42,005 nucleotides of DNA, from the NCBI RefSeq assembly GCF_000382245.1, contig NZ_KB907891.1:1-42005 (forward strand), read 5' to 3'. Position 1 is the stretch's first letter. Each line of letters opens with the position of its first letter. This DNA is from Kushneria aurantia DSM 21353 (lineage in GTDB: Bacteria > Pseudomonadota > Gammaproteobacteria > Pseudomonadales > Halomonadaceae). The notes under the pieces are model-generated. The model saw only the letters and a list, made by a program, of their open reading frames with translations, did not search any database and was not told the origin of the DNA. The translations under genes were made by a program, and so were the position numbers. Of the stretch, positions 1 to 42,005 are shown piece after piece.

Positions 1-334
1 TGTCGCCTTGGTTTTCACCTTGAGCCACAACCTCCGGCTTTGCCGGACTCGGTGCCAGGCTTCCCCGGTTACTGCACCGGCTCCCTGTTAACGATGCCAC
101 CCTCAAGCACAACACAGGTCTGACTGAGTATTGGGCGTCGCGCTATTTTGGACGCTTACCCACCTGTGCTGCCGAAGCAGGTTCACTTGCGTTGTGTACC
201 GTTAACTTCCTATGGCTTCCTTTAGACCCCACCGTTGGCCAGTGACGCCCTTGCCAGTCGGATTGTCTTCCCCTCAGTCGGGGTGACGACACCTTCTTTC
301 AGGTGTCCGGGTTTGCCGGCTTCGCCGGGCAAAC
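1..334 (-). other. Group II intron-like 5' region, cut by left edge (tentative)
   Basis: No open frame of useful length lies here, yet the minus strand is rich in short hairpins and carries a stretch (about 270 down to 180) with a look I associate with domain I of bacterial group II introns, including the string GGGGTCTAAAGGAAGCC. It begins just downstream, on the same strand, of the terminator hairpin at 335-360, which is where class C group II introns characteristically insert. A clear GUGYG 5' end was not found and domains V/VI and any reverse transcriptase would lie outside the window. It could instead be another structured mobile element end or an untranslated RNA. Confidence 0.35.
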
Positions 335-360
335 AAAAAACCCACCTTGACAGGTGGGTT
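335..360 (-). terminator. Rho-independent terminator of first yncE-like gene
   Basis: AACCCACCTG and its complement AGGTGGGTT form a tight stem, followed on the minus strand by six T residues. It lies 40 bp past the stop of the yncE-like gene ending at 401. Confidence 0.8.
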
Positions 361-400
361 AATCACTAATGGCGGCTTCCACACCAGGCGTCGGATCGGT

Positions 401-1507
401 TCAGGGCACCAGATGGATCACCGCATCAGGACCGGGGGCCTTGAGCTCGTCATCCAGCGGCTGTTTGAGACTCAGGTACACGCCCGCCTCGTTGGGCACC
501 TTCAGCAGGCTGTTGGGCATCGGATCGATGACAAAGGAAGCGGTTCGCTCATCGCTTTGCGTATCGAACAGCGTCACGCTGCTGGCGTCGCGGTTGGTCA
601 CCCACAGACGGTTGCCATCGAGCAGCAGGTCCAACGCGCCCTCGGCGCTGTCGAGGATAGCGACGATTTCGCCGCTGCGGGTGTCGAGCACGGCAACGTT
701 GGCGCTTTTCTGGTTGGTGACGTAGAGACGCTGGCGATCGCTGTCCAGCGCCAGGTTGGTGGGCCAGTCGCCGCCACTCGGCCAGCGCGCCATGATCTGG
801 TGGCTCTGCATGTCGATGGCGATAACTTCGCCGGCCTTGATGGTGGAGACGTAAACGCGCCCGGCATCCGGGTCGAGCGCCAGCCCGGTGGTCCACTCCC
901 CCAGCCCTTCGACGGTATTTTCCAGCGTCAGGCTCTCACCGTCGATGATCCACAGTACGCTGTGGGTCGCCACGCCGGTGACATAAAGGGTATTGGTGGA
1001 AGCATCGACTCTCAGCTGTCGTGGATTGGGACCGTAGAGATCCTGCTCCTCGGCGCGCGCCTTCTCCTCTTCGCTGACCAGCGCCAGATGGCGCACCTCG
1101 CCGCTTTCCAGACTGACGGCACTGATGCTCTGATCCAGGGCGTGGCCAACAAAGAGCGTATGGGTCCGCGGATTGAGGGCAAGGCCGAAGGCCTTCTGCT
1201 CCAGGTCGATCTGCCCCTCGATCTCCAGCGTCTGCGGATCGAGCCGGTAGATCGTCCCCCCCGCTTCGTTTTTGAAGCCGTTGGCGGCGGCAACGTAAAT
1301 TGCCTCCTGCGATGGGCTGAACGCCAGTTCGTAAAGCCCCACCGCCGGTTCGACGCGGGCGTCGACCGACTCGCGGTCGGGCGCTGGCTGAGCCGTGCTG
1401 TCACCCTCTTCGGCGGCCTGTAGCGGCGAGGCCATCAGCGCCGCCAGAGCCAGCGCGAGAAGCGTGCGGTGAACAAAACGAGGGGCATAAGAAAGCGTGC
1501 GAGTCAT
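401..1507 (-). CDS. YncE-like secreted YVTN beta-propeller protein (copy 1)
   Basis: A 368-residue protein with a Sec signal peptide (about residues 1-31, hydrophobic run LLALALAALMA, cleavage near LQA) and then repeated blades of the YVTN/NHL type, for example LYVTGVATHSVLWIIDG, RVYVSTIKAGEVIAID and RLYVTNQKSANVAVLD. The family (E. coli YncE) consists of periplasmic seven-bladed propellers that are Fur-repressed; their biochemical role is not settled, although DNA binding has been reported for YncE. A second, diverged copy lies directly upstream on the same strand (1723-2772). A Fur-box-like sequence sits about 75 bp upstream of the start, so iron repression is likely. The propeller call is firm, the function is not. 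Confidence 0.85.
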   Translation of the reverse strand: MTRTLSYAPRFVHRTLLALALAALMASPLQAAEEGDSTAQPAPDRESVDARVEPAVGLYELAFSPSQEAIYVAAANGFKNEAGGTIYRLDPQTLEIEGQIDLEQKAFGLALNPRTHTLFVGHALDQSISAVSLESGEVRHLALVSEEEKARAEEQDLYGPNPRQLRVDASTNTLYVTGVATHSVLWIIDGESLTLENTVEGLGEWTTGLALDPDAGRVYVSTIKAGEVIAIDMQSHQIMARWPSGGDWPTNLALDSDRQRLYVTNQKSANVAVLDTRSGEIVAILDSAEGALDLLLDGNRLWVTNRDASSVTLFDTQSDERTASFVIDPMPNSLLKVPNEAGVYLSLKQPLDDELKAPGPDAVIHLVP

Positions 1508-1580
1508 CCTGAGTCTCTTTCAGAGCGCCCGCTACGTGGCGCGCATGATTAGTGGCAATGATACAACAGCCTCCAATGTA

Positions 1581-1599
1581 AATAATTCTCAACATTATT
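1581..1599 (-). promoter_or_regulatory. Fur-box-like site upstream of yncE copy 1
   Basis: AATAATTCTCAACATTATT matches 13 of 19 positions of the classical Fur consensus GATAATGATAATCATTATC. It lies in the AT-rich pocket between the two yncE-like genes, about 75 bp before the start at 1507. Confidence 0.55.
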
Positions 1600-1722
1600 C
1601 AAGCCTGACTCGTTGTTCATCCTCAGGCGAGATCACTGGCTGCCAACTCGCAGAGCGTCATCGCCAGCGCCCGGGCGCGCGGCACCATGCTGTCCAGCCG
1701 CCCCCGCCTGCATGCCGAGCGC

Positions 1723-2772
1723 TCAGCGAATCAGCGTTACGGTGTTGCCGTTTTCGGCGTCGGGGTTGTCGCGCGAGGCCTTGTTGGTGACCCAGGCGCG
1801 CCGGCTTTCAGGGTCGACCGCTACGCTGTTGGGGTGCAGCCCGGTCGCCAGTGTTTCCAGCGTCTCGTAGCTTTCGGCGTCGATCACGCTGACCGTACCG
1901 GCATTGCGGTTGGTGACATAGAGCAGGTCGGCCTGCGGGTCGATCGCCACATCCAGCGCGCCGTCGCCGGCGGCCACCATCTCCAAAAGCTCACCGCTGT
2001 CGGCATCCAGCACCGCCAGTTGAGCGCTGCCCTGGCCGGTGACCAGCAGCCGGTTGCGCTGCCGGTCCAGCCGGACGTTGATGGCACCCTCCACGCCGGT
2101 CTCGAAAGTATCGATGACCTCACCGCTGTCGGTATCGACCACCGCAACATGGTCGTTGCCCAGCAGGGTGGTATAGAGCCGCTGGCCGTCGTCGCTCAGC
2201 GCCAGCCCGGTAGGGCGTGGGCCGACGTTTTCGAAGGTATCCAAAAGCGTCATCTGCGCGCCGTCGACCACCCAGATCACTCCGGGGTCGCTCACGCCGG
2301 TGACATAGACCCGGCTGCGTTCGGCATCCACCGCCGCCAGCCGCGGCTGAGGCGAGCGGGCGTCACCCTCGGTCTCGCGCTCGAGCGACAGCGTGCCGAG
2401 CACCTCGCCGCTATTGGCGTCCATGGCGACAAGCGCCAGGCCACGGGTATCGACGATATAGAGCCGATCGTTCTGCGCATTAAAGGCAAGACCAAAGGCC
2501 TTGTCGTCAAGAGGGAAGGTATCCTTTATCTCCAGCGTCTGCCCGTCGAGGCTGAAAATGTTGCCATGGGCGCCGTCGCCGCGACCTCCGGCATCGGCCA
2601 CCAGCACTCGATTGTCGTCGGCGTCAAAAACGATTTCATAGAGACTGCCACCCAGCTGAGCGCTTTCGGCGACGCTCGGCGCACTCTGCTCGGCCTGTAC
2701 ATTGCCGGCCAGAAGTGCCAGCGACACACCCGCTGCCAGCAGACTGCGCCGAAAAAGACGTCCTGAATTCAT
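1723..2772 (-). CDS. YncE-like secreted YVTN beta-propeller protein (copy 2)
   Basis: A 349-residue paralogue of the downstream gene. It has an N-terminal export signal (RRSLLAAGVSLALLAG, cleavage around residue 27, VQA-EQ) and repeated propeller blades such as RVYVTGVSDPGVIWVVDG, RLYTTLLGNDHVAVVDT and LLYVTNRNAGTVSVIDA. Blade order matches copy 1, including the acidic spacer between early blades, which indicates tandem duplication followed by divergence. A strong Fur-type palindrome lies about 80 bp upstream. It probably acts in the periplasm under iron limitation; no enzymatic motif is visible. Confidence 0.85.
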   Translation of the reverse strand: MNSGRLFRRSLLAAGVSLALLAGNVQAEQSAPSVAESAQLGGSLYEIVFDADDNRVLVADAGGRGDGAHGNIFSLDGQTLEIKDTFPLDDKAFGLAFNAQNDRLYIVDTRGLALVAMDANSGEVLGTLSLERETEGDARSPQPRLAAVDAERSRVYVTGVSDPGVIWVVDGAQMTLLDTFENVGPRPTGLALSDDGQRLYTTLLGNDHVAVVDTDSGEVIDTFETGVEGAINVRLDRQRNRLLVTGQGSAQLAVLDADSGELLEMVAAGDGALDVAIDPQADLLYVTNRNAGTVSVIDAESYETLETLATGLHPNSVAVDPESRRAWVTNKASRDNPDAENGNTVTLIR

Positions 2773-2852
2773 AGGGTTCCCCTGCCTGTGATCGCTTGCG
2801 GCTGTTTAACAAGTGCCTCGCAATGGCGCGAGGCGATCGACAGCATAATATA

Positions 2853-2881
2853 AATGAGAATTATTAACATTAATTCTCATT
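2853..2881 (-). promoter_or_regulatory. Fur-type operator with perfect 11-bp arms
   Basis: AATGAGAATTA and TAATTCTCATT form a perfect inverted repeat with a 7-bp spacer, containing the TGAGAAT-type half-sites bound by Fur. It sits in AT-rich DNA upstream of yncE copy 2 and downstream of the convergent-side dcd intergenic space. Confidence 0.75.
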
Positions 2882-2998
2882 GAGGTTATGCTGCTCTCCG
2901 CGTGACGTCCGGGCGAGCGCTACTGATGCGTGGCGGTGCGGAGCTGAAAGGAGAAAGCGGCGGGCAGCAGAGCTGACGTTATCCCGCCGCGAAGGCGT

Positions 2999-3565
2999 TC
3001 AGGTACGTGGCAGGGTAACGCCGCGCTGCCCCATGTACTTGCCGCCGCGGTCCTTGTAGGAGGTGTCACACACCTCGTCGGACTCGAAAAAAAGCATCTG
3101 CGCGACGCCCTCGTTGGCATAGATACGCGCCGGCAGGTTGGTGGTGTTGGAGAACTCCAGCGTCACGTGGCCCTCCCACTCCGGCTCCAGCGGCGTGACG
3201 TTGACGATGATGCCGCAGCGGGCATAGGTCGACTTGCCAAGACAGACGGTAAGCACGTTGCGCGGAATACGGAAGTACTCCACCGTGCTGGCCAGCGCAA
3301 AGGAGTTGGGGGGAATCACGCAGGCGTCACCCTTCACATCGACGAAGCTCTTTTCATCGAATTTCTTGGGGTCGACGGTCGCCGAGTGGATGTTGGTGAA
3401 AACCTTGAACTCGTCGCTGCAGCGCACGTCATAGCCGTAGCTGGAAGTGCCGTAGGAGATCACACGCTGCTCGTTCACGTGGCGCACCTGATCGTGCTCG
3501 AAAGGCTCGATCATGCCGTGTTCCTGCGCCATGCGGCGAATCCATCTGTCTGCCTTGATGCTCAC
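2999..3565 (-). CDS. dcd: dCTP deaminase
   Basis: Deaminates dCTP to dUTP in the cytoplasm, feeding dTMP synthesis. The 188-residue product matches the Pseudomonas-type Dcd along its length, from [18 protein letters not shown] through [31 protein letters not shown] and [17 protein letters not shown] to the C-terminal [12 protein letters not shown] chose the GTG at 3565 as start because it gives the family's 188 residues; the longer in-frame extension to 3631 is not part of the family. It lies about 115 bp downstream of apbC on the same strand, an arrangement also found in pseudomonads. Confidence 0.95.
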
Positions 3566-3681
3566 GGAGATGTCCTGGCTGTTGCGGGGGATGTGGAGGC
3601 GCCATGCGCCGTGACCCATGATAGCGGCCACGGCGCTCGGACCAAAGCAGCAGGCCGACGTTCGTCAGCGCTCGGGGGACC

Positions 3682-4488
3682 TTATTCGCCGAAGCTGATG
3701 CTCGGCCCGTCCTGACGCTGCTGGCCACCGAGCTGCTCGTCGATGCGTGCGGTGATTGCCATGAAGGCGCGCGCTGCCTCGCTGTCGGGATCGGCCACCA
3801 CGGTGGGCCGGCCGCCATCGACCTGCTCACGAATGCTCATCGCCAGCGGCAGTCGGCCCAGCACCTCGGTATCATATTGGGAAGCGATGCGCGCACCGCC
3901 GCCCTCGCCAAAGATCGCCTCGGTGTGGCCACAGCTGGAGCAGACGTGGGTGCTCATGTTCTCGACCACGCCCAGCACCGGCACATTGACCTTGCGAAAC
4001 ATCTCGATGCCCTTGCGCGCGTCAAGCAGGGCGATGTCCTGCGGCGTCGTCACGATCACCGAGCCCGATACCGGTACCTGCTGCGACAGCGTCAGCTGAA
4101 TATCGCCGGTGCCCGGCGGCATATCGATGAACAGATAGTCCAGCTCTCCCCAGCCGGTCTGGGTAAGCAGCTGCTGAAAAGCGCCGGAGACCATCGGGCC
4201 ACGCCATACCATGGCGGTTTCGATATCCACCAGCACCGCCATCGACATCATCTTCAGGCCATGCGCCTCGATCGGCCGCATGGTCTTGTCATCCACCATG
4301 GTGGGCCGGGTGCCGGGTTCGATACCCAGCATCTGCGCCTGGCTGGGGCCGTAGATATCGGCATCCAGCAGCCCCACGCGGTGTCCCTGGGCGGCCATCG
4401 CCAGCGCCAGGTTGACCGTTACCGTCGACTTGCCGACGCCACCCTTGCCGGAGGCCACGGCAACCACATGCTTGACCGTTTCGAGCAC
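3682..4488 (-). CDS. apbC: Mrp/ApbC-type P-loop iron-sulfur carrier ATPase
   Basis: A soluble MinD/Mrp-family ATPase that binds and transfers Fe-S clusters. The deviant Walker A SGKGGVGKST is at residues 13-22, the GLLDADIYGPSQ segment follows, then YLFIDMPPGTGD (Walker B) and a CxxC pair (VCSSCGHTEAIFGEGGG) for cluster binding. The start is a GTG at 4488, preceded by AGGAGAG at good spacing; it removes 16 residues of the longer frame. It lacks the N-terminal DUF59 domain present in some relatives, giving 268 residues. The next gene on the strand is dcd. Confidence 0.93.
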   Translation of the reverse strand: MLETVKHVVAVASGKGGVGKSTVTVNLALAMAAQGHRVGLLDADIYGPSQAQMLGIEPGTRPTMVDDKTMRPIEAHGLKMMSMAVLVDIETAMVWRGPMVSGAFQQLLTQTGWGELDYLFIDMPPGTGDIQLTLSQQVPVSGSVIVTTPQDIALLDARKGIEMFRKVNVPVLGVVENMSTHVCSSCGHTEAIFGEGGGARIASQYDTEVLGRLPLAMSIREQVDGGRPTVVADPDSEAARAFMAITARIDEQLGGQQRQDGPSISFGE

Positions 4489-4521
4489 TGTTCTCTCCTG
4501 CAAAAACGCTGTATGGGCGGC

Positions 4522-4546
4522 ATTATAACGTGCCACCGCGGGTCAA
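4522..4546 (-). promoter_or_regulatory. Possible promoter of apbC
   Basis: A perfect TATAAT lies on the minus strand at 4527-4522 with TTGACC at 4546-4541. The spacing of 13 bp is short, so the -10 element is more convincing than the pair. Confidence 0.3.
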
Positions 4547-4638
4547 TCCCAGGTGAAACAGTCGGAATCAAGTCAGGATCAGTCGAGACGCCATCCGCAT
4601 GCCGCGATGGCACAACCACAGCCGAATGCTCAAAGCCC

Positions 4639-5049
4639 TTATTCCCGCACGCGCCCGCGCAGCGCCTTCTTCTGCCCGCGCTGCTTCTTTCCCTCCAGCC
4701 GGCGCCGTTTGGCCGCCCGGCTGGGCGCCGTCTTTCTGCGCGCTTTCTGCACGTAGAGCGCATCGCGGATCAGTTGACGCAGCCGCGCCAGCGCCTGCTG
4801 GCGATTTTTCTCGCGAGTGCGATGCTCCTGCGCCTTGATGACCACGACACCGTCGCTGGTGATACGGCGGTCGTTGCGCGCCAGCAGGCGCGCCTTGCAG
4901 GCCTCGGGCAGGCTGGAGGCGTGGATATCGAAGCGCAGATGTACGGCGCTCTCCACCTTGTTGACGTTCTGGCCACCGGCACCGCCAGCGCGAATGGCAT
5001 GCAGGTCGATCTCGCTGTTGTCGATCGACAGCCCGGGCTTGATCTCCAT
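4639..5049 (-). CDS. arfB: Alternative ribosome-rescue factor, peptidyl-tRNA hydrolase ArfB (YaeJ)
   Basis: Releases peptides from ribosomes stalled on mRNAs lacking a stop codon. The catalytic GGQ lies at residues 25-27 in the family context RAGGAGGQNVNKVESAVHLRF, and the protein ends in a strongly basic tail (about residues 100-136, many K/R) that in this family enters the empty mRNA channel. At 136 residues it has the usual length of ArfB and lacks the other release-factor domains. It starts 15 bp after the TerB-like gene and is probably co-transcribed with it. Confidence 0.93.
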   Translation of the reverse strand: MEIKPGLSIDNSEIDLHAIRAGGAGGQNVNKVESAVHLRFDIHASSLPEACKARLLARNDRRITSDGVVVIKAQEHRTREKNRQQALARLRQLIRDALYVQKARRKTAPSRAAKRRRLEGKKQRGQKKALRGRVRE

Positions 5050-5064
5050 AAGTGGTATGGGCGG

Positions 5065-5526
5065 TTATGAAATTCCCATCTCCTTTTGAACTTCGAGCTT
5101 TTGCATAATGAAGTCGGCATGATCGACATAAAGCAGCTCGGCGAGTTTGCGTACCCTCGCCTCCTCATGAGGATCGAGTTCACCGTCGGCGTAGGCCACC
5201 CGCCACAGCCGCCCCACCAGCGCCACCTTGTGGTCATAGTCGTACTGATCGTTGATCAGACGCACGAACTGATAGTAATCGACCGACTCATCGACCTCGC
5301 GACGCGCCAGCTCGACCAGCTCATCAAGGGCGCTGTCGTCCAGGCGAAAGCGCTGGCGCAGCAGCTCACGCAGCGAGCGCTGCTCGCGTTCGTCGACATT
5401 GCCATCGGCACGTACGATCTCGCAGAGCAGCGCCGCCACCGCCAGCTCCAGCGTCATTTCGCGATTCTCGGCGCTCTCGGGACGGCCGATGACGCGCTCG
5501 AAAAATTGATTGAGCGATTCCAGCAC
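5065..5526 (-). CDS. TerB-family protein
   Basis: A 153-residue all-alpha protein with two TerB-like helical acidic segments: LLCEIVRADGNVDEREQ and a second RVAYADGELDPHEEARV, both with the D-G-x-(V/L)-D/E loop typical of TerB and the DjlA N-terminal domain. The family is linked to tellurite resistance and stress but the molecular activity is unknown. The GTG at 5526 is preferred because AAGGAGAG precedes it at normal spacing; the frame continues 11 residues further upstream without such a signal. Probable operon with arfB. Confidence 0.82.
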   Translation of the reverse strand: MLESLNQFFERVIGRPESAENREMTLELAVAALLCEIVRADGNVDEREQRSLRELLRQRFRLDDSALDELVELARREVDESVDYYQFVRLINDQYDYDHKVALVGRLWRVAYADGELDPHEEARVRKLAELLYVDHADFIMQKLEVQKEMGIS

Positions 5527-5632
5527 CCTGCTCTCTCCTTGCCGGTACTTGCGGTGCACTTCGACTCGTAACAGCCTGGAAGACGAGGCGGCGCGGCGAC
5601 CGTCTGACTCGCCGTCGAGTCCGAAGCGACAA

Positions 5633-5664
5633 GGGGCCGAATCGGCACTTTCCGATCCGGCCCC
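5633..5664 (-). terminator. Strong hairpin, possible terminator with weak T tract
   Basis: GGGGCCGAATCGG pairs with CCGATCCGGCCCC around a short loop. On the minus strand only TTGTCGCTT follows, so termination would be inefficient. It separates the small membrane protein gene from the TerB-like gene. Confidence 0.45.
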
Positions 5665-5716
5665 TGATAGTAACGCTGCAGTCGCCCACAGCTACAGTCT
5701 TCCTTCTCGCTCGGCG

Positions 5717-5791
5717 TCAGATCAGACCCAGCAGCGAGAGGATAAAGAAAATGACGACCGCCAGACCGATCAGATAGATAATGCTGCGCAT
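5717..5791 (-). CDS. Very small single-span membrane protein
   Basis: A 24-residue peptide starting MRSIIYLIG and ending LLGLI, almost entirely one hydrophobic segment. An AGGGGG ribosome-binding site precedes the ATG at 5791 by about five bases, which makes translation credible. Comparable tiny one-span proteins of this form are common in pseudomonads and halomonads, usually annotated as hypothetical. An in-frame ATG six codons upstream lies across the binding site and is less likely. Function unknown. Confidence 0.6.
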   Translation of the reverse strand: MRSIIYLIGLAVVIFFILSLLGLI

Positions 5792-6004
5792 GCCGACCCC
5801 CTGTTTCATCCATGAGTATCGGGCAACACGCCCGACGAGTTTACTACCACCTGAGCAGCAGTCTAGTTCGGGATCACAGCGCGGGCCAGTCGTGCGCCAC
5901 AAAAGCCGCGGCCGCCCGCATTTGCCGGGAGTATCGGCGGTATCGATCGCGCCAGCCCCGGGCCATGGGACGCCTCTTGAGCAGGTCAGGGGCGTTGGCA
6001 GCCG

Positions 6005-6343
6005 TCACAAGTGAGCGGGCAGTCCGTAAAGCGCCCGCTCTTCCAGACATTCGACGCTGTCGGTTGTGAAGTCGCGACACGACTGCGGACGGCGCGAATA
6101 GATCGTGCAGAGCATGGTGTTGCGGTCCACCGCCGCACACCAGCCCTCTTCATCCTGGCGCATCACGGCGCCGCCCCACTCGTCCTCATCGATCAGATCG
6201 CAAGGCACCCCGCGGACCAGATCTTCATCATCGAGCATCACCAGCAGCCGGCAGCAGCACGCCTCGCAGTTGAAGCAGCTGACGCCATCAGGCGTCTCGA
6301 TGGATTCAAGGGGGATATCACCGGACATGAACGCAGCCATCAT
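6005..6343 (-). CDS. YkgJ/UPF0153-type cysteine cluster protein
   Basis: About 112 residues with the family pattern of cysteines: SCFNCEACCCRLL near the N-terminus, then WCAAVD, MLCTIYSRRPQSCRDF and VECLEE. This CxxCxxCC family (YkgJ, UPF0153) is believed to hold a metal or Fe-S cluster; activity is not established. The true start may be the internal ATG at 6328 (MSGDIPLES), as neither ATG has a good ribosome-binding site. The 210 bp between this gene and the small membrane protein gene contain no convincing gene. Confidence 0.8.
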   Translation of the reverse strand: MMAAFMSGDIPLESIETPDGVSCFNCEACCCRLLVMLDDEDLVRGVPCDLIDEDEWGGAVMRQDEEGWCAAVDRNTMLCTIYSRRPQSCRDFTTDSVECLEERALYGLPAHL

Positions 6344-6396
6344 CGATCACTATGGGCCGGCCATTGTACACACCGCCAGCCAGGGCGCGGTCCTGT

Positions 6397-6813
6397 TTAC
6401 GACACGCCGTGATGCCGGTGACCGATCAGGCGAGAACTCCACGCGATGCAGGTGATCAGCAGCACCTGCAGCGGCAGGCGCAACAGCAGCAAAATCTCGG
6501 GCACGTGCGGGAAATCCTTGGCATGCCACCACATATAGACGTTGGCCGGCGTCACGCACAGCGTCAGTGCGATCAAACCAATACCGGCAGCGCGGCGATA
6601 GCGCGGCAGCAAAATACCGATGGCGCCCAGCAGCTCGAACGCCCCGGTAATGAAGACCGCGGGCATTTTGAAGGGCAGCGAGGGGGGAATGATCGAGGCA
6701 AACGCCGCCGGCCAGACAAAGTGGGCAATGCCCCCAAGACAGAACCAGCTGAAGACAACGGCCAGGCCAATGCGTTGCCCGCGGCTCATGACGGGAATCG
6801 CGTCATGCCTCAT
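6397..6813 (-). CDS. DoxX-like integral membrane protein
   Basis: A 138-residue protein with four predicted membrane spans and the DoxX-type arrangement: span 1 VVFSWFCLGGIAHFVWP, span 2 VFITGAFELLGAIGILLP, span 3 AAGIGLIALTLCVTPANVY and a last span LLLLRLPLQVLLITCIAW. Short DoxX proteins of this kind are inner membrane proteins of unclear, possibly redox-related, function. Its ATG overlaps the stop of the ASCH-domain gene by 4 bp, so the two are translationally coupled. Confidence 0.78.
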   Translation of the reverse strand: MRHDAIPVMSRGQRIGLAVVFSWFCLGGIAHFVWPAAFASIIPPSLPFKMPAVFITGAFELLGAIGILLPRYRRAAGIGLIALTLCVTPANVYMWWHAKDFPHVPEILLLLRLPLQVLLITCIAWSSRLIGHRHHGVS

Positions 6814-7289
6814 GGAAACACCTTTTCGAAATGCTCGAGCACCAGTTCGGAGGCATCAGTAAATTCAAGGCCCAGCTTGGCCGCTTCATTCCGGAAAAAC
6901 CGCAGATGCTCGCGATGCCACCATGTAAGGCTGCCATCCCCTTCACCTTCAAGGGCAGCAAACGCTGGTGTTACCTCATCAAAACGGCAGGTCGTGACAG
7001 AGGTCAGCGCGACGATGCATACCGGCACATCAAAGCTGTCCAGTACGACGGTAAGCTGTCCCACTTTTGGCAGAGGCTCGCCTGCGGCAAGATACGATGC
7101 CATCCAGCCGCAGCTGGCCCGTTTGATGCCGCTGTTGATCAGACGAGCGCAGGTATCGATCACTTCGGGGGCATCGCCAAACGCCTCCGCAATCACCCGA
7201 GTTTGTCGGGATTGCTTATCGTGTCCGGAAATATCCCGGTAACGCTGGAAAAACCGCCACTGTGCCGGTGTCACGCTCAACGCCTCCAA
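6810..7289 (-). CDS. ASCH-domain protein
   Basis: A 159-residue soluble protein whose middle resembles the ASCH (ASC-1 homology) fold of YhfF type: the signature [29 protein letters not shown] is present, followed by a conserved [14 protein letters not shown] proteins have a PUA-like RNA-binding fold, and one bacterial member hydrolyses N4-acetylcytidine; the role of this one is unknown. Coupled to the DoxX-like gene. The metG gene reads away on the other strand from 7391, so promoters of both lie in about 100 bp. Confidence 0.82.
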
Positions 7290-7390
7290 TGATCGATGCT
7301 ACAATCGCCGGTCAAATTTACAGTCTATCCACCCTTGGGCGCAGTCGATACCGGCGCCCGCGGGTTCGTCACGGGAATCTTCCAGCCACC

Positions 7391-9466
7391 ATGTCGAACA
7401 ACGCCAAGCGCCAGATTCTGGTGACCAGCGCCCTGCCCTACGCCAACGGTTCGATCCACCTCGGCCATCTGCTCGAGTACATCCAGACCGATATCTGGGT
7501 GCGCTTTCAGAAAAGCCGCGGCCATGAGTGCTACTACGTCTGCGCCGACGACGCCCACGGCACCGCCATTATGCTGCGCGCCGAGCAGGAAGGCATCACT
7601 TCGCAGCAGCTGATCGACCGGGTCAACGCCGAACACCAGGCGGACTTCGCTCGCTTTGGCGTCGACTTCGACAACTACTACTCGACCCACTCCGAGGAGA
7701 ATCGCCGCCACAGCGAGCACATCTACACCGCGCTGCGCGACAACGGCTATATCGCCAGCCGCGACATCGAGCAGATGTACGACCCACAGCGCGGCATGTT
7801 TCTCGCCGACCGCTTCATCAAGGGCACCTGCCCCAACTGCCACACCCCCGATCAGTACGGCGACAACTGCGAGGCGTGCGGCGCCGCCTATACACCGGCC
7901 GAACTGATCGATCCGGTATCGGCGATCTCCGGCGCCACCCCGGTGGTCAAAAGTTCGACCCACTACTTCTTCGAGCTGCCCAAATTCGAGGCCTTTCTCA
8001 AGGAGTGGACCCGCTCCGGTCGGCTCCAGCCGCAGATCGCCAACAAGCTGCAGGAGTGGTTCGAAGATGGCCTCAACGACTGGGACATCTCCCGCGATGC
8101 CCCCTACTTCGGCTTCGAAATTCCCGACGCCCCGGGCAAGTATTTCTATGTCTGGGTGGACGCGCCGATCGGCTACATGGCGAGTTTCCAGCAGCTTTGT
8201 GAACGCGAAGGGATCGACTTCGAACACTTCTGGCAGCGCGACAGCGACACCGAGCTGTACCACTTTATCGGCAAGGATATCGTTTACTTTCACGCCCTGT
8301 TCTGGCCGGCCATGCTGGAGGGTGCCGGGCTACGCACGCCGACCGCCGTCAACTGCCACGGCTTCGTCACCGTCAATGGCGCCAAGATGTCGAAATCACG
8401 CGGCACCTTCATCAAGGCGGAGACCTTCGAGCAGTATCTCGAGCCGGAAACGCTGCGCTACTACTTCGCTTCGCGGCTGACCAGCGGCGTCGACGATCTG
8501 GATCTTAACCTCGGTGACTTCACCAACCGGGTCAACGCTGATCTGGTGGGCAAGGTGGTCAATATCGCCAGCCGCTGCGCCGGCTTCGTTAAAAAGAGCG
8601 GCGGGCGACTGTCGGCCGAATGCAGGGAACCGGAGCGGGTACAGCGCTACATCGACGAGGGCGAGGCGATCGCCGCCGAGTTCGAGGCGCGCGAGTTTGC
8701 CCGTGCGGTGCGCCGCATCATGGCGCTGGCGGACGACGCCAACCAGTTCATCGCCGAGGCCGAACCCTGGGTGCTGGCCAAACAGGCGGGCCGCGAGCTG
8801 GAAGTGCTGGATATCTGCTCGCTGGGTATCAATCTGTTCCGCCAGCTGATGGTCTACCTGGCGCCCATCATGCCGAAACTGGCCGAGGATGCCCGCGCCT
8901 TTCTCAATCTCGACACCCTTGACTGGGAGAGCCGCCGCCGGGTGCTGCGCGACCATCCGATTGAGAAATTCAAACCGCTGATGACCCGCATCGACAGTGC
9001 CAGCATCGACAACATGATCGAAGCCTCGAAGGAGGATCTGGTGGAGGAGAAAAAACTCAAGGCGGGCGGCGGCAGTGCCGATAAATATCAAGAGGACGAA
9101 AGTACGGCCGATACATTCGAACCACTGGCAGAGCAGATCGCCATCGACGACTTCGCCAGGCTCGATCTGCGCATCGCCCGGATCGTGAGCGCCGAGTATG
9201 TCGAAGGCGCCGACAAGCTTTTGAAGCTCGAGCTGGATATCGGCCTCGAGAAAAGAACCGTTTTCTCCGGCATTCGCGCCCAGTATGCCCCCGAGGCGCT
9301 GGAGGGCCGGCTGACGGTGATGATCGCCAACCTCGCGCCGCGCAAAATGCGTTTTGGCGTCTCCGAGGGGATGGTGCTGGCCGCTGGCGGCCCCGCATCA
9401 CAGGATGACGGCATCTATCTGTTGTCACCGGACAACGGCGCTCGTCCGGGGCAGCGCATCAGCTGA
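7391..9466 (+). CDS. metG: Methionyl-tRNA synthetase
   Basis: Charges tRNA-Met with methionine. The 691-residue protein has the HIGH-type signature [11 protein letters not shown] at residues 16-26, a zinc knuckle ([18 protein letters not shown]), the KMSKS motif at about residues 332-336, an anticodon-binding helical domain, and a C-terminal tRNA-binding OB-fold ([13 protein letters not shown]) that mediates dimerisation. The start at 7391 ([10 protein letters not shown]) matches the family; the longer frame upstream does not. Divergent from the apbC/dcd side, as in related gammaproteobacteria. Confidence 0.97.
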
Positions 9467-9541
9467 TTGCCGGCTTACGGGTCGGGAAGCCACGGGCGTC
9501 GGGCGCTGCCACATAAAAAGAGATCGACAAGGTGGAGTGTC

Positions 9542-10339
9542 ATGGGGCATCAAATGCTTCCCGCCCTCTGCGGTGACGAGGGTGAACAGGACTCCGGCGT
9601 GCCGGGCCTGTTTCTTTTGCAGTTACAGCCGCTTGATGATGACGATTACAGCCCGCTGCTACTGGTCGAATGCCGGGAGTATCGGACTGTCGAGGAAGCC
9701 GAGGTGGTACAGGCCTCGCTGACCTTTCACTATCGGGTGCACTCCCCGGAAAGCAGCCAAGAGCCGCCCACCGAAGGAGAGTTCTCGGCGTCCTACTGCT
9801 GCCATCATCACTGCGGCAAACCGGCGGTCAGGCTGACCAGCAGTGACATCGACTCGAGTGGATACTGCGTCGTCGACCCGGACTGGGTCGCCGGCCGTGG
9901 CGTGGGCACTTTCTTCATGAACGAGATCGTGCAGTGGGTCCAGCAGTGGCCCAATGCCACCGTCATGCCGGTATTGCTCGACCGACTGGATGCGTTGGGA
10001 TCGGGGGCTCGGCGGCGCAACCGCTTCTACGAACAGTTCGGCCTGCGCTTCGAGGTGCGCCGCCCGCAGGGGCGGGAAGCGGCATCGGCGCCAATCAGCG
10101 CCGGCGAACTGAAACCGCTGAGCGACAGAGCCGCCGAGCGCCTGGCCACCCAGGTGACGCGCCTCGAGCTGGAAGCCTATCTTTCACACCAGGTCGACCA
10201 GCAGGCGCGCATGGCGGCGCAGATCAGGGAGCTGCGCAGCCAGTTAAAAGCCCATGACGAGAGTCACGAACGGGCCAACGCCTCGCCGCTGCGCTGGGCG
10301 TTGGCGATACTCTGGTCGCGGCTCTGGTACGGCAACTAA
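9542..10339 (+). CDS. Uncharacterised protein with GNAT-like segment and C-terminal helices
   Basis: A 265-residue protein of unknown function. The segment GRGVGTFFMNEIVQWVQQWP followed by RRNRFYEQFGLRFE resembles the acetyl-CoA-binding and C-terminal strands of GNAT acetyltransferases, but the first half is not recognisable and contains a CCHHHCG cluster. The final 80 residues are predicted helical or coiled coil (RLELEAYLSHQVDQQARMAAQIRELR). The ATG at 9542 follows GGTGGAG at reasonable spacing; the frame starts earlier without a signal. It lies between metG and the rnfB-like gene. The acetyltransferase idea is weak. Confidence 0.7.
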   Translation: MGHQMLPALCGDEGEQDSGVPGLFLLQLQPLDDDDYSPLLLVECREYRTVEEAEVVQASLTFHYRVHSPESSQEPPTEGEFSASYCCHHHCGKPAVRLTSSDIDSSGYCVVDPDWVAGRGVGTFFMNEIVQWVQQWPNATVMPVLLDRLDALGSGARRRNRFYEQFGLRFEVRRPQGREAASAPISAGELKPLSDRAAERLATQVTRLELEAYLSHQVDQQARMAAQIRELRSQLKAHDESHERANASPLRWALAILWSRLWYGN

Positions 10340-10467
10340 GCGGGGGTGGGCCCAACCGGCGAGAAGACGTCGGACACTGCGCTCCCCCACATCGACTTCG
10401 AAACCCTCAGGCTCTGCGCGTATAATCCTGGCAATCTGCCCTCACCATCCGGGCTGCCAGGAGCCTT

Positions 10468-11457
10468 ATGAACGCGCCCGCGACTATCCCCGTCAGCGAG
10501 ATTGATCGACTGCTGCCGCAGACCCAGTGCGGCAAATGCGGCCATCCCGGCTGTCGCCCCTACGCCGAGGCCATCGTGGCAGGCGAGGCGATCAACCGCT
10601 GCCCGCCCGGTGGCGAGTCGACCGTGGCGGCCCTGGCGGCGCTGACCGGCCAGCCGGCGCTGCCGCTGGAGGTCGAGGCAGAAAGCCCGAAGGCGGCGCT
10701 GATCCGCGAGGCGGAGTGCATCGGCTGCACCAAATGCCTCCAGGCCTGCCCGGTGGACGCCATCCTCGGCGCCGCCAAACAGATGCATACCGTGATCGAG
10801 GCCGAGTGCACCGGCTGCGAGCTGTGCGTGGCGCCCTGCCCCGTGGACTGCATCGACATTATTCCCCATCCGGGATGGCAGGCGTGCGACAGCGAGCATG
10901 AACGTGACACCTGGCTGGCGCGCCGCGCCGAACTCGGCCGGCGACGCTTTGAAAACCGCAACGTCCGCCTTGCCCGCCAGCGCGAAGAGAAGGACGCGCG
11001 CCGCCGCGAACGCATGCGCGCCCGACGCGAGACCGCAGGAAATTCACAGCGCGTCACCACGACCTCTGCAAGCAGTGCGCCGGCATCAGGCGCCCGCGCC
11101 CGTCGAGCGGCCATCAGCGCCAGTGTGCGCCGGTTGGAGAAGCGCCTTGTCGCCAATCCCGACGACCGCGACAGCCAGGCCGCGCTGGAGCACGCCCGCC
11201 AGCAGCTGGCGGACATCGCGGCGCAGCGCGACAGCGCCGACGAGGCGTCATCGGTGGGCGAGACGCAGCCGTCACTCAATTCACTACGCATCGCCCGCTC
11301 CGCAGCACGCCAGACGGTAGTACGCGCCGAACGCCAGCTTTCGCATGCCGAGCGTCGCGGCAGCGAGGCGGACTGCGCCGCCGCACGCGAGCAGCTCGAA
11401 CGCGCCGAAAAAACCTGGCGCGAAGCATGCGACGCCCTCGAACAGGCCCATCGGTGA
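10468..11457 (+). CDS. RnfB/RsxB-like ferredoxin protein without membrane anchor
   Basis: A 329-residue protein with a four-cysteine motif of the RnfB type (CGKCGHPGC...C, residues 17-47) and two 4Fe-4S ferredoxin motifs, [14 protein letters not shown] and [14 protein letters not shown]. The hydrophobic N-terminal segment of membrane RnfB is missing, and the last 190 residues are a highly charged, helical, Arg/Glu/Ala-rich extension. The other rnf/rsx genes are absent here; it stands alone upstream of nth, an arrangement also seen in pseudomonads. It may deliver electrons to, or help maintain, the Fe-S cluster of a partner such as Nth; that is inference from gene order. Confidence 0.85.
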
Positions 11458-11491
11458 TGCACCACCGCGCTTCATGGACAGCGAGCCCTGC

Positions 11492-12127
11492 ATGAACAAC
11501 GAAAAACGCCGCGAAATCTTCCGCCGCCTGCAGGAAGCCAACCCGGAACCCACCACCGAACTGAGCTGGTCGACCCCCTTCGAACTGCTGGTCGCCGTGG
11601 CACTCTCGGCGCAGTCCACTGATGTCGGCGTCAACAAGGCCACTGCACGGCTCTTTGCCATCGCCAACACGCCCCAGGCGTTGCTCGAACTGGGACTCGA
11701 AGGGGTCAAGGAGCAGATTCGCACTCTCGGGCTCTACAACAACAAGGCCAAAAACCTGATCAAGATGTGCGAGCTGCTGGTGCGCGACCATGGCGGCGAG
11801 GTGCCCAATAGCCGCACCGCACTGGAGGCGCTGCCGGGAGTGGGACGCAAGACCGCCAACGTCATTCTCAACACTGCCTTCGGAGAGCCCACCATCGCCG
11901 TCGATACCCACATCTTTCGTGTCGCCAACCGCACCCATCTGGCGCCGGGGAAAAATGTCGATCAGGTCGAGCGAAAGCTGCTCAGGGTGGTGCCGACACC
12001 GTACCGCCGCGACGCCCACCACTGGCTGATCCTGCACGGCCGCTACACCTGTATGGCACGCAAGCCGCGCTGTGGCAGCTGCGTGATCGAGGACCTGTGC
12101 GAGTACAGGGAGAAGGTATACAGCTGA
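11492..12127 (+). CDS. nth: Endonuclease III (DNA glycosylase/AP lyase)
   Basis: Removes oxidised pyrimidines from DNA and cleaves the abasic site. The 211-residue product equals E. coli Nth in length. It shows the helix-hairpin-helix LPGVGRKTANVILNTAFG with the catalytic lysine, the catalytic aspartate in TIAVDTHIFRVANRT, and the C-terminal 4Fe-4S loop C-x6-C-x2-C-x5-C (CMARKPRCGSCVIEDLC). The start at 11492 (MNNEKRREIF) fits the family; an in-frame ATG at 11474 is possible. It follows the RnfB-like gene by 34 bp. Confidence 0.97.
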   Translation: MNNEKRREIFRRLQEANPEPTTELSWSTPFELLVAVALSAQSTDVGVNKATARLFAIANTPQALLELGLEGVKEQIRTLGLYNNKAKNLIKMCELLVRDHGGEVPNSRTALEALPGVGRKTANVILNTAFGEPTIAVDTHIFRVANRTHLAPGKNVDQVERKLLRVVPTPYRRDAHHWLILHGRYTCMARKPRCGSCVIEDLCEYREKVYS

Positions 12128-12173
12128 GCACGGATCTTTGTCAGGGCGTCAGCACATCGCGATAGCGCGCCGC

Positions 12174-13889
12174 TCACTGTCCGGGGCGTTCGGCCAGCGC
12201 CTGCCAGGCCGCCTCGGTAGAGAAAAACAGCCGGTGGCGATGCTCGGCCATGAACTCGGTGTTGCGCAGCTGGTCACGTACCGGGCCACGCAGCTCCGCC
12301 AGGTAGAGATCGATGCCCTGATCGCGCAGACGCTCGTCCAGCTCCTCGAGGGCGTGCAACGCGGCACCGTCGATATGGGTCACGCTGCTCAGCACCAACA
12401 CCAGTGCGGTCACCTCGTCGCGTTGGCTGAGATGCTCGTTGAGCCAGCGCTCCAGCGCGCCCATGTTGGCAAAGTGCAGATCGGCGTCGGGGCGTACCAT
12501 CAGCAGATGCGAGCGGGTCTCGACCTCGAAGCGCTCGACATTACGAAACTCGCCGCCCGGCAGTTGACCCAGTTCGGCGATGTGGGGGCGACTGGCACGC
12601 GCCAGCAGCAGTCCGATGGCGATCCCGACGCCGATCAGCAGCCCCTCCATGACGCCAAACAGCAGCACACCGGCGAAGGCCCCCAGCCAGGCGATGCCGT
12701 CGGCGCGCGAGTAGCGCCAGGCACGCCTGAGCGGACCGGGTTTGATCAGCGGCAGCGCCGCCTGAATGACGATGGCCGCCAGCACCGCCTGGGGAAGTGG
12801 CGCGAACAGACCGGTTGCCAGCAGCAGCACCACCACCAGCGCCAGCGCCGCGAACAGCGACGAGAGCGGGGTGCGTGAGCCCGCCTGGTCATTGACCACC
12901 GCACGCGACAGCCCGCTGGTGACCGGAAAGCCACGCGTCACGGCGGCAAGCAGATTGGCCGCCCCCAATACCCACAGCTCGCGCTGGGTATAGAGCCTTT
13001 CGCGGTTCTGCGCGGCCAGCGTCTGCGCCACCGAGATGGCACTGACGTAGTTGATCAGAGCGATCCCCAGCGCCGGTAGCCAGAGCGCGGTAAGCATATC
13101 GAAGGAGAGCGGCGGCAGCGTCGGCAGTGGCAGCCCGGCGGGCACCTCGCCGACTCGATTGATACTGCCGTGCCACAGCGGCGCGGCGATCAGTGCGGCG
13201 ATCAGCACCAGCAGCGGCCCGGTGCGCCCCAGCACCGCCGCGACCCGCTCGGGCAGCCCCAGCCGGCGCAGGCCGGGGGTCAGCCAGCGGCGCAGCAGCA
13301 GCAGCAGCGCCAGCGAGACGCCACCGAACAGCAGCGCCCCGGGTACCATATCGCCCAACCCACTGAACAGGGCGATCAACCGCGGCAGGAAATCGCCCGA
13401 GCTGCCCTGAATGCCCAGCAGATCGCTGAGCTGTGACATCACGATCATGATCGCCGAGGCGGTGGTAAAGCCCTGCATCACGCCGGGGCTGACGAAGTCG
13501 ATCAGCCGCCCGAGGCGGCAGAAATAGAGCAGCAGCAGCCAGCCGCCCACCAACGCCGCCAGCATGGCAGCGGCACCGGCGTAGCGCGCCTCGTCGATGC
13601 CACTGCCGGCCAGGGTCTCGCCTACCAGCAGCGAGGTAAGCGCCATCGGCCCCAGCGACAGCACGCGGCTGCTGCCGAACAGGGCGTACAGCAGCAGCGG
13701 CGCCAGCGCGGTATAGAGCCCCGCCTGCAGCGGCAATCCGGCAAGGCTGGCGTACGCCATGCCCTGCGGCACCAATAGCGCGGCGGTGATCAACCCGGCC
13801 AGGATGTCGCCCAGGCGATCGCTCATCGACAGCCGGCGCCAGCTGTCGAGCGCCGGAAAAAGGGGGGCCCGTTCGGTTTCGAGGCTCAA
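12174..13889 (-). CDS. SulP/SLC26-family anion permease with STAS domain
   Basis: A 571-residue inner membrane transporter. Residues about 20-430 hold 11-12 hydrophobic spans with the SulP landmarks GLITAALLVPQGMAYASLAGLP, PGVMQGFTTASAIMIVMSQL and ITPVTSGLSRAVVNDQAGSRTPLS-like segment; residues about 440-560 are a STAS domain (LVLVLSSVTHIDGAALHALEELDE). The family moves sulfate, bicarbonate or other anions, so the substrate is uncertain. It is convergent with nth, with only 46 bp between stops. Confidence 0.9.
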   Translation of the reverse strand: MSLETERAPLFPALDSWRRLSMSDRLGDILAGLITAALLVPQGMAYASLAGLPLQAGLYTALAPLLLYALFGSSRVLSLGPMALTSLLVGETLAGSGIDEARYAGAAAMLAALVGGWLLLLYFCRLGRLIDFVSPGVMQGFTTASAIMIVMSQLSDLLGIQGSSGDFLPRLIALFSGLGDMVPGALLFGGVSLALLLLLRRWLTPGLRRLGLPERVAAVLGRTGPLLVLIAALIAAPLWHGSINRVGEVPAGLPLPTLPPLSFDMLTALWLPALGIALINYVSAISVAQTLAAQNRERLYTQRELWVLGAANLLAAVTRGFPVTSGLSRAVVNDQAGSRTPLSSLFAALALVVVLLLATGLFAPLPQAVLAAIVIQAALPLIKPGPLRRAWRYSRADGIAWLGAFAGVLLFGVMEGLLIGVGIAIGLLLARASRPHIAELGQLPGGEFRNVERFEVETRSHLLMVRPDADLHFANMGALERWLNEHLSQRDEVTALVLVLSSVTHIDGAALHALEELDERLRDQGIDLYLAELRGPVRDQLRNTEFMAEHRHRLFFSTEAAWQALAERPGQ

Positions 13890-13916
13890 GGCGCTGCTGC
13901 TCCCTTGGTTGTGTCG

Positions 13917-14234
13917 TCAGCTCGGATGATGCGGGTTATTGAACAACTGTTCACCCTGTTCATCGATATAACGTTCAACCTTGGTGCGGGTCAACTCGAT
14001 ACAGCTGTCGCGGTCGGGCAGCATGTCGGAACGCTCGAAGCGCTGCTCCTGCATATGGCCCTCTTCGCTGCGGCGAATCAGGGCACTGACGCGATACTGA
14101 CCGCCGCTATTATCCGGCAGGGCAATGATCTCGTAACCCTTGTAGTGGATCGGCTCCGCCGCCTCGGCGCTCTTTTGAGGCGTCCTGTCACCGGCGCCAC
14201 CGCCGCGCAGCGCTTCCAGCAGTTTCTTCAACAT
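13917..14234 (-). CDS. HlyU-family protein
   Basis: A 105-residue protein of the short HlyU family (YKGYEIIALPDNSGGQYRVSALIRR followed by FERSDMLPDRDSCIELTRTKVERYIDEQG). The family was named for a haemolysin activator, but most members are uncharacterised. The ATG at 14234 is preceded by GGGGAGAG, which decides the start against the much longer frame reaching 14453. It lies between argG and the SulP gene on the same strand. Confidence 0.82.
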   Translation of the reverse strand: MLKKLLEALRGGGAGDRTPQKSAEAAEPIHYKGYEIIALPDNSGGQYRVSALIRRSEEGHMQEQRFERSDMLPDRDSCIELTRTKVERYIDEQGEQLFNNPHHPS

Positions 14235-14309
14235 CGACCGCTCTCCCCGTGTTGTTGGCTCCAGGACACGCCTGATGGCGGTCCTGCCAAAAATAAGCCC
14301 GGCGTGAAA

Positions 14310-14331
14310 GGGGCCGCACAAGGGCGGCCCC
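14310..14331 (-). terminator. Hairpin downstream of argG
   Basis: GGGGCCGC and GCGGCCCC form a perfect 8-bp stem with a short loop; only a short T run (TTTC) follows on the minus strand. It lies 25-45 bp beyond the argG stop. Confidence 0.55.
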
Positions 14332-14355
14332 ATTATCGACACGCCCTCGCAGGCG

Positions 14356-15582
14356 TTACTCGTGCGTCCGCCCCTTGCCGGCAGCGATGCGCAGGCGCAG
14401 CGCGTTGAGCTTGATAAAGCCCTCGGCGTCTTTCTGATCATAGGCACCGGCATCGTCTTCGAAGGTGGCGATCGAGGCGTCGAACAGCGAATCCGGCGAC
14501 TGACGACCCACCAGGATCACGTTGCCCTTGTAGAGCTTGAGACGCACCTCGCCGTTGACCACATGCTGCGATTGGTCGATGGCGGCCTGCAGCATGCGCC
14601 GCTCCGGACTCCACCAGTAGCCGTTGTAGATCAGCTCGGCGTAGCGCGGCATCAGCTCATCCTTGAGGTGCGCGGATTCGCGATCGAGGGTGATCGATTC
14701 GATGGCGCGGTGGGCGCGCAGCATGATGGTGCCCCCCGGCGTTTCGTAGCAGCCGCGGGATTTCATGCCCACATAGCGGTTCTCGACGATATCCAGCCGG
14801 CCAATGCCGTTCTCGCCGCCCACCTTGTTGAGATGTGACAGCACCTCGTGGGGACGCATTGGTCGGCCATCAATGGCAACGATGTCGCCGCCTTCGAAGG
14901 TCAGATCGATATAGGTGGGGGTATCCGGCGCCGCCTCGGGGCTGACGCTCCAGCGCCACATCTCCTCCTCGGCTTCGCCCCAGGGGTCCTCCAGCACGCC
15001 CCCTTCATAGGAGATGTGCAGCAGATTGGCATCCATCGAGTAGGGGGACTTCTTCTTGTTTTTGGCGTAATCCACCGGAATATCGTGGGTTTCGCAGTAG
15101 TTCATCAGCTTTTCACGCGAGTTGAGATCCCACTCGCGCCACGGTGCAATGACCCTGACCGCCGGTTTGAGGGCGTAGGCGCCCAGTTCGAAGCGTACCT
15201 GGTCGTTGCCCTTGCCGGTAGCGCCGTGGGCGATGGCATCGGCACCGGTCTCGTTGGCGATCTCCACCAGTCGGCGGGCAATCAGCGGCCTGGCGATGGA
15301 GGTGCCGAGCAGGTATTCACCCTCGTAGACGGTGTTGGCACGGAACATGGGGAAGACATAGTCGCGCACGAAGGTCTCGCGCAGATCCTCGATATAGATC
15401 TCTTTCACCCCCAGCGCCTGTGCCTTGGCACGCGCCGGCTCGACCTCTTCGCCCTGCCCCAGGTCGGCGGTAAAGGTGACGACTTCACAGCCGTAGGTTT
15501 CGGCCAGCCACTTGACGATGACGGAGGTATCCAGCCCACCCGAGTAGGCGAGGACGACCTTTTTGACAGCAGACTCATTCAT
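14356..15582 (-). CDS. argG: Argininosuccinate synthase
   Basis: Joins citrulline and aspartate with ATP in arginine synthesis. The 408-residue protein carries the N-type ATP pyrophosphatase P-loop [14 protein letters not shown] near residue 10 and is near identical in pattern to pseudomonad ArgG ([69 protein letters not shown]). I prefer the ATG at 15582 (MNESAVKK); a GTG at 15591 is in frame but sits on the GGAG ribosome-binding site. argF, the preceding pathway step, lies 1.7 kb away on the other strand. Confidence 0.97.
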
Positions 15583-15809
15583 TGCAGACACGGGCTCCTT
15601 TCGGGATGCGAGAGCATTTCATCGAGTATTCCACCAGTATATCGTTCGCGCCGTCCGGCGAACACCGCGACTCGAGCAATGGGAGGCGCCCCCGGGGAGT
15701 GCTACACTCACACTTTCGATAGCCGAACCCACCCGCGATCAGAAGGCTTGCCGTGCCGGTTATAACGCAAGCGGGCGACGCCCTCCGACAAAGCGCTCCC
15801 GGCGCCCTC

Positions 15810-15860
15810 TCCATGTCACTGCCAGCCGTGTCACTGCCAGTCATGTCACTGCCAGCAGCG
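15810..15860. repeat. Three tandem copies of a 15-bp repeat
   Basis: The unit TGTCACTGCCAG plus three variable bases occurs three times in a row just before the rnt start. It is in the untranslated leader of rnt and ends at the ribosome-binding site. Confidence 0.75.
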
Positions 15861-15871
15861 AGGGGCGACAC

Positions 15872-16534
15872 ATGAGCGATAGCACACCGTCATCGATGTC
15901 GCGCCGCTTTCGCGGCTTTCTACCGGTCGTGGTCGATCTCGAAACCGGCGGTTTCAATGCCCGCACCGATGCCATGCTGGAGATCGCCGCGGTCACGCTG
16001 ACCATGGACGACCAGGGCTCTGTGCTGCCCGACGAGACCTTTTTCTTTCACATCGAGCCGTTCGAGAACGCCAATGTCGAACAGGCGGCGCTCGACTTTA
16101 CCGGCATCCGCCTCGACAGCGCGCTGCGCCAGCAGCAGGCCGTCAGCGAGCGCCATGCCCTCGATGAGATATTTCGCCCCGTGCGCAAGGCGATCAAGTC
16201 GCAGCAGTGCAACCGCGCTATCCTGGTGGGCCACAATGCCGCTTTCGATCACGCCTTTCTCAATGCTGCGGTGGAGCGCGCCGGGATAAAACGCAACCCC
16301 TTCCATCCTTTCTCGAGTTTCGACACGGCCACTCTTTCCGGACTGGTGTACGGCCAGACCGTGCTGGCGCGCGCCTGCCGCGCCGCCGGCATCGCCTTTG
16401 ACAACCAGGAGGCGCACTCGGCGCGCTACGACACCGAGCGCACCGCTGAGCTGTTCTGCGCCATCGTCAATCGATTTCGCGATCTCGGCGGCTGGGAGTT
16501 GGCGGTACGCGAACAGAGCATGGACGCCGAGTAG
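15872..16534 (+). CDS. rnt: Ribonuclease T
   Basis: A DEDD-family 3'-5' exonuclease that trims tRNA and other stable RNA 3' ends. The 220-residue protein shows Exo [24 protein letters not shown], the Exo II region [20 protein letters not shown] and Exo [18 protein letters not shown] with the final Asp. The RNase T-specific segment [23 protein letters not shown] is present. The ATG at 15872 follows GAGGGGCGACAC. Its 260-bp upstream gap to argG contains no gene, only the promoter regions and a short tandem repeat. Confidence 0.95.
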
Positions 16535-16561
16535 CCCGCCATTTCGGCATATCGAAAATGA

Positions 16562-16592
16562 AAAACCCCGACCGCATAGCGGTCGGGGTTTT
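16562..16592. terminator. Bidirectional terminator between rnt and grxD
   Basis: AACCCCGACCGC pairs perfectly with GCGGTCGGGGTT around a 4-base loop; A and T runs flank both sides. It serves rnt on the plus strand and the glutaredoxin gene on the minus strand. Confidence 0.92.
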
Positions 16593-16617
16593 GCCGTTGG
16601 GTGGTCACTCGCCGGAA

Positions 16618-16962
16618 TCAGGCGTCGTCACTGGACTCCGGCGCGGCACCGGCGGCCTGTTTGACCATCGGCGCCAGCTCACCGTTTTGATACATCTCAA
16701 CGATGATATCGCAGCCTCCTACCAACTCGCCGTTGAGCCACAACTGTGGGAAGGTAGGCCAGTTGGCGTATTTGGGCAGCTCGGCGCGAATATCCGGGTT
16801 GTCCAGAATATTGACGAAGGCGAAGCGCTCGCCGCAGCCCATCAGCGCCTGTACCGCCTGGGCCGAAAAACCGCACTGCGGCATCTGCGGCGTGCCCTTC
16901 ATGTAAAGCAGAATGCTGTTTTCGCTGATCTGCTGCTTGATGGTGTCGAGAGTCTCGCTCAT
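16618..16962 (-). CDS. grxD: Monothiol glutaredoxin Grx4
   Basis: A 114-residue CGFS-type glutaredoxin that binds a glutathione-ligated 2Fe-2S cluster and passes it on. The motif QCGFSAQAVQAL is near residue 29, with TFPQLWLNGELVGGCDII carrying the cis-proline and the GG glutathione-binding loop. Length and start (MSETLDTIKQQISE) match the family. It faces rnt through the shared terminator and is divergent from argF. Confidence 0.96.
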   Translation of the reverse strand: MSETLDTIKQQISENSILLYMKGTPQMPQCGFSAQAVQALMGCGERFAFVNILDNPDIRAELPKYANWPTFPQLWLNGELVGGCDIIVEMYQNGELAPMVKQAAGAAPESSDDA

Positions 16963-17114
16963 GTCCGGTCTCCGTGAGAAAGGCCTGTAGCACAGTCTCT
17001 GGGTGAGTGTCGTTAGCCATTATAGAGGGATATGGCGATGCCACCAGCCCGCTTCAACTCCCCCCCGGCGGTGCATGTTGCGCCCCGTCGCGGCGCTGGT
17101 TAGGATGATTTTCG

Positions 17115-17270
17115 AACAAGCGTCAGACGCCGTGCCGCACCCTCTTGCCCTTCCGTGCGGCGCGGCGTCTTTCATCAGGCGTCGCCGGCTTCGAGCGGCG
17201 CTTTTTCGTTGCCGGCGCCGCCCGCTTCCGGGCGCTACGCCTACCGCGCTTATTGCAGCCCACTGCAGTC
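17115..17270 (+). promoter_or_regulatory. Structured leader upstream of argF (possible attenuator)
   Basis: The 346 bp between grxD and argF contain no convincing gene. Within them AGACGCCGTGCCGCAC and GTGCGGCGCGGCGTCT form a 16-bp stem with one mismatch, followed by a GC-rich hairpin ending in CTTTTTCG that resembles an intrinsic terminator. Together they could attenuate argF, but an alternative antiterminator fold cannot be judged by eye. Confidence 0.4.
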
Positions 17271-17309
17271 ATTCAGGAAAGGAACACGATAATGACAGGA
17301 GCCCAGGAT

Positions 17310-18227
17310 ATGGCCCTTCGCCATTTTCTCACTCTGATGGATCTCGCTCCCCAGGAGCTGAGCGCCCTGATCGAGCGTTCGATCACCATCAAGCGCGAGC
17401 TGGCCGAAAAGGGTCCGGTCTACACGCCGCTGACCAACCGCAGCCTGGCGATGATCTTCGAAAAATCCTCGACCCGCACCCGGGTCTCCTTCGAAACCGC
17501 CATGACCCAGTTCGGCGGCCACGCTATCTTCCTGTCGCCGCGCGACAGTCAGCTCGGCCGCGGCGAACCGGTGGGCGATACCGCCCGGGTACTGTCGGAA
17601 ATGGTCGATGCGGTGATGATCCGTACCTTCTCGCACCAGAGCATCGAAGACTTCGCCGATGCCAGCTCCGTCCCGGTGATCAATGCCCTCTCCGATGACT
17701 ACCACCCGTGCCAGTTGCTGGCCGATATCCAGACCTGGATCGAGTGTCGCGGCGCGGTGAAGGGCAAGATCGCCGTCTGGGTCGGCGACGGCAACAACAT
17801 GTGCCATTCGTGGATCAACGCCGCCCGTCAGTTCGACTTCAGGCTGCGCATCGCCTGCCCCGAAGGCTTCGACCCCAGCCGCGAAATCATGGAAGCGGCC
17901 GGCTCGCGGGTAGAGATCGTGCGCGACCCGCTGGCCGCCGTCGAGGGTGCCCACCTGATCACCACCGACGTGTGGGCCTCGATGGGTCAGGAGCAGGAGC
18001 AGGCCGAGCGGCTGGCCGCCTTCGAGGGCTTTCAGGTCAATGAAGTGATGCTGGACCGTGCCGACGAGGAGGTAATTTTCCTTCACTGCCTGCCTGCCCA
18101 TCGCGGCGAAGAGGTCAGTGAAACACTGCTCGACGATCCGCGCGCTTTCGTCTGGCAGGAGGCCGGCAACCGCCTGCATGCTCAGAAGGCGCTGCTCGAA
18201 TTCCTGCTGCTGGGTCGAATGAACTGA
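17310..18227 (+). CDS. argF: Ornithine carbamoyltransferase (anabolic)
   Basis: Converts ornithine and carbamoyl phosphate to citrulline. The carbamoyl-phosphate motif [12 protein letters not shown], the ornithine-side [14 protein letters not shown], and the catalytic [11 protein letters not shown] are all intact. Starting at 17310 ([11 protein letters not shown]) gives 305 residues, the length of the pseudomonad anabolic enzyme, with CAGGAG upstream; the ATG six codons earlier at 17292 also has AAAGGA and cannot be excluded. An unusual structured leader precedes it. A small gene follows 23 bp after the stop. Confidence 0.95.
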
Positions 18228-18250
18228 AAGACGGATAGAGGAGCGCAGTC

Positions 18251-18445
18251 GTGGAGAGCGGAGACGAACTGGTGGTGCCGCGCGAGGAGCTGCCGGAGCA
18301 CATCGACGTAGGCGCCATTTTCCACCTTGACCTGCGCCACGAAGACGGCACTTTGAGACGCTGCGCGCTGCTGCTGCGCGAGACAGGACCGCTGGAAGCG
18401 CTCTGCGACGTGCTGGCAGTGGAGAACCACGCTCCACCACCGTAG
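18251..18445 (+). CDS. Small acidic hypothetical protein downstream of argF
   Basis: A 64-residue frame beginning at a GTG preceded by AGAGGAG at seven bases, a good ribosome-binding site. The product is acidic (ESGDELVVPREELPEHIDVG) with a proline-rich end and no recognisable domain. Spacing of 23 bp from argF suggests read-through expression. I cannot assign a function; it may be a lineage-specific protein. Confidence 0.5.
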   Translation: MESGDELVVPREELPEHIDVGAIFHLDLRHEDGTLRRCALLLRETGPLEALCDVLAVENHAPPP

Positions 18446-18463
18446 AGAAGGTATGACGAGGGC

Positions 18464-18490
18464 TAAAGGCGCGCCGACACTGGCCGATAA
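18464..18490 (+). promoter_or_regulatory. Sigma-28 (FliA) promoter of yjfB-like gene
   Basis: TAAAGGCG, 11 bases, then GCCGATAA fits the flagellar sigma-28 consensus TAAAGTTT-N11-GCCGATAA, with the -10 element perfect. It points to the motility protein gene starting at 18653, leaving a leader of roughly 155 bases with several short hairpins. Confidence 0.8.
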
Positions 18491-18652
18491 CCGATATAAC
18501 GGTACCGCTGTATCGCGTCGGCATCGAGCTTCTCGATCAGGGGCCATCCTCCAGGCGAGGGCGGCCCTGACGCGTCACGCCACCGGGGGAAGCCACCATT
18601 ACCCCGGTACCTTCCTCGCCCTGAATGGCGGGACAACCCAAGGAGCAAGCCT

Positions 18653-18856
18653 ATGGATATGAGCGTCAGCGCCACGGTGGATACCGCCATGGCCCTGCAG
18701 CAGCACAACACCGCCTCTGAAGTACAGGCCAACCTGCTGCGCAAGTCGCTGGACACCCAGGAACAGCAGATGTCACAGCTGATGGAGTCGGTGGCGCCGC
18801 AGCCGCAGCTGGCCACCGAAGGCCTGGTGGGTACGCAGATCAACACCACCGCCTGA
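18653..18856 (+). CDS. YjfB-type putative motility protein
   Basis: A 67-residue helical, glutamine-rich protein matching the YjfB motility family pattern (MDMSVSATVDTAMALQQHNTA with later LLRKSLDTQEQQMSQLMESV). In Bacillus the family member is controlled by the motility sigma factor, and here an excellent FliA promoter lies upstream, giving independent support for a link to flagella. AAGGAG precedes the ATG. A terminator follows directly. Molecular role unknown. Confidence 0.85.
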   Translation: MDMSVSATVDTAMALQQHNTASEVQANLLRKSLDTQEQQMSQLMESVAPQPQLATEGLVGTQINTTA

Positions 18857-18874
18857 TCGGATGGTGTTTAACGA

Positions 18875-18905
18875 AGGGCCGCCTGCGGGTGGCTCTTTTT
18901 AATAT
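18875..18905 (+). terminator. Terminator of yjfB-like gene
   Basis: AGGGCCGCC pairs with GGTGGCTCT (two wobble pairs) over a TGCG loop, followed by TTTTT. Confidence 0.85.
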
Positions 18906-18943
18906 CTGACCGAGCCCATGGGTTTGGTATGTGCCATGCCTAT

Positions 18944-18983
18944 AAAAAAACCGCCGCAGCATGAGGCTGCAGGCGATTTTTTT
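18944..18983. terminator. Bidirectional terminator next to tRNA-Ala
   Basis: A hairpin of CGCCGCAGC and GCTGCAGGCG type is flanked by seven A on one side and seven T on the other, serving tRNA-Ala on the minus strand. Confidence 0.85.
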
Positions 18984-18991
18984 GATGTCTC

Positions 18992-19067
18992 TGGTGGAGC
19001 CTAGCGGGATCGAACCGCTGACCTCGACACTGCCAGTGTCGCGCTCTCCCAGCTGAGCTAAGGCCCC
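18992..19067 (-). tRNA. tRNA-Ala (GGC)
   Basis: A complete 76-base cloverleaf with encoded CCA. The acceptor stem GGGGCCT/AGGCTCC contains the alanine identity pair G3-U70; the anticodon loop CTGGCAG gives GGC. The T arm reads GCGGTTCGATCCCGC. Confidence 0.95.
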
Positions 19068-19242
19068 ATGAACGCGGCATATATTATCGGCGCATTGCTT
19101 CTTGGTCAACCCGCCAGCGGCGAAGCAACACCCTGCCGGGCCGTGCAAGACATAAAAAACACCGCTAAAACAGGCACCCGGCCGGCGTCGAAACGCTTAT
19201 CTGTTAAAATGGGGCTATAGCAACATCGCAACCGAGGTGCTC

Positions 19243-21078
19243 ATGAGCGATGAAGCGGTCGTGAGCTTCGACCCGCGCCAGTTTCTCAAAACAGTGACCG
19301 AGTCGCCCGGCATCTACCAGATGCACGATGCCGACGGTAATGTGCTTTATGTGGGCAAGGCCAAACGCCTCAGGGCCCGGCTCTCCAGCTATTTTCGCAA
19401 CACCGGGCTCAACGCCAAGACCCGCGCACTGGTCAACCGCATCGCCGATGTACAGGTCACGGTTACTCGCAGCGAGACGGAAGCACTGCTGCTGGAGCAG
19501 ACGCTGATCAAGCGTCAGCGCCCGCCTTATAACATCCTGCTGCGCGACGACAAGTCCTACCCCTATATCTTTGCCAGCGACCGCCACCCCTACCCGGCGC
19601 TGGAGTTTCGCCGCGTGCGCCACAAGCGCGGCGATGGCCGCTACTTCGGCCCCTTCACCAGCTCCGGCGCGGTACGCGAGAGCCTGGCGCTGATGCAGAA
19701 GGTGTTTCGTATCCGCAACTGCGAGGACACGGTGTTTGCCCACCGCAGCCGTCCCTGCCTGCAGTATCAGATCGACCGCTGCACGGCGCCCTGCGTCGGC
19801 TATATCAGTCAGGCCGCCTACCGCCGCGATCTCGAGCACGCCGTGATGTGCATGGAGGGCAAGAGCGAGGAAGTGACCCGTCGGCTTTACAGCGATATGG
19901 AAGCCGCCAGCGAGCGGCTCGACTTCGAGCAGGCCGCCTTTCTGCGTGATCAGGTACAGCAGCTGCGCCGCCTGCAGTCGCAGCAGTCGGTGGATACCGG
20001 GGGTGGCGATGCCGATGTTTTTGCCCTTGCCGAACGCCCCGGCGGCCTCTGCGTTACCGTACTGGTCATCCGCCAGGGGCAGGTGCTCGGCTCGCGCCAC
20101 CACATGCCGGAGAACGGCCTTGATCTCTCATCGGAGGCATTGCTGACCAGTTTGGTCAGCCAGTACTACCTGGGCCAGGACAACGAAATTCCTGCCGAGG
20201 TGCTCACTTCCCACGCGCTGGACGATGCCGAGCTGCTGCAGGAGGCGCTTGCCGAGAACGCCGGCCGCCGGGTGCGCATTGCCCATCAGGTGCGCGGTCA
20301 TCGCGCCCAGTGGCAGGAGCTGGCGCGCACCAATGCCGATCAGCACCTCGCCTCGAAGCTGGCCAGCCGCCAGCAGCTCAGCGACCGCTTCGAGGCGCTG
20401 GGCCAGACGCTGTCGATGGCCGAGCCGCCTCACCGACTGGAGTGCTTCGATATCAGCCATAGCCAGGGCGAAGCGACCGTGGCCTCCTGCGTGGTGTTCG
20501 ATCAGAACGGTCCGATCAAGTCCGACTACCGCCGCTTCAACATCGAGGGCGTGGCCGCCGGCGACGACTACGCCGCCATGCGCCAGGCGTTGACCCGTCG
20601 CTACAAGCGGATTCAGAGCGGCGAGGTGCCCCGCCCGGACGTGCTGATCGTCGACGGCGGCAAGGGCCAGCTCAATATGGCCCGCGAGGTTTTCGAGGAA
20701 CAGGGCGTCTTTGACATCCTGCTGCTCGGCGTGGCCAAGGGGACCAGCCGCAAGCCGGGGCTGGAGACGCTGTTTATCGATACCGTGGAGCGCAGCATGA
20801 CGCTGGAGGGTGCCTCCGGTGCGCTGCACCTGATCCAGCATATTCGTGATGAAGCCCACCGCTTTGCGATTACCGGCCACCGCCAGCGCCGCGACAAGGC
20901 ACGCCGCTCTTCTACCCTGCAGGACATTCCCGGCATCGGTCCGCGGCGACGGCGTGAGCTGCTGCGCCATTTCGGCGGCCTACAGGGCATTCAGAGCGCC
21001 TCGAAGGATGACCTGGCCAGAGTACCCGGCATCAATGAACGTCTCGCGGCTCAGATTCATCAGGCGCTGCATGGCTGA
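19243..21078 (+). CDS. uvrC: Excinuclease ABC subunit C
   Basis: Makes the dual incisions in nucleotide excision repair. The 611-residue protein has the GIY-YIG domain (PGIYQMHDADGNVLYVGKAK, about residues 23-42), a cysteine cluster region (CEDTVFAHRSRPCLQYQIDRCTAPC is the longer stretch; key Cys in LQYQIDRCTAPC), the UVR helix pair (YSDMEAASERLDFEQAAFLRD), the RNase H-like 5' incision domain (LECFDISHSQGE, VLIVDGGKGQL) and a C-terminal double helix-hairpin-helix (LQDIPGIGPRRRRELL). ATG at 19243 follows GAGG; a GTG two codons upstream is less likely. pgsA follows, a common neighbour. Confidence 0.96.
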   Translation: MSDEAVVSFDPRQFLKTVTESPGIYQMHDADGNVLYVGKAKRLRARLSSYFRNTGLNAKTRALVNRIADVQVTVTRSETEALLLEQTLIKRQRPPYNILLRDDKSYPYIFASDRHPYPALEFRRVRHKRGDGRYFGPFTSSGAVRESLALMQKVFRIRNCEDTVFAHRSRPCLQYQIDRCTAPCVGYISQAAYRRDLEHAVMCMEGKSEEVTRRLYSDMEAASERLDFEQAAFLRDQVQQLRRLQSQQSVDTGGGDADVFALAERPGGLCVTVLVIRQGQVLGSRHHMPENGLDLSSEALLTSLVSQYYLGQDNEIPAEVLTSHALDDAELLQEALAENAGRRVRIAHQVRGHRAQWQELARTNADQHLASKLASRQQLSDRFEALGQTLSMAEPPHRLECFDISHSQGEATVASCVVFDQNGPIKSDYRRFNIEGVAAGDDYAAMRQALTRRYKRIQSGEVPRPDVLIVDGGKGQLNMAREVFEEQGVFDILLLGVAKGTSRKPGLETLFIDTVERSMTLEGASGALHLIQHIRDEAHRFAITGHRQRRDKARRSSTLQDIPGIGPRRRRELLRHFGGLQGIQSASKDDLARVPGINERLAAQIHQALHG

Positions 21079-21156
21079 TACCGCCATGGGGCGTTAGAAT
21101 CCGAGCAGGACAGACAAGCAGGGACGTTCTTCCACTGGTCAGGACCCGATAGCGTC

Positions 21157-21705
21157 ATGAGCATACCCAACATACTGACACTGGTACGCATCATCCTCAT
21201 ACCGCTACTGGTGGTGGTCTTTTACCTGCCGGTCGAGTGGAGCCGTTTTGTGGCGGCGTTGATGTTTACCACAGCCGCAGTGACCGACTGGTTCGACGGC
21301 TATCTGGCACGCCGCTGGAACCAGACCACCCCCTTTGGGGCCTTTCTCGATCCGGTCGCCGACAAGCTGATCGTGGCGGTGGCGTTGGGGGTATTGATCG
21401 AATACTACGCCGATCTTGCGTTGACGCTACCAGGACTGGTGATCATCGGCCGTGAGATCGTCATCTCGGCACTGCGTGAATGGATGGCCGAACTGGGCAA
21501 ACGCGCCAGCGTTTCTGTTTCCAGCATCGGCAAGTACAAGACCGCCTTTCAGATGGTCGCGATCATACTGCTGCTGGCCTTTGCACCCGGCAGCTGGCTT
21601 GCCCAGCTCGGCCTAGTACTGCTCTACCTGGCGGCGGTACTGACGTTGTGGTCGATGTGCAAGTACCTGGCTGCCGCCTGGCCTGAACTGACGCGCTCCG
21701 TATAA
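21157..21705 (+). CDS. pgsA: CDP-diacylglycerol-glycerol-3-phosphate 3-phosphatidyltransferase
   Basis: Makes phosphatidylglycerophosphate, the first step to phosphatidylglycerol, in the inner membrane. The CDP-alcohol phosphotransferase motif D-x2-D-G-x2-A-R-x8-G-x3-D-x3-D is complete in [20 protein letters not shown] and the following LDPVADK. About six hydrophobic spans and 182 residues are as expected. Conserved uvrC-pgsA order, followed by the tRNA-Gly-Cys-Leu cluster. Confidence 0.96.
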
Positions 21706-21757
21706 CGACGGAATTTGACACTTTTGCGGCAAGTAGATAGAGTACGCACCGCATCAA

Positions 21758-21832
21758 GCGGGAATAGCTCAGCGGTAGAGCATCGCCTTGCCAAGGCGAG
21801 GGTCGGGAGTTCGAATCTCCTTTCCCGCTCCA
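21758..21832 (+). tRNA. tRNA-Gly (GCC)
   Basis: A complete 75-base cloverleaf with encoded CCA (acceptor GCGGGAA/TTCCCGC type). The anticodon stem TCGCC/GGCGA encloses loop TTGCCAA, anticodon GCC. Confidence 0.96.
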
Positions 21833-21869
21833 TGCATTGACTTCTTTCAGAGGTTGCCGGAAACGGATC

Positions 21870-21920
21870 GCGAGGGTCGGGAGCTGGTACGCCAGCCCGG
21901 TCGATCTCCTTTCCCGCTCC
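21870..21920 (+). pseudogene. Broken tRNA-Gly 3' half with a 20-base replacement in the T loop
   Basis: GCGAGGGTCGGGAG and ATCTCCTTTCCCGCTCC repeat the 3' half of the intact tRNA-Gly located 75 bp upstream. Between them the normal TTCGA is replaced by CTGGTACGCCAGCCCGGTCG, whose start folds as a small hairpin. The 5' half is missing, so this cannot be a functional tRNA. Confidence 0.75.
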
Positions 21921-21926
21921 CAAAGA

Positions 21927-22000
21927 GGCTGGATGGCAGAGTGGTCATGCAGCGGACTGCAACTCCGCGTACGCCGGTTCGATTCCGACTCCAGCCTCCA
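21927..22000 (+). tRNA. tRNA-Cys (GCA)
   Basis: A complete 74-base cloverleaf with encoded CCA. The stem GCGGA/TCCGC encloses loop CTGCAAC, anticodon GCA; discriminator base U (CCAGCCTCCA) as in tRNA-Cys. Confidence 0.95.
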
Positions 22001-22048
22001 CTTCTCTTACCCCCGATCTTCGGTCGTACTTATGGCCACCGCTCTCCT

Positions 22049-22135
22049 GCCCGGATGGCGGAACAGGTAGACGCAAGAGACTTAAAATCTCTCGACCGTA
22101 TGGTCGTGCCGGTTCGATTCCGGCTCCGGGCACCA
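22049..22135 (+). tRNA. tRNA-Leu (UAA), phage integration target
   Basis: A complete 87-base class II tRNA with a long variable arm (CTCGACCGTATGGTCGT) and encoded CCA. The stem AGAGA/TCTCT encloses CTTAAAA, anticodon TAA. Its last 55 bases form the left attachment site of the filamentous prophage and are repeated at 33004-33062. Confidence 0.96.
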
Positions 22136-22139
22136 GTTT
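22081..22139 (+). repeat. attL, 59-bp direct repeat
   Basis: Identical to 33004-33062, beginning at the anticodon loop of tRNA-Leu and ending four bases past its CCA. The tRNA stays intact on this side, next to the integrase gene. Confidence 0.93.
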
Positions 22140-22176
22140 AATCAAGCACTTACCCTACCCTATTCTTTCGCAACGC

Positions 22177-23196
22177 CTATTCCTTTTCGTCAGGTGTCGA
22201 CATTGTGTCAACGCCGGGACGCGGGCTGTATTTCACCGCTTCGATCAGATGGTCAGGCGACAGGTGTGCATAGCGCATGGTCATCTGAATGGTCTGGTGA
22301 CCCAGAATGCGCTGCAGGGTCAGTAGATTCCCGCCGTTCATGATGAAGTGGCTGGCGAATGTATGCCGCAGGACGTGGGAACGCTGCCCTTTCGGCAGGA
22401 TAATGCCGGTACGCTCGAGCGCGAGCGAAAAAGCCCTGTAAGCATCCTGGGGAAACAGTCTGCCACTGCGCGGATGATCCGACCGAAGGCGGTCATAAAA
22501 GGTACTGTCGATGGGAACGGTTCGAGAACGGCCATTCTTGGTATGGACGTAAGTCACGGAACAGTTGCGGACATTCTCGGCACGCAGGTGTTGCGCTTCG
22601 CTCCAGCGGGCACCGGTATAAAGGCATAGTTCGGTGATCGTGAGGACATTACGACTACGCGATGCACGCAGCTCCCGGAACAGGGTGTCGATCTGTTCCT
22701 GATTGAGCCAGGAGAGTTCACTGGCGGGGAGGCGAAGAGCGCTGACAGCTGCAAAGGGGTTCTCCCCAGCCCACTCTTTCATTCGGATCGCGACGTTGAG
22801 CACGGCGCGCAGATAAGCGATGTCGTGGTTCACCGTGTTGGCTTTCAGCCCTCTTTGCAGGCGCTCGGCACGCAAACGCGCCACATCGGTCGGCGTAATC
22901 GATACCACGGGCGGATTGCCCATCTGGTCGGCGAGAACGCGAAGTTTCTGGAGCCTTACATTGCCGTCCTTGAGTGAGCTGCCGTGTACGTCATACCAGA
23001 ACTGAGCGAGATCACGCAGCCGGCGACGGTCTCGCTTGCGTGGCTGGTATTCTTCTCCAGCAGCCGCACGCGCCCGCACCGCGTTTTCGAAGCGCTTGGC
23101 TTCGGCCCGAGTACGAAAGGTTTTCCTGATGCGACGGCCGCTCCGGCCCTCGGGTTGGATATCCACCTGCCAGCCGCTGGTGACCTTTCGAATCAT
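22177..23196 (-). CDS. Tyrosine recombinase (phage integrase)
   Basis: Catalyses site-specific integration at the adjacent tRNA-Leu. The 339-residue protein has an N-terminal arm-binding segment (KTFRTRAEAKRFENAVRARA), a core-binding SAM-like domain and a catalytic domain with Arg in CLYTGARWSEAQHL, the HxxR box SHVLRHTFASHFIMNGG, the LLTLQRILGH box and the nucleophile Tyr in MRYAHLSPDHL. All catalytic residues are present. Its ATG overlaps the stop of the replication gene by 4 bp and its stop lies 38 bp from attL. Confidence 0.95.
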   Translation of the reverse strand: MIRKVTSGWQVDIQPEGRSGRRIRKTFRTRAEAKRFENAVRARAAAGEEYQPRKRDRRRLRDLAQFWYDVHGSSLKDGNVRLQKLRVLADQMGNPPVVSITPTDVARLRAERLQRGLKANTVNHDIAYLRAVLNVAIRMKEWAGENPFAAVSALRLPASELSWLNQEQIDTLFRELRASRSRNVLTITELCLYTGARWSEAQHLRAENVRNCSVTYVHTKNGRSRTVPIDSTFYDRLRSDHPRSGRLFPQDAYRAFSLALERTGIILPKGQRSHVLRHTFASHFIMNGGNLLTLQRILGHQTIQMTMRYAHLSPDHLIEAVKYSPRPGVDTMSTPDEKE

Positions 23197-24491
23197 GCCG
23201 CCCGGCCCAGTAATCGCCGTTCTATGAGTTTCTGTTCCAGTAGTTGCCGGAAGGCGTCGCGGTCAATGCCCCGTCGTCGGTAGTAGGCGGCGAGGTCGTC
23301 CCAGAAGCCGGACCGTGTCAGGCATTTCATGGCCTGCCGGACGGTGAAGCCCTGGCGGGCGTAGATGGAGATCAGATTGCCGAAGGCGAGGCAGACGTTC
23401 TTTTCGTTACCGAGGCCGGGGGCCTTGCGTGCCCTTTTGTAGAGGAAGTCGGGGCCGCTGGCATAGAAGCGGGCGTCCTCCTGCAGGACCTGCCAGACAG
23501 GGTCGATGAGGTCGCGGCTGTGATCGAGGCGGTAGCCCTGCAGGGCGGTGCGCCAGAGACCGGAGAGGTGCGGCACGGTGTCGATGAAGCGACGGAAACC
23601 GTGTGCCATGTCGAGGCATTCACCGGTGTCGACATTGCAGGGAGTGCCCTGGGCGTATTCCCGCAGCACGGACTGATGAAAGCGCATCTCGATGCGCCAG
23701 ACGGGCTTTTCCGGGTCATAGGGGGCGTCCAGCGGATCATCGCCGGTGGCGTCCTGCCAGATGCTCTCCCAGAAGTGGTGCTTGTCAGTGGCGTGGGCCT
23801 GTTTGGTCTTGTTGTAGAGGCAGCACTGCAGGGCCCCGGCGGTGCCGAACATGTAGGTCTCGCCATCGCCGTAGGTGGTGGCCAGCGTGCCCACATCGTC
23901 GAAGCTGGCGTGCTGGATGCCGTCAATACGCATGACCTTTTTGGAGCGGGTCACGAAGCGTTCCATGAAATCGCGGGGCGGCTCCCAGCCCTGTACGTCC
24001 AGCGCCAGATGCACGGCACAACCGCAGGGCTCGACGGCGGCGAGCATCCGGGCGGCGATATTGTCCATGAAGGCCTGGAGCGTGTCGGGGTCGTGCTCAT
24101 GGATGAACTGCGGGGAGAGTTCGACCTTGAGATGGGTGCCGACGGCGTCGAGCTTCACGTGCCGCGCGTAGAAGAAGATGATGACACCCAGATCATTGTT
24201 CTGCAGGCGGTAGCGAAAGCCGGAATGGCGAGCACCGGCCCCGACCGACCAGCGGTGGCCGAACAGTTCCATGGTGGCCCCGCGCCCCTCGGCGTAGACT
24301 TCCATGATCTCCTGAAACTGCTGCTGACAGGGCATCCCGGCATAGAGTTGGCGCACGGTGTCGACGCCGGCGTGCAGCAAGTGCAGGTTGTCGAGCTGGC
24401 GCTGCCCCTTCGGGGAGAGCAACAGGCGGCCCTTCGGGTCCTGTTCGTCCCTCACCAGCGACTCGTATGAATACCGTTCCCACCTTTTCAT
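23193..24491 (-). CDS. Filamentous-phage replication initiator (phage X/gene II type)
   Basis: A 432-residue protein resembling the replication initiation proteins of Pf-like phages and related plasmids, which nick the plus strand for rolling-circle replication. Recognisable segments are the HRWSVGAGARHSGFRYRLQN strand region, KVELSPQFIHEHDP and the C-terminal half with YKRARKAPGLGNEKNV. Two closely spaced tyrosines (AAYYRRRG) near the C-terminus are not assigned. Position directly upstream of the integrase, with 4-bp overlap, matches Pf phage order. The exact nicking residues cannot be fixed by eye. Confidence 0.85.
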   Translation of the reverse strand: MKRWERYSYESLVRDEQDPKGRLLLSPKGQRQLDNLHLLHAGVDTVRQLYAGMPCQQQFQEIMEVYAEGRGATMELFGHRWSVGAGARHSGFRYRLQNNDLGVIIFFYARHVKLDAVGTHLKVELSPQFIHEHDPDTLQAFMDNIAARMLAAVEPCGCAVHLALDVQGWEPPRDFMERFVTRSKKVMRIDGIQHASFDDVGTLATTYGDGETYMFGTAGALQCCLYNKTKQAHATDKHHFWESIWQDATGDDPLDAPYDPEKPVWRIEMRFHQSVLREYAQGTPCNVDTGECLDMAHGFRRFIDTVPHLSGLWRTALQGYRLDHSRDLIDPVWQVLQEDARFYASGPDFLYKRARKAPGLGNEKNVCLAFGNLISIYARQGFTVRQAMKCLTRSGFWDDLAAYYRRRGIDRDAFRQLLEQKLIERRLLGRAA

Positions 24492-24705
24492 GAAGCCCCC
24501 ATAGGACCTGTATAGGTCGAAAAATGCCCGTGACGTTCAAAGACGGTCTGCGACAGGTCACGACCGGTTTTCTGGTTACTCTGCGAGACGTGTTACAGGG
24601 AAGGTCTCGCCTCGTTCATTACGGCCACTTCCTCCAGACGACCGCGCGCTGATTGCCGGTGGCATGACGATATGTCGGTGCGCGACGGTCATCAGTCGTC
24701 AGCGG
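24492..24705. other. Gap of 214 bp between secretin and replication genes
   Basis: No gene is visible. The stretch contains weak inverted repeats (GACCTGTATAGGTC type near 24507) and could carry the promoter of the rep-int pair. Confidence 0.4.
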
Positions 24706-25959
24706 CTACGTATTAGCGCCGGCAACGGTCGGCAACACGGTAGCCCGAAGCAGGACGTAGAGCTTGCGGTGCTGGTAGCTCCTTGAGGTCGAGCGAAACA
24801 GACCACCGATCAGCGGCAGATCAGAGAGCACGGGCACGGAAGCGTCGGAGTCGGAACGTTCCTCGGAGACGAGGCCGCCGAGCAGCAGGGCCTGACCGGA
24901 GCGTATCTGTACGGTGGTGGTGATAGAGCGCTGATTGGTGACGATGTCGGAGGCCTGCACACTGCTGGAGACGCTGTCGGCGTTGGTATCAATGGCCATG
25001 ACGATCAGGCCATCACTGGAGACCACGGGCAGCACGTCGAGGCGCACGCCCACGTCGCGGCGTTCGATGGTCTGAAAGGGGTTGGTAACGTCGGCGGCCT
25101 GCCCGGTCAGGCGACCGGTGACGATGGGGACGTTCTGGCCCACCGAGATGATGCCGCGCTCGCCGGAGAGAGTAAGCACCTGGGGCGTGGAGAGAATACG
25201 GGCGCTGCTGTTGCGTTCGATGGCGCGCAGGGCAACAGAGAGGATGCTGCCGTCGAAGATGCCGAAGGAGCCCCCGGCATAGGCCAGTGCGTCGCCCAGC
25301 GCCGAGGTGTTGAAGCCGCCGGCGAGATCGCTGCCATTGCGGGCACGACCGGCGGCGAAGGAGAAGTCGAAGCTGTCGCCCTCGGTGGTCTCGAACAGGA
25401 TGGCCTGTATCAGAACCTGATCGCTGGGCCGGTCGATGGAGGGCAGCAGGGGTTCGAGGCGGTCGAGCTGCTCGGCGGTCGCGGAGACGAGCAGGCCATT
25501 GCTGCCGCGCAGAAGCTGTACTTGAGCGCTGCCGGTGGCGCTGTCGGCATCCAGAAAGGAGGCGATCAGCGGCTGGGCATCATCGGCGCGGATGCTGTCG
25601 AGGGTGAAAACGCGGGAGACGATGGGCGGTGCCGGGGCGGAATCGGCGGCCACGTTGCGCATAAAGTCATTGCGGGCCGGCGTGGTGGGCTCGACCACGG
25701 GCGGGGTGCCGTCGCCGATGCGGTAGCCGTTGGCGCGCAGGACGCCGCGGAAGAAGTCGGGAAGCTGTGCCTCGCTGACGTCGTCGGCCCATGCGGTGAC
25801 GGTGCCGGAGACGTCGGGGGCGACGACCAGCGGCCGGCCGGTGTGGTCGGCGTACCACTGGACGAAATCGCGCACGTCGGTGTCCTGCATCTCGATAGGG
25901 ATGGCGTGGGCGGTGCCGGCGACAAGGCCGAGCAGGATGCTAACAACGAATTTCCGCAT
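24706..25959 (-). CDS. Phage-encoded secretin (pIV-like outer membrane channel)
   Basis: Forms the outer membrane gate for virion exit. The 417-residue protein has a signal peptide (FVVSILLGLVAGTAHA, cleavage near residue 18), an N-terminal STN/N0-like domain (MQDTDVRDFVQWYADHTGRP), an N1-type domain (VFTLDSIRADDAQPLIASFL) and the secretin core ending in the hallmark VPVLSDLPLIGGLFRS. The ATG at 25959 is preceded by AAGGAG and lies inside the end of the zot-like gene (20-bp overlap), which fixes the start. Many Pf- and CTX-type phages borrow a host secretin, so this phage is self-sufficient for export. Confidence 0.93.
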   Translation of the reverse strand: MRKFVVSILLGLVAGTAHAIPIEMQDTDVRDFVQWYADHTGRPLVVAPDVSGTVTAWADDVSEAQLPDFFRGVLRANGYRIGDGTPPVVEPTTPARNDFMRNVAADSAPAPPIVSRVFTLDSIRADDAQPLIASFLDADSATGSAQVQLLRGSNGLLVSATAEQLDRLEPLLPSIDRPSDQVLIQAILFETTEGDSFDFSFAAGRARNGSDLAGGFNTSALGDALAYAGGSFGIFDGSILSVALRAIERNSSARILSTPQVLTLSGERGIISVGQNVPIVTGRLTGQAADVTNPFQTIERRDVGVRLDVLPVVSSDGLIVMAIDTNADSVSSSVQASDIVTNQRSITTTVQIRSGQALLLGGLVSEERSDSDASVPVLSDLPLIGGLFRSTSRSYQHRKLYVLLRATVLPTVAGANT

Positions 25960-27007
25960 GTTGATCTCCTTGCGAGAGGCTGAGGCGGCAGGCGTTGACC
26001 GGGGTGAGCGTGTAGCCCTCGAGGGCGAGGTCATCCGAGGTCAGGGGCTGTTGATTGCCATCGACAAGGCGATAGCGGCGGTGCTCTCCGAAGCGGGCGT
26101 AGCCGGTAATACGGGCGCCCTCGAAACGGGTCATGTCGACGGGATCGGCGGTGTCGGCGACGGCCCGGTCGCGCTGGTCGTTGATGCGGTCGACGAGCAG
26201 CACCGAGGCGGTCAGCAGGATGCCGAGAGTGAAAGCGGCAAGGCCCAGCAGCGGACGGTTGAAGCGCTTCCAGTAGATGCGGGTCATCTTCATGTAGAAC
26301 CTCGCGTTCCGTGGTACCCGGAAGACGCCATGCGTGTGCCATGGCGGCAGCAGCATGAAGGTGCGGTGCGGGTAGTTGTCGGAGAAGGCCTGTTTGGTGT
26401 CGTAGGCGGAATAGAGGCTGCGCCCGGTGTAGGTCCAGCGTTCGACAACAAGGCTGGTGGGGCTGTCGCCGTATTTGACGATACCGAGGTGGACCTTGGG
26501 CATCGGGAACTTGCCGCCGGCGAAGGTCGACCAGAGGGTGCCGATAATCGGCAGGGAGAGACGATCGAGGCGGCGGCAGTAGACGACATGCTCGGCAAGC
26601 GCGACGCGGGCCTGCTTGTCCATGATGGACAGGTCCTGAATCAGGAAGATGATGTCCCAGCCGAGTTTGCGGGCGTGCAGGAACCAGTCGATGACAGCCT
26701 GGCGTGACTTGTCGGCCCATGAACGGGAGTTGAACCATGTGCCGCACTCGTCGAGGACCAGCAGGCCGTTTTTCGATTCGTCGTAACTGTCGGTACCGCG
26801 CCCGATAGCTTCGAGATCGCCGAGGGTGGGCTTGTCGGGAATGCGGTAGCAGGTGCAGCGGCGGGACTTCTCGCCGATGAGCTGATCGAGCTTCAGATCG
26901 AGGTTGGTGGCCACACGGCAGTTGTGATTGAGCTTGTCGCGAATCTTGCCGACGGCGACGAGGGTCTTGCCGGCGCCGAGCTTGCCGGTGACGACATAGA
27001 CGGCCAT
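25940..27007 (-). CDS. Zot-type filamentous phage assembly ATPase (pI-like)
   Basis: Drives phage extrusion at the inner membrane. The 355-residue protein has a Walker A motif at residues 8-15 (GKLGAGKT), a Walker B strand in GLLVLDECGTWFNSR, and one membrane span after about residue 245 (LAAFTLGILLTASVLLVD), leaving a C-terminal periplasmic domain. It is named after Vibrio zonula occludens toxin, but the toxin-active peptide is not recognisable and assembly is the likely role. It overlaps DUF2523 by 1 bp and the secretin gene by 20 bp. Confidence 0.93.
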   Translation of the reverse strand: MAVYVVTGKLGAGKTLVAVGKIRDKLNHNCRVATNLDLKLDQLIGEKSRRCTCYRIPDKPTLGDLEAIGRGTDSYDESKNGLLVLDECGTWFNSRSWADKSRQAVIDWFLHARKLGWDIIFLIQDLSIMDKQARVALAEHVVYCRRLDRLSLPIIGTLWSTFAGGKFPMPKVHLGIVKYGDSPTSLVVERWTYTGRSLYSAYDTKQAFSDNYPHRTFMLLPPWHTHGVFRVPRNARFYMKMTRIYWKRFNRPLLGLAAFTLGILLTASVLLVDRINDQRDRAVADTADPVDMTRFEGARITGYARFGEHRRYRLVDGNQQPLTSDDLALEGYTLTPVNACRLSLSQGDQHAEIRC

Positions 27008-27366
27008 CAGACGCCCCCCAGACTCAGGACGCGATCCTTCACCTGAAGGGTGAAGACGGCGAACTTCGCCATGATGATGGCCGAGACACAGGTGGAGAAG
27101 TTCTCGGGCAGAATGCGAGAGATGCCGTCGGAGAGCATGGGCGGCATGGAGACGACCAGTGTGCCGATGAGGGCGTCGATGGCGGTTGCCATGATGGTAA
27201 TGAAGGTGCCCAGCAGGCCGATCTTGACCAGCAGCCAGCCGAAACGTACAACCTGAAACCAGAGAAAGAAGCGAACGGCCAGCTGAGCGAAACTGAAAAA
27301 GGCGGCTTCCAGCAGAACGCCGAAGCGGGGGACAAGGCGCAGGATCAGACCGATAAACCCGATCAT
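27007..27366 (-). CDS. DUF2523 protein, pVI-like minor coat protein
   Basis: A 119-residue very hydrophobic protein with three probable spans (FIGLILRLVPRFGVLLEAAF, VRFGWLLVKIGLLGTFITIM and VSAIIMAKFAVFTLQ). DUF2523 proteins lie between the adsorption protein and Zot in inoviruses and are thought to correspond to minor coat protein VI. Four-base overlap with the upstream gene (27363-27366) and shared base with zot indicate translational coupling. Confidence 0.88.
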   Translation of the reverse strand: MIGFIGLILRLVPRFGVLLEAAFFSFAQLAVRFFLWFQVVRFGWLLVKIGLLGTFITIMATAIDALIGTLVVSMPPMLSDGISRILPENFSTCVSAIIMAKFAVFTLQVKDRVLSLGGV

Positions 27367-28892
27367 GACGACGCCTCGCTGTTACGGTAGCTGAGCGCGA
27401 TCATGGTGATCTGCCATGCGGTGAAGAAAAACAGTATCCACGACAGGGCCGCGCGGATGAGGTCGAAGACGCGGCACTCGATGGTGAGGGTGTGGCCCTC
27501 GAAGGTAATCTGCAGCGGGGTGCAGGCGCCAGCGTTGGGAAGGTTGGGCATCCAGCCGGTAACCAGCTGCCGGACACTGTTGAGTGCCTGGCCAATCAGG
27601 CTGCCGTCATTGTTGAAGATATCGCGGTACTGGCCTTCGAGATCGCCGCGAACGCCGTCGTATTCCTCGCCAAGGCCTTCCATAACCTGATCCGAGATGC
27701 CCTGCCCGTTGAAGCTGCTGCGAATGTCGGCATCGGTGGGTGCCCCCTGCTGGCTGGTCAGGGTATTGCCGAGATCGTCGAAACCCTGGTTGATCGAGTC
27801 GTCAACGGTGTCGAGATCGTTGGAGAGGCGGTCGTTACCCCCGTTGACAGTGTTTTCGAGATCGGCAATATCACCGGAGAGTCGGTCGGCACTCTGATCG
27901 ACGGCTTCTTCAACGCCTGACATTTTGCTGGCAAGGCTGTTAAAACGGTCGTTGATAGCATCACGCACCTTACCGATGGCGCTGATGACACCGGAGAGAT
28001 CGACACCGCTGCCGCCTGATCCTCCACCGCCTGATGAGCCACCGCCACCGGATGAGCCGCCATCGCTGCCGCCCGATCCTCCACCGCCTGATGAGCCACC
28101 GCCATCGGAGGAACCGCCATCGCTACCGCCCGATCCTCCACCGCCTGATGAACCACCGCCACCGGAGGAACCGCCATCGCTGCCGCCGGATCCACCGCCG
28201 CCTGATGCGCCACCGCCCGATGAGTCGTCACCATTACCTGAGTCGCCGCCATCATCCGGGTCGCCGCCGTTGTCGTCGCCAGCGCCCGGTATGAGCTCGG
28301 GTTCGTTGTCATCGGGAGGCTCGACAGGCTCACCGGTAGAGGAGGCATTAAAATCGTCGGTATAAAAGCACTTGCCAGCGGGAGCGCTCTCGCCTTGCGA
28401 GTTGGTGCTGGTACACATCCCAACACCGCCGGCTGAACTCACACTGCAACCGCCTACATTGAAAGTACCCTGGCCATACTGGCTTTCGGTGACCAGAAAG
28501 GTTTTATTGCTGCCGCCATATTGGGACTGACACTGTTCGTCGGTTTTAGGAACGCCATAAATTTTTTCACCATCATCGGGAGGTTTATCAGCGGGATATG
28601 GATCAGATTCCAAACCATAAACAAAATTCGCATTAGCTCTATAATGGCTAATTTTATCAGAATTAGAGAACAAACCATCAGACTCATAACCAACGGTAAT
28701 GTACATATCATACACATAATACCAACCGCCGTAAGAAGAAACGTAATCACGAATTTTTTTCCTAACACACGACTTAGCTTCACCGGAAGAAGAATATGAT
28801 AAACACTGCATGAAGGAAGAACGTACAGAAGCATCAACATCATACGAAAAAATAAAAAGGGATAAAAAAGAAAAAACAAGAATAATTCTCAT
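27363..28892 (-). CDS. Adsorption/minor coat protein (pIII-like) with Gly-Ser linker
   Basis: A 509-residue virion tip protein. It starts with a signal peptide (IILVFSFLSLFIFSY, ending near VDA), has a cysteine-containing N-terminal domain of about 190 residues, then an acidic and glycine/serine-rich linker encoded by 57-bp tandem repeats, an amphipathic helical region, and a C-terminal membrane anchor (LIRAALSWILFFFTAWQITMIAL). This layout is that of attachment proteins that bind the pilus or other receptor. The ATG at 28892 (MRII) follows GGTGGTGAT. The first 350 bp of the gene are much richer in AT than the rest, suggesting exchange of the receptor-binding domain. Confidence 0.88.
   Translation of the reverse strand: MRIILVFSFLSLFIFSYDVDASVRSSFMQCLSYSSSGEAKSCVRKKIRDYVSSYGGWYYVYDMYITVGYESDGLFSNSDKISHYRANANFVYGLESDPYPADKPPDDGEKIYGVPKTDEQCQSQYGGSNKTFLVTESQYGQGTFNVGGCSVSSAGGVGMCTSTNSQGESAPAGKCFYTDDFNASSTGEPVEPPDDNEPELIPGAGDDNGGDPDDGGDSGNGDDSSGGGASGGGGSGGSDGGSSGGGGSSGGGGSGGSDGGSSDGGGSSGGGGSGGSDGGSSGGGGSSGGGGSGGSGVDLSGVISAIGKVRDAINDRFNSLASKMSGVEEAVDQSADRLSGDIADLENTVNGGNDRLSNDLDTVDDSINQGFDDLGNTLTSQQGAPTDADIRSSFNGQGISDQVMEGLGEEYDGVRGDLEGQYRDIFNNDGSLIGQALNSVRQLVTGWMPNLPNAGACTPLQITFEGHTLTIECRVFDLIRAALSWILFFFTAWQITMIALSYRNSEASS
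28009..28226 (-). repeat. 57-bp tandem repeats in the adsorption gene (three full, one partial)
   Basis: Units begin at 28009, 28066, 28123 and 28180. Each encodes 19 residues of a GGSGGSDGGSS-type flexible linker. Copies differ at a few positions, for example S/D exchange. Confidence 0.9.
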
Positions 28893-28990
28893 ATCACCAC
28901 CCCCGAAAAACAGCACTGGCGCAAAGGGTGTCGAAAATAAAAAAGGAGAAAGCCGGCTTTTCCATTTTCGTCATCCTCTGGCTGATAAGG

Positions 28991-29012
28991 AAAAGGGGCC
29001 GATCCCGACCCC
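28991..29012 (-). terminator. Terminator after the major coat protein gene
   Basis: GGGGTCG and CGGCCCC form a 7-bp stem with a GGAT loop, followed by TTTTCC on the minus strand. Filamentous phages typically terminate most transcription just after the major coat gene, and this site is 15 bp past its stop. Confidence 0.75.
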
Positions 29013-29026
29013 TTGCCTGATCCCGT

Positions 29027-29302
29027 TCAGGTCGATTTGTTGGCGAATTTCTTGAACAGACCGATTGCCAGCAGGGAGCCGACCACGCCGATGACGACGG
29101 GCCATGCCTGGCTGGCCATGTCGCCGGCCTGCGACTCCAGGGTTGAAAAGGCCTGCGAGTACGAGGCGGAAGCACCGCCGGAACCGCCGCCTTCAGCCGC
29201 CTGAGCGGCACCGATGCCGGCAAGGGTAAGCGCGCCGGCGGTTGAGAGTTGGGCTGCCTTTTTCTGGGACAGCGCACGGAGGTAGGCAAGTTTGTTTTTC
29301 AT
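29027..29302 (-). CDS. Major coat protein (pVIII-like)
   Basis: A 91-residue precursor. Residues about 1-37 form a long leader (AGALTLAGIGAAQA with cleavage before AEGGG); the mature chain of about 54 residues has an acidic/Gly-Ser start, one membrane helix (WPVVIGVVGSLLAIGLF) and a basic end (KKFANKST), exactly the profile of a filamentous capsid subunit. The ATG at 29302 overlaps the stop of the preceding small gene (ATGA). A terminator follows. Confidence 0.88.
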   Translation of the reverse strand: MKNKLAYLRALSQKKAAQLSTAGALTLAGIGAAQAAEGGGSGGASASYSQAFSTLESQAGDMASQAWPVVIGVVGSLLAIGLFKKFANKST

Positions 29303-29406
29303 GTCGAGATTTCCATAAAGCGCTTGAATGCAAGCATTGAGTATCCCCACGCCCAACCGAGGGCATAGGCACCGAGCAGGGAGCCGATGAGCTCTACAAC
29401 ACTCAT
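29299..29406 (-). CDS. Tiny membrane protein, pVII/pIX-like candidate
   Basis: A 35-residue frame beginning MSVVELIGSLLGAYALGW and ending FKRFMEIST, with one membrane helix and a basic end. It overlaps the preceding small gene and the coat gene by ATGA at both ends, a pattern hard to get by chance. Position just before the major coat gene and the size match the small tip proteins VII and IX of Ff phages; identity beyond that is inference. Confidence 0.65.
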   Translation of the reverse strand: MSVVELIGSLLGAYALGWAWGYSMLAFKRFMEIST

Positions 29407-29501
29407 CGCTGGCCCCCCTTTATCGCGCCGAGCCCGAATACCGCCACGAGCCCGATGCAATAAATCAAGAGCCACAGACTTTCGAACTGGTCGGGGTCCA
29501 T
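29403..29501 (-). CDS. Tiny membrane protein, second pVII/pIX-like candidate
   Basis: A 32-residue frame beginning MDPDQFESLWLLIYC and ending AIKGGQR, with one hydrophobic helix (LWLLIYCIGLVAVFGLG) and an acidic N-terminus. Its stop overlaps the next start as ATGA. It lies 13 bp after the ssDNA-binding-type gene. Probably a minor coat protein; no sequence family recognised. Confidence 0.65.
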   Translation of the reverse strand: MDPDQFESLWLLIYCIGLVAVFGLGAIKGGQR

Positions 29502-29513
29502 GGCATGTGTTCC

Positions 29514-29861
29514 TTATTTCTTGGCACTGGTGTCAGCGCCCTGTGCGGCGGCGCCCTGGGTGTTGGTGCCGGTACCGGCCTGGGAGCCTTTCGGGCGGCG
29601 CACGGCGGTCGCGAAGAAGGTCATCTTGCCGCCGGAGGGGCGCATCTCGGCGTCGATCTCCAGATTGCAGGGCATGTCGGGGGCGAACTGCCGCAGCTGT
29701 TCAAGCATGTCGTAGGGAGCGGCGATGGTCATGACCTGGTGGCCGATGGCGTTGTCGGCCTCGGGAGAGGCCGGGTTCATGGCGATGATCTTGGCGCCTT
29801 TGGTGCCCTCGACTTCATAGCGGCTGGCACCGATAACGCGGGCGGTGATGGTGTTGATCAT
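29514..29861 (-). CDS. Probable phage single-stranded DNA-binding protein (pV-like)
   Basis: A 115-residue protein starting MINTITARVIGASRYEVEGT, beta-rich and small, with a disordered Gln/Gly/Ala tail (residues about 95-115) as in single-stranded DNA-binding proteins. In Pf-like phages the helix-destabilising gene V protein occupies this position upstream of the small membrane protein and coat genes. No diagnostic residue was recognised, so assignment rests on size, composition and gene order. The ATG at 29861 follows GAGG. Confidence 0.65.
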   Translation of the reverse strand: MINTITARVIGASRYEVEGTKGAKIIAMNPASPEADNAIGHQVMTIAAPYDMLEQLRQFAPDMPCNLEIDAEMRPSGGKMTFFATAVRRPKGSQAGTGTNTQGAAAQGADTSAKK

Positions 29862-29862
29862 G

Positions 29863-30099
29863 TCAGTAGTCCTCGTTGGCGTGGGTGTGCGTGGCTTCAC
29901 GGTGTTGGCAGTAGTGAGCGAGCACGGCTAGCTCGGTGGATTGCGGGCATTCGCCCCGGGTGAGTTGCGTGTAGTATTCGGCCTGGCCATAGAGCAGCGC
30001 GGCATGGCCGTAGTCCCGTCCGTAGAGGCAGCGGGCGGCGCGCTCCCTCAAGACTCGGGGCTCCGGGCAGGTGTCTGCCTGCCCTGCCCGCCGGCCCAT
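29863..30099 (-). CDS. Small conserved-looking phage protein (start uncertain)
   Basis: The final part of a much longer open frame reads as a plausible separate protein: CLYGRDYGHAALLYGQAEYYTQLTRGECPQ is helical and ends with a Cys/His-containing tail. Its stop lies 1 bp before the ssDNA-binding gene start. No clear ribosome-binding site was found; the ATG at 30099 lies inside the arm of a long inverted repeat, so a later start such as the TTG near 30050 is possible. Function unknown. Confidence 0.4.
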   Translation of the reverse strand: MGRRAGQADTCPEPRVLRERAARCLYGRDYGHAALLYGQAEYYTQLTRGECPQSTELAVLAHYCQHREATHTHANEDY

Positions 30100-30798
30100 C
30101 GGTCGTGATGCACGGCAGTCGTCACCGCCGCCCCCGTCAACCCGTGCTGCGCAGGGTATGACGGGGGCGGCGTCGCCGACTCGGAAAGCCGTGCGACCGA
30201 TGGGCGACGGGTGACGGGCAGGCAGGAAAATCATGACTCGGAGGCAGATGCGGGAGCGCTGCCGGTATTCAGAGGCGGAACGTCGCCGCGCTCGAGACGG
30301 TCGAGGCCGTCCCTGATGATCGCTTCGCCCAGCATCGAGGGCGTGGTGTGATGGGTGCCGACCTGTATCAGCAGGCGGGAATGAACATCGGGCGTCACGA
30401 AGACGCGCACGGGAGTCTTGCGCTGGGTCATGGGAGGATTCCTCTCGGTGGTTGACGTCGAGCGGCTGAATGGCCGTTGGGGCCGGTATAAAAAGCACCT
30501 GTCCGCCGGGGTGCGGTGGGGTGAGCGGGCAGGTGAAGGCGGTATCAGGACGGGTATCGCCATAGAGGCGATAAAGAAAATCCTCGATATCTTCACGGCA
30601 TGCGAAACCGTAAACGGAAGCACCATCGCCATATTCATGGGGTTCTGCGACAACATCAGAAGGAAGGTCGCAGATGTCGAAAACAGCAAGCTGCCATGTG
30701 CCATACAGCAGCGACTGTCGAATCGAGCCCCTGACACGGCCACGGACAAGAAAGGAGAGAGCGTCGCTGGGAGCAGGCATGGGACGGAAGGTGATCAT
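29863..30798 (-). CDS. Phage gene with implausibly long frame; N-terminal 110-130 residues probably genuine
   Basis: The ATG at 30798 overlaps the stop of the excisionase-like gene as ATGA and has GAGGTG upstream, so translation starting here is credible. The first part (DALSFLVRGRVRGSIRQSLLYGTW, HEYGDGASVYGFACREDIEDFLYRLYGD) looks protein-like. After about residue 125 the frame continues to 29863 without a stop, but there it runs through the RHH gene in another frame and through the large hairpin, giving Arg/Pro/His-rich, unlikely sequence. Either a stop was lost or the frame stays open by chance in GC-rich DNA. Function unknown. Confidence 0.4.
   Translation of the reverse strand: MITFRPMPAPSDALSFLVRGRVRGSIRQSLLYGTWQLAVFDICDLPSDVVAEPHEYGDGASVYGFACREDIEDFLYRLYGDTRPDTAFTCPLTPPHPGGQVLFIPAPTAIQPLDVNHREESSHDPAQDSRARLRDARCSFPPADTGRHPSHHALDAGRSDHQGRPRPSRARRRSASEYRQRSRICLRVMIFLPARHPSPIGRTAFRVGDAAPVIPCAARVDGGGGDDCRASRPMGRRAGQADTCPEPRVLRERAARCLYGRDYGHAALLYGQAEYYTQLTRGECPQSTELAVLAHYCQHREATHTHANEDY
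30072..30226. other. Large nested inverted repeat, likely phage intergenic origin/packaging region
   Basis: A perfect 14-bp stem (CGCCGCCCCCGTCA at 30126-30139 and its complement at 30159-30172) has ACCC/GGGT pairing inside its loop. Around it, two arms of about 35-40 bp (30075-30116 and 30188-30226, sharing GCCCATCGGTCG and CTGCCTGCCC) pair with few mismatches, giving a structure over 150 bases. Filamentous phages carry such hairpins at the packaging signal and replication origins, and no well-supported gene needs this sequence. Confidence 0.6.
30231..30431 (-). CDS. Ribbon-helix-helix-type DNA-binding protein
   Basis: A 66-residue protein with a basic first strand (KTPVRVFVTPDVHSRLLIQV) and two helices (PSMLGEAIIRDGLDRLERGD), the arrangement of Arc/MetJ-type repressors, plus a flexible Ala/Ser tail. 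The ATG at 30431 is preceded by AGAGGA. It lies in a different frame inside the long open frame 29863-30798. It may regulate phage genes from the adjoining hairpin region; target unknown. Confidence 0.6.
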   Translation of the reverse strand: MTQRKTPVRVFVTPDVHSRLLIQVGTHHTTPSMLGEAIIRDGLDRLERGDVPPLNTGSAPASASES

Positions 30799-31004
30799 GG
30801 CAGCACCTCGTCGTCGTCGAGGCATTCCACCTGGAGCAGGGCGAGGTTGATCAGAAGGCGCTTGCCGATCTTTCGGGTCGGCAGATACCCACGACGGATA
30901 TGGCCCTCGACGGTGTCGACGGACAGGCCGGAGAGGTCAGCGAAGCGTTCCTTGGTCATCAGTGGCACCGGGGCCGGGACCTGTTGTGCTTTTGGCGTTT
31001 CCAT
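30795..31004 (-). CDS. Excisionase/AlpA-like helix-turn-helix protein
   Basis: A 69-residue protein with the pattern of MerR-like excisionase DNA-binding domains: MTKERFADLSGLSVDTVEGHIRRGYLPTRKIGKRLLIN, where a helix-turn-helix is followed by a wing with GKRLLIN. It is the first gene of the leftward phage operon and is divergent from the repressor gene, as the excision/activation protein is in Pf phages. It probably promotes excision and replication gene expression; inference from position. Confidence 0.75.
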   Translation of the reverse strand: METPKAQQVPAPVPLMTKERFADLSGLSVDTVEGHIRRGYLPTRKIGKRLLINLALLQVECLDDDEVLP

Positions 31005-31142
31005 TGTCGTAGGGCGCCTTTGGTTGTCTGTGGTAGGCTTTTCAGATGTTCCTATGTGTTTACATTAGGAGCCGGGGTGATACGACGAATGTGGGTACCA
31101 CAATCAGAGTATATACGATAACTATCGTATAGGTGATTGCGC
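31004..31142. promoter_or_regulatory. Divergent control region between repressor and excisionase-like genes
   Basis: AT-rich 138 bp containing the palindromic operator at 31112-31131 and a second short palindrome GTGGGTACCAC near 31091. Promoters for both directions must lie here. Confidence 0.6.
31112..31131. promoter_or_regulatory. Palindromic operator
   Basis: TATACGAT and ATCGTATA form a perfect inverted repeat with an AACT spacer. It ends just before the ribosome-binding site of the repressor gene and is a good candidate for autoregulation. Confidence 0.7.
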
Positions 31143-31445
31143 TTGTCAACGGAAAAAAGCTTCTCTGAAAAACTGCGTGCGATCAGGGATGCGCACGGGC
31201 TGGGAAGGAAGGCTCTCTCAGACGAGACAGGCATCCCGATCAGAACAATCGAAGGGATCGAGCAGCGAGGAACGATTCCTAGGACGGACATTGCGCAAAA
31301 AATCTGCAAGAGATGGCCGCAGTACTCTCTATGGCTGATGACTAATCAGGTGGACGAGGCTGCTGGACAGGTGAGCCCAGAGATAGAAGCAACAAAAGAT
31401 CGGCTTAAGCCGACCGGAACGGATACCGAATCGCAAGGCGAGTAG
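31143..31445 (+). CDS. Phage repressor, XRE-type HTH
   Basis: A 100-residue protein with an N-terminal helix-turn-helix of the Cro/CI kind (SEKLRAIRDAHGLGRKALSDETGIPIRTIEGIEQRG) and a short C-terminal region. It starts with a TTG at 31143 preceded by AGGTGA; a TTG two codons earlier would leave no spacing. Divergent transcription from the excisionase-like gene around a palindrome is a classical lysogeny switch. It likely represses the leftward operon and itself. Confidence 0.82.
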   Translation: MSTEKSFSEKLRAIRDAHGLGRKALSDETGIPIRTIEGIEQRGTIPRTDIAQKICKRWPQYSLWLMTNQVDEAAGQVSPEIEATKDRLKPTGTDTESQGE

Positions 31446-31505
31446 CCGAACGCTGGTACCGAGGTACAGGGAAATAAGTTATGGGTGGGGAAGGGAGGGG
31501 GGATA

Positions 31506-32399
31506 ATGGAAGCATGGGAAGGTGCTATAAATGGAATGATGATTGGTGGCATAGGCATAGTCATCGGCTCGTGGTTATCAATGTGGCTGGAGCCAAAGAA
31601 TAAAAAGCTTAACAAGATCAGGATATGGCTATGCGGTGCTGTAACCGTTTGCGCCATTATTTTCGTCATCAAAGCGAACGTTATTTTGCCATTGTTGATG
31701 ATAGGGCAATGGCCGTTGCTGGGCTTGGCAGTTTCTACACTGGTTACTTATTCAGCGATGGTTGTCGTTGTTGAGCCGGTGTTGTCAACATGGAGCTGGA
31801 AGTTCGGAGTCGGCGTAAAAGCGCTTCAGGATATAGCAGAGGAAGTGAGCAAAAAGAAAGAAGATGGAGAGGAAAAGGAGCCGACGATCAGTGACTTCAA
31901 AAACAATAAAAGCGATATCAAAGGCAATGAAGGCAAAAACCTGTCAGAAAGGCTAATGGACGAGGGTGAGGCATATCGCGTACGCACCTACATGATGTCG
32001 CCAACCGAAAGGCGAGTGTTCGAGGCACTGGAAAGAGACTATAGCCAATATTTCCATATCTTTTGTCAGGTTCGGGTTGTGGATATCGTACAGCCCAATA
32101 TGAAGAAGCATTATAGCTGGAGCAAAGAGTATAAAGCGCTTTTCCGTCAGCTATCGCAGTGGCACTTCGATTATGTCATCTGCACAAAAAAGGATTTCAG
32201 AATCAAATATGCGATAGAGCTGGACGATCCCAGCCATGAACGGGCAGATAGAATAAAGCGCGACCGCATTCTCAATCAGGCATGTGAAACGGCCGGCCTG
32301 AACCTGATTCGAGTCAGGCTGGACGATCAAAACCGACTGATACAGACATACCCGACAACGGAGGAAGGGGTTAATCCTCGCTCAGCTGCTCAAGGCTGA
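31506..32399 (+). CDS. Membrane-anchored DUF2726 protein (phage cargo)
   Basis: A 297-residue protein with two or three N-terminal membrane spans (GMMIGGIGIVIGSWLSMWL, IRIWLCGAVTVCAIIFVI and LPLLMIGQWPLLGLAVSTLV), a charged linker (about residues 110-150) and a C-terminal DUF2726 domain: RRVFEALERDYSQYFHIFCQ, then HFDYVICTKKDFRIKYAIEL and DDPSHERADRIKRD. The domain has a restriction-endonuclease-like look (Asp in FDYVI, Glu in AIEL). An excellent GGAGGGGGG ribosome-binding site precedes the ATG. Base composition is AT-richer than neighbours. It is not a known virion gene, so a cargo role such as superinfection exclusion or defence is possible but unproven. Confidence 0.8.
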   Translation: MEAWEGAINGMMIGGIGIVIGSWLSMWLEPKNKKLNKIRIWLCGAVTVCAIIFVIKANVILPLLMIGQWPLLGLAVSTLVTYSAMVVVVEPVLSTWSWKFGVGVKALQDIAEEVSKKKEDGEEKEPTISDFKNNKSDIKGNEGKNLSERLMDEGEAYRVRTYMMSPTERRVFEALERDYSQYFHIFCQVRVVDIVQPNMKKHYSWSKEYKALFRQLSQWHFDYVICTKKDFRIKYAIELDDPSHERADRIKRDRILNQACETAGLNLIRVRLDDQNRLIQTYPTTEEGVNPRSAAQG

Positions 32400-32703
32400 T
32401 GCCGAATGCAAGCGCAATCTTTTTGAGAGTGTCACGACGAGGCGCCTCCGACTTCTCCTGCTGGGCATAGGCAGACTGACTGATACCGATGCGCTCGGCC
32501 ACTTCTGCCTGGGTGAGCTTCAGGTATTTACGCCAGGCGGCCACCAGAGTAAGCCCATCGTTGACGATCATGCCCACGACTTCGTTGGGAATGAAACCGG
32601 ACTCCGGCTGACCGGCCATGTAATCGGCGTAGGGAATGACAACAAAAGCAGGCGCGCCGTCAGGACCGCTGATGATCTGAAGGTTTTCAGTAGGTACGTT
32701 CAT
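32371..32703 (-). CDS. HigA-type antitoxin / XRE-family regulator
   Basis: A 110-residue protein with an N-terminal part typical of antitoxins of RelE/HigB systems (IISGPDGAPAFVVIPYADYMAG) and a C-terminal HTH (LTQAEVAERIGISQSAYAQQEKSEAPRRDTLKKIALAFGIS). It follows the toxin remnant with a 17-bp overlap, and its 3' end overlaps the DUF2726 gene on the other strand by 29 bp. The antitoxin is intact and its partner is not. Confidence 0.88.
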   Translation of the reverse strand: MNVPTENLQIISGPDGAPAFVVIPYADYMAGQPESGFIPNEVVGMIVNDGLTLVAAWRKYLKLTQAEVAERIGISQSAYAQQEKSEAPRRDTLKKIALAFGISLEQLSED

Positions 32704-32875
32704 CGCGCTTTCTCACTTCCTGAATCTGAATAATCTGGATGCTGCCATGCCAATCAAACAGCACTCGGTAGCTGCCGGCCCGCAGCCTATAGCCGTAACG
32801 GTGGCGCTTAAGCGACTTGACGTTGTGGACATCCGGCATGTCAGCCAGTTGCTGGACAATTGAAAATGCGTCGTA
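32687..32875 (-). pseudogene. 5'-truncated RelE-family toxin
   Basis: The open frame reads FSIVQQLADMPDVHNVKSLK and then RHRYGYRLRAGSYRVLFDWH with the ending IIQIQEVRKRDERTY, the conserved C-terminal two thirds of RelE-type mRNA interferases paired with this antitoxin family. Upstream there is an in-frame TGA (32876-32878) and no start codon, so about 25 residues forming the first strand and helix are missing. Likely inactive. Confidence 0.75.
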
Positions 32876-33003
32876 TCAAAATGAAAAATGTCGACCAAGC
32901 GTCAACGCCAACAGCAGGCAAAGGCGAGCATTGACTGCATAGCATCGTGGCAACTATATGATATGGCAGAAAAAGAAATTCAAAGACATTCTTCCGTATC
33001 GGG

Positions 33004-33062
33004 CTTAAAATCTCTCGACCGTATGGTCGTGCCGGTTCGATTCCGGCTCCGGGCACCAGTTT
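33004..33062 (+). repeat. attR, 59-bp copy of the tRNA-Leu 3' end
   Basis: Identical to 22081-22139. It carries anticodon-loop to CCA of tRNA-Leu but no 5' half, so it is not a tRNA gene. Confidence 0.93.
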
Positions 33063-33230
33063 GAAGTTGACCCTGTCCACTACTGGTGGATGGGTTCTGC
33101 CTCATTAGCACGACCACTTTTGAGTATTCAGTCCCGGACTGTGATGGTAGCTTGTCGCGCCAATAAAGGATGCGCTATGGGATAGCATCCCTCAGTTGGT
33201 GCGCTTGAGTTTGCATCGACTCTACCAGCG

Positions 33231-33403
33231 TCACGGCATTTCCAGGCTTCCGGACATGAAAACCGAGGCCGCGCCGAAGAAGGCGCTCAAGAGCTAACTC
33301 CTCGATTCTGCCGTAACGCCCCGCCGGTATGGTCGATACTCTGACCCAGCGCCCGCGATGCGCCGAGTACCAGTGCGGTATTGCCGTGCAATCCGAAATC
33401 CAT
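33231..33403 (-). pseudogene. Short-chain dehydrogenase/reductase remnant
   Basis: The first 22 codons from an ATG at 33403 with a good ribosome-binding site encode MDFGLHGNTALVLGASRALG, the Rossmann start of an SDR enzyme with T-G-x3-G-x-G-like signature (here GASRALG). In a second frame follows IPAGRYGRIEEL and in a third SAFFGAASVFMSGSLEMP, both typical of SDR C-termini. A deletion of about 170-190 codons and two frame changes leave no functional protein. Confidence 0.78.
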
Positions 33404-33489
33404 CTTGCGTCCTCTTTGTCTGTGATCTCCGCGCCAGCGTATGCAAGACGTGAGCGCGAAGATTGGGCCAATGTGGCCATGAGGGCGTC

Positions 33490-34383
33490 TCAGCCGGTGA
33501 GATGCGTCGAGGCGTGACGTGCATGATCGAGATGGTGGGCGAGATAGCGTGAGGCCAGCCTGCGATCTCCCTCGCGCAATGCCTCGATCACCGAGAGATG
33601 TTCCTGGCACCAATCGGTAACGCGGCGGCGGTTGGTATAACCGAGATACTCGAGCATCCGGCGCTGCTGATTCTGACTCTGGATCGCCTGCAGGAAGAGC
33701 GCGTTGCCGCTGGCGCGCACCAGTGTCTCGTGGAAGTTGGCGTCGATGCGAAAGAGCATCGGTCCGGGCAGGCTGGTGGTATTGGCAGGCTGTAACAGCT
33801 GCTCATGCTGAGTCTGGAGCGCATCGAGAGTCGCCATGTCGATGACGAAGCCCGGTAGCAGCAATGCCTGTGGTTCCAGTGCACTGCGGTACTCGTAGCT
33901 TGCGATACGTGCTTCTTCGGTATCGAGTCCGGTACGGAACGTCCAGCCTTGGCCAGGGTTGCGTTCGACCAGTCCTTCATTGGCCATGCGCGTCAACACC
34001 CTTCGCATTGCCGGCGCATTCGCACTGTAGCGGCGTAAAAGATCGACCTGGTTGACCGTCTTCGCGAGCCGGCCGCTGACATGATCCTCCACGATGGCCA
34101 GATAGAGCGCCTCGTCGGGAGAGGGAGGCAGCGCCAACGTCAACGAGTGAACTTCACCGCGGGCGCGCTCGAGCACGTAGCCCTGATGGGGTACGGAGCG
34201 AACGACACCATGTGCCTCGAGCAGGCGCAGCGCTGCGCGTACCGGGGTGCGTGAAACGCCAAGATATTCGGCCAGGCGCTGTTCGCGCAGCGGGTCACCC
34301 GGATCGAGCAGATGCTCGTCCATGTAGCCCAGCACACGCTGAGCCAGCTCGGCCTGTCGTCTGGAGCCGTAGTTGCCTGTCAT
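33490..34383 (-). CDS. GntR-family regulator, FadR/FCD subfamily
   Basis: A 297-residue regulator with an N-terminal winged helix (LREQRLAEYLGVSRTPVRAALRLLEAHGVV, wing VPHQGYVLERA) and a C-terminal FCD ligand domain with metal-site histidines (RIDANFHETLVRASGN, ASRYLAHHLDHARHA). I take ATG 34383 (MTGNYGSRR) with AAGG upstream; ATG 34428 is also possible. It is divergent from the transporter operon and most probably controls it in response to a transported compound or metabolite. Confidence 0.9.
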   Translation of the reverse strand: MTGNYGSRRQAELAQRVLGYMDEHLLDPGDPLREQRLAEYLGVSRTPVRAALRLLEAHGVVRSVPHQGYVLERARGEVHSLTLALPPSPDEALYLAIVEDHVSGRLAKTVNQVDLLRRYSANAPAMRRVLTRMANEGLVERNPGQGWTFRTGLDTEEARIASYEYRSALEPQALLLPGFVIDMATLDALQTQHEQLLQPANTTSLPGPMLFRIDANFHETLVRASGNALFLQAIQSQNQQRRMLEYLGYTNRRRVTDWCQEHLSVIEALREGDRRLASRYLAHHLDHARHASTHLTG

Positions 34384-34460
34384 GGCATCGATTCGCCTTG
34401 CACGGGAATGAGAAAGGATTTTTGACATAGACCTTGGTTGTAGTTTTTTGCGGCAGTCAG

Positions 34461-34490
34461 TTGACATCACCATTGTACAAAAAGTATCGT
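34461..34490 (+). promoter_or_regulatory. Promoter of the transporter operon with an embedded GntR-type site
   Basis: A perfect -35 TTGACA (34461-34466) is followed 18 bp later by TATCGT. Between them lies the palindrome TTGTACAA (34473-34480), of the kind bound by FCD-type GntR regulators, so the regulator would block the promoter. Confidence 0.55.
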
Positions 34491-34565
34491 CAAAAACAAT
34501 CGAGGTCTGCACAGACGGATCACGATCCGGATAACTTCAATAACAAGCCAACGGAATTCATTGCC

Positions 34566-35402
34566 ATGACACCAAGCATCCTCCGCACTCTAGCGCTGGC
34601 GGCTGCGCTGCCGCTCTCAGCCGGTTTCGCAGCTGCTGCCTGCGCCGCCGATGTGACCCCACCCGACTCCTTGGTCAACGACGGCCAGTTGACCTACGGC
34701 GTCGCCGCGACCTTCGCACCGTTCGAATATCAGCAAGACGGTAAGCTCGTCGGCTTCGATATCGAGCTGGGCCAACTAATTGCCGATCGCATGGGTCTGG
34801 AGGTCAATCCGTTCAACGTCGATTTCAAAGGGTTGATCCCGGCCCTTCAGGGTAAACGTATCGATATCATCAATTCGGCGATGTACATCAATGACGAACG
34901 CGCCGAGCGCGTCGATTTCGTGCCCTATCTGTGGGTCGGCAACGAAGTGATCGTGCGCAAGGGCAACCCGGCCGATGTTGCCGGGCGTGGAGAGATCTGC
35001 GATCACACCGTCGCGGTGACGCTTGGTGGTATCTCGGAGACCCAGGCGCGTGGCGATGCCGAGCGCTGTGAGTCAAGTGGTGAGGGAGAGGTCAACGTGA
35101 TGACATTTCCGTCGGCCCAGGTCGCCGCGATGGCGGTACGCCGCGGCCGCGCCGACGCTTTCTACGATTCCACGCCGGGTGCCGCTCACCTTCTGAAGAC
35201 CCTCCCGAACGTCTACGAGATCGTCGGCGATACCTTCGAAGCCAATACCCAGCTCGGCATTGCCGTGCGCAAGGGCGACGACGCGATGAAGACTGCGATT
35301 CAAGAGGCGCTCGTGCAGATCGCCGCTTCCGGCGACTACGAAGCCTTGCTCGAGAAGTACAAGCTTCCGCATAGCGCGGCACTGCTCCTCAAAGACGACT
35401 GA
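34566..35402 (+). CDS. Periplasmic amino-acid-type binding protein (family 3)
   Basis: A 278-residue solute-binding protein with an export signal (LRTLALAAALPLSAGFAAAA, with AAAC as a weak lipobox candidate), then the family 3 signature GQLTYGVAATFAPFEYQQDG KLVGFDIELGQLIADRMG. The Arg/Asp ligands of the amino-acid family appear as FKGLIPALQGKRIDIINSAM with later RRGRADAFYDS. It feeds the permease and ATPase encoded next. The ligand is probably a zwitterionic amino-acid-like molecule. Confidence 0.92.
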   Translation: MTPSILRTLALAAALPLSAGFAAAACAADVTPPDSLVNDGQLTYGVAATFAPFEYQQDGKLVGFDIELGQLIADRMGLEVNPFNVDFKGLIPALQGKRIDIINSAMYINDERAERVDFVPYLWVGNEVIVRKGNPADVAGRGEICDHTVAVTLGGISETQARGDAERCESSGEGEVNVMTFPSAQVAAMAVRRGRADAFYDSTPGAAHLLKTLPNVYEIVGDTFEANTQLGIAVRKGDDAMKTAIQEALVQIAASGDYEALLEKYKLPHSAALLLKDD

Positions 35403-35414
35403 CCGGAACTCTTC

Positions 35415-36143
35415 ATGTCCGATGCGCTCTCCATAATCGCCGGTTATCTGGTCTCGTGGACCTTCTTCGAGGCCGCGTTGATGACGCTGGCGCTGACCTT
35501 GCTGGCGATGTTGTTTGGCATGCTGCTGGGGATCATATTTGCGCTGATCCAGGAAAGCCGAATCAAGACGCTGCGCGGTGTAGTCTTGATCTACTTGTGG
35601 TTGTTTCGCGGTACACCGGTACTTCTGCAGATCATCTTCGTGTTCAACGTGCTCCCGGTGTTTGGCATCGTCCTGTCTGGCTTCGTCAGTGGCGTCATCG
35701 CGCTGTCGCTCAACCAGGGGGCCTACATGACCGAAATTTTCCGATCTGGGCTTCAGGCCGTTGGCAAGCAGCAGCGAATCGCCGGTAGCGCGCTGGGTAT
35801 GAAGCAGTCCCAGGTCATGCGCTTCGTGGTGTTGCCGCAGGCGTTGCGCATCGTCGTGCCACCGACCGGCAATCAGTTCATGGGCATGCTCAAGGAGAGT
35901 GCCCTGGTGTCAGTGATCGCTGTGCAGGAACTGCTGTTGGTCGCCGATCAGACCGCCAGCGCCAATTTTCGCTATCTCGAAGCGTTATCGACGGCCGCCA
36001 TCTATTACCTGGCGCTGACCACCATCTTCATGGTGATTCAAACCTACATCGAGCGCTGGCTGGCACCGCGCAAGCACGGTGCCAAGGTGAGCTGGACCCA
36101 GCGTCTGCTTCGAATGACCGCCCAGCCCCGGAGCTCCCAGTGA
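35415..36143 (+). CDS. Amino-acid-type ABC transporter permease
   Basis: A 242-residue inner membrane protein with five to six spans. The HisM/GlnP-type EAA loop is present (GSALGMKQSQVMRFVVLPQALRIVVPP) along with YLWLFRGTPVLLQ. It begins 13 bp after the binding protein and ends overlapping the ATPase start. As the only permease in the operon, it probably acts as a homodimer. Confidence 0.93.
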   Translation: MSDALSIIAGYLVSWTFFEAALMTLALTLLAMLFGMLLGIIFALIQESRIKTLRGVVLIYLWLFRGTPVLLQIIFVFNVLPVFGIVLSGFVSGVIALSLNQGAYMTEIFRSGLQAVGKQQRIAGSALGMKQSQVMRFVVLPQALRIVVPPTGNQFMGMLKESALVSVIAVQELLLVADQTASANFRYLEALSTAAIYYLALTTIFMVIQTYIERWLAPRKHGAKVSWTQRLLRMTAQPRSSQ

Positions 36144-36937
36144 AGGACGAAATCAATAGTGCGCTCTCGTTTCGCGAGGAAGCCTCGACGATAGACGTCG
36201 TGCCGGGGAAATCTCTGTTGAGTGTCAAGCACGTGAGCAAGGCGTTCGATGACCAGTGGGTGCTCGACAACGTCAGTCTCGATGTCGAAGTCGGCAAGAC
36301 TCAGGTCATTCTCGGGCCCTCCGGTTCCGGCAAATCCACACTGCTGCGCTGCATGAATCTGCTCGAGCCGATTGACGCCGGTGCCATCTGGTTCAGCGGC
36401 CAGGAAATCTCGGCCCAGCTCGACCGCGCACATCTCGTTCGGCGAGAACTGTCGATGGTGTTCCAGCATTTCGAGCTGTTTCCACATCTCAATGCGCTCG
36501 AAAACATCATGCTGGCGCCGACACGGATCAAAGGCATGAGCCGGGTCGAAGCGCGCGAAAAGGCGATGGTGCTCCTCGAGAAGGTGCGCATCGCCGACAA
36601 GGCCAGCCTCTATCCGGATCAGCTTTCCGGAGGACAGCAGCAGCGTGTGGCGATCGCCCGGGCGCTAGCGATGGAGCCCAAGGTGATGCTCTTCGATGAA
36701 CCGACTTCCGCGCTTGATCCGGAGATGGTCAAAGAGGTGCTCGATGTCATGACTTCGCTGAGCGAAGCCGGAATGACCAGTGTCGTGGTGACACACGAGA
36801 TGGCGTTCGCTCGCGAAGCCGCCCAGCGGGTAGTGTTCATGGAGCAGGGGAGAATCGTCGAGGACGTCGACAAGGACGCCTTTTTCTCGGGCAACGTCGG
36901 CGAACGTGCCCAGCTATTCATGAGCAATATGCTGTAG
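36140..36937 (+). CDS. Amino-acid-type ABC transporter ATPase
   Basis: A 265-residue GlnQ/HisP-type ATPase with Walker A GPSGSGKST, Q-loop in SMVFQHFELFPHLNALENI, signature LSGGQQQRVAIARALAMEP, Walker B VMLFDEPTSALDPEM and the switch His in VVVTHEM. The GTG start overlaps the permease stop by 4 bp (GTGA). An unusual 27-residue extension precedes the first strand (LLSVKHVSKAF). It energises uptake by the adjacent permease. Confidence 0.94.
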   Translation: MKDEINSALSFREEASTIDVVPGKSLLSVKHVSKAFDDQWVLDNVSLDVEVGKTQVILGPSGSGKSTLLRCMNLLEPIDAGAIWFSGQEISAQLDRAHLVRRELSMVFQHFELFPHLNALENIMLAPTRIKGMSRVEAREKAMVLLEKVRIADKASLYPDQLSGGQQQRVAIARALAMEPKVMLFDEPTSALDPEMVKEVLDVMTSLSEAGMTSVVVTHEMAFAREAAQRVVFMEQGRIVEDVDKDAFFSGNVGERAQLFMSNML

Positions 36938-37029
36938 CCAAGATCCCATCTCGTGCCTCATCACGCCAGAAATCATGCTGGTGTCGCCCTGCGATGCCCT
37001 CCGCCCCCTTTTCGATCCGGAATCACGCT

Positions 37030-38214
37030 ATGTCCTCCCGTACCGAACTGCCTGTCGTCTCCGATCTTAACGTCGTCTCGCTGCTCGAAACGCTGGTATC
37101 GCTCAATACCGAAAATCCGCCGGGACGTGAGCTCGAGGCGGCCAGGTTTCTCGCTGGCGTGCTCGAAAGTCTCGGCTGTGAAGTGACACTCGACGAATTC
37201 GAGCCGGGGCGGGCCAATGTAATCGCGACCTACGTCAACGGTCCCGGGCCGACCTTCGCGTTCAACACGCATATCGACGTGGTACCGGCCGGCGCGGATT
37301 GGGAGTACGACCCGTTCGTCGCTCGCATCGCCGACGACAGGCTCTATGCGCGGGGCGCCTGCGATGCCAAGGGCCCGCTTGCCGCCATGGTGATGGCGGT
37401 CGCGGATCTGATCGCGAGTCGCGATCGGTGGTCCGGTACGCTGATGGCAATCTTCGTCGCCGACGAGGAGGTCGGCAGCGCGGGCGCCAAGCATTTCGCC
37501 GCGATCACCGAGCAGGCGATCGACTACGTCGTTGTCGGTGAGCCGACCTCCAATCAGCCGGTAATCGCACACAAAGGCAGTCTGCGCCCGATCGTTCGTA
37601 TTCACGGCAAGAGTGCTCACTCCGGCACCCCGGATCTCGGCATCAATGCGCTTTACGAGGCCGCGAAGCTGGTTGGCTTAGTGGAACGGACCCATCGGCA
37701 AGTGAAGTGCCACCACCATCACCTGGTCGGCAACGCCAGTCTGACCATCACCCGACTCAACGGTGGGCATGCCGACAACGTGGTGCCGGATCGTTGCGAC
37801 CTGATGCTGGACCGGCGCATGGTCCCGGGGGAGTCGGAGGCGCAGGTGCGTTCCGACATCCAGGCGATGCTCGATCTCGCCGCCAACGAGTTCGGGCTGC
37901 ACACCGAGATCGTCGAATGGAAAGCGACCACCGGTGGTGCCAGCGAGACCGAACAGAGCCATCCGGTCGTCGCCGCCACCGTCGAGGCCGCGCGCCGCGT
38001 AGCCGCGAACGGAGAGGTGAATATCGGTGGCTTCCAGGGTGGTTGCGATCTGGTCCACTTCCGCAAGCTCGGTGCCAATGGCGTGGTTATCGGCCCAGGC
38101 TCGCTGGCTGTCGCGCATCAGCCGGAGGAATTCGTGCCGTTGGCCGAACTTGAGTCGGCAGTCGGTCTCTACCGCGATATCGTGCTGGGACTGCTGAAGA
38201 GAGCAGCGGTGTGA
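37030..38214 (+). CDS. M20-family zinc amidohydrolase (ArgE/DapE/acylase type)
   Basis: A 394-residue M20 enzyme with all metal and catalytic residues: His in FNTHIDVVPAG, bridging Asp in GACDAKGPLAAM, the catalytic Glu pair in FVADEEVGSAG, Asp/Glu in VVGEPTSN, and the last His in SLAVAHQPEEF. The dimerisation lid has KSAHSGTPDLGIN. Such enzymes remove acyl groups from N-acyl amino acids or cleave dipeptides. ATG 37030 is preceded by GGAA; the frame extends 12 codons further. Its stop overlaps the next start, so the downstream enzyme is coupled to it. Confidence 0.9.
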   Translation: MSSRTELPVVSDLNVVSLLETLVSLNTENPPGRELEAARFLAGVLESLGCEVTLDEFEPGRANVIATYVNGPGPTFAFNTHIDVVPAGADWEYDPFVARIADDRLYARGACDAKGPLAAMVMAVADLIASRDRWSGTLMAIFVADEEVGSAGAKHFAAITEQAIDYVVVGEPTSNQPVIAHKGSLRPIVRIHGKSAHSGTPDLGINALYEAAKLVGLVERTHRQVKCHHHHLVGNASLTITRLNGGHADNVVPDRCDLMLDRRMVPGESEAQVRSDIQAMLDLAANEFGLHTEIVEWKATTGGASETEQSHPVVAATVEAARRVAANGEVNIGGFQGGCDLVHFRKLGANGVVIGPGSLAVAHQPEEFVPLAELESAVGLYRDIVLGLLKRAAV

Positions 38215-39347
38215 TCGATGCCCGCTACTATCGTGCCATGCTCGTCTACGGCAATGGTGTAAAGCTGCATACCGCCGTCTCGGGCGCGATCGATGGACTC
38301 TCCGAACGCTATCTGCGTATTCAGTGCGGCTCAAGCGTCGGTATTGGCGCCATTCGCGCCAATATCGCTTATCTGAGCGGCGTGTCTGAGGCTGAGCTCG
38401 ACGCGCAGATCGTCTCCGCCTGTCGCTGGCTGGGTTCGTTCGATGCCAGCGAGCCGGCGCGTCGCGCGCTCGATATCGACTTCCCGTTCAGCAATCCGGT
38501 CAAGGCGCTTGTCGAGCTGGCGCTGCTTGATCTCGAAGCCCGCCGCGCCGGGCTCTCATTGGGACGCTATCTGCGTCAGAGCCACGTGCTGGATTCGCTC
38601 CTGCCGATGGCCGAGGCGCCGATCCTCGCCAGCAATCAGACGCTTTTTCACGGTATGCCTGACGCAGTCGTCGCCCAGGCCCGAGGCTACGCCGAGCGAG
38701 GCTTCGGCGAGCTCAAGCTGCGGGTGGGCTTTGGCGACATCGACAGTGATCTTGCGCTGCTGGCACGAGTGCGTGAGGCAGTCGGTGCAGATATCGATCT
38801 GGCGATTGACGTCAACGGCCGCTGGTCGCTCGAGCAGACCTTGTCGGCATTGCCGCGCCTTCACGAGGTCGATTTAGCCTATCTCGAACAGCCGTTGACA
38901 AAAGGCGAGTGGACGAGATTGGCGCGGCTCTGTGAGCACACAGAACTACCGATCCTGCTCGACGAAGGGCTGTCGTCAGACGATGACATGCAGCGTCTGA
39001 GCCAATTACCGCGTCAGGTCGGCGCGCATCTCAAATTGGTGAAGGTGGGCGGCTTTGGCGCGCTCTCCGAACTCTACTCTCAGCTCCATTTCGAGAATCG
39101 CCCGCGCATGATCGGACAGATGAATGAGGGCGGGTTGGCCACGTCCTTCACCGTCCATGCCGCCTGGGCGCTGGGAGAAACCCGCGGCGAGCTCTACGGC
39201 GCCGATGGCATCGCAGATGACCCCTTTCCGCTGGTCGATTACGCCAACGGTTTCGCCAGCGTGGAAGACAGATCGACCGACACCGTCTTCCGTCGTCTCG
39301 ACGCGCTGGCCATCGACTCATCCATTCTCAACGAGGTATCCCAATGA
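38211..39347 (+). CDS. Enolase-superfamily enzyme (muconate-lactonising/racemase-like)
   Basis: A 378-residue protein with an enolase N-terminal capping domain and a barrel. Catalytic features are K-x-R in FGELKLRVG (family usually K-x-K), metal ligands Asp in AIDVNGRW, Glu in YLEQPL and Asp in LLDEGLS, and the opposite lysine in HLKLVKVGG. The D-E-D ligand set points to the MLE subgroup, which includes dipeptide epimerases and N-acyl amino acid racemases. The GTG start overlaps the M20 stop. Together with the M20 enzyme, racemisation followed by deacylation is a reasonable idea. Confidence 0.88.
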   Translation: MIDARYYRAMLVYGNGVKLHTAVSGAIDGLSERYLRIQCGSSVGIGAIRANIAYLSGVSEAELDAQIVSACRWLGSFDASEPARRALDIDFPFSNPVKALVELALLDLEARRAGLSLGRYLRQSHVLDSLLPMAEAPILASNQTLFHGMPDAVVAQARGYAERGFGELKLRVGFGDIDSDLALLARVREAVGADIDLAIDVNGRWSLEQTLSALPRLHEVDLAYLEQPLTKGEWTRLARLCEHTELPILLDEGLSSDDDMQRLSQLPRQVGAHLKLVKVGGFGALSELYSQLHFENRPRMIGQMNEGGLATSFTVHAAWALGETRGELYGADGIADDPFPLVDYANGFASVEDRSTDTVFRRLDALAIDSSILNEVSQ

Positions 39348-40501
39348 CATCGGCTTTATTGCAGGGACGCGAATCCGCCTTCCCGCGTGACGAATATCTC
39401 TCACGTCAGCAGCGCCTGAGTGCGTTGATGGGGGAGAAAAAAATCGACTTGATGGTGATTACCGGGCCCGAAAATATCTTCTATCTTACCGGGCAGCAGA
39501 CGCCAGGCTACTACACCTTCCAAGCGCTGCTGATGCCTCAGAATGGCACGCCGAAATTCATCATTCGTGAGCTCGAGTCGCTCAACTGCCGTGCCAACAG
39601 CTTCGTCGAGGAGATTCTGCCCTACGGTGACGGCGTCGATCCGCTAGCACTGCTTGCCGACCAAATCCGTGGTTTCGGCGCCGAGCGCGTGGCGATCGAC
39701 AAGCGCGGCTGGTTCCTGCCGATCTCCACTTTCGAGACGCTCGTCGGCCAGTGTGGCGAGATGCTCGACTGTGCCGGAATTGTGGAGTCTCTGCGTGCGG
39801 TCAAGAGCGAAGCCGAAGTACGCTGCATCGAACAGGCTGCCGGTTATGTCGATGCCGGCATGCGCGCCGGTATGGAGGCGGTGCGCCAAGGCGCCAGCGA
39901 GAACGACGTGGTCGCGGCAATGATGTGCGAAGCGATTCGCGCTGGCTCCGAGTACATGGGAATGGAGCCGCTGATGTCGAGTGGTGAGCGAAGCGGTGTG
40001 CCTCACGGCACCTGGCGGCGCCGCCAATTTCAGTCTGGCGATCCGGTATTTCTCGAAATGGCCGCCTGCCACAACCGCTATCACGCGGTACTGATGCGGT
40101 CTGCCTGGCTGGGGGAGCCGCCAGAGCAGGCCAAGCGCATGATGGATACCTGCCAGCGGGCTCTCGCCGCTGCGCTCGATGTCTTCAAGCCGGGCAATAC
40201 CTGCGCCCAGGTGCATGAAGCCGCTCAGGCGGTGATCGACCACGCCGGCTATACCGACTGCTATCGCAAACGTACCGGCTATAGCGTGGGAATCTCGTTC
40301 GCGCCCGACTGGGGTGAGTGGCAGGTGGCGAGCCTGTTTAGCGGCATCGACCGAGTACTCGAGCCGGGCATGGTGTTCCACATCCCGCCGGCGCTGCGCG
40401 ACTACGGCAATTTTACCGTCGGTGTCAGCGAGACCGCGGTCGTCACGTCGGACGGGCATCGCGTGCTCGGCAGCGTCGATCGCGATCTGCTCATCGTATG
40501 A
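39344..40501 (+). CDS. M24-fold hydrolase resembling ectoine hydrolase DoeA/EutD
   Basis: A 385-residue creatinase/aminopeptidase P-fold protein: N-terminal domain (KKIDLMVITGPENIFYLTGQ) and pita-bread domain from about residue 160. The segments LEMAACHNRYHAVLMRSAWLG, TGYSVGISFAPDWGEW and LEPGMVFHIPPAL align by eye with halomonad DoeA. The five metal ligands of true M24 peptidases (D, D, H, E, E) are not all present: the first Asp pair is replaced, as in DoeA and creatinase, so it is likely a metal-free ring-opening or amide hydrolase. Its start overlaps the enolase stop (ATGA). Confidence 0.85.
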   Translation: MTSALLQGRESAFPRDEYLSRQQRLSALMGEKKIDLMVITGPENIFYLTGQQTPGYYTFQALLMPQNGTPKFIIRELESLNCRANSFVEEILPYGDGVDPLALLADQIRGFGAERVAIDKRGWFLPISTFETLVGQCGEMLDCAGIVESLRAVKSEAEVRCIEQAAGYVDAGMRAGMEAVRQGASENDVVAAMMCEAIRAGSEYMGMEPLMSSGERSGVPHGTWRRRQFQSGDPVFLEMAACHNRYHAVLMRSAWLGEPPEQAKRMMDTCQRALAAALDVFKPGNTCAQVHEAAQAVIDHAGYTDCYRKRTGYSVGISFAPDWGEWQVASLFSGIDRVLEPGMVFHIPPALRDYGNFTVGVSETAVVTSDGHRVLGSVDRDLLIV

Positions 40502-41754
40502 GCGCCGGACCGCGCTGGTTGGTGCACGAGCCACAGGAGTTCGACGCGGCACTGGCGCTGGCGACACTGTGGCTTAGCGCAGAAGGCTCGGTGACGTCCG
40601 GATCGATCCATTGTCTCGACGAGCCTGGCGAATCGCCGACCGCCAGGGACCCGGCGCTTCACCAGTTCGTGACTCGTGGCGGACGGCTCGAACATAACGC
40701 CTGGCTCTGGCTCGAGCGCGCTGGGGGGACTATCGCCGATCAGACGTGCCTGATGGCGCCTGCCGACATTGATGATCTACCAGCGAACGCCGTCGTGCTG
40801 GTGGCGACGAGTGTCGAAGCAAAGGCGCCACCGCGACAAGGTATCGACGTCATCGATCTCGTCGGTGACGGTGACGGTGACGGTGACGGTGACGACCAAT
40901 GGTTTCTGGTCCAGCGCTCGAGCGGAGATGTGTTGCTACGTGCATGTCGTGACGTCTTCGGCAGGATCGTTGCCCGTCCATGGGCAGCGATGGTGAGAAC
41001 ATCAGAAGACGGCGCATCGGGGCTTCGCGTGGCCATCGCCGGAGAGTCCGAGCATCTGCGTCAACGCTATCCCGGCGTACTGGCAGCGCTTGGCGACGCG
41101 GTCGATGCGCTAGGTATCGCCGTCGAGGTCGACATCCGCTCTCCGCGGGCACTGTCGGCCGCCGACGCAGCGACGCTGGTCGGTGATGTCGACGCGCTGA
41201 TTTTGCCGGGTGGGTGCGACAATAGTCAGGTGGCGGGCATGATCGCTCTGGCCGGTGCGGCGCTCGATGCCAACCTGCCGACGCTCGGACTCTGCTTTGG
41301 CATGCAGGCGATGGCGACGGCAGCCATTCGCACCCGCCTTGGGATGATGGATGTCGCGCTAGAGGAGGTAGATCCCGAAGCCTCCGAATTCGCCGTCGTC
41401 GGCATGCCGGGGGAGAGCGGCGGCCTCCGACATCGGCTTGGCGAGCATCGGAGCCGAATCATCACCGGATCGCGTCTCGCCGCGATTCACGCGACGCCGA
41501 CGCTCGACGAGCGCATGAATCATCGCTATCGACTCGCCGATTGTTGGGAAGCGCCATTGGCGGATGTCGGGATCATAGTGTCGGCACGTTCTACCGACGC
41601 TCGCGAGATCGCCGATGTCATCGAGGCGACGGATCGGCGTTTTTACCTCGGTTACCAGGGCCACCCCGAATTGCTCAGCGCGCCGGAGCGCCCCCATCCC
41701 GCTTTTACCGCGCTATTGAGCGAGGCGCTAGATGGTGTCGTCACGAAATTCTAA
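40498..41754 (+). CDS. CTP-synthase-like class I glutamine amidotransferase domain protein
   Basis: A 418-residue protein. The N-terminal 170 residues are not recognised and end in an Asp-Gly repeat (DGDGDGDGDD). Residues about 180-410 form a class I glutamine amidotransferase domain: oxyanion strand ALILPGGCDNS, nucleophile elbow TLGLCFGMQAMA, and the His-Glu pair in GYQGHPELLSAPERPHP, resembling the glutaminase half of CTP synthase without its ligase half. It either supplies ammonia to an unknown ligase or hydrolyses a gamma-glutamyl or related amide in this pathway. It overlaps the M24 gene by 4 bp. The last few codons overlap an IS element end, so the C-terminus may be altered. Confidence 0.8.
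   Translation: MSAGPRWLVHEPQEFDAALALATLWLSAEGSVTSGSIHCLDEPGESPTARDPALHQFVTRGGRLEHNAWLWLERAGGTIADQTCLMAPADIDDLPANAVVLVATSVEAKAPPRQGIDVIDLVGDGDGDGDGDDQWFLVQRSSGDVLLRACRDVFGRIVARPWAAMVRTSEDGASGLRVAIAGESEHLRQRYPGVLAALGDAVDALGIAVEVDIRSPRALSAADAATLVGDVDALILPGGCDNSQVAGMIALAGAALDANLPTLGLCFGMQAMATAAIRTRLGMMDVALEEVDPEASEFAVVGMPGESGGLRHRLGEHRSRIITGSRLAAIHATPTLDERMNHRYRLADCWEAPLADVGIIVSARSTDAREIADVIEATDRRFYLGYQGHPELLSAPERPHPAFTALLSEALDGVVTKF
40864..40893 (+). repeat. Five tandem copies of GGTGAC
   Basis: A hexanucleotide repeat inside the amidotransferase gene encoding alternating Gly and Asp. Copy-number change would lengthen or shorten the linker without frameshift. Confidence 0.9.
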
Positions 41755-42005
41755 GCCACAAAACAAGGAAACGAATCTGGGCGGCGGCGAGAAATGACAC
41801 CAGATTTTTCGCATAGCGTGTCGCAATGCCCCGCCACTGTTTGATGTGCAAGAACGCATTTTCGACAAGGTGGCGCTGACGATAAAGGTGTTTGTCATAC
41901 GCGCGCTGAGCCTTACGATTCTTGCGTGGCGGTATTTGCGGCTGCATGCCTTGCTGCTGAGCCTGCTCGACGATGGCGTCACTGTCGTAGCCCTTGTCGG
42001 CTAAC
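41741..42005 (-). mobile_element. IS5-type transposase gene, 3' end (cut by right edge)
   Basis: The frame enters from the right edge with LADKGYDSDAIVEQAQQQGM (DKGYDS carries the second Asp region of the DDE triad) and continues with PPRKNRKAQRAYDKHLYRQR, then HLVENAFLHIKQWRGIATRY with the catalytic Glu, ending FLVLWLRIS. This is the C-terminal third of an IS5-family transposase. The stop at 41741-41743 lies inside the last codons of the amidotransferase gene on the other strand. Terminal inverted repeats could not be delimited from one end. Confidence 0.88.

Follow-up and report, generated by a model that had tools for sequence, protein, structure and literature searches.

The window, meaning the whole 42,005-nt stretch of Kushneria aurantia DNA that was analysed, is a complete contig. 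It carries eight genes in which a GntR/FCD regulator gene on the reverse strand is divergent to seven forward-strand genes, running from a periplasmic substrate-binding protein (SBP) to a CTP-synthase-like glutaminase (GATase). An open-reading-frame (ORF) list and family profiles verified the coordinates and families that an earlier, sequence-only reading had given for all eight. The features of the locus are as follows.

33292–33403, reverse strand: SDR remnant; its start and a C-terminal piece lie in different frames, with about 195 residues between them lost
33490–34383, reverse strand: GntR-family regulator with FCD domain (GntR 63.7 bits, FCD 76.2 bits); predicted start at 34383, the longest ORF extending to 34512
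34461–34490, forward strand: sigma-70-like promoter (TTGACA-18-TATCGT), overlapping the putative operator
34472–34500, no strand: putative operator, a 29-bp inverted repeat (WTTGTAY-N15-RTACAAW, one mismatch in the window)
34566–35402, forward strand: SBP of family 3 (SBP_bac_3), by family match and residues
35415–36143, forward strand: ABC permease of polar-amino-acid type (BPD_transp_1; TIGR01726 95.5 bits, cut-off 42.2)
36140–36937, forward strand: ABC transporter ATPase (ABC_tran), by family match
37030–38214, forward strand: M20 deacylase of ArgE/DapE type (Peptidase_M20; TIGR01910 248.5 bits, cut-off 217.6)
38211–39347, forward strand: enolase-superfamily enzyme, MLE-like (MR_MLE_C), with K-x-R for K-x-K, by family match and residues
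39344–40501, forward strand: M24 protein of DoeA-like type (Peptidase_M24), most metal-ligand positions altered, by family match and residues
40498–41754, forward strand: CTP-synthase-like glutaminase domain (GATase) with no synthetase domain and an N-terminal part of about 160 residues, by family match and residues

The genes had been described as coupled by 4-bp overlaps. Such overlaps occur at four joints (permease–ATPase, M20–enolase, enolase–M24 and M24–GATase), whereas the SBP–permease and ATPase–M20 joints are gaps of 12 bp and 92 bp. That the eight genes form one catabolic operon is supported, and in this copy all eight ORFs are open and the conserved residues and repeat are present. 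The contig ends in a transposase-like fragment (41741–42004), which the earlier reading had overlooked, as it had the SDR remnant beside the GntR gene.

The eight core genes occur together at all 11 loci compared, the outcome of the gene-neighbourhood search that had been proposed as a check. These loci, which are not independent of one another, are the window, three genomes of its family and seven plasmids from Agrobacterium, Pantoea, Shinella and Rhizobium. GntR orthologues match at 41–58% at nine of the other loci and were assigned by annotation at the tenth (L050). In the window's family, the GATase was found in 4 of 275 genomes (E ≤ 1e-30), and the complete core in all four of these. Among plasmids, the top matches of the enolase, M24 and GATase proteins fall on the identical 30 accessions (lists compared by eye): for the enolase, the records with at least 80% query coverage (30 of 264 with any match); for M24, the best 30 of 50; and for the GATase, the best 30 of 83. 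These accessions (19 Agrobacterium, 8 Pantoea, 2 Shinella and 1 Rhizobium) are far from 30 independent cases, and the co-occurrence of the three genes exceeds chance. Plasmid pAt of A. fabrum C58 carries the set, the operon there being ATU_RS26150–RS26180, and several plasmid hosts came from plants, nodules or galls. In wider searches, M24 matches were found in 8 of 398 genomes of the phylum (E ≤ 1e-60), the seven besides its own being just 36–38% identical, and in 1 of 390 of the order (E ≤ 1e-90), and the N-terminal 168 residues of the GATase in 1 of 369 of the class, the last two hits being the genome itself. A scan of genome contigs gave seven loci, each matching the CTP-synthase-like half only (frames of 540–597 codons), and the other ten query genes were absent there (E ≤ 1e-5).

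The 29-bp repeat lies 5′ of the SBP gene at 11/11 loci and 5′ of a class-I aminotransferase gene at each of the eight loci that have one near the core. In the window genome, a class-I aminotransferase gene with the same repeat is found on another contig (C15), and in each of four genomes the sole perfect symmetric match to the repeat is the site before the aminotransferase. Because a Markov control gives 1.4 expected matches per Mb at one mismatch, two or three repeats per genome are no excess and only their placement counts; a reversed control pattern also fell at two places in genome G563. The promoter is weak by itself, with 2 promoter-like matches in the region against 2.3 expected. As the repeat is common to the operon and the remote aminotransferase, we take the unit to be a catabolic regulon, probably under GntR control, of which the operon is likely to form the upstream part. 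The single GntR regulator proposed earlier thus finds backing in the shared repeat, and the operon stands as a unit; the regulon had been seen only in part, the remote aminotransferase having been overlooked. Separately, a third operator-like site in the window genome (one mismatch), next to frames that we take to resemble LexA and NagZ, was set aside as a probable chance match.

An SBP_bac_3 protein with a HEQRo-type permease fits a polar amino acid ABC importer, which supports the predicted uptake of an amino-acid-type compound, as the sequence-only reading had held. At 11/11 loci the SBP keeps Arg75 (GlnH numbering) and has Ala for Asp10 and Ser for Asp157; we assume that the aligned positions have their GlnH roles, Asp157 being the ammonium-binding residue. 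An N-blocked amino acid fits these residues, in keeping with the N-acylated or cyclic substrate suggested earlier. However, Asp157 is Asp not only in GlnH, HisJ and ArgT but also, in the same alignment, in a protein annotated as EhuB (ectoine binding, R. jaguaris), so its loss does not clearly point to an N-blocked ligand.

The M20 protein scores above the TIGR01910 cut-off, which places it with the ArgE/DapE-type deacylases and upholds the acyl-cleaving role given to it before; N-acyl hydrolysis is its predicted activity. What we recall as the M20 metal-site motifs are kept at 11/11 loci. The enolase-superfamily protein was earlier called racemase-like, which is doubtful given that one lysine of KxK is Arg at 11/11 loci; the second Lys is kept. 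KxK is present in all five solved relatives printed, and KxK with the second Lys is, we presume, the catalytic pattern of N-acylamino acid racemases and dipeptide epimerases. The protein falls under all racemase and epimerase cut-offs examined. In the N-succinylamino acid racemase pathway, a racemase is paired with an M20 deacylase. As there and in dipeptide epimerase systems, enolase-superfamily and M20 genes are adjacent here, but the operon has KxR and no acyltransferase.

The GATase was correctly described as a CTP-synthase-like glutaminase: it scores 66.0 bits against Pfam GATase (cut-off 22.8), has the Cys-His-Glu triad at 11/11 loci and is closest to CTP synthase among profiles and solved relatives. 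It matches the CTP synthase profile over residues 160–411 only (132.4 bits, cut-off 308) and PRK06186 at 57.8 bits (cut-off 260), and a profile search found no amidoligase domain. Like the PyrG glutaminase domain and the PRK06186 CTP-synthase C-terminal-related proteins, it keeps the equivalents of the triad (Cys379, His515 and Glu517) and of Gln383, Glu403 and Arg470, the last three presumably forming the glutamine pocket as in PyrG; unlike them, it has Arg468 replaced, Arg429 missing, no synthetase domain and an extra N-terminal part. These residue states, and the retention of an Arg440 equivalent, hold at 11/11 loci. The residues suggest that triad and glutamine pocket are both intact, and deamidation is predicted for this glutaminase. 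A review (one of PMC8739950, PMC13188858, PMC9138612 and PMC8641951), however, locates Arg468 and Arg470 of PyrG at the GTP site, with Arg440 listed too. An AlphaFold2 model of the GATase made without an alignment had a mean pLDDT of 34.1, too low to assign the N-terminal part.

Partner genes vary between loci. DHDPS-family lyase and SDR genes accompany the core at 7/11 loci; DHDPS is missing at the other four, its best match in the window genome is 25%, and the Salipiger DHDPS is just 23–30% like other DHDPS proteins. DAAT–GhrA–VOC genes occur at 2/11 loci, a GhrA-like reductase is present in A. fabrum and R. lusitanum, and in Shinella the SDR is accompanied by an FAH protein. Among the partners, none of the DHDPS, SDR, aminotransferase and GhrA-like proteins reaches its NCBIfam equivalog cut-off, so no substrate is assigned to any of them; the DAAT scores 380.9 against a subfamily cut-off of 320. 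When the intact SDR of L023 was searched against the window (tblastn), residues 1–23 matched 33403–33335 (65%, E 7e-4) and residues 219–232 matched 33333–33292 (71%, E 0.016). The two matches are weak singly, yet they are collinear and occupy the position at which L023, L026 and Pantoea have an intact SDR next to GntR; judged by them, the window SDR is a remnant.

Sister clusters of PxpABC, M20D and M24 genes lie on plasmids of Rhizobium, Agrobacterium, Shinella, Salipiger, Methylobacterium and Paracoccus. Their M24 proteins are about 50% identical to that of the operon, and their VOC and DAAT proteins are 81–92% and 59–62% identical to the neighbours of the C58 operon, whereas their GhrA-like proteins and those of C58 are only about 30% alike. 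In place of the enolase, M20 and glutaminase they have 5-oxoprolinase subunits and M20D, and the 29-bp repeat was not found in the sister-cluster stretches scanned. In R. lusitanum, operon and sister cluster stand side by side, and in the whole 28-kb stretch VOC and DAAT each match once, in both cases within the tail of the operon. The literature searched, which included few subscription papers, named neither these clusters nor the operon, which agrees with the earlier remark that the enzyme combination was not known to that reader as a described pathway.

From these residues and families we propose, at somewhat less than even confidence, that the operon imports and degrades an amino acid that has a side-chain carboxamide, is N-blocked by acylation or ring closure and is most likely of glutamine type. 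The ABC importer would bring in an N-blocked carboxylate, the DoeA-like M24 protein would open the blocked group and the M20 enzyme would then take off the N-acyl group. The CTP-synthase-like glutaminase would hydrolyse the side-chain amide of the glutamine-like amino acid thus released, the class-I aminotransferase behind the same repeat would transaminate the product, and the DHDPS-family lyase would cleave the resulting 2-oxo acid, perhaps with Eda acting where the lyase gene is missing; Eda passes its cut-off in 6 of 14 control genomes and is common enough for its presence to carry little weight. The enolase-family enzyme may catalyse a one-base proton transfer or elimination; this weakest step is tied to no one place in the order. 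The partner DHDPS-family lyase, the SDR with FAH (Shinella) and the GhrA-like reductase (A. fabrum and R. lusitanum) lead us to favour a 4-hydroxyglutamine derivative, which would yield pyruvate and glyoxylate; N-blocked 4-hydroxyglutamine is our boldest guess and is held loosely. N-acetylglutaminylglutamine amide was considered as a substrate and set aside, as it presumably has no free carboxylate whereas the SBP keeps Arg75. The abstracts surveyed named no pathway for its degradation.

The sequence-only reading had considered an ectoine-related substrate, and an ectoine or hydroxyectoine operon with M24 as hydrolase and M20 as deacetylase would account for DoeA being the top-scoring solved relative of M24 and for the grouping, as in ectoine clusters, of amino-acid-type ABC uptake, hydrolase and deacylase. 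M24 Glu238, the aligned counterpart of residue 255 in the DoeA chain, is kept at 11/11 loci, as is GY at the position of the metal-binding GH motif, and Glu255 is what we take to be a functional residue of DoeA; the description of M24 as ectoine-hydrolase-like holds to this extent, but its scores are far under the DoeA cut-offs (283.7 bits against 575 for NF038259; 184.0 against 613 for TIGR02993). The M24 proteins of the 11 loci group in a clade of their own, and a genuine DoeA (648.1 bits) is encoded elsewhere in the window genome. On these grounds we discarded the ectoine pathway, which we consider very improbable. Further, the SBP scores 88.9 bits against an EhuB cut-off of 190.9; DoeB/EutE and the MocR/GabR-type EnuR were not found among the eight operon proteins, which have M20 and an FCD regulator instead; and the enolase and glutaminase, like the aminotransferase and frequent DHDPS, are additions to the ectoine scheme, which leaves the first two unexplained.

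Use of N-acylated glutamine conjugates lacking the 4-hydroxyl (fatty acyl, auxin or opine-type, from plants), with the lyase and reductases acting on the acyl part, would suit the plant, nodule and gall hosts and the glutaminase and SBP residues. No acyl-activating gene was found among annotated neighbours, however, M24 and the enolase would be superfluous, and so should be a co-regulated aminotransferase for free glutamate; we hold this unlikely. Recovery of peptides or cell-wall fragments seems less likely still. Its epimerase, dipeptidases (M20 and M24), gamma-glutamyl hydrolase and DAAT for D-glutamate find some echo in the dipeptide epimerases among the enolase's top solved relatives, in Peptidase_C26 as second Pfam match of the GATase (25.8 bits, cut-off 20.5) and in the DAAT at two loci. 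Against it, the enolase has KxR throughout, four of five positions that we take to be the usual M24 metal ligands differ from an aligned aminopeptidase, with the last Glu retained, CTP synthase is the nearest relative of the GATase, and DHDPS and SDR have no role. The idea that the window copy was acquired and is now decaying and non-functional is improbable to much the same degree: the SDR remnant, the transposase-like fragment, the lack of a close DHDPS and the aminotransferase's place on another contig agree with decay, but the core ORFs are open, the conserved residues and the repeat are present, and G563 likewise has no SDR or DHDPS yet keeps the remaining genes.

Our boldest version of the N-blocked glutamine reading, unlikely as a whole, is that an undescribed, horizontally moving regulon, paired with the PxpABC sister cluster, breaks down a natural N-blocked compound of 4-hydroxyglutamine type that has gone unrecognised and may be a cyclic amidine. 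In it, the CTP-synthase glutaminase domain would work on its own as a catabolic amidase, and the K-x-R enolase-family enzyme would catalyse a new type of reaction. Two families would be extended by this gene set, one by a glutaminase domain that stands without its synthetase and the other by an enolase-superfamily member minus one catalytic lysine. The set probably serves to import and degrade a blocked, glutamine-like amino acid in the window strain and in plant- and soil-associated plasmid hosts, and it makes the question of substrate directly testable. A conserved gene set on pAt of A. fabrum C58, for which we found no assigned substrate, points to an unrecognised compound used by several unrelated bacteria.

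Contig G000:C30 is in its entirety the window, one of 61 contigs in a genome of 3.75 Mb, and carries a regulator gene and a divergent run of seven genes.

Regulator and divergent gene run, 33490-41754 (whole region)
minus strand, divergent from the seven-gene run: GntR/FCD regulator
divergent gene 1: binding protein (SBP)
divergent gene 2: permease
divergent gene 3: ATPase
divergent gene 4: M20 deacylase
divergent gene 5: enolase-superfamily enzyme
divergent gene 6: M24 protein
divergent gene 7: glutamine amidotransferase (GATase)

The sequence-only reading described these genes as coupled by 4-bp overlaps, which holds at four joints (permease–ATPase, M20–enolase, enolase–M24 and M24–GATase); 12 and 92 bp separate the genes at the two remaining joints. 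At the contig end, a transposase-like fragment identified by eye (41741-42004, minus strand) overlaps the end of the GATase gene. On the other side, a DUF2726 protein (31485-32399) lies between the operon and a prophage-like region. The latter (21758-27007) comprises tRNA genes for Gly, Cys and Leu, then an integrase, a 432-aa frame without assignment, a secretin and a Zot-domain protein of the inovirus morphogenesis type; the arrangement resembles a filamentous prophage located at a tRNA gene.

Whether the gene set recurs in other genomes had been put forward as a check, and it does: all eight genes are present together at 11 of 11 compared loci, the window and ten others. In the window's family, 4 of 275 genomes have a GATase match at E<=1e-30, and in all four the complete core stands together. 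The same core is found on plasmids of Agrobacterium fabrum C58 (pAt), Pantoea, Shinella and Rhizobium lusitanum; at two loci without annotation (L031 and L032), the core genes were located by BLAST. Across nine loci, identity to the window is 60-71% for M24, 53-59% for M20, 51-70% for the SBP, 41-58% for GntR, 38-50% for the enolase and, over the matched part, 31-54% for the GATase. Among plasmids, the 30 accessions with long enolase matches recur as the top 30 both for M24 (of 50 records) and for GATase (of 83 records), the three lists having been matched by eye; Agrobacterium accounts for 19 of them. No genome besides the window's own had an M24 match at E<=1e-90 among 390 genomes of the order, or a match to the N-terminal part of the GATase among 369 genomes of the class. 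The module is rare outside the window's family and this plasmid set. Frames from window positions 22000-33500 have no match in L023, L026 and L027, three of the compared loci, so the left neighbours differ.

Upstream of the SBP gene lies an inverted repeat, first recognised as ATTGTAY-N18-CAAT, which is present at 11/11 loci, a count that is partly by construction because the pattern was derived from those loci. It occurs once in the window and has no match in 100 shuffles. Not built into the pattern is its presence (<=1 mismatch) 5′ of an aminotransferase gene at all eight loci having that gene; two Shinella loci have the exact element, between the aminotransferase and the GATase, and in the window's own genome a copy with two mismatches stands 5′ of the aminotransferase on contig C15. 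A symmetric 29-bp pattern, WTTGTAY-N15-RTACAAW, was drawn up after these two kinds of site. With <=1 mismatch it matches two places in each of the other three core-carrying family genomes (G024, G516 and G563), 5′ of the SBP and 5′ of the aminotransferase; the window genome has three such places. One of them (L070 1501-1529; G000:C11:11085-11113), with one mismatch and next to neither gene, is probably a chance match; frames resembling LexA and NagZ, named by eye, adjoin it. A perfect match occurs once in each of the four genomes, always 5′ of the aminotransferase. The reversed control pattern has no match in three genomes and two in G563, and in a Markov control for four loci 2.14 Mb contained 3 matches with one mismatch and 11 with two; the numbers per genome are therefore no excess, and the case for the repeat is one of placement and conservation. 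We take it to be a putative operator of the GntR protein. Up to two mismatches, it is absent from six stretches of five records carrying the PxpABC/M20D/M24 plasmid clusters (hereafter sister clusters) and from two stretches of a group with M24 of 36-37% identity (L047 and L049).

The sequence-only reading had also proposed a possibly ectoine-related substrate, which is not borne out. The genome's own ectoine hydrolase, DoeA, is encoded elsewhere (contig C27) and scores 648.1 bits, against 183.7 for the window M24 in the same search. In a tree of 32 M24 proteins the 11 operon copies form their own clade (97/97), adjoining seven sister-cluster rows (100/99) at a joint node that is not strong (89/88). 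Nine rows at 36-37% identity lie outside both; the genome's DoeA and another of its M24 proteins are long branches of unsure placement.

M24 proteins of 49-52% identity occur in 16 plasmid records. In five annotated records (L043, L044, L045, L046 and L048), M24 lies amid PxpA, PxpB and PxpC-like genes and a VOC gene in all five, with M20D in four and a D-amino-acid transaminase (DAAT) in four; a sixth, unannotated cluster (L060) has PxpABC, M20D and DAAT matches and no VOC match. The C58 VOC protein (137 aa, L029 8176-8589) is 81-92% identical to those of the five records, whereas M24 is only 52-54% identical. In R. lusitanum (L073; NZ_CP050307.1 1612000-1640000) a PxpABC sister cluster and the operon stand side by side, and the 28-kb stretch has two hydroxyacid dehydrogenases and single VOC and DAAT matches, both in the operon's tail, between operon and sister cluster. 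A Salipiger sister cluster includes aminotransferase (55-65% identical to the operon partner), SDR (45-50%) and DHDPS-family (only 23-30%) genes. Operon and sister cluster therefore seem to converge on one lower pathway, one entering through a lactam and the other through an amide.

Conserved residues bear on the individual activities. At 11/11 loci the SBP retains Arg75 of E. coli GlnH, with Ala standing at the position of Asp10 and Ser at that of Asp157. If these positions bind ligand, as we assume, this suggests a carboxylate without a free alpha-ammonium group; the sign is soft, because in this alignment Asp157 is retained by a protein that carries the annotation EhuB. The M24 protein retains, at every locus, the Glu aligned with DoeA chain residue 255 and, like DoeA, has GY where the metal-binding GH motif stands; four of the five positions that we take to be the usual metal ligands differ from the aligned aminopeptidase. 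The enolase-family protein, previously called racemase-like, keeps the second Lys and the presumed acidic metal ligands. It has K-x-R at 11/11 loci in place of the K-x-K of 5/5 printed solved relatives, which makes a two-base racemase doubtful. Unlike CTP synthase, the GATase has no synthetase domain, and the match is confined to residues 160-411. Gly351, Gly352, Gly360, Cys379, Gln383, Glu403, Arg440, Arg470, His515 and Glu517 of E. coli PyrG are kept at 11/11. Arg468 is replaced by Asn and Arg429 is missing at every locus, and Arg356 is kept at two; since a review (PMC9138612) counts Arg356, Gly360, Arg429, Arg440, Arg468 and Arg470 among those involved in GTP activation, the GTP site looks partly lost. 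A GDGDGDGDD run in the N-terminal part (40870-40896) is absent from the ten other aligned copies.

A class-I aminotransferase adjoins the core at 8/11 loci, and a DHDPS-family lyase and an SDR accompany it at 7/11; A. fabrum C58 and R. lusitanum carry a D-amino-acid transaminase, a GhrA-like reductase and a VOC protein instead. The window genome retains just a remnant of the SDR (33292-33403), and its best DHDPS match is only 25%. An aminotransferase with 63% identity to the L023 protein is encoded at the end of contig C15, which starts with another transposase-like end identified by eye. G563 likewise lacks SDR and DHDPS. Eda, also named 4-hydroxy-2-oxoglutarate aldolase (PMC9424857), is above its cut-off in all four core-carrying family genomes and in 6 of 14 control genomes, and could make the DHDPS gene dispensable. 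The DHDPS, SDR, aminotransferase and GhrA-like proteins all fall under their equivalog cut-offs.

In the pathway that we propose, an N-blocked carboxylate would be imported, opened by M24 and stripped of its acyl group by M20. Amide hydrolysis would yield a glutamate-type amino acid, which would be transaminated before the oxo acid is cleaved; the enolase-family enzyme would act at the alpha carbon at some point along this route. A 4-hydroxy compound is proposed because of the partners: the DHDPS family, the SDR with FAH in Shinella and the GhrA-like reductase in C58. We give the general reading, with its putative activities and substrate, somewhat under an even chance, and consider the full 4-hydroxyglutamine version unlikely; the EhuB residue, the G563 control and the partners' scores under their cut-offs weigh a little against both. 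A literature search covering few subscription papers turned up no description of this operon, and one may exist elsewhere. We regard the locus as a putative catabolic operon whose set of enzymes is new.
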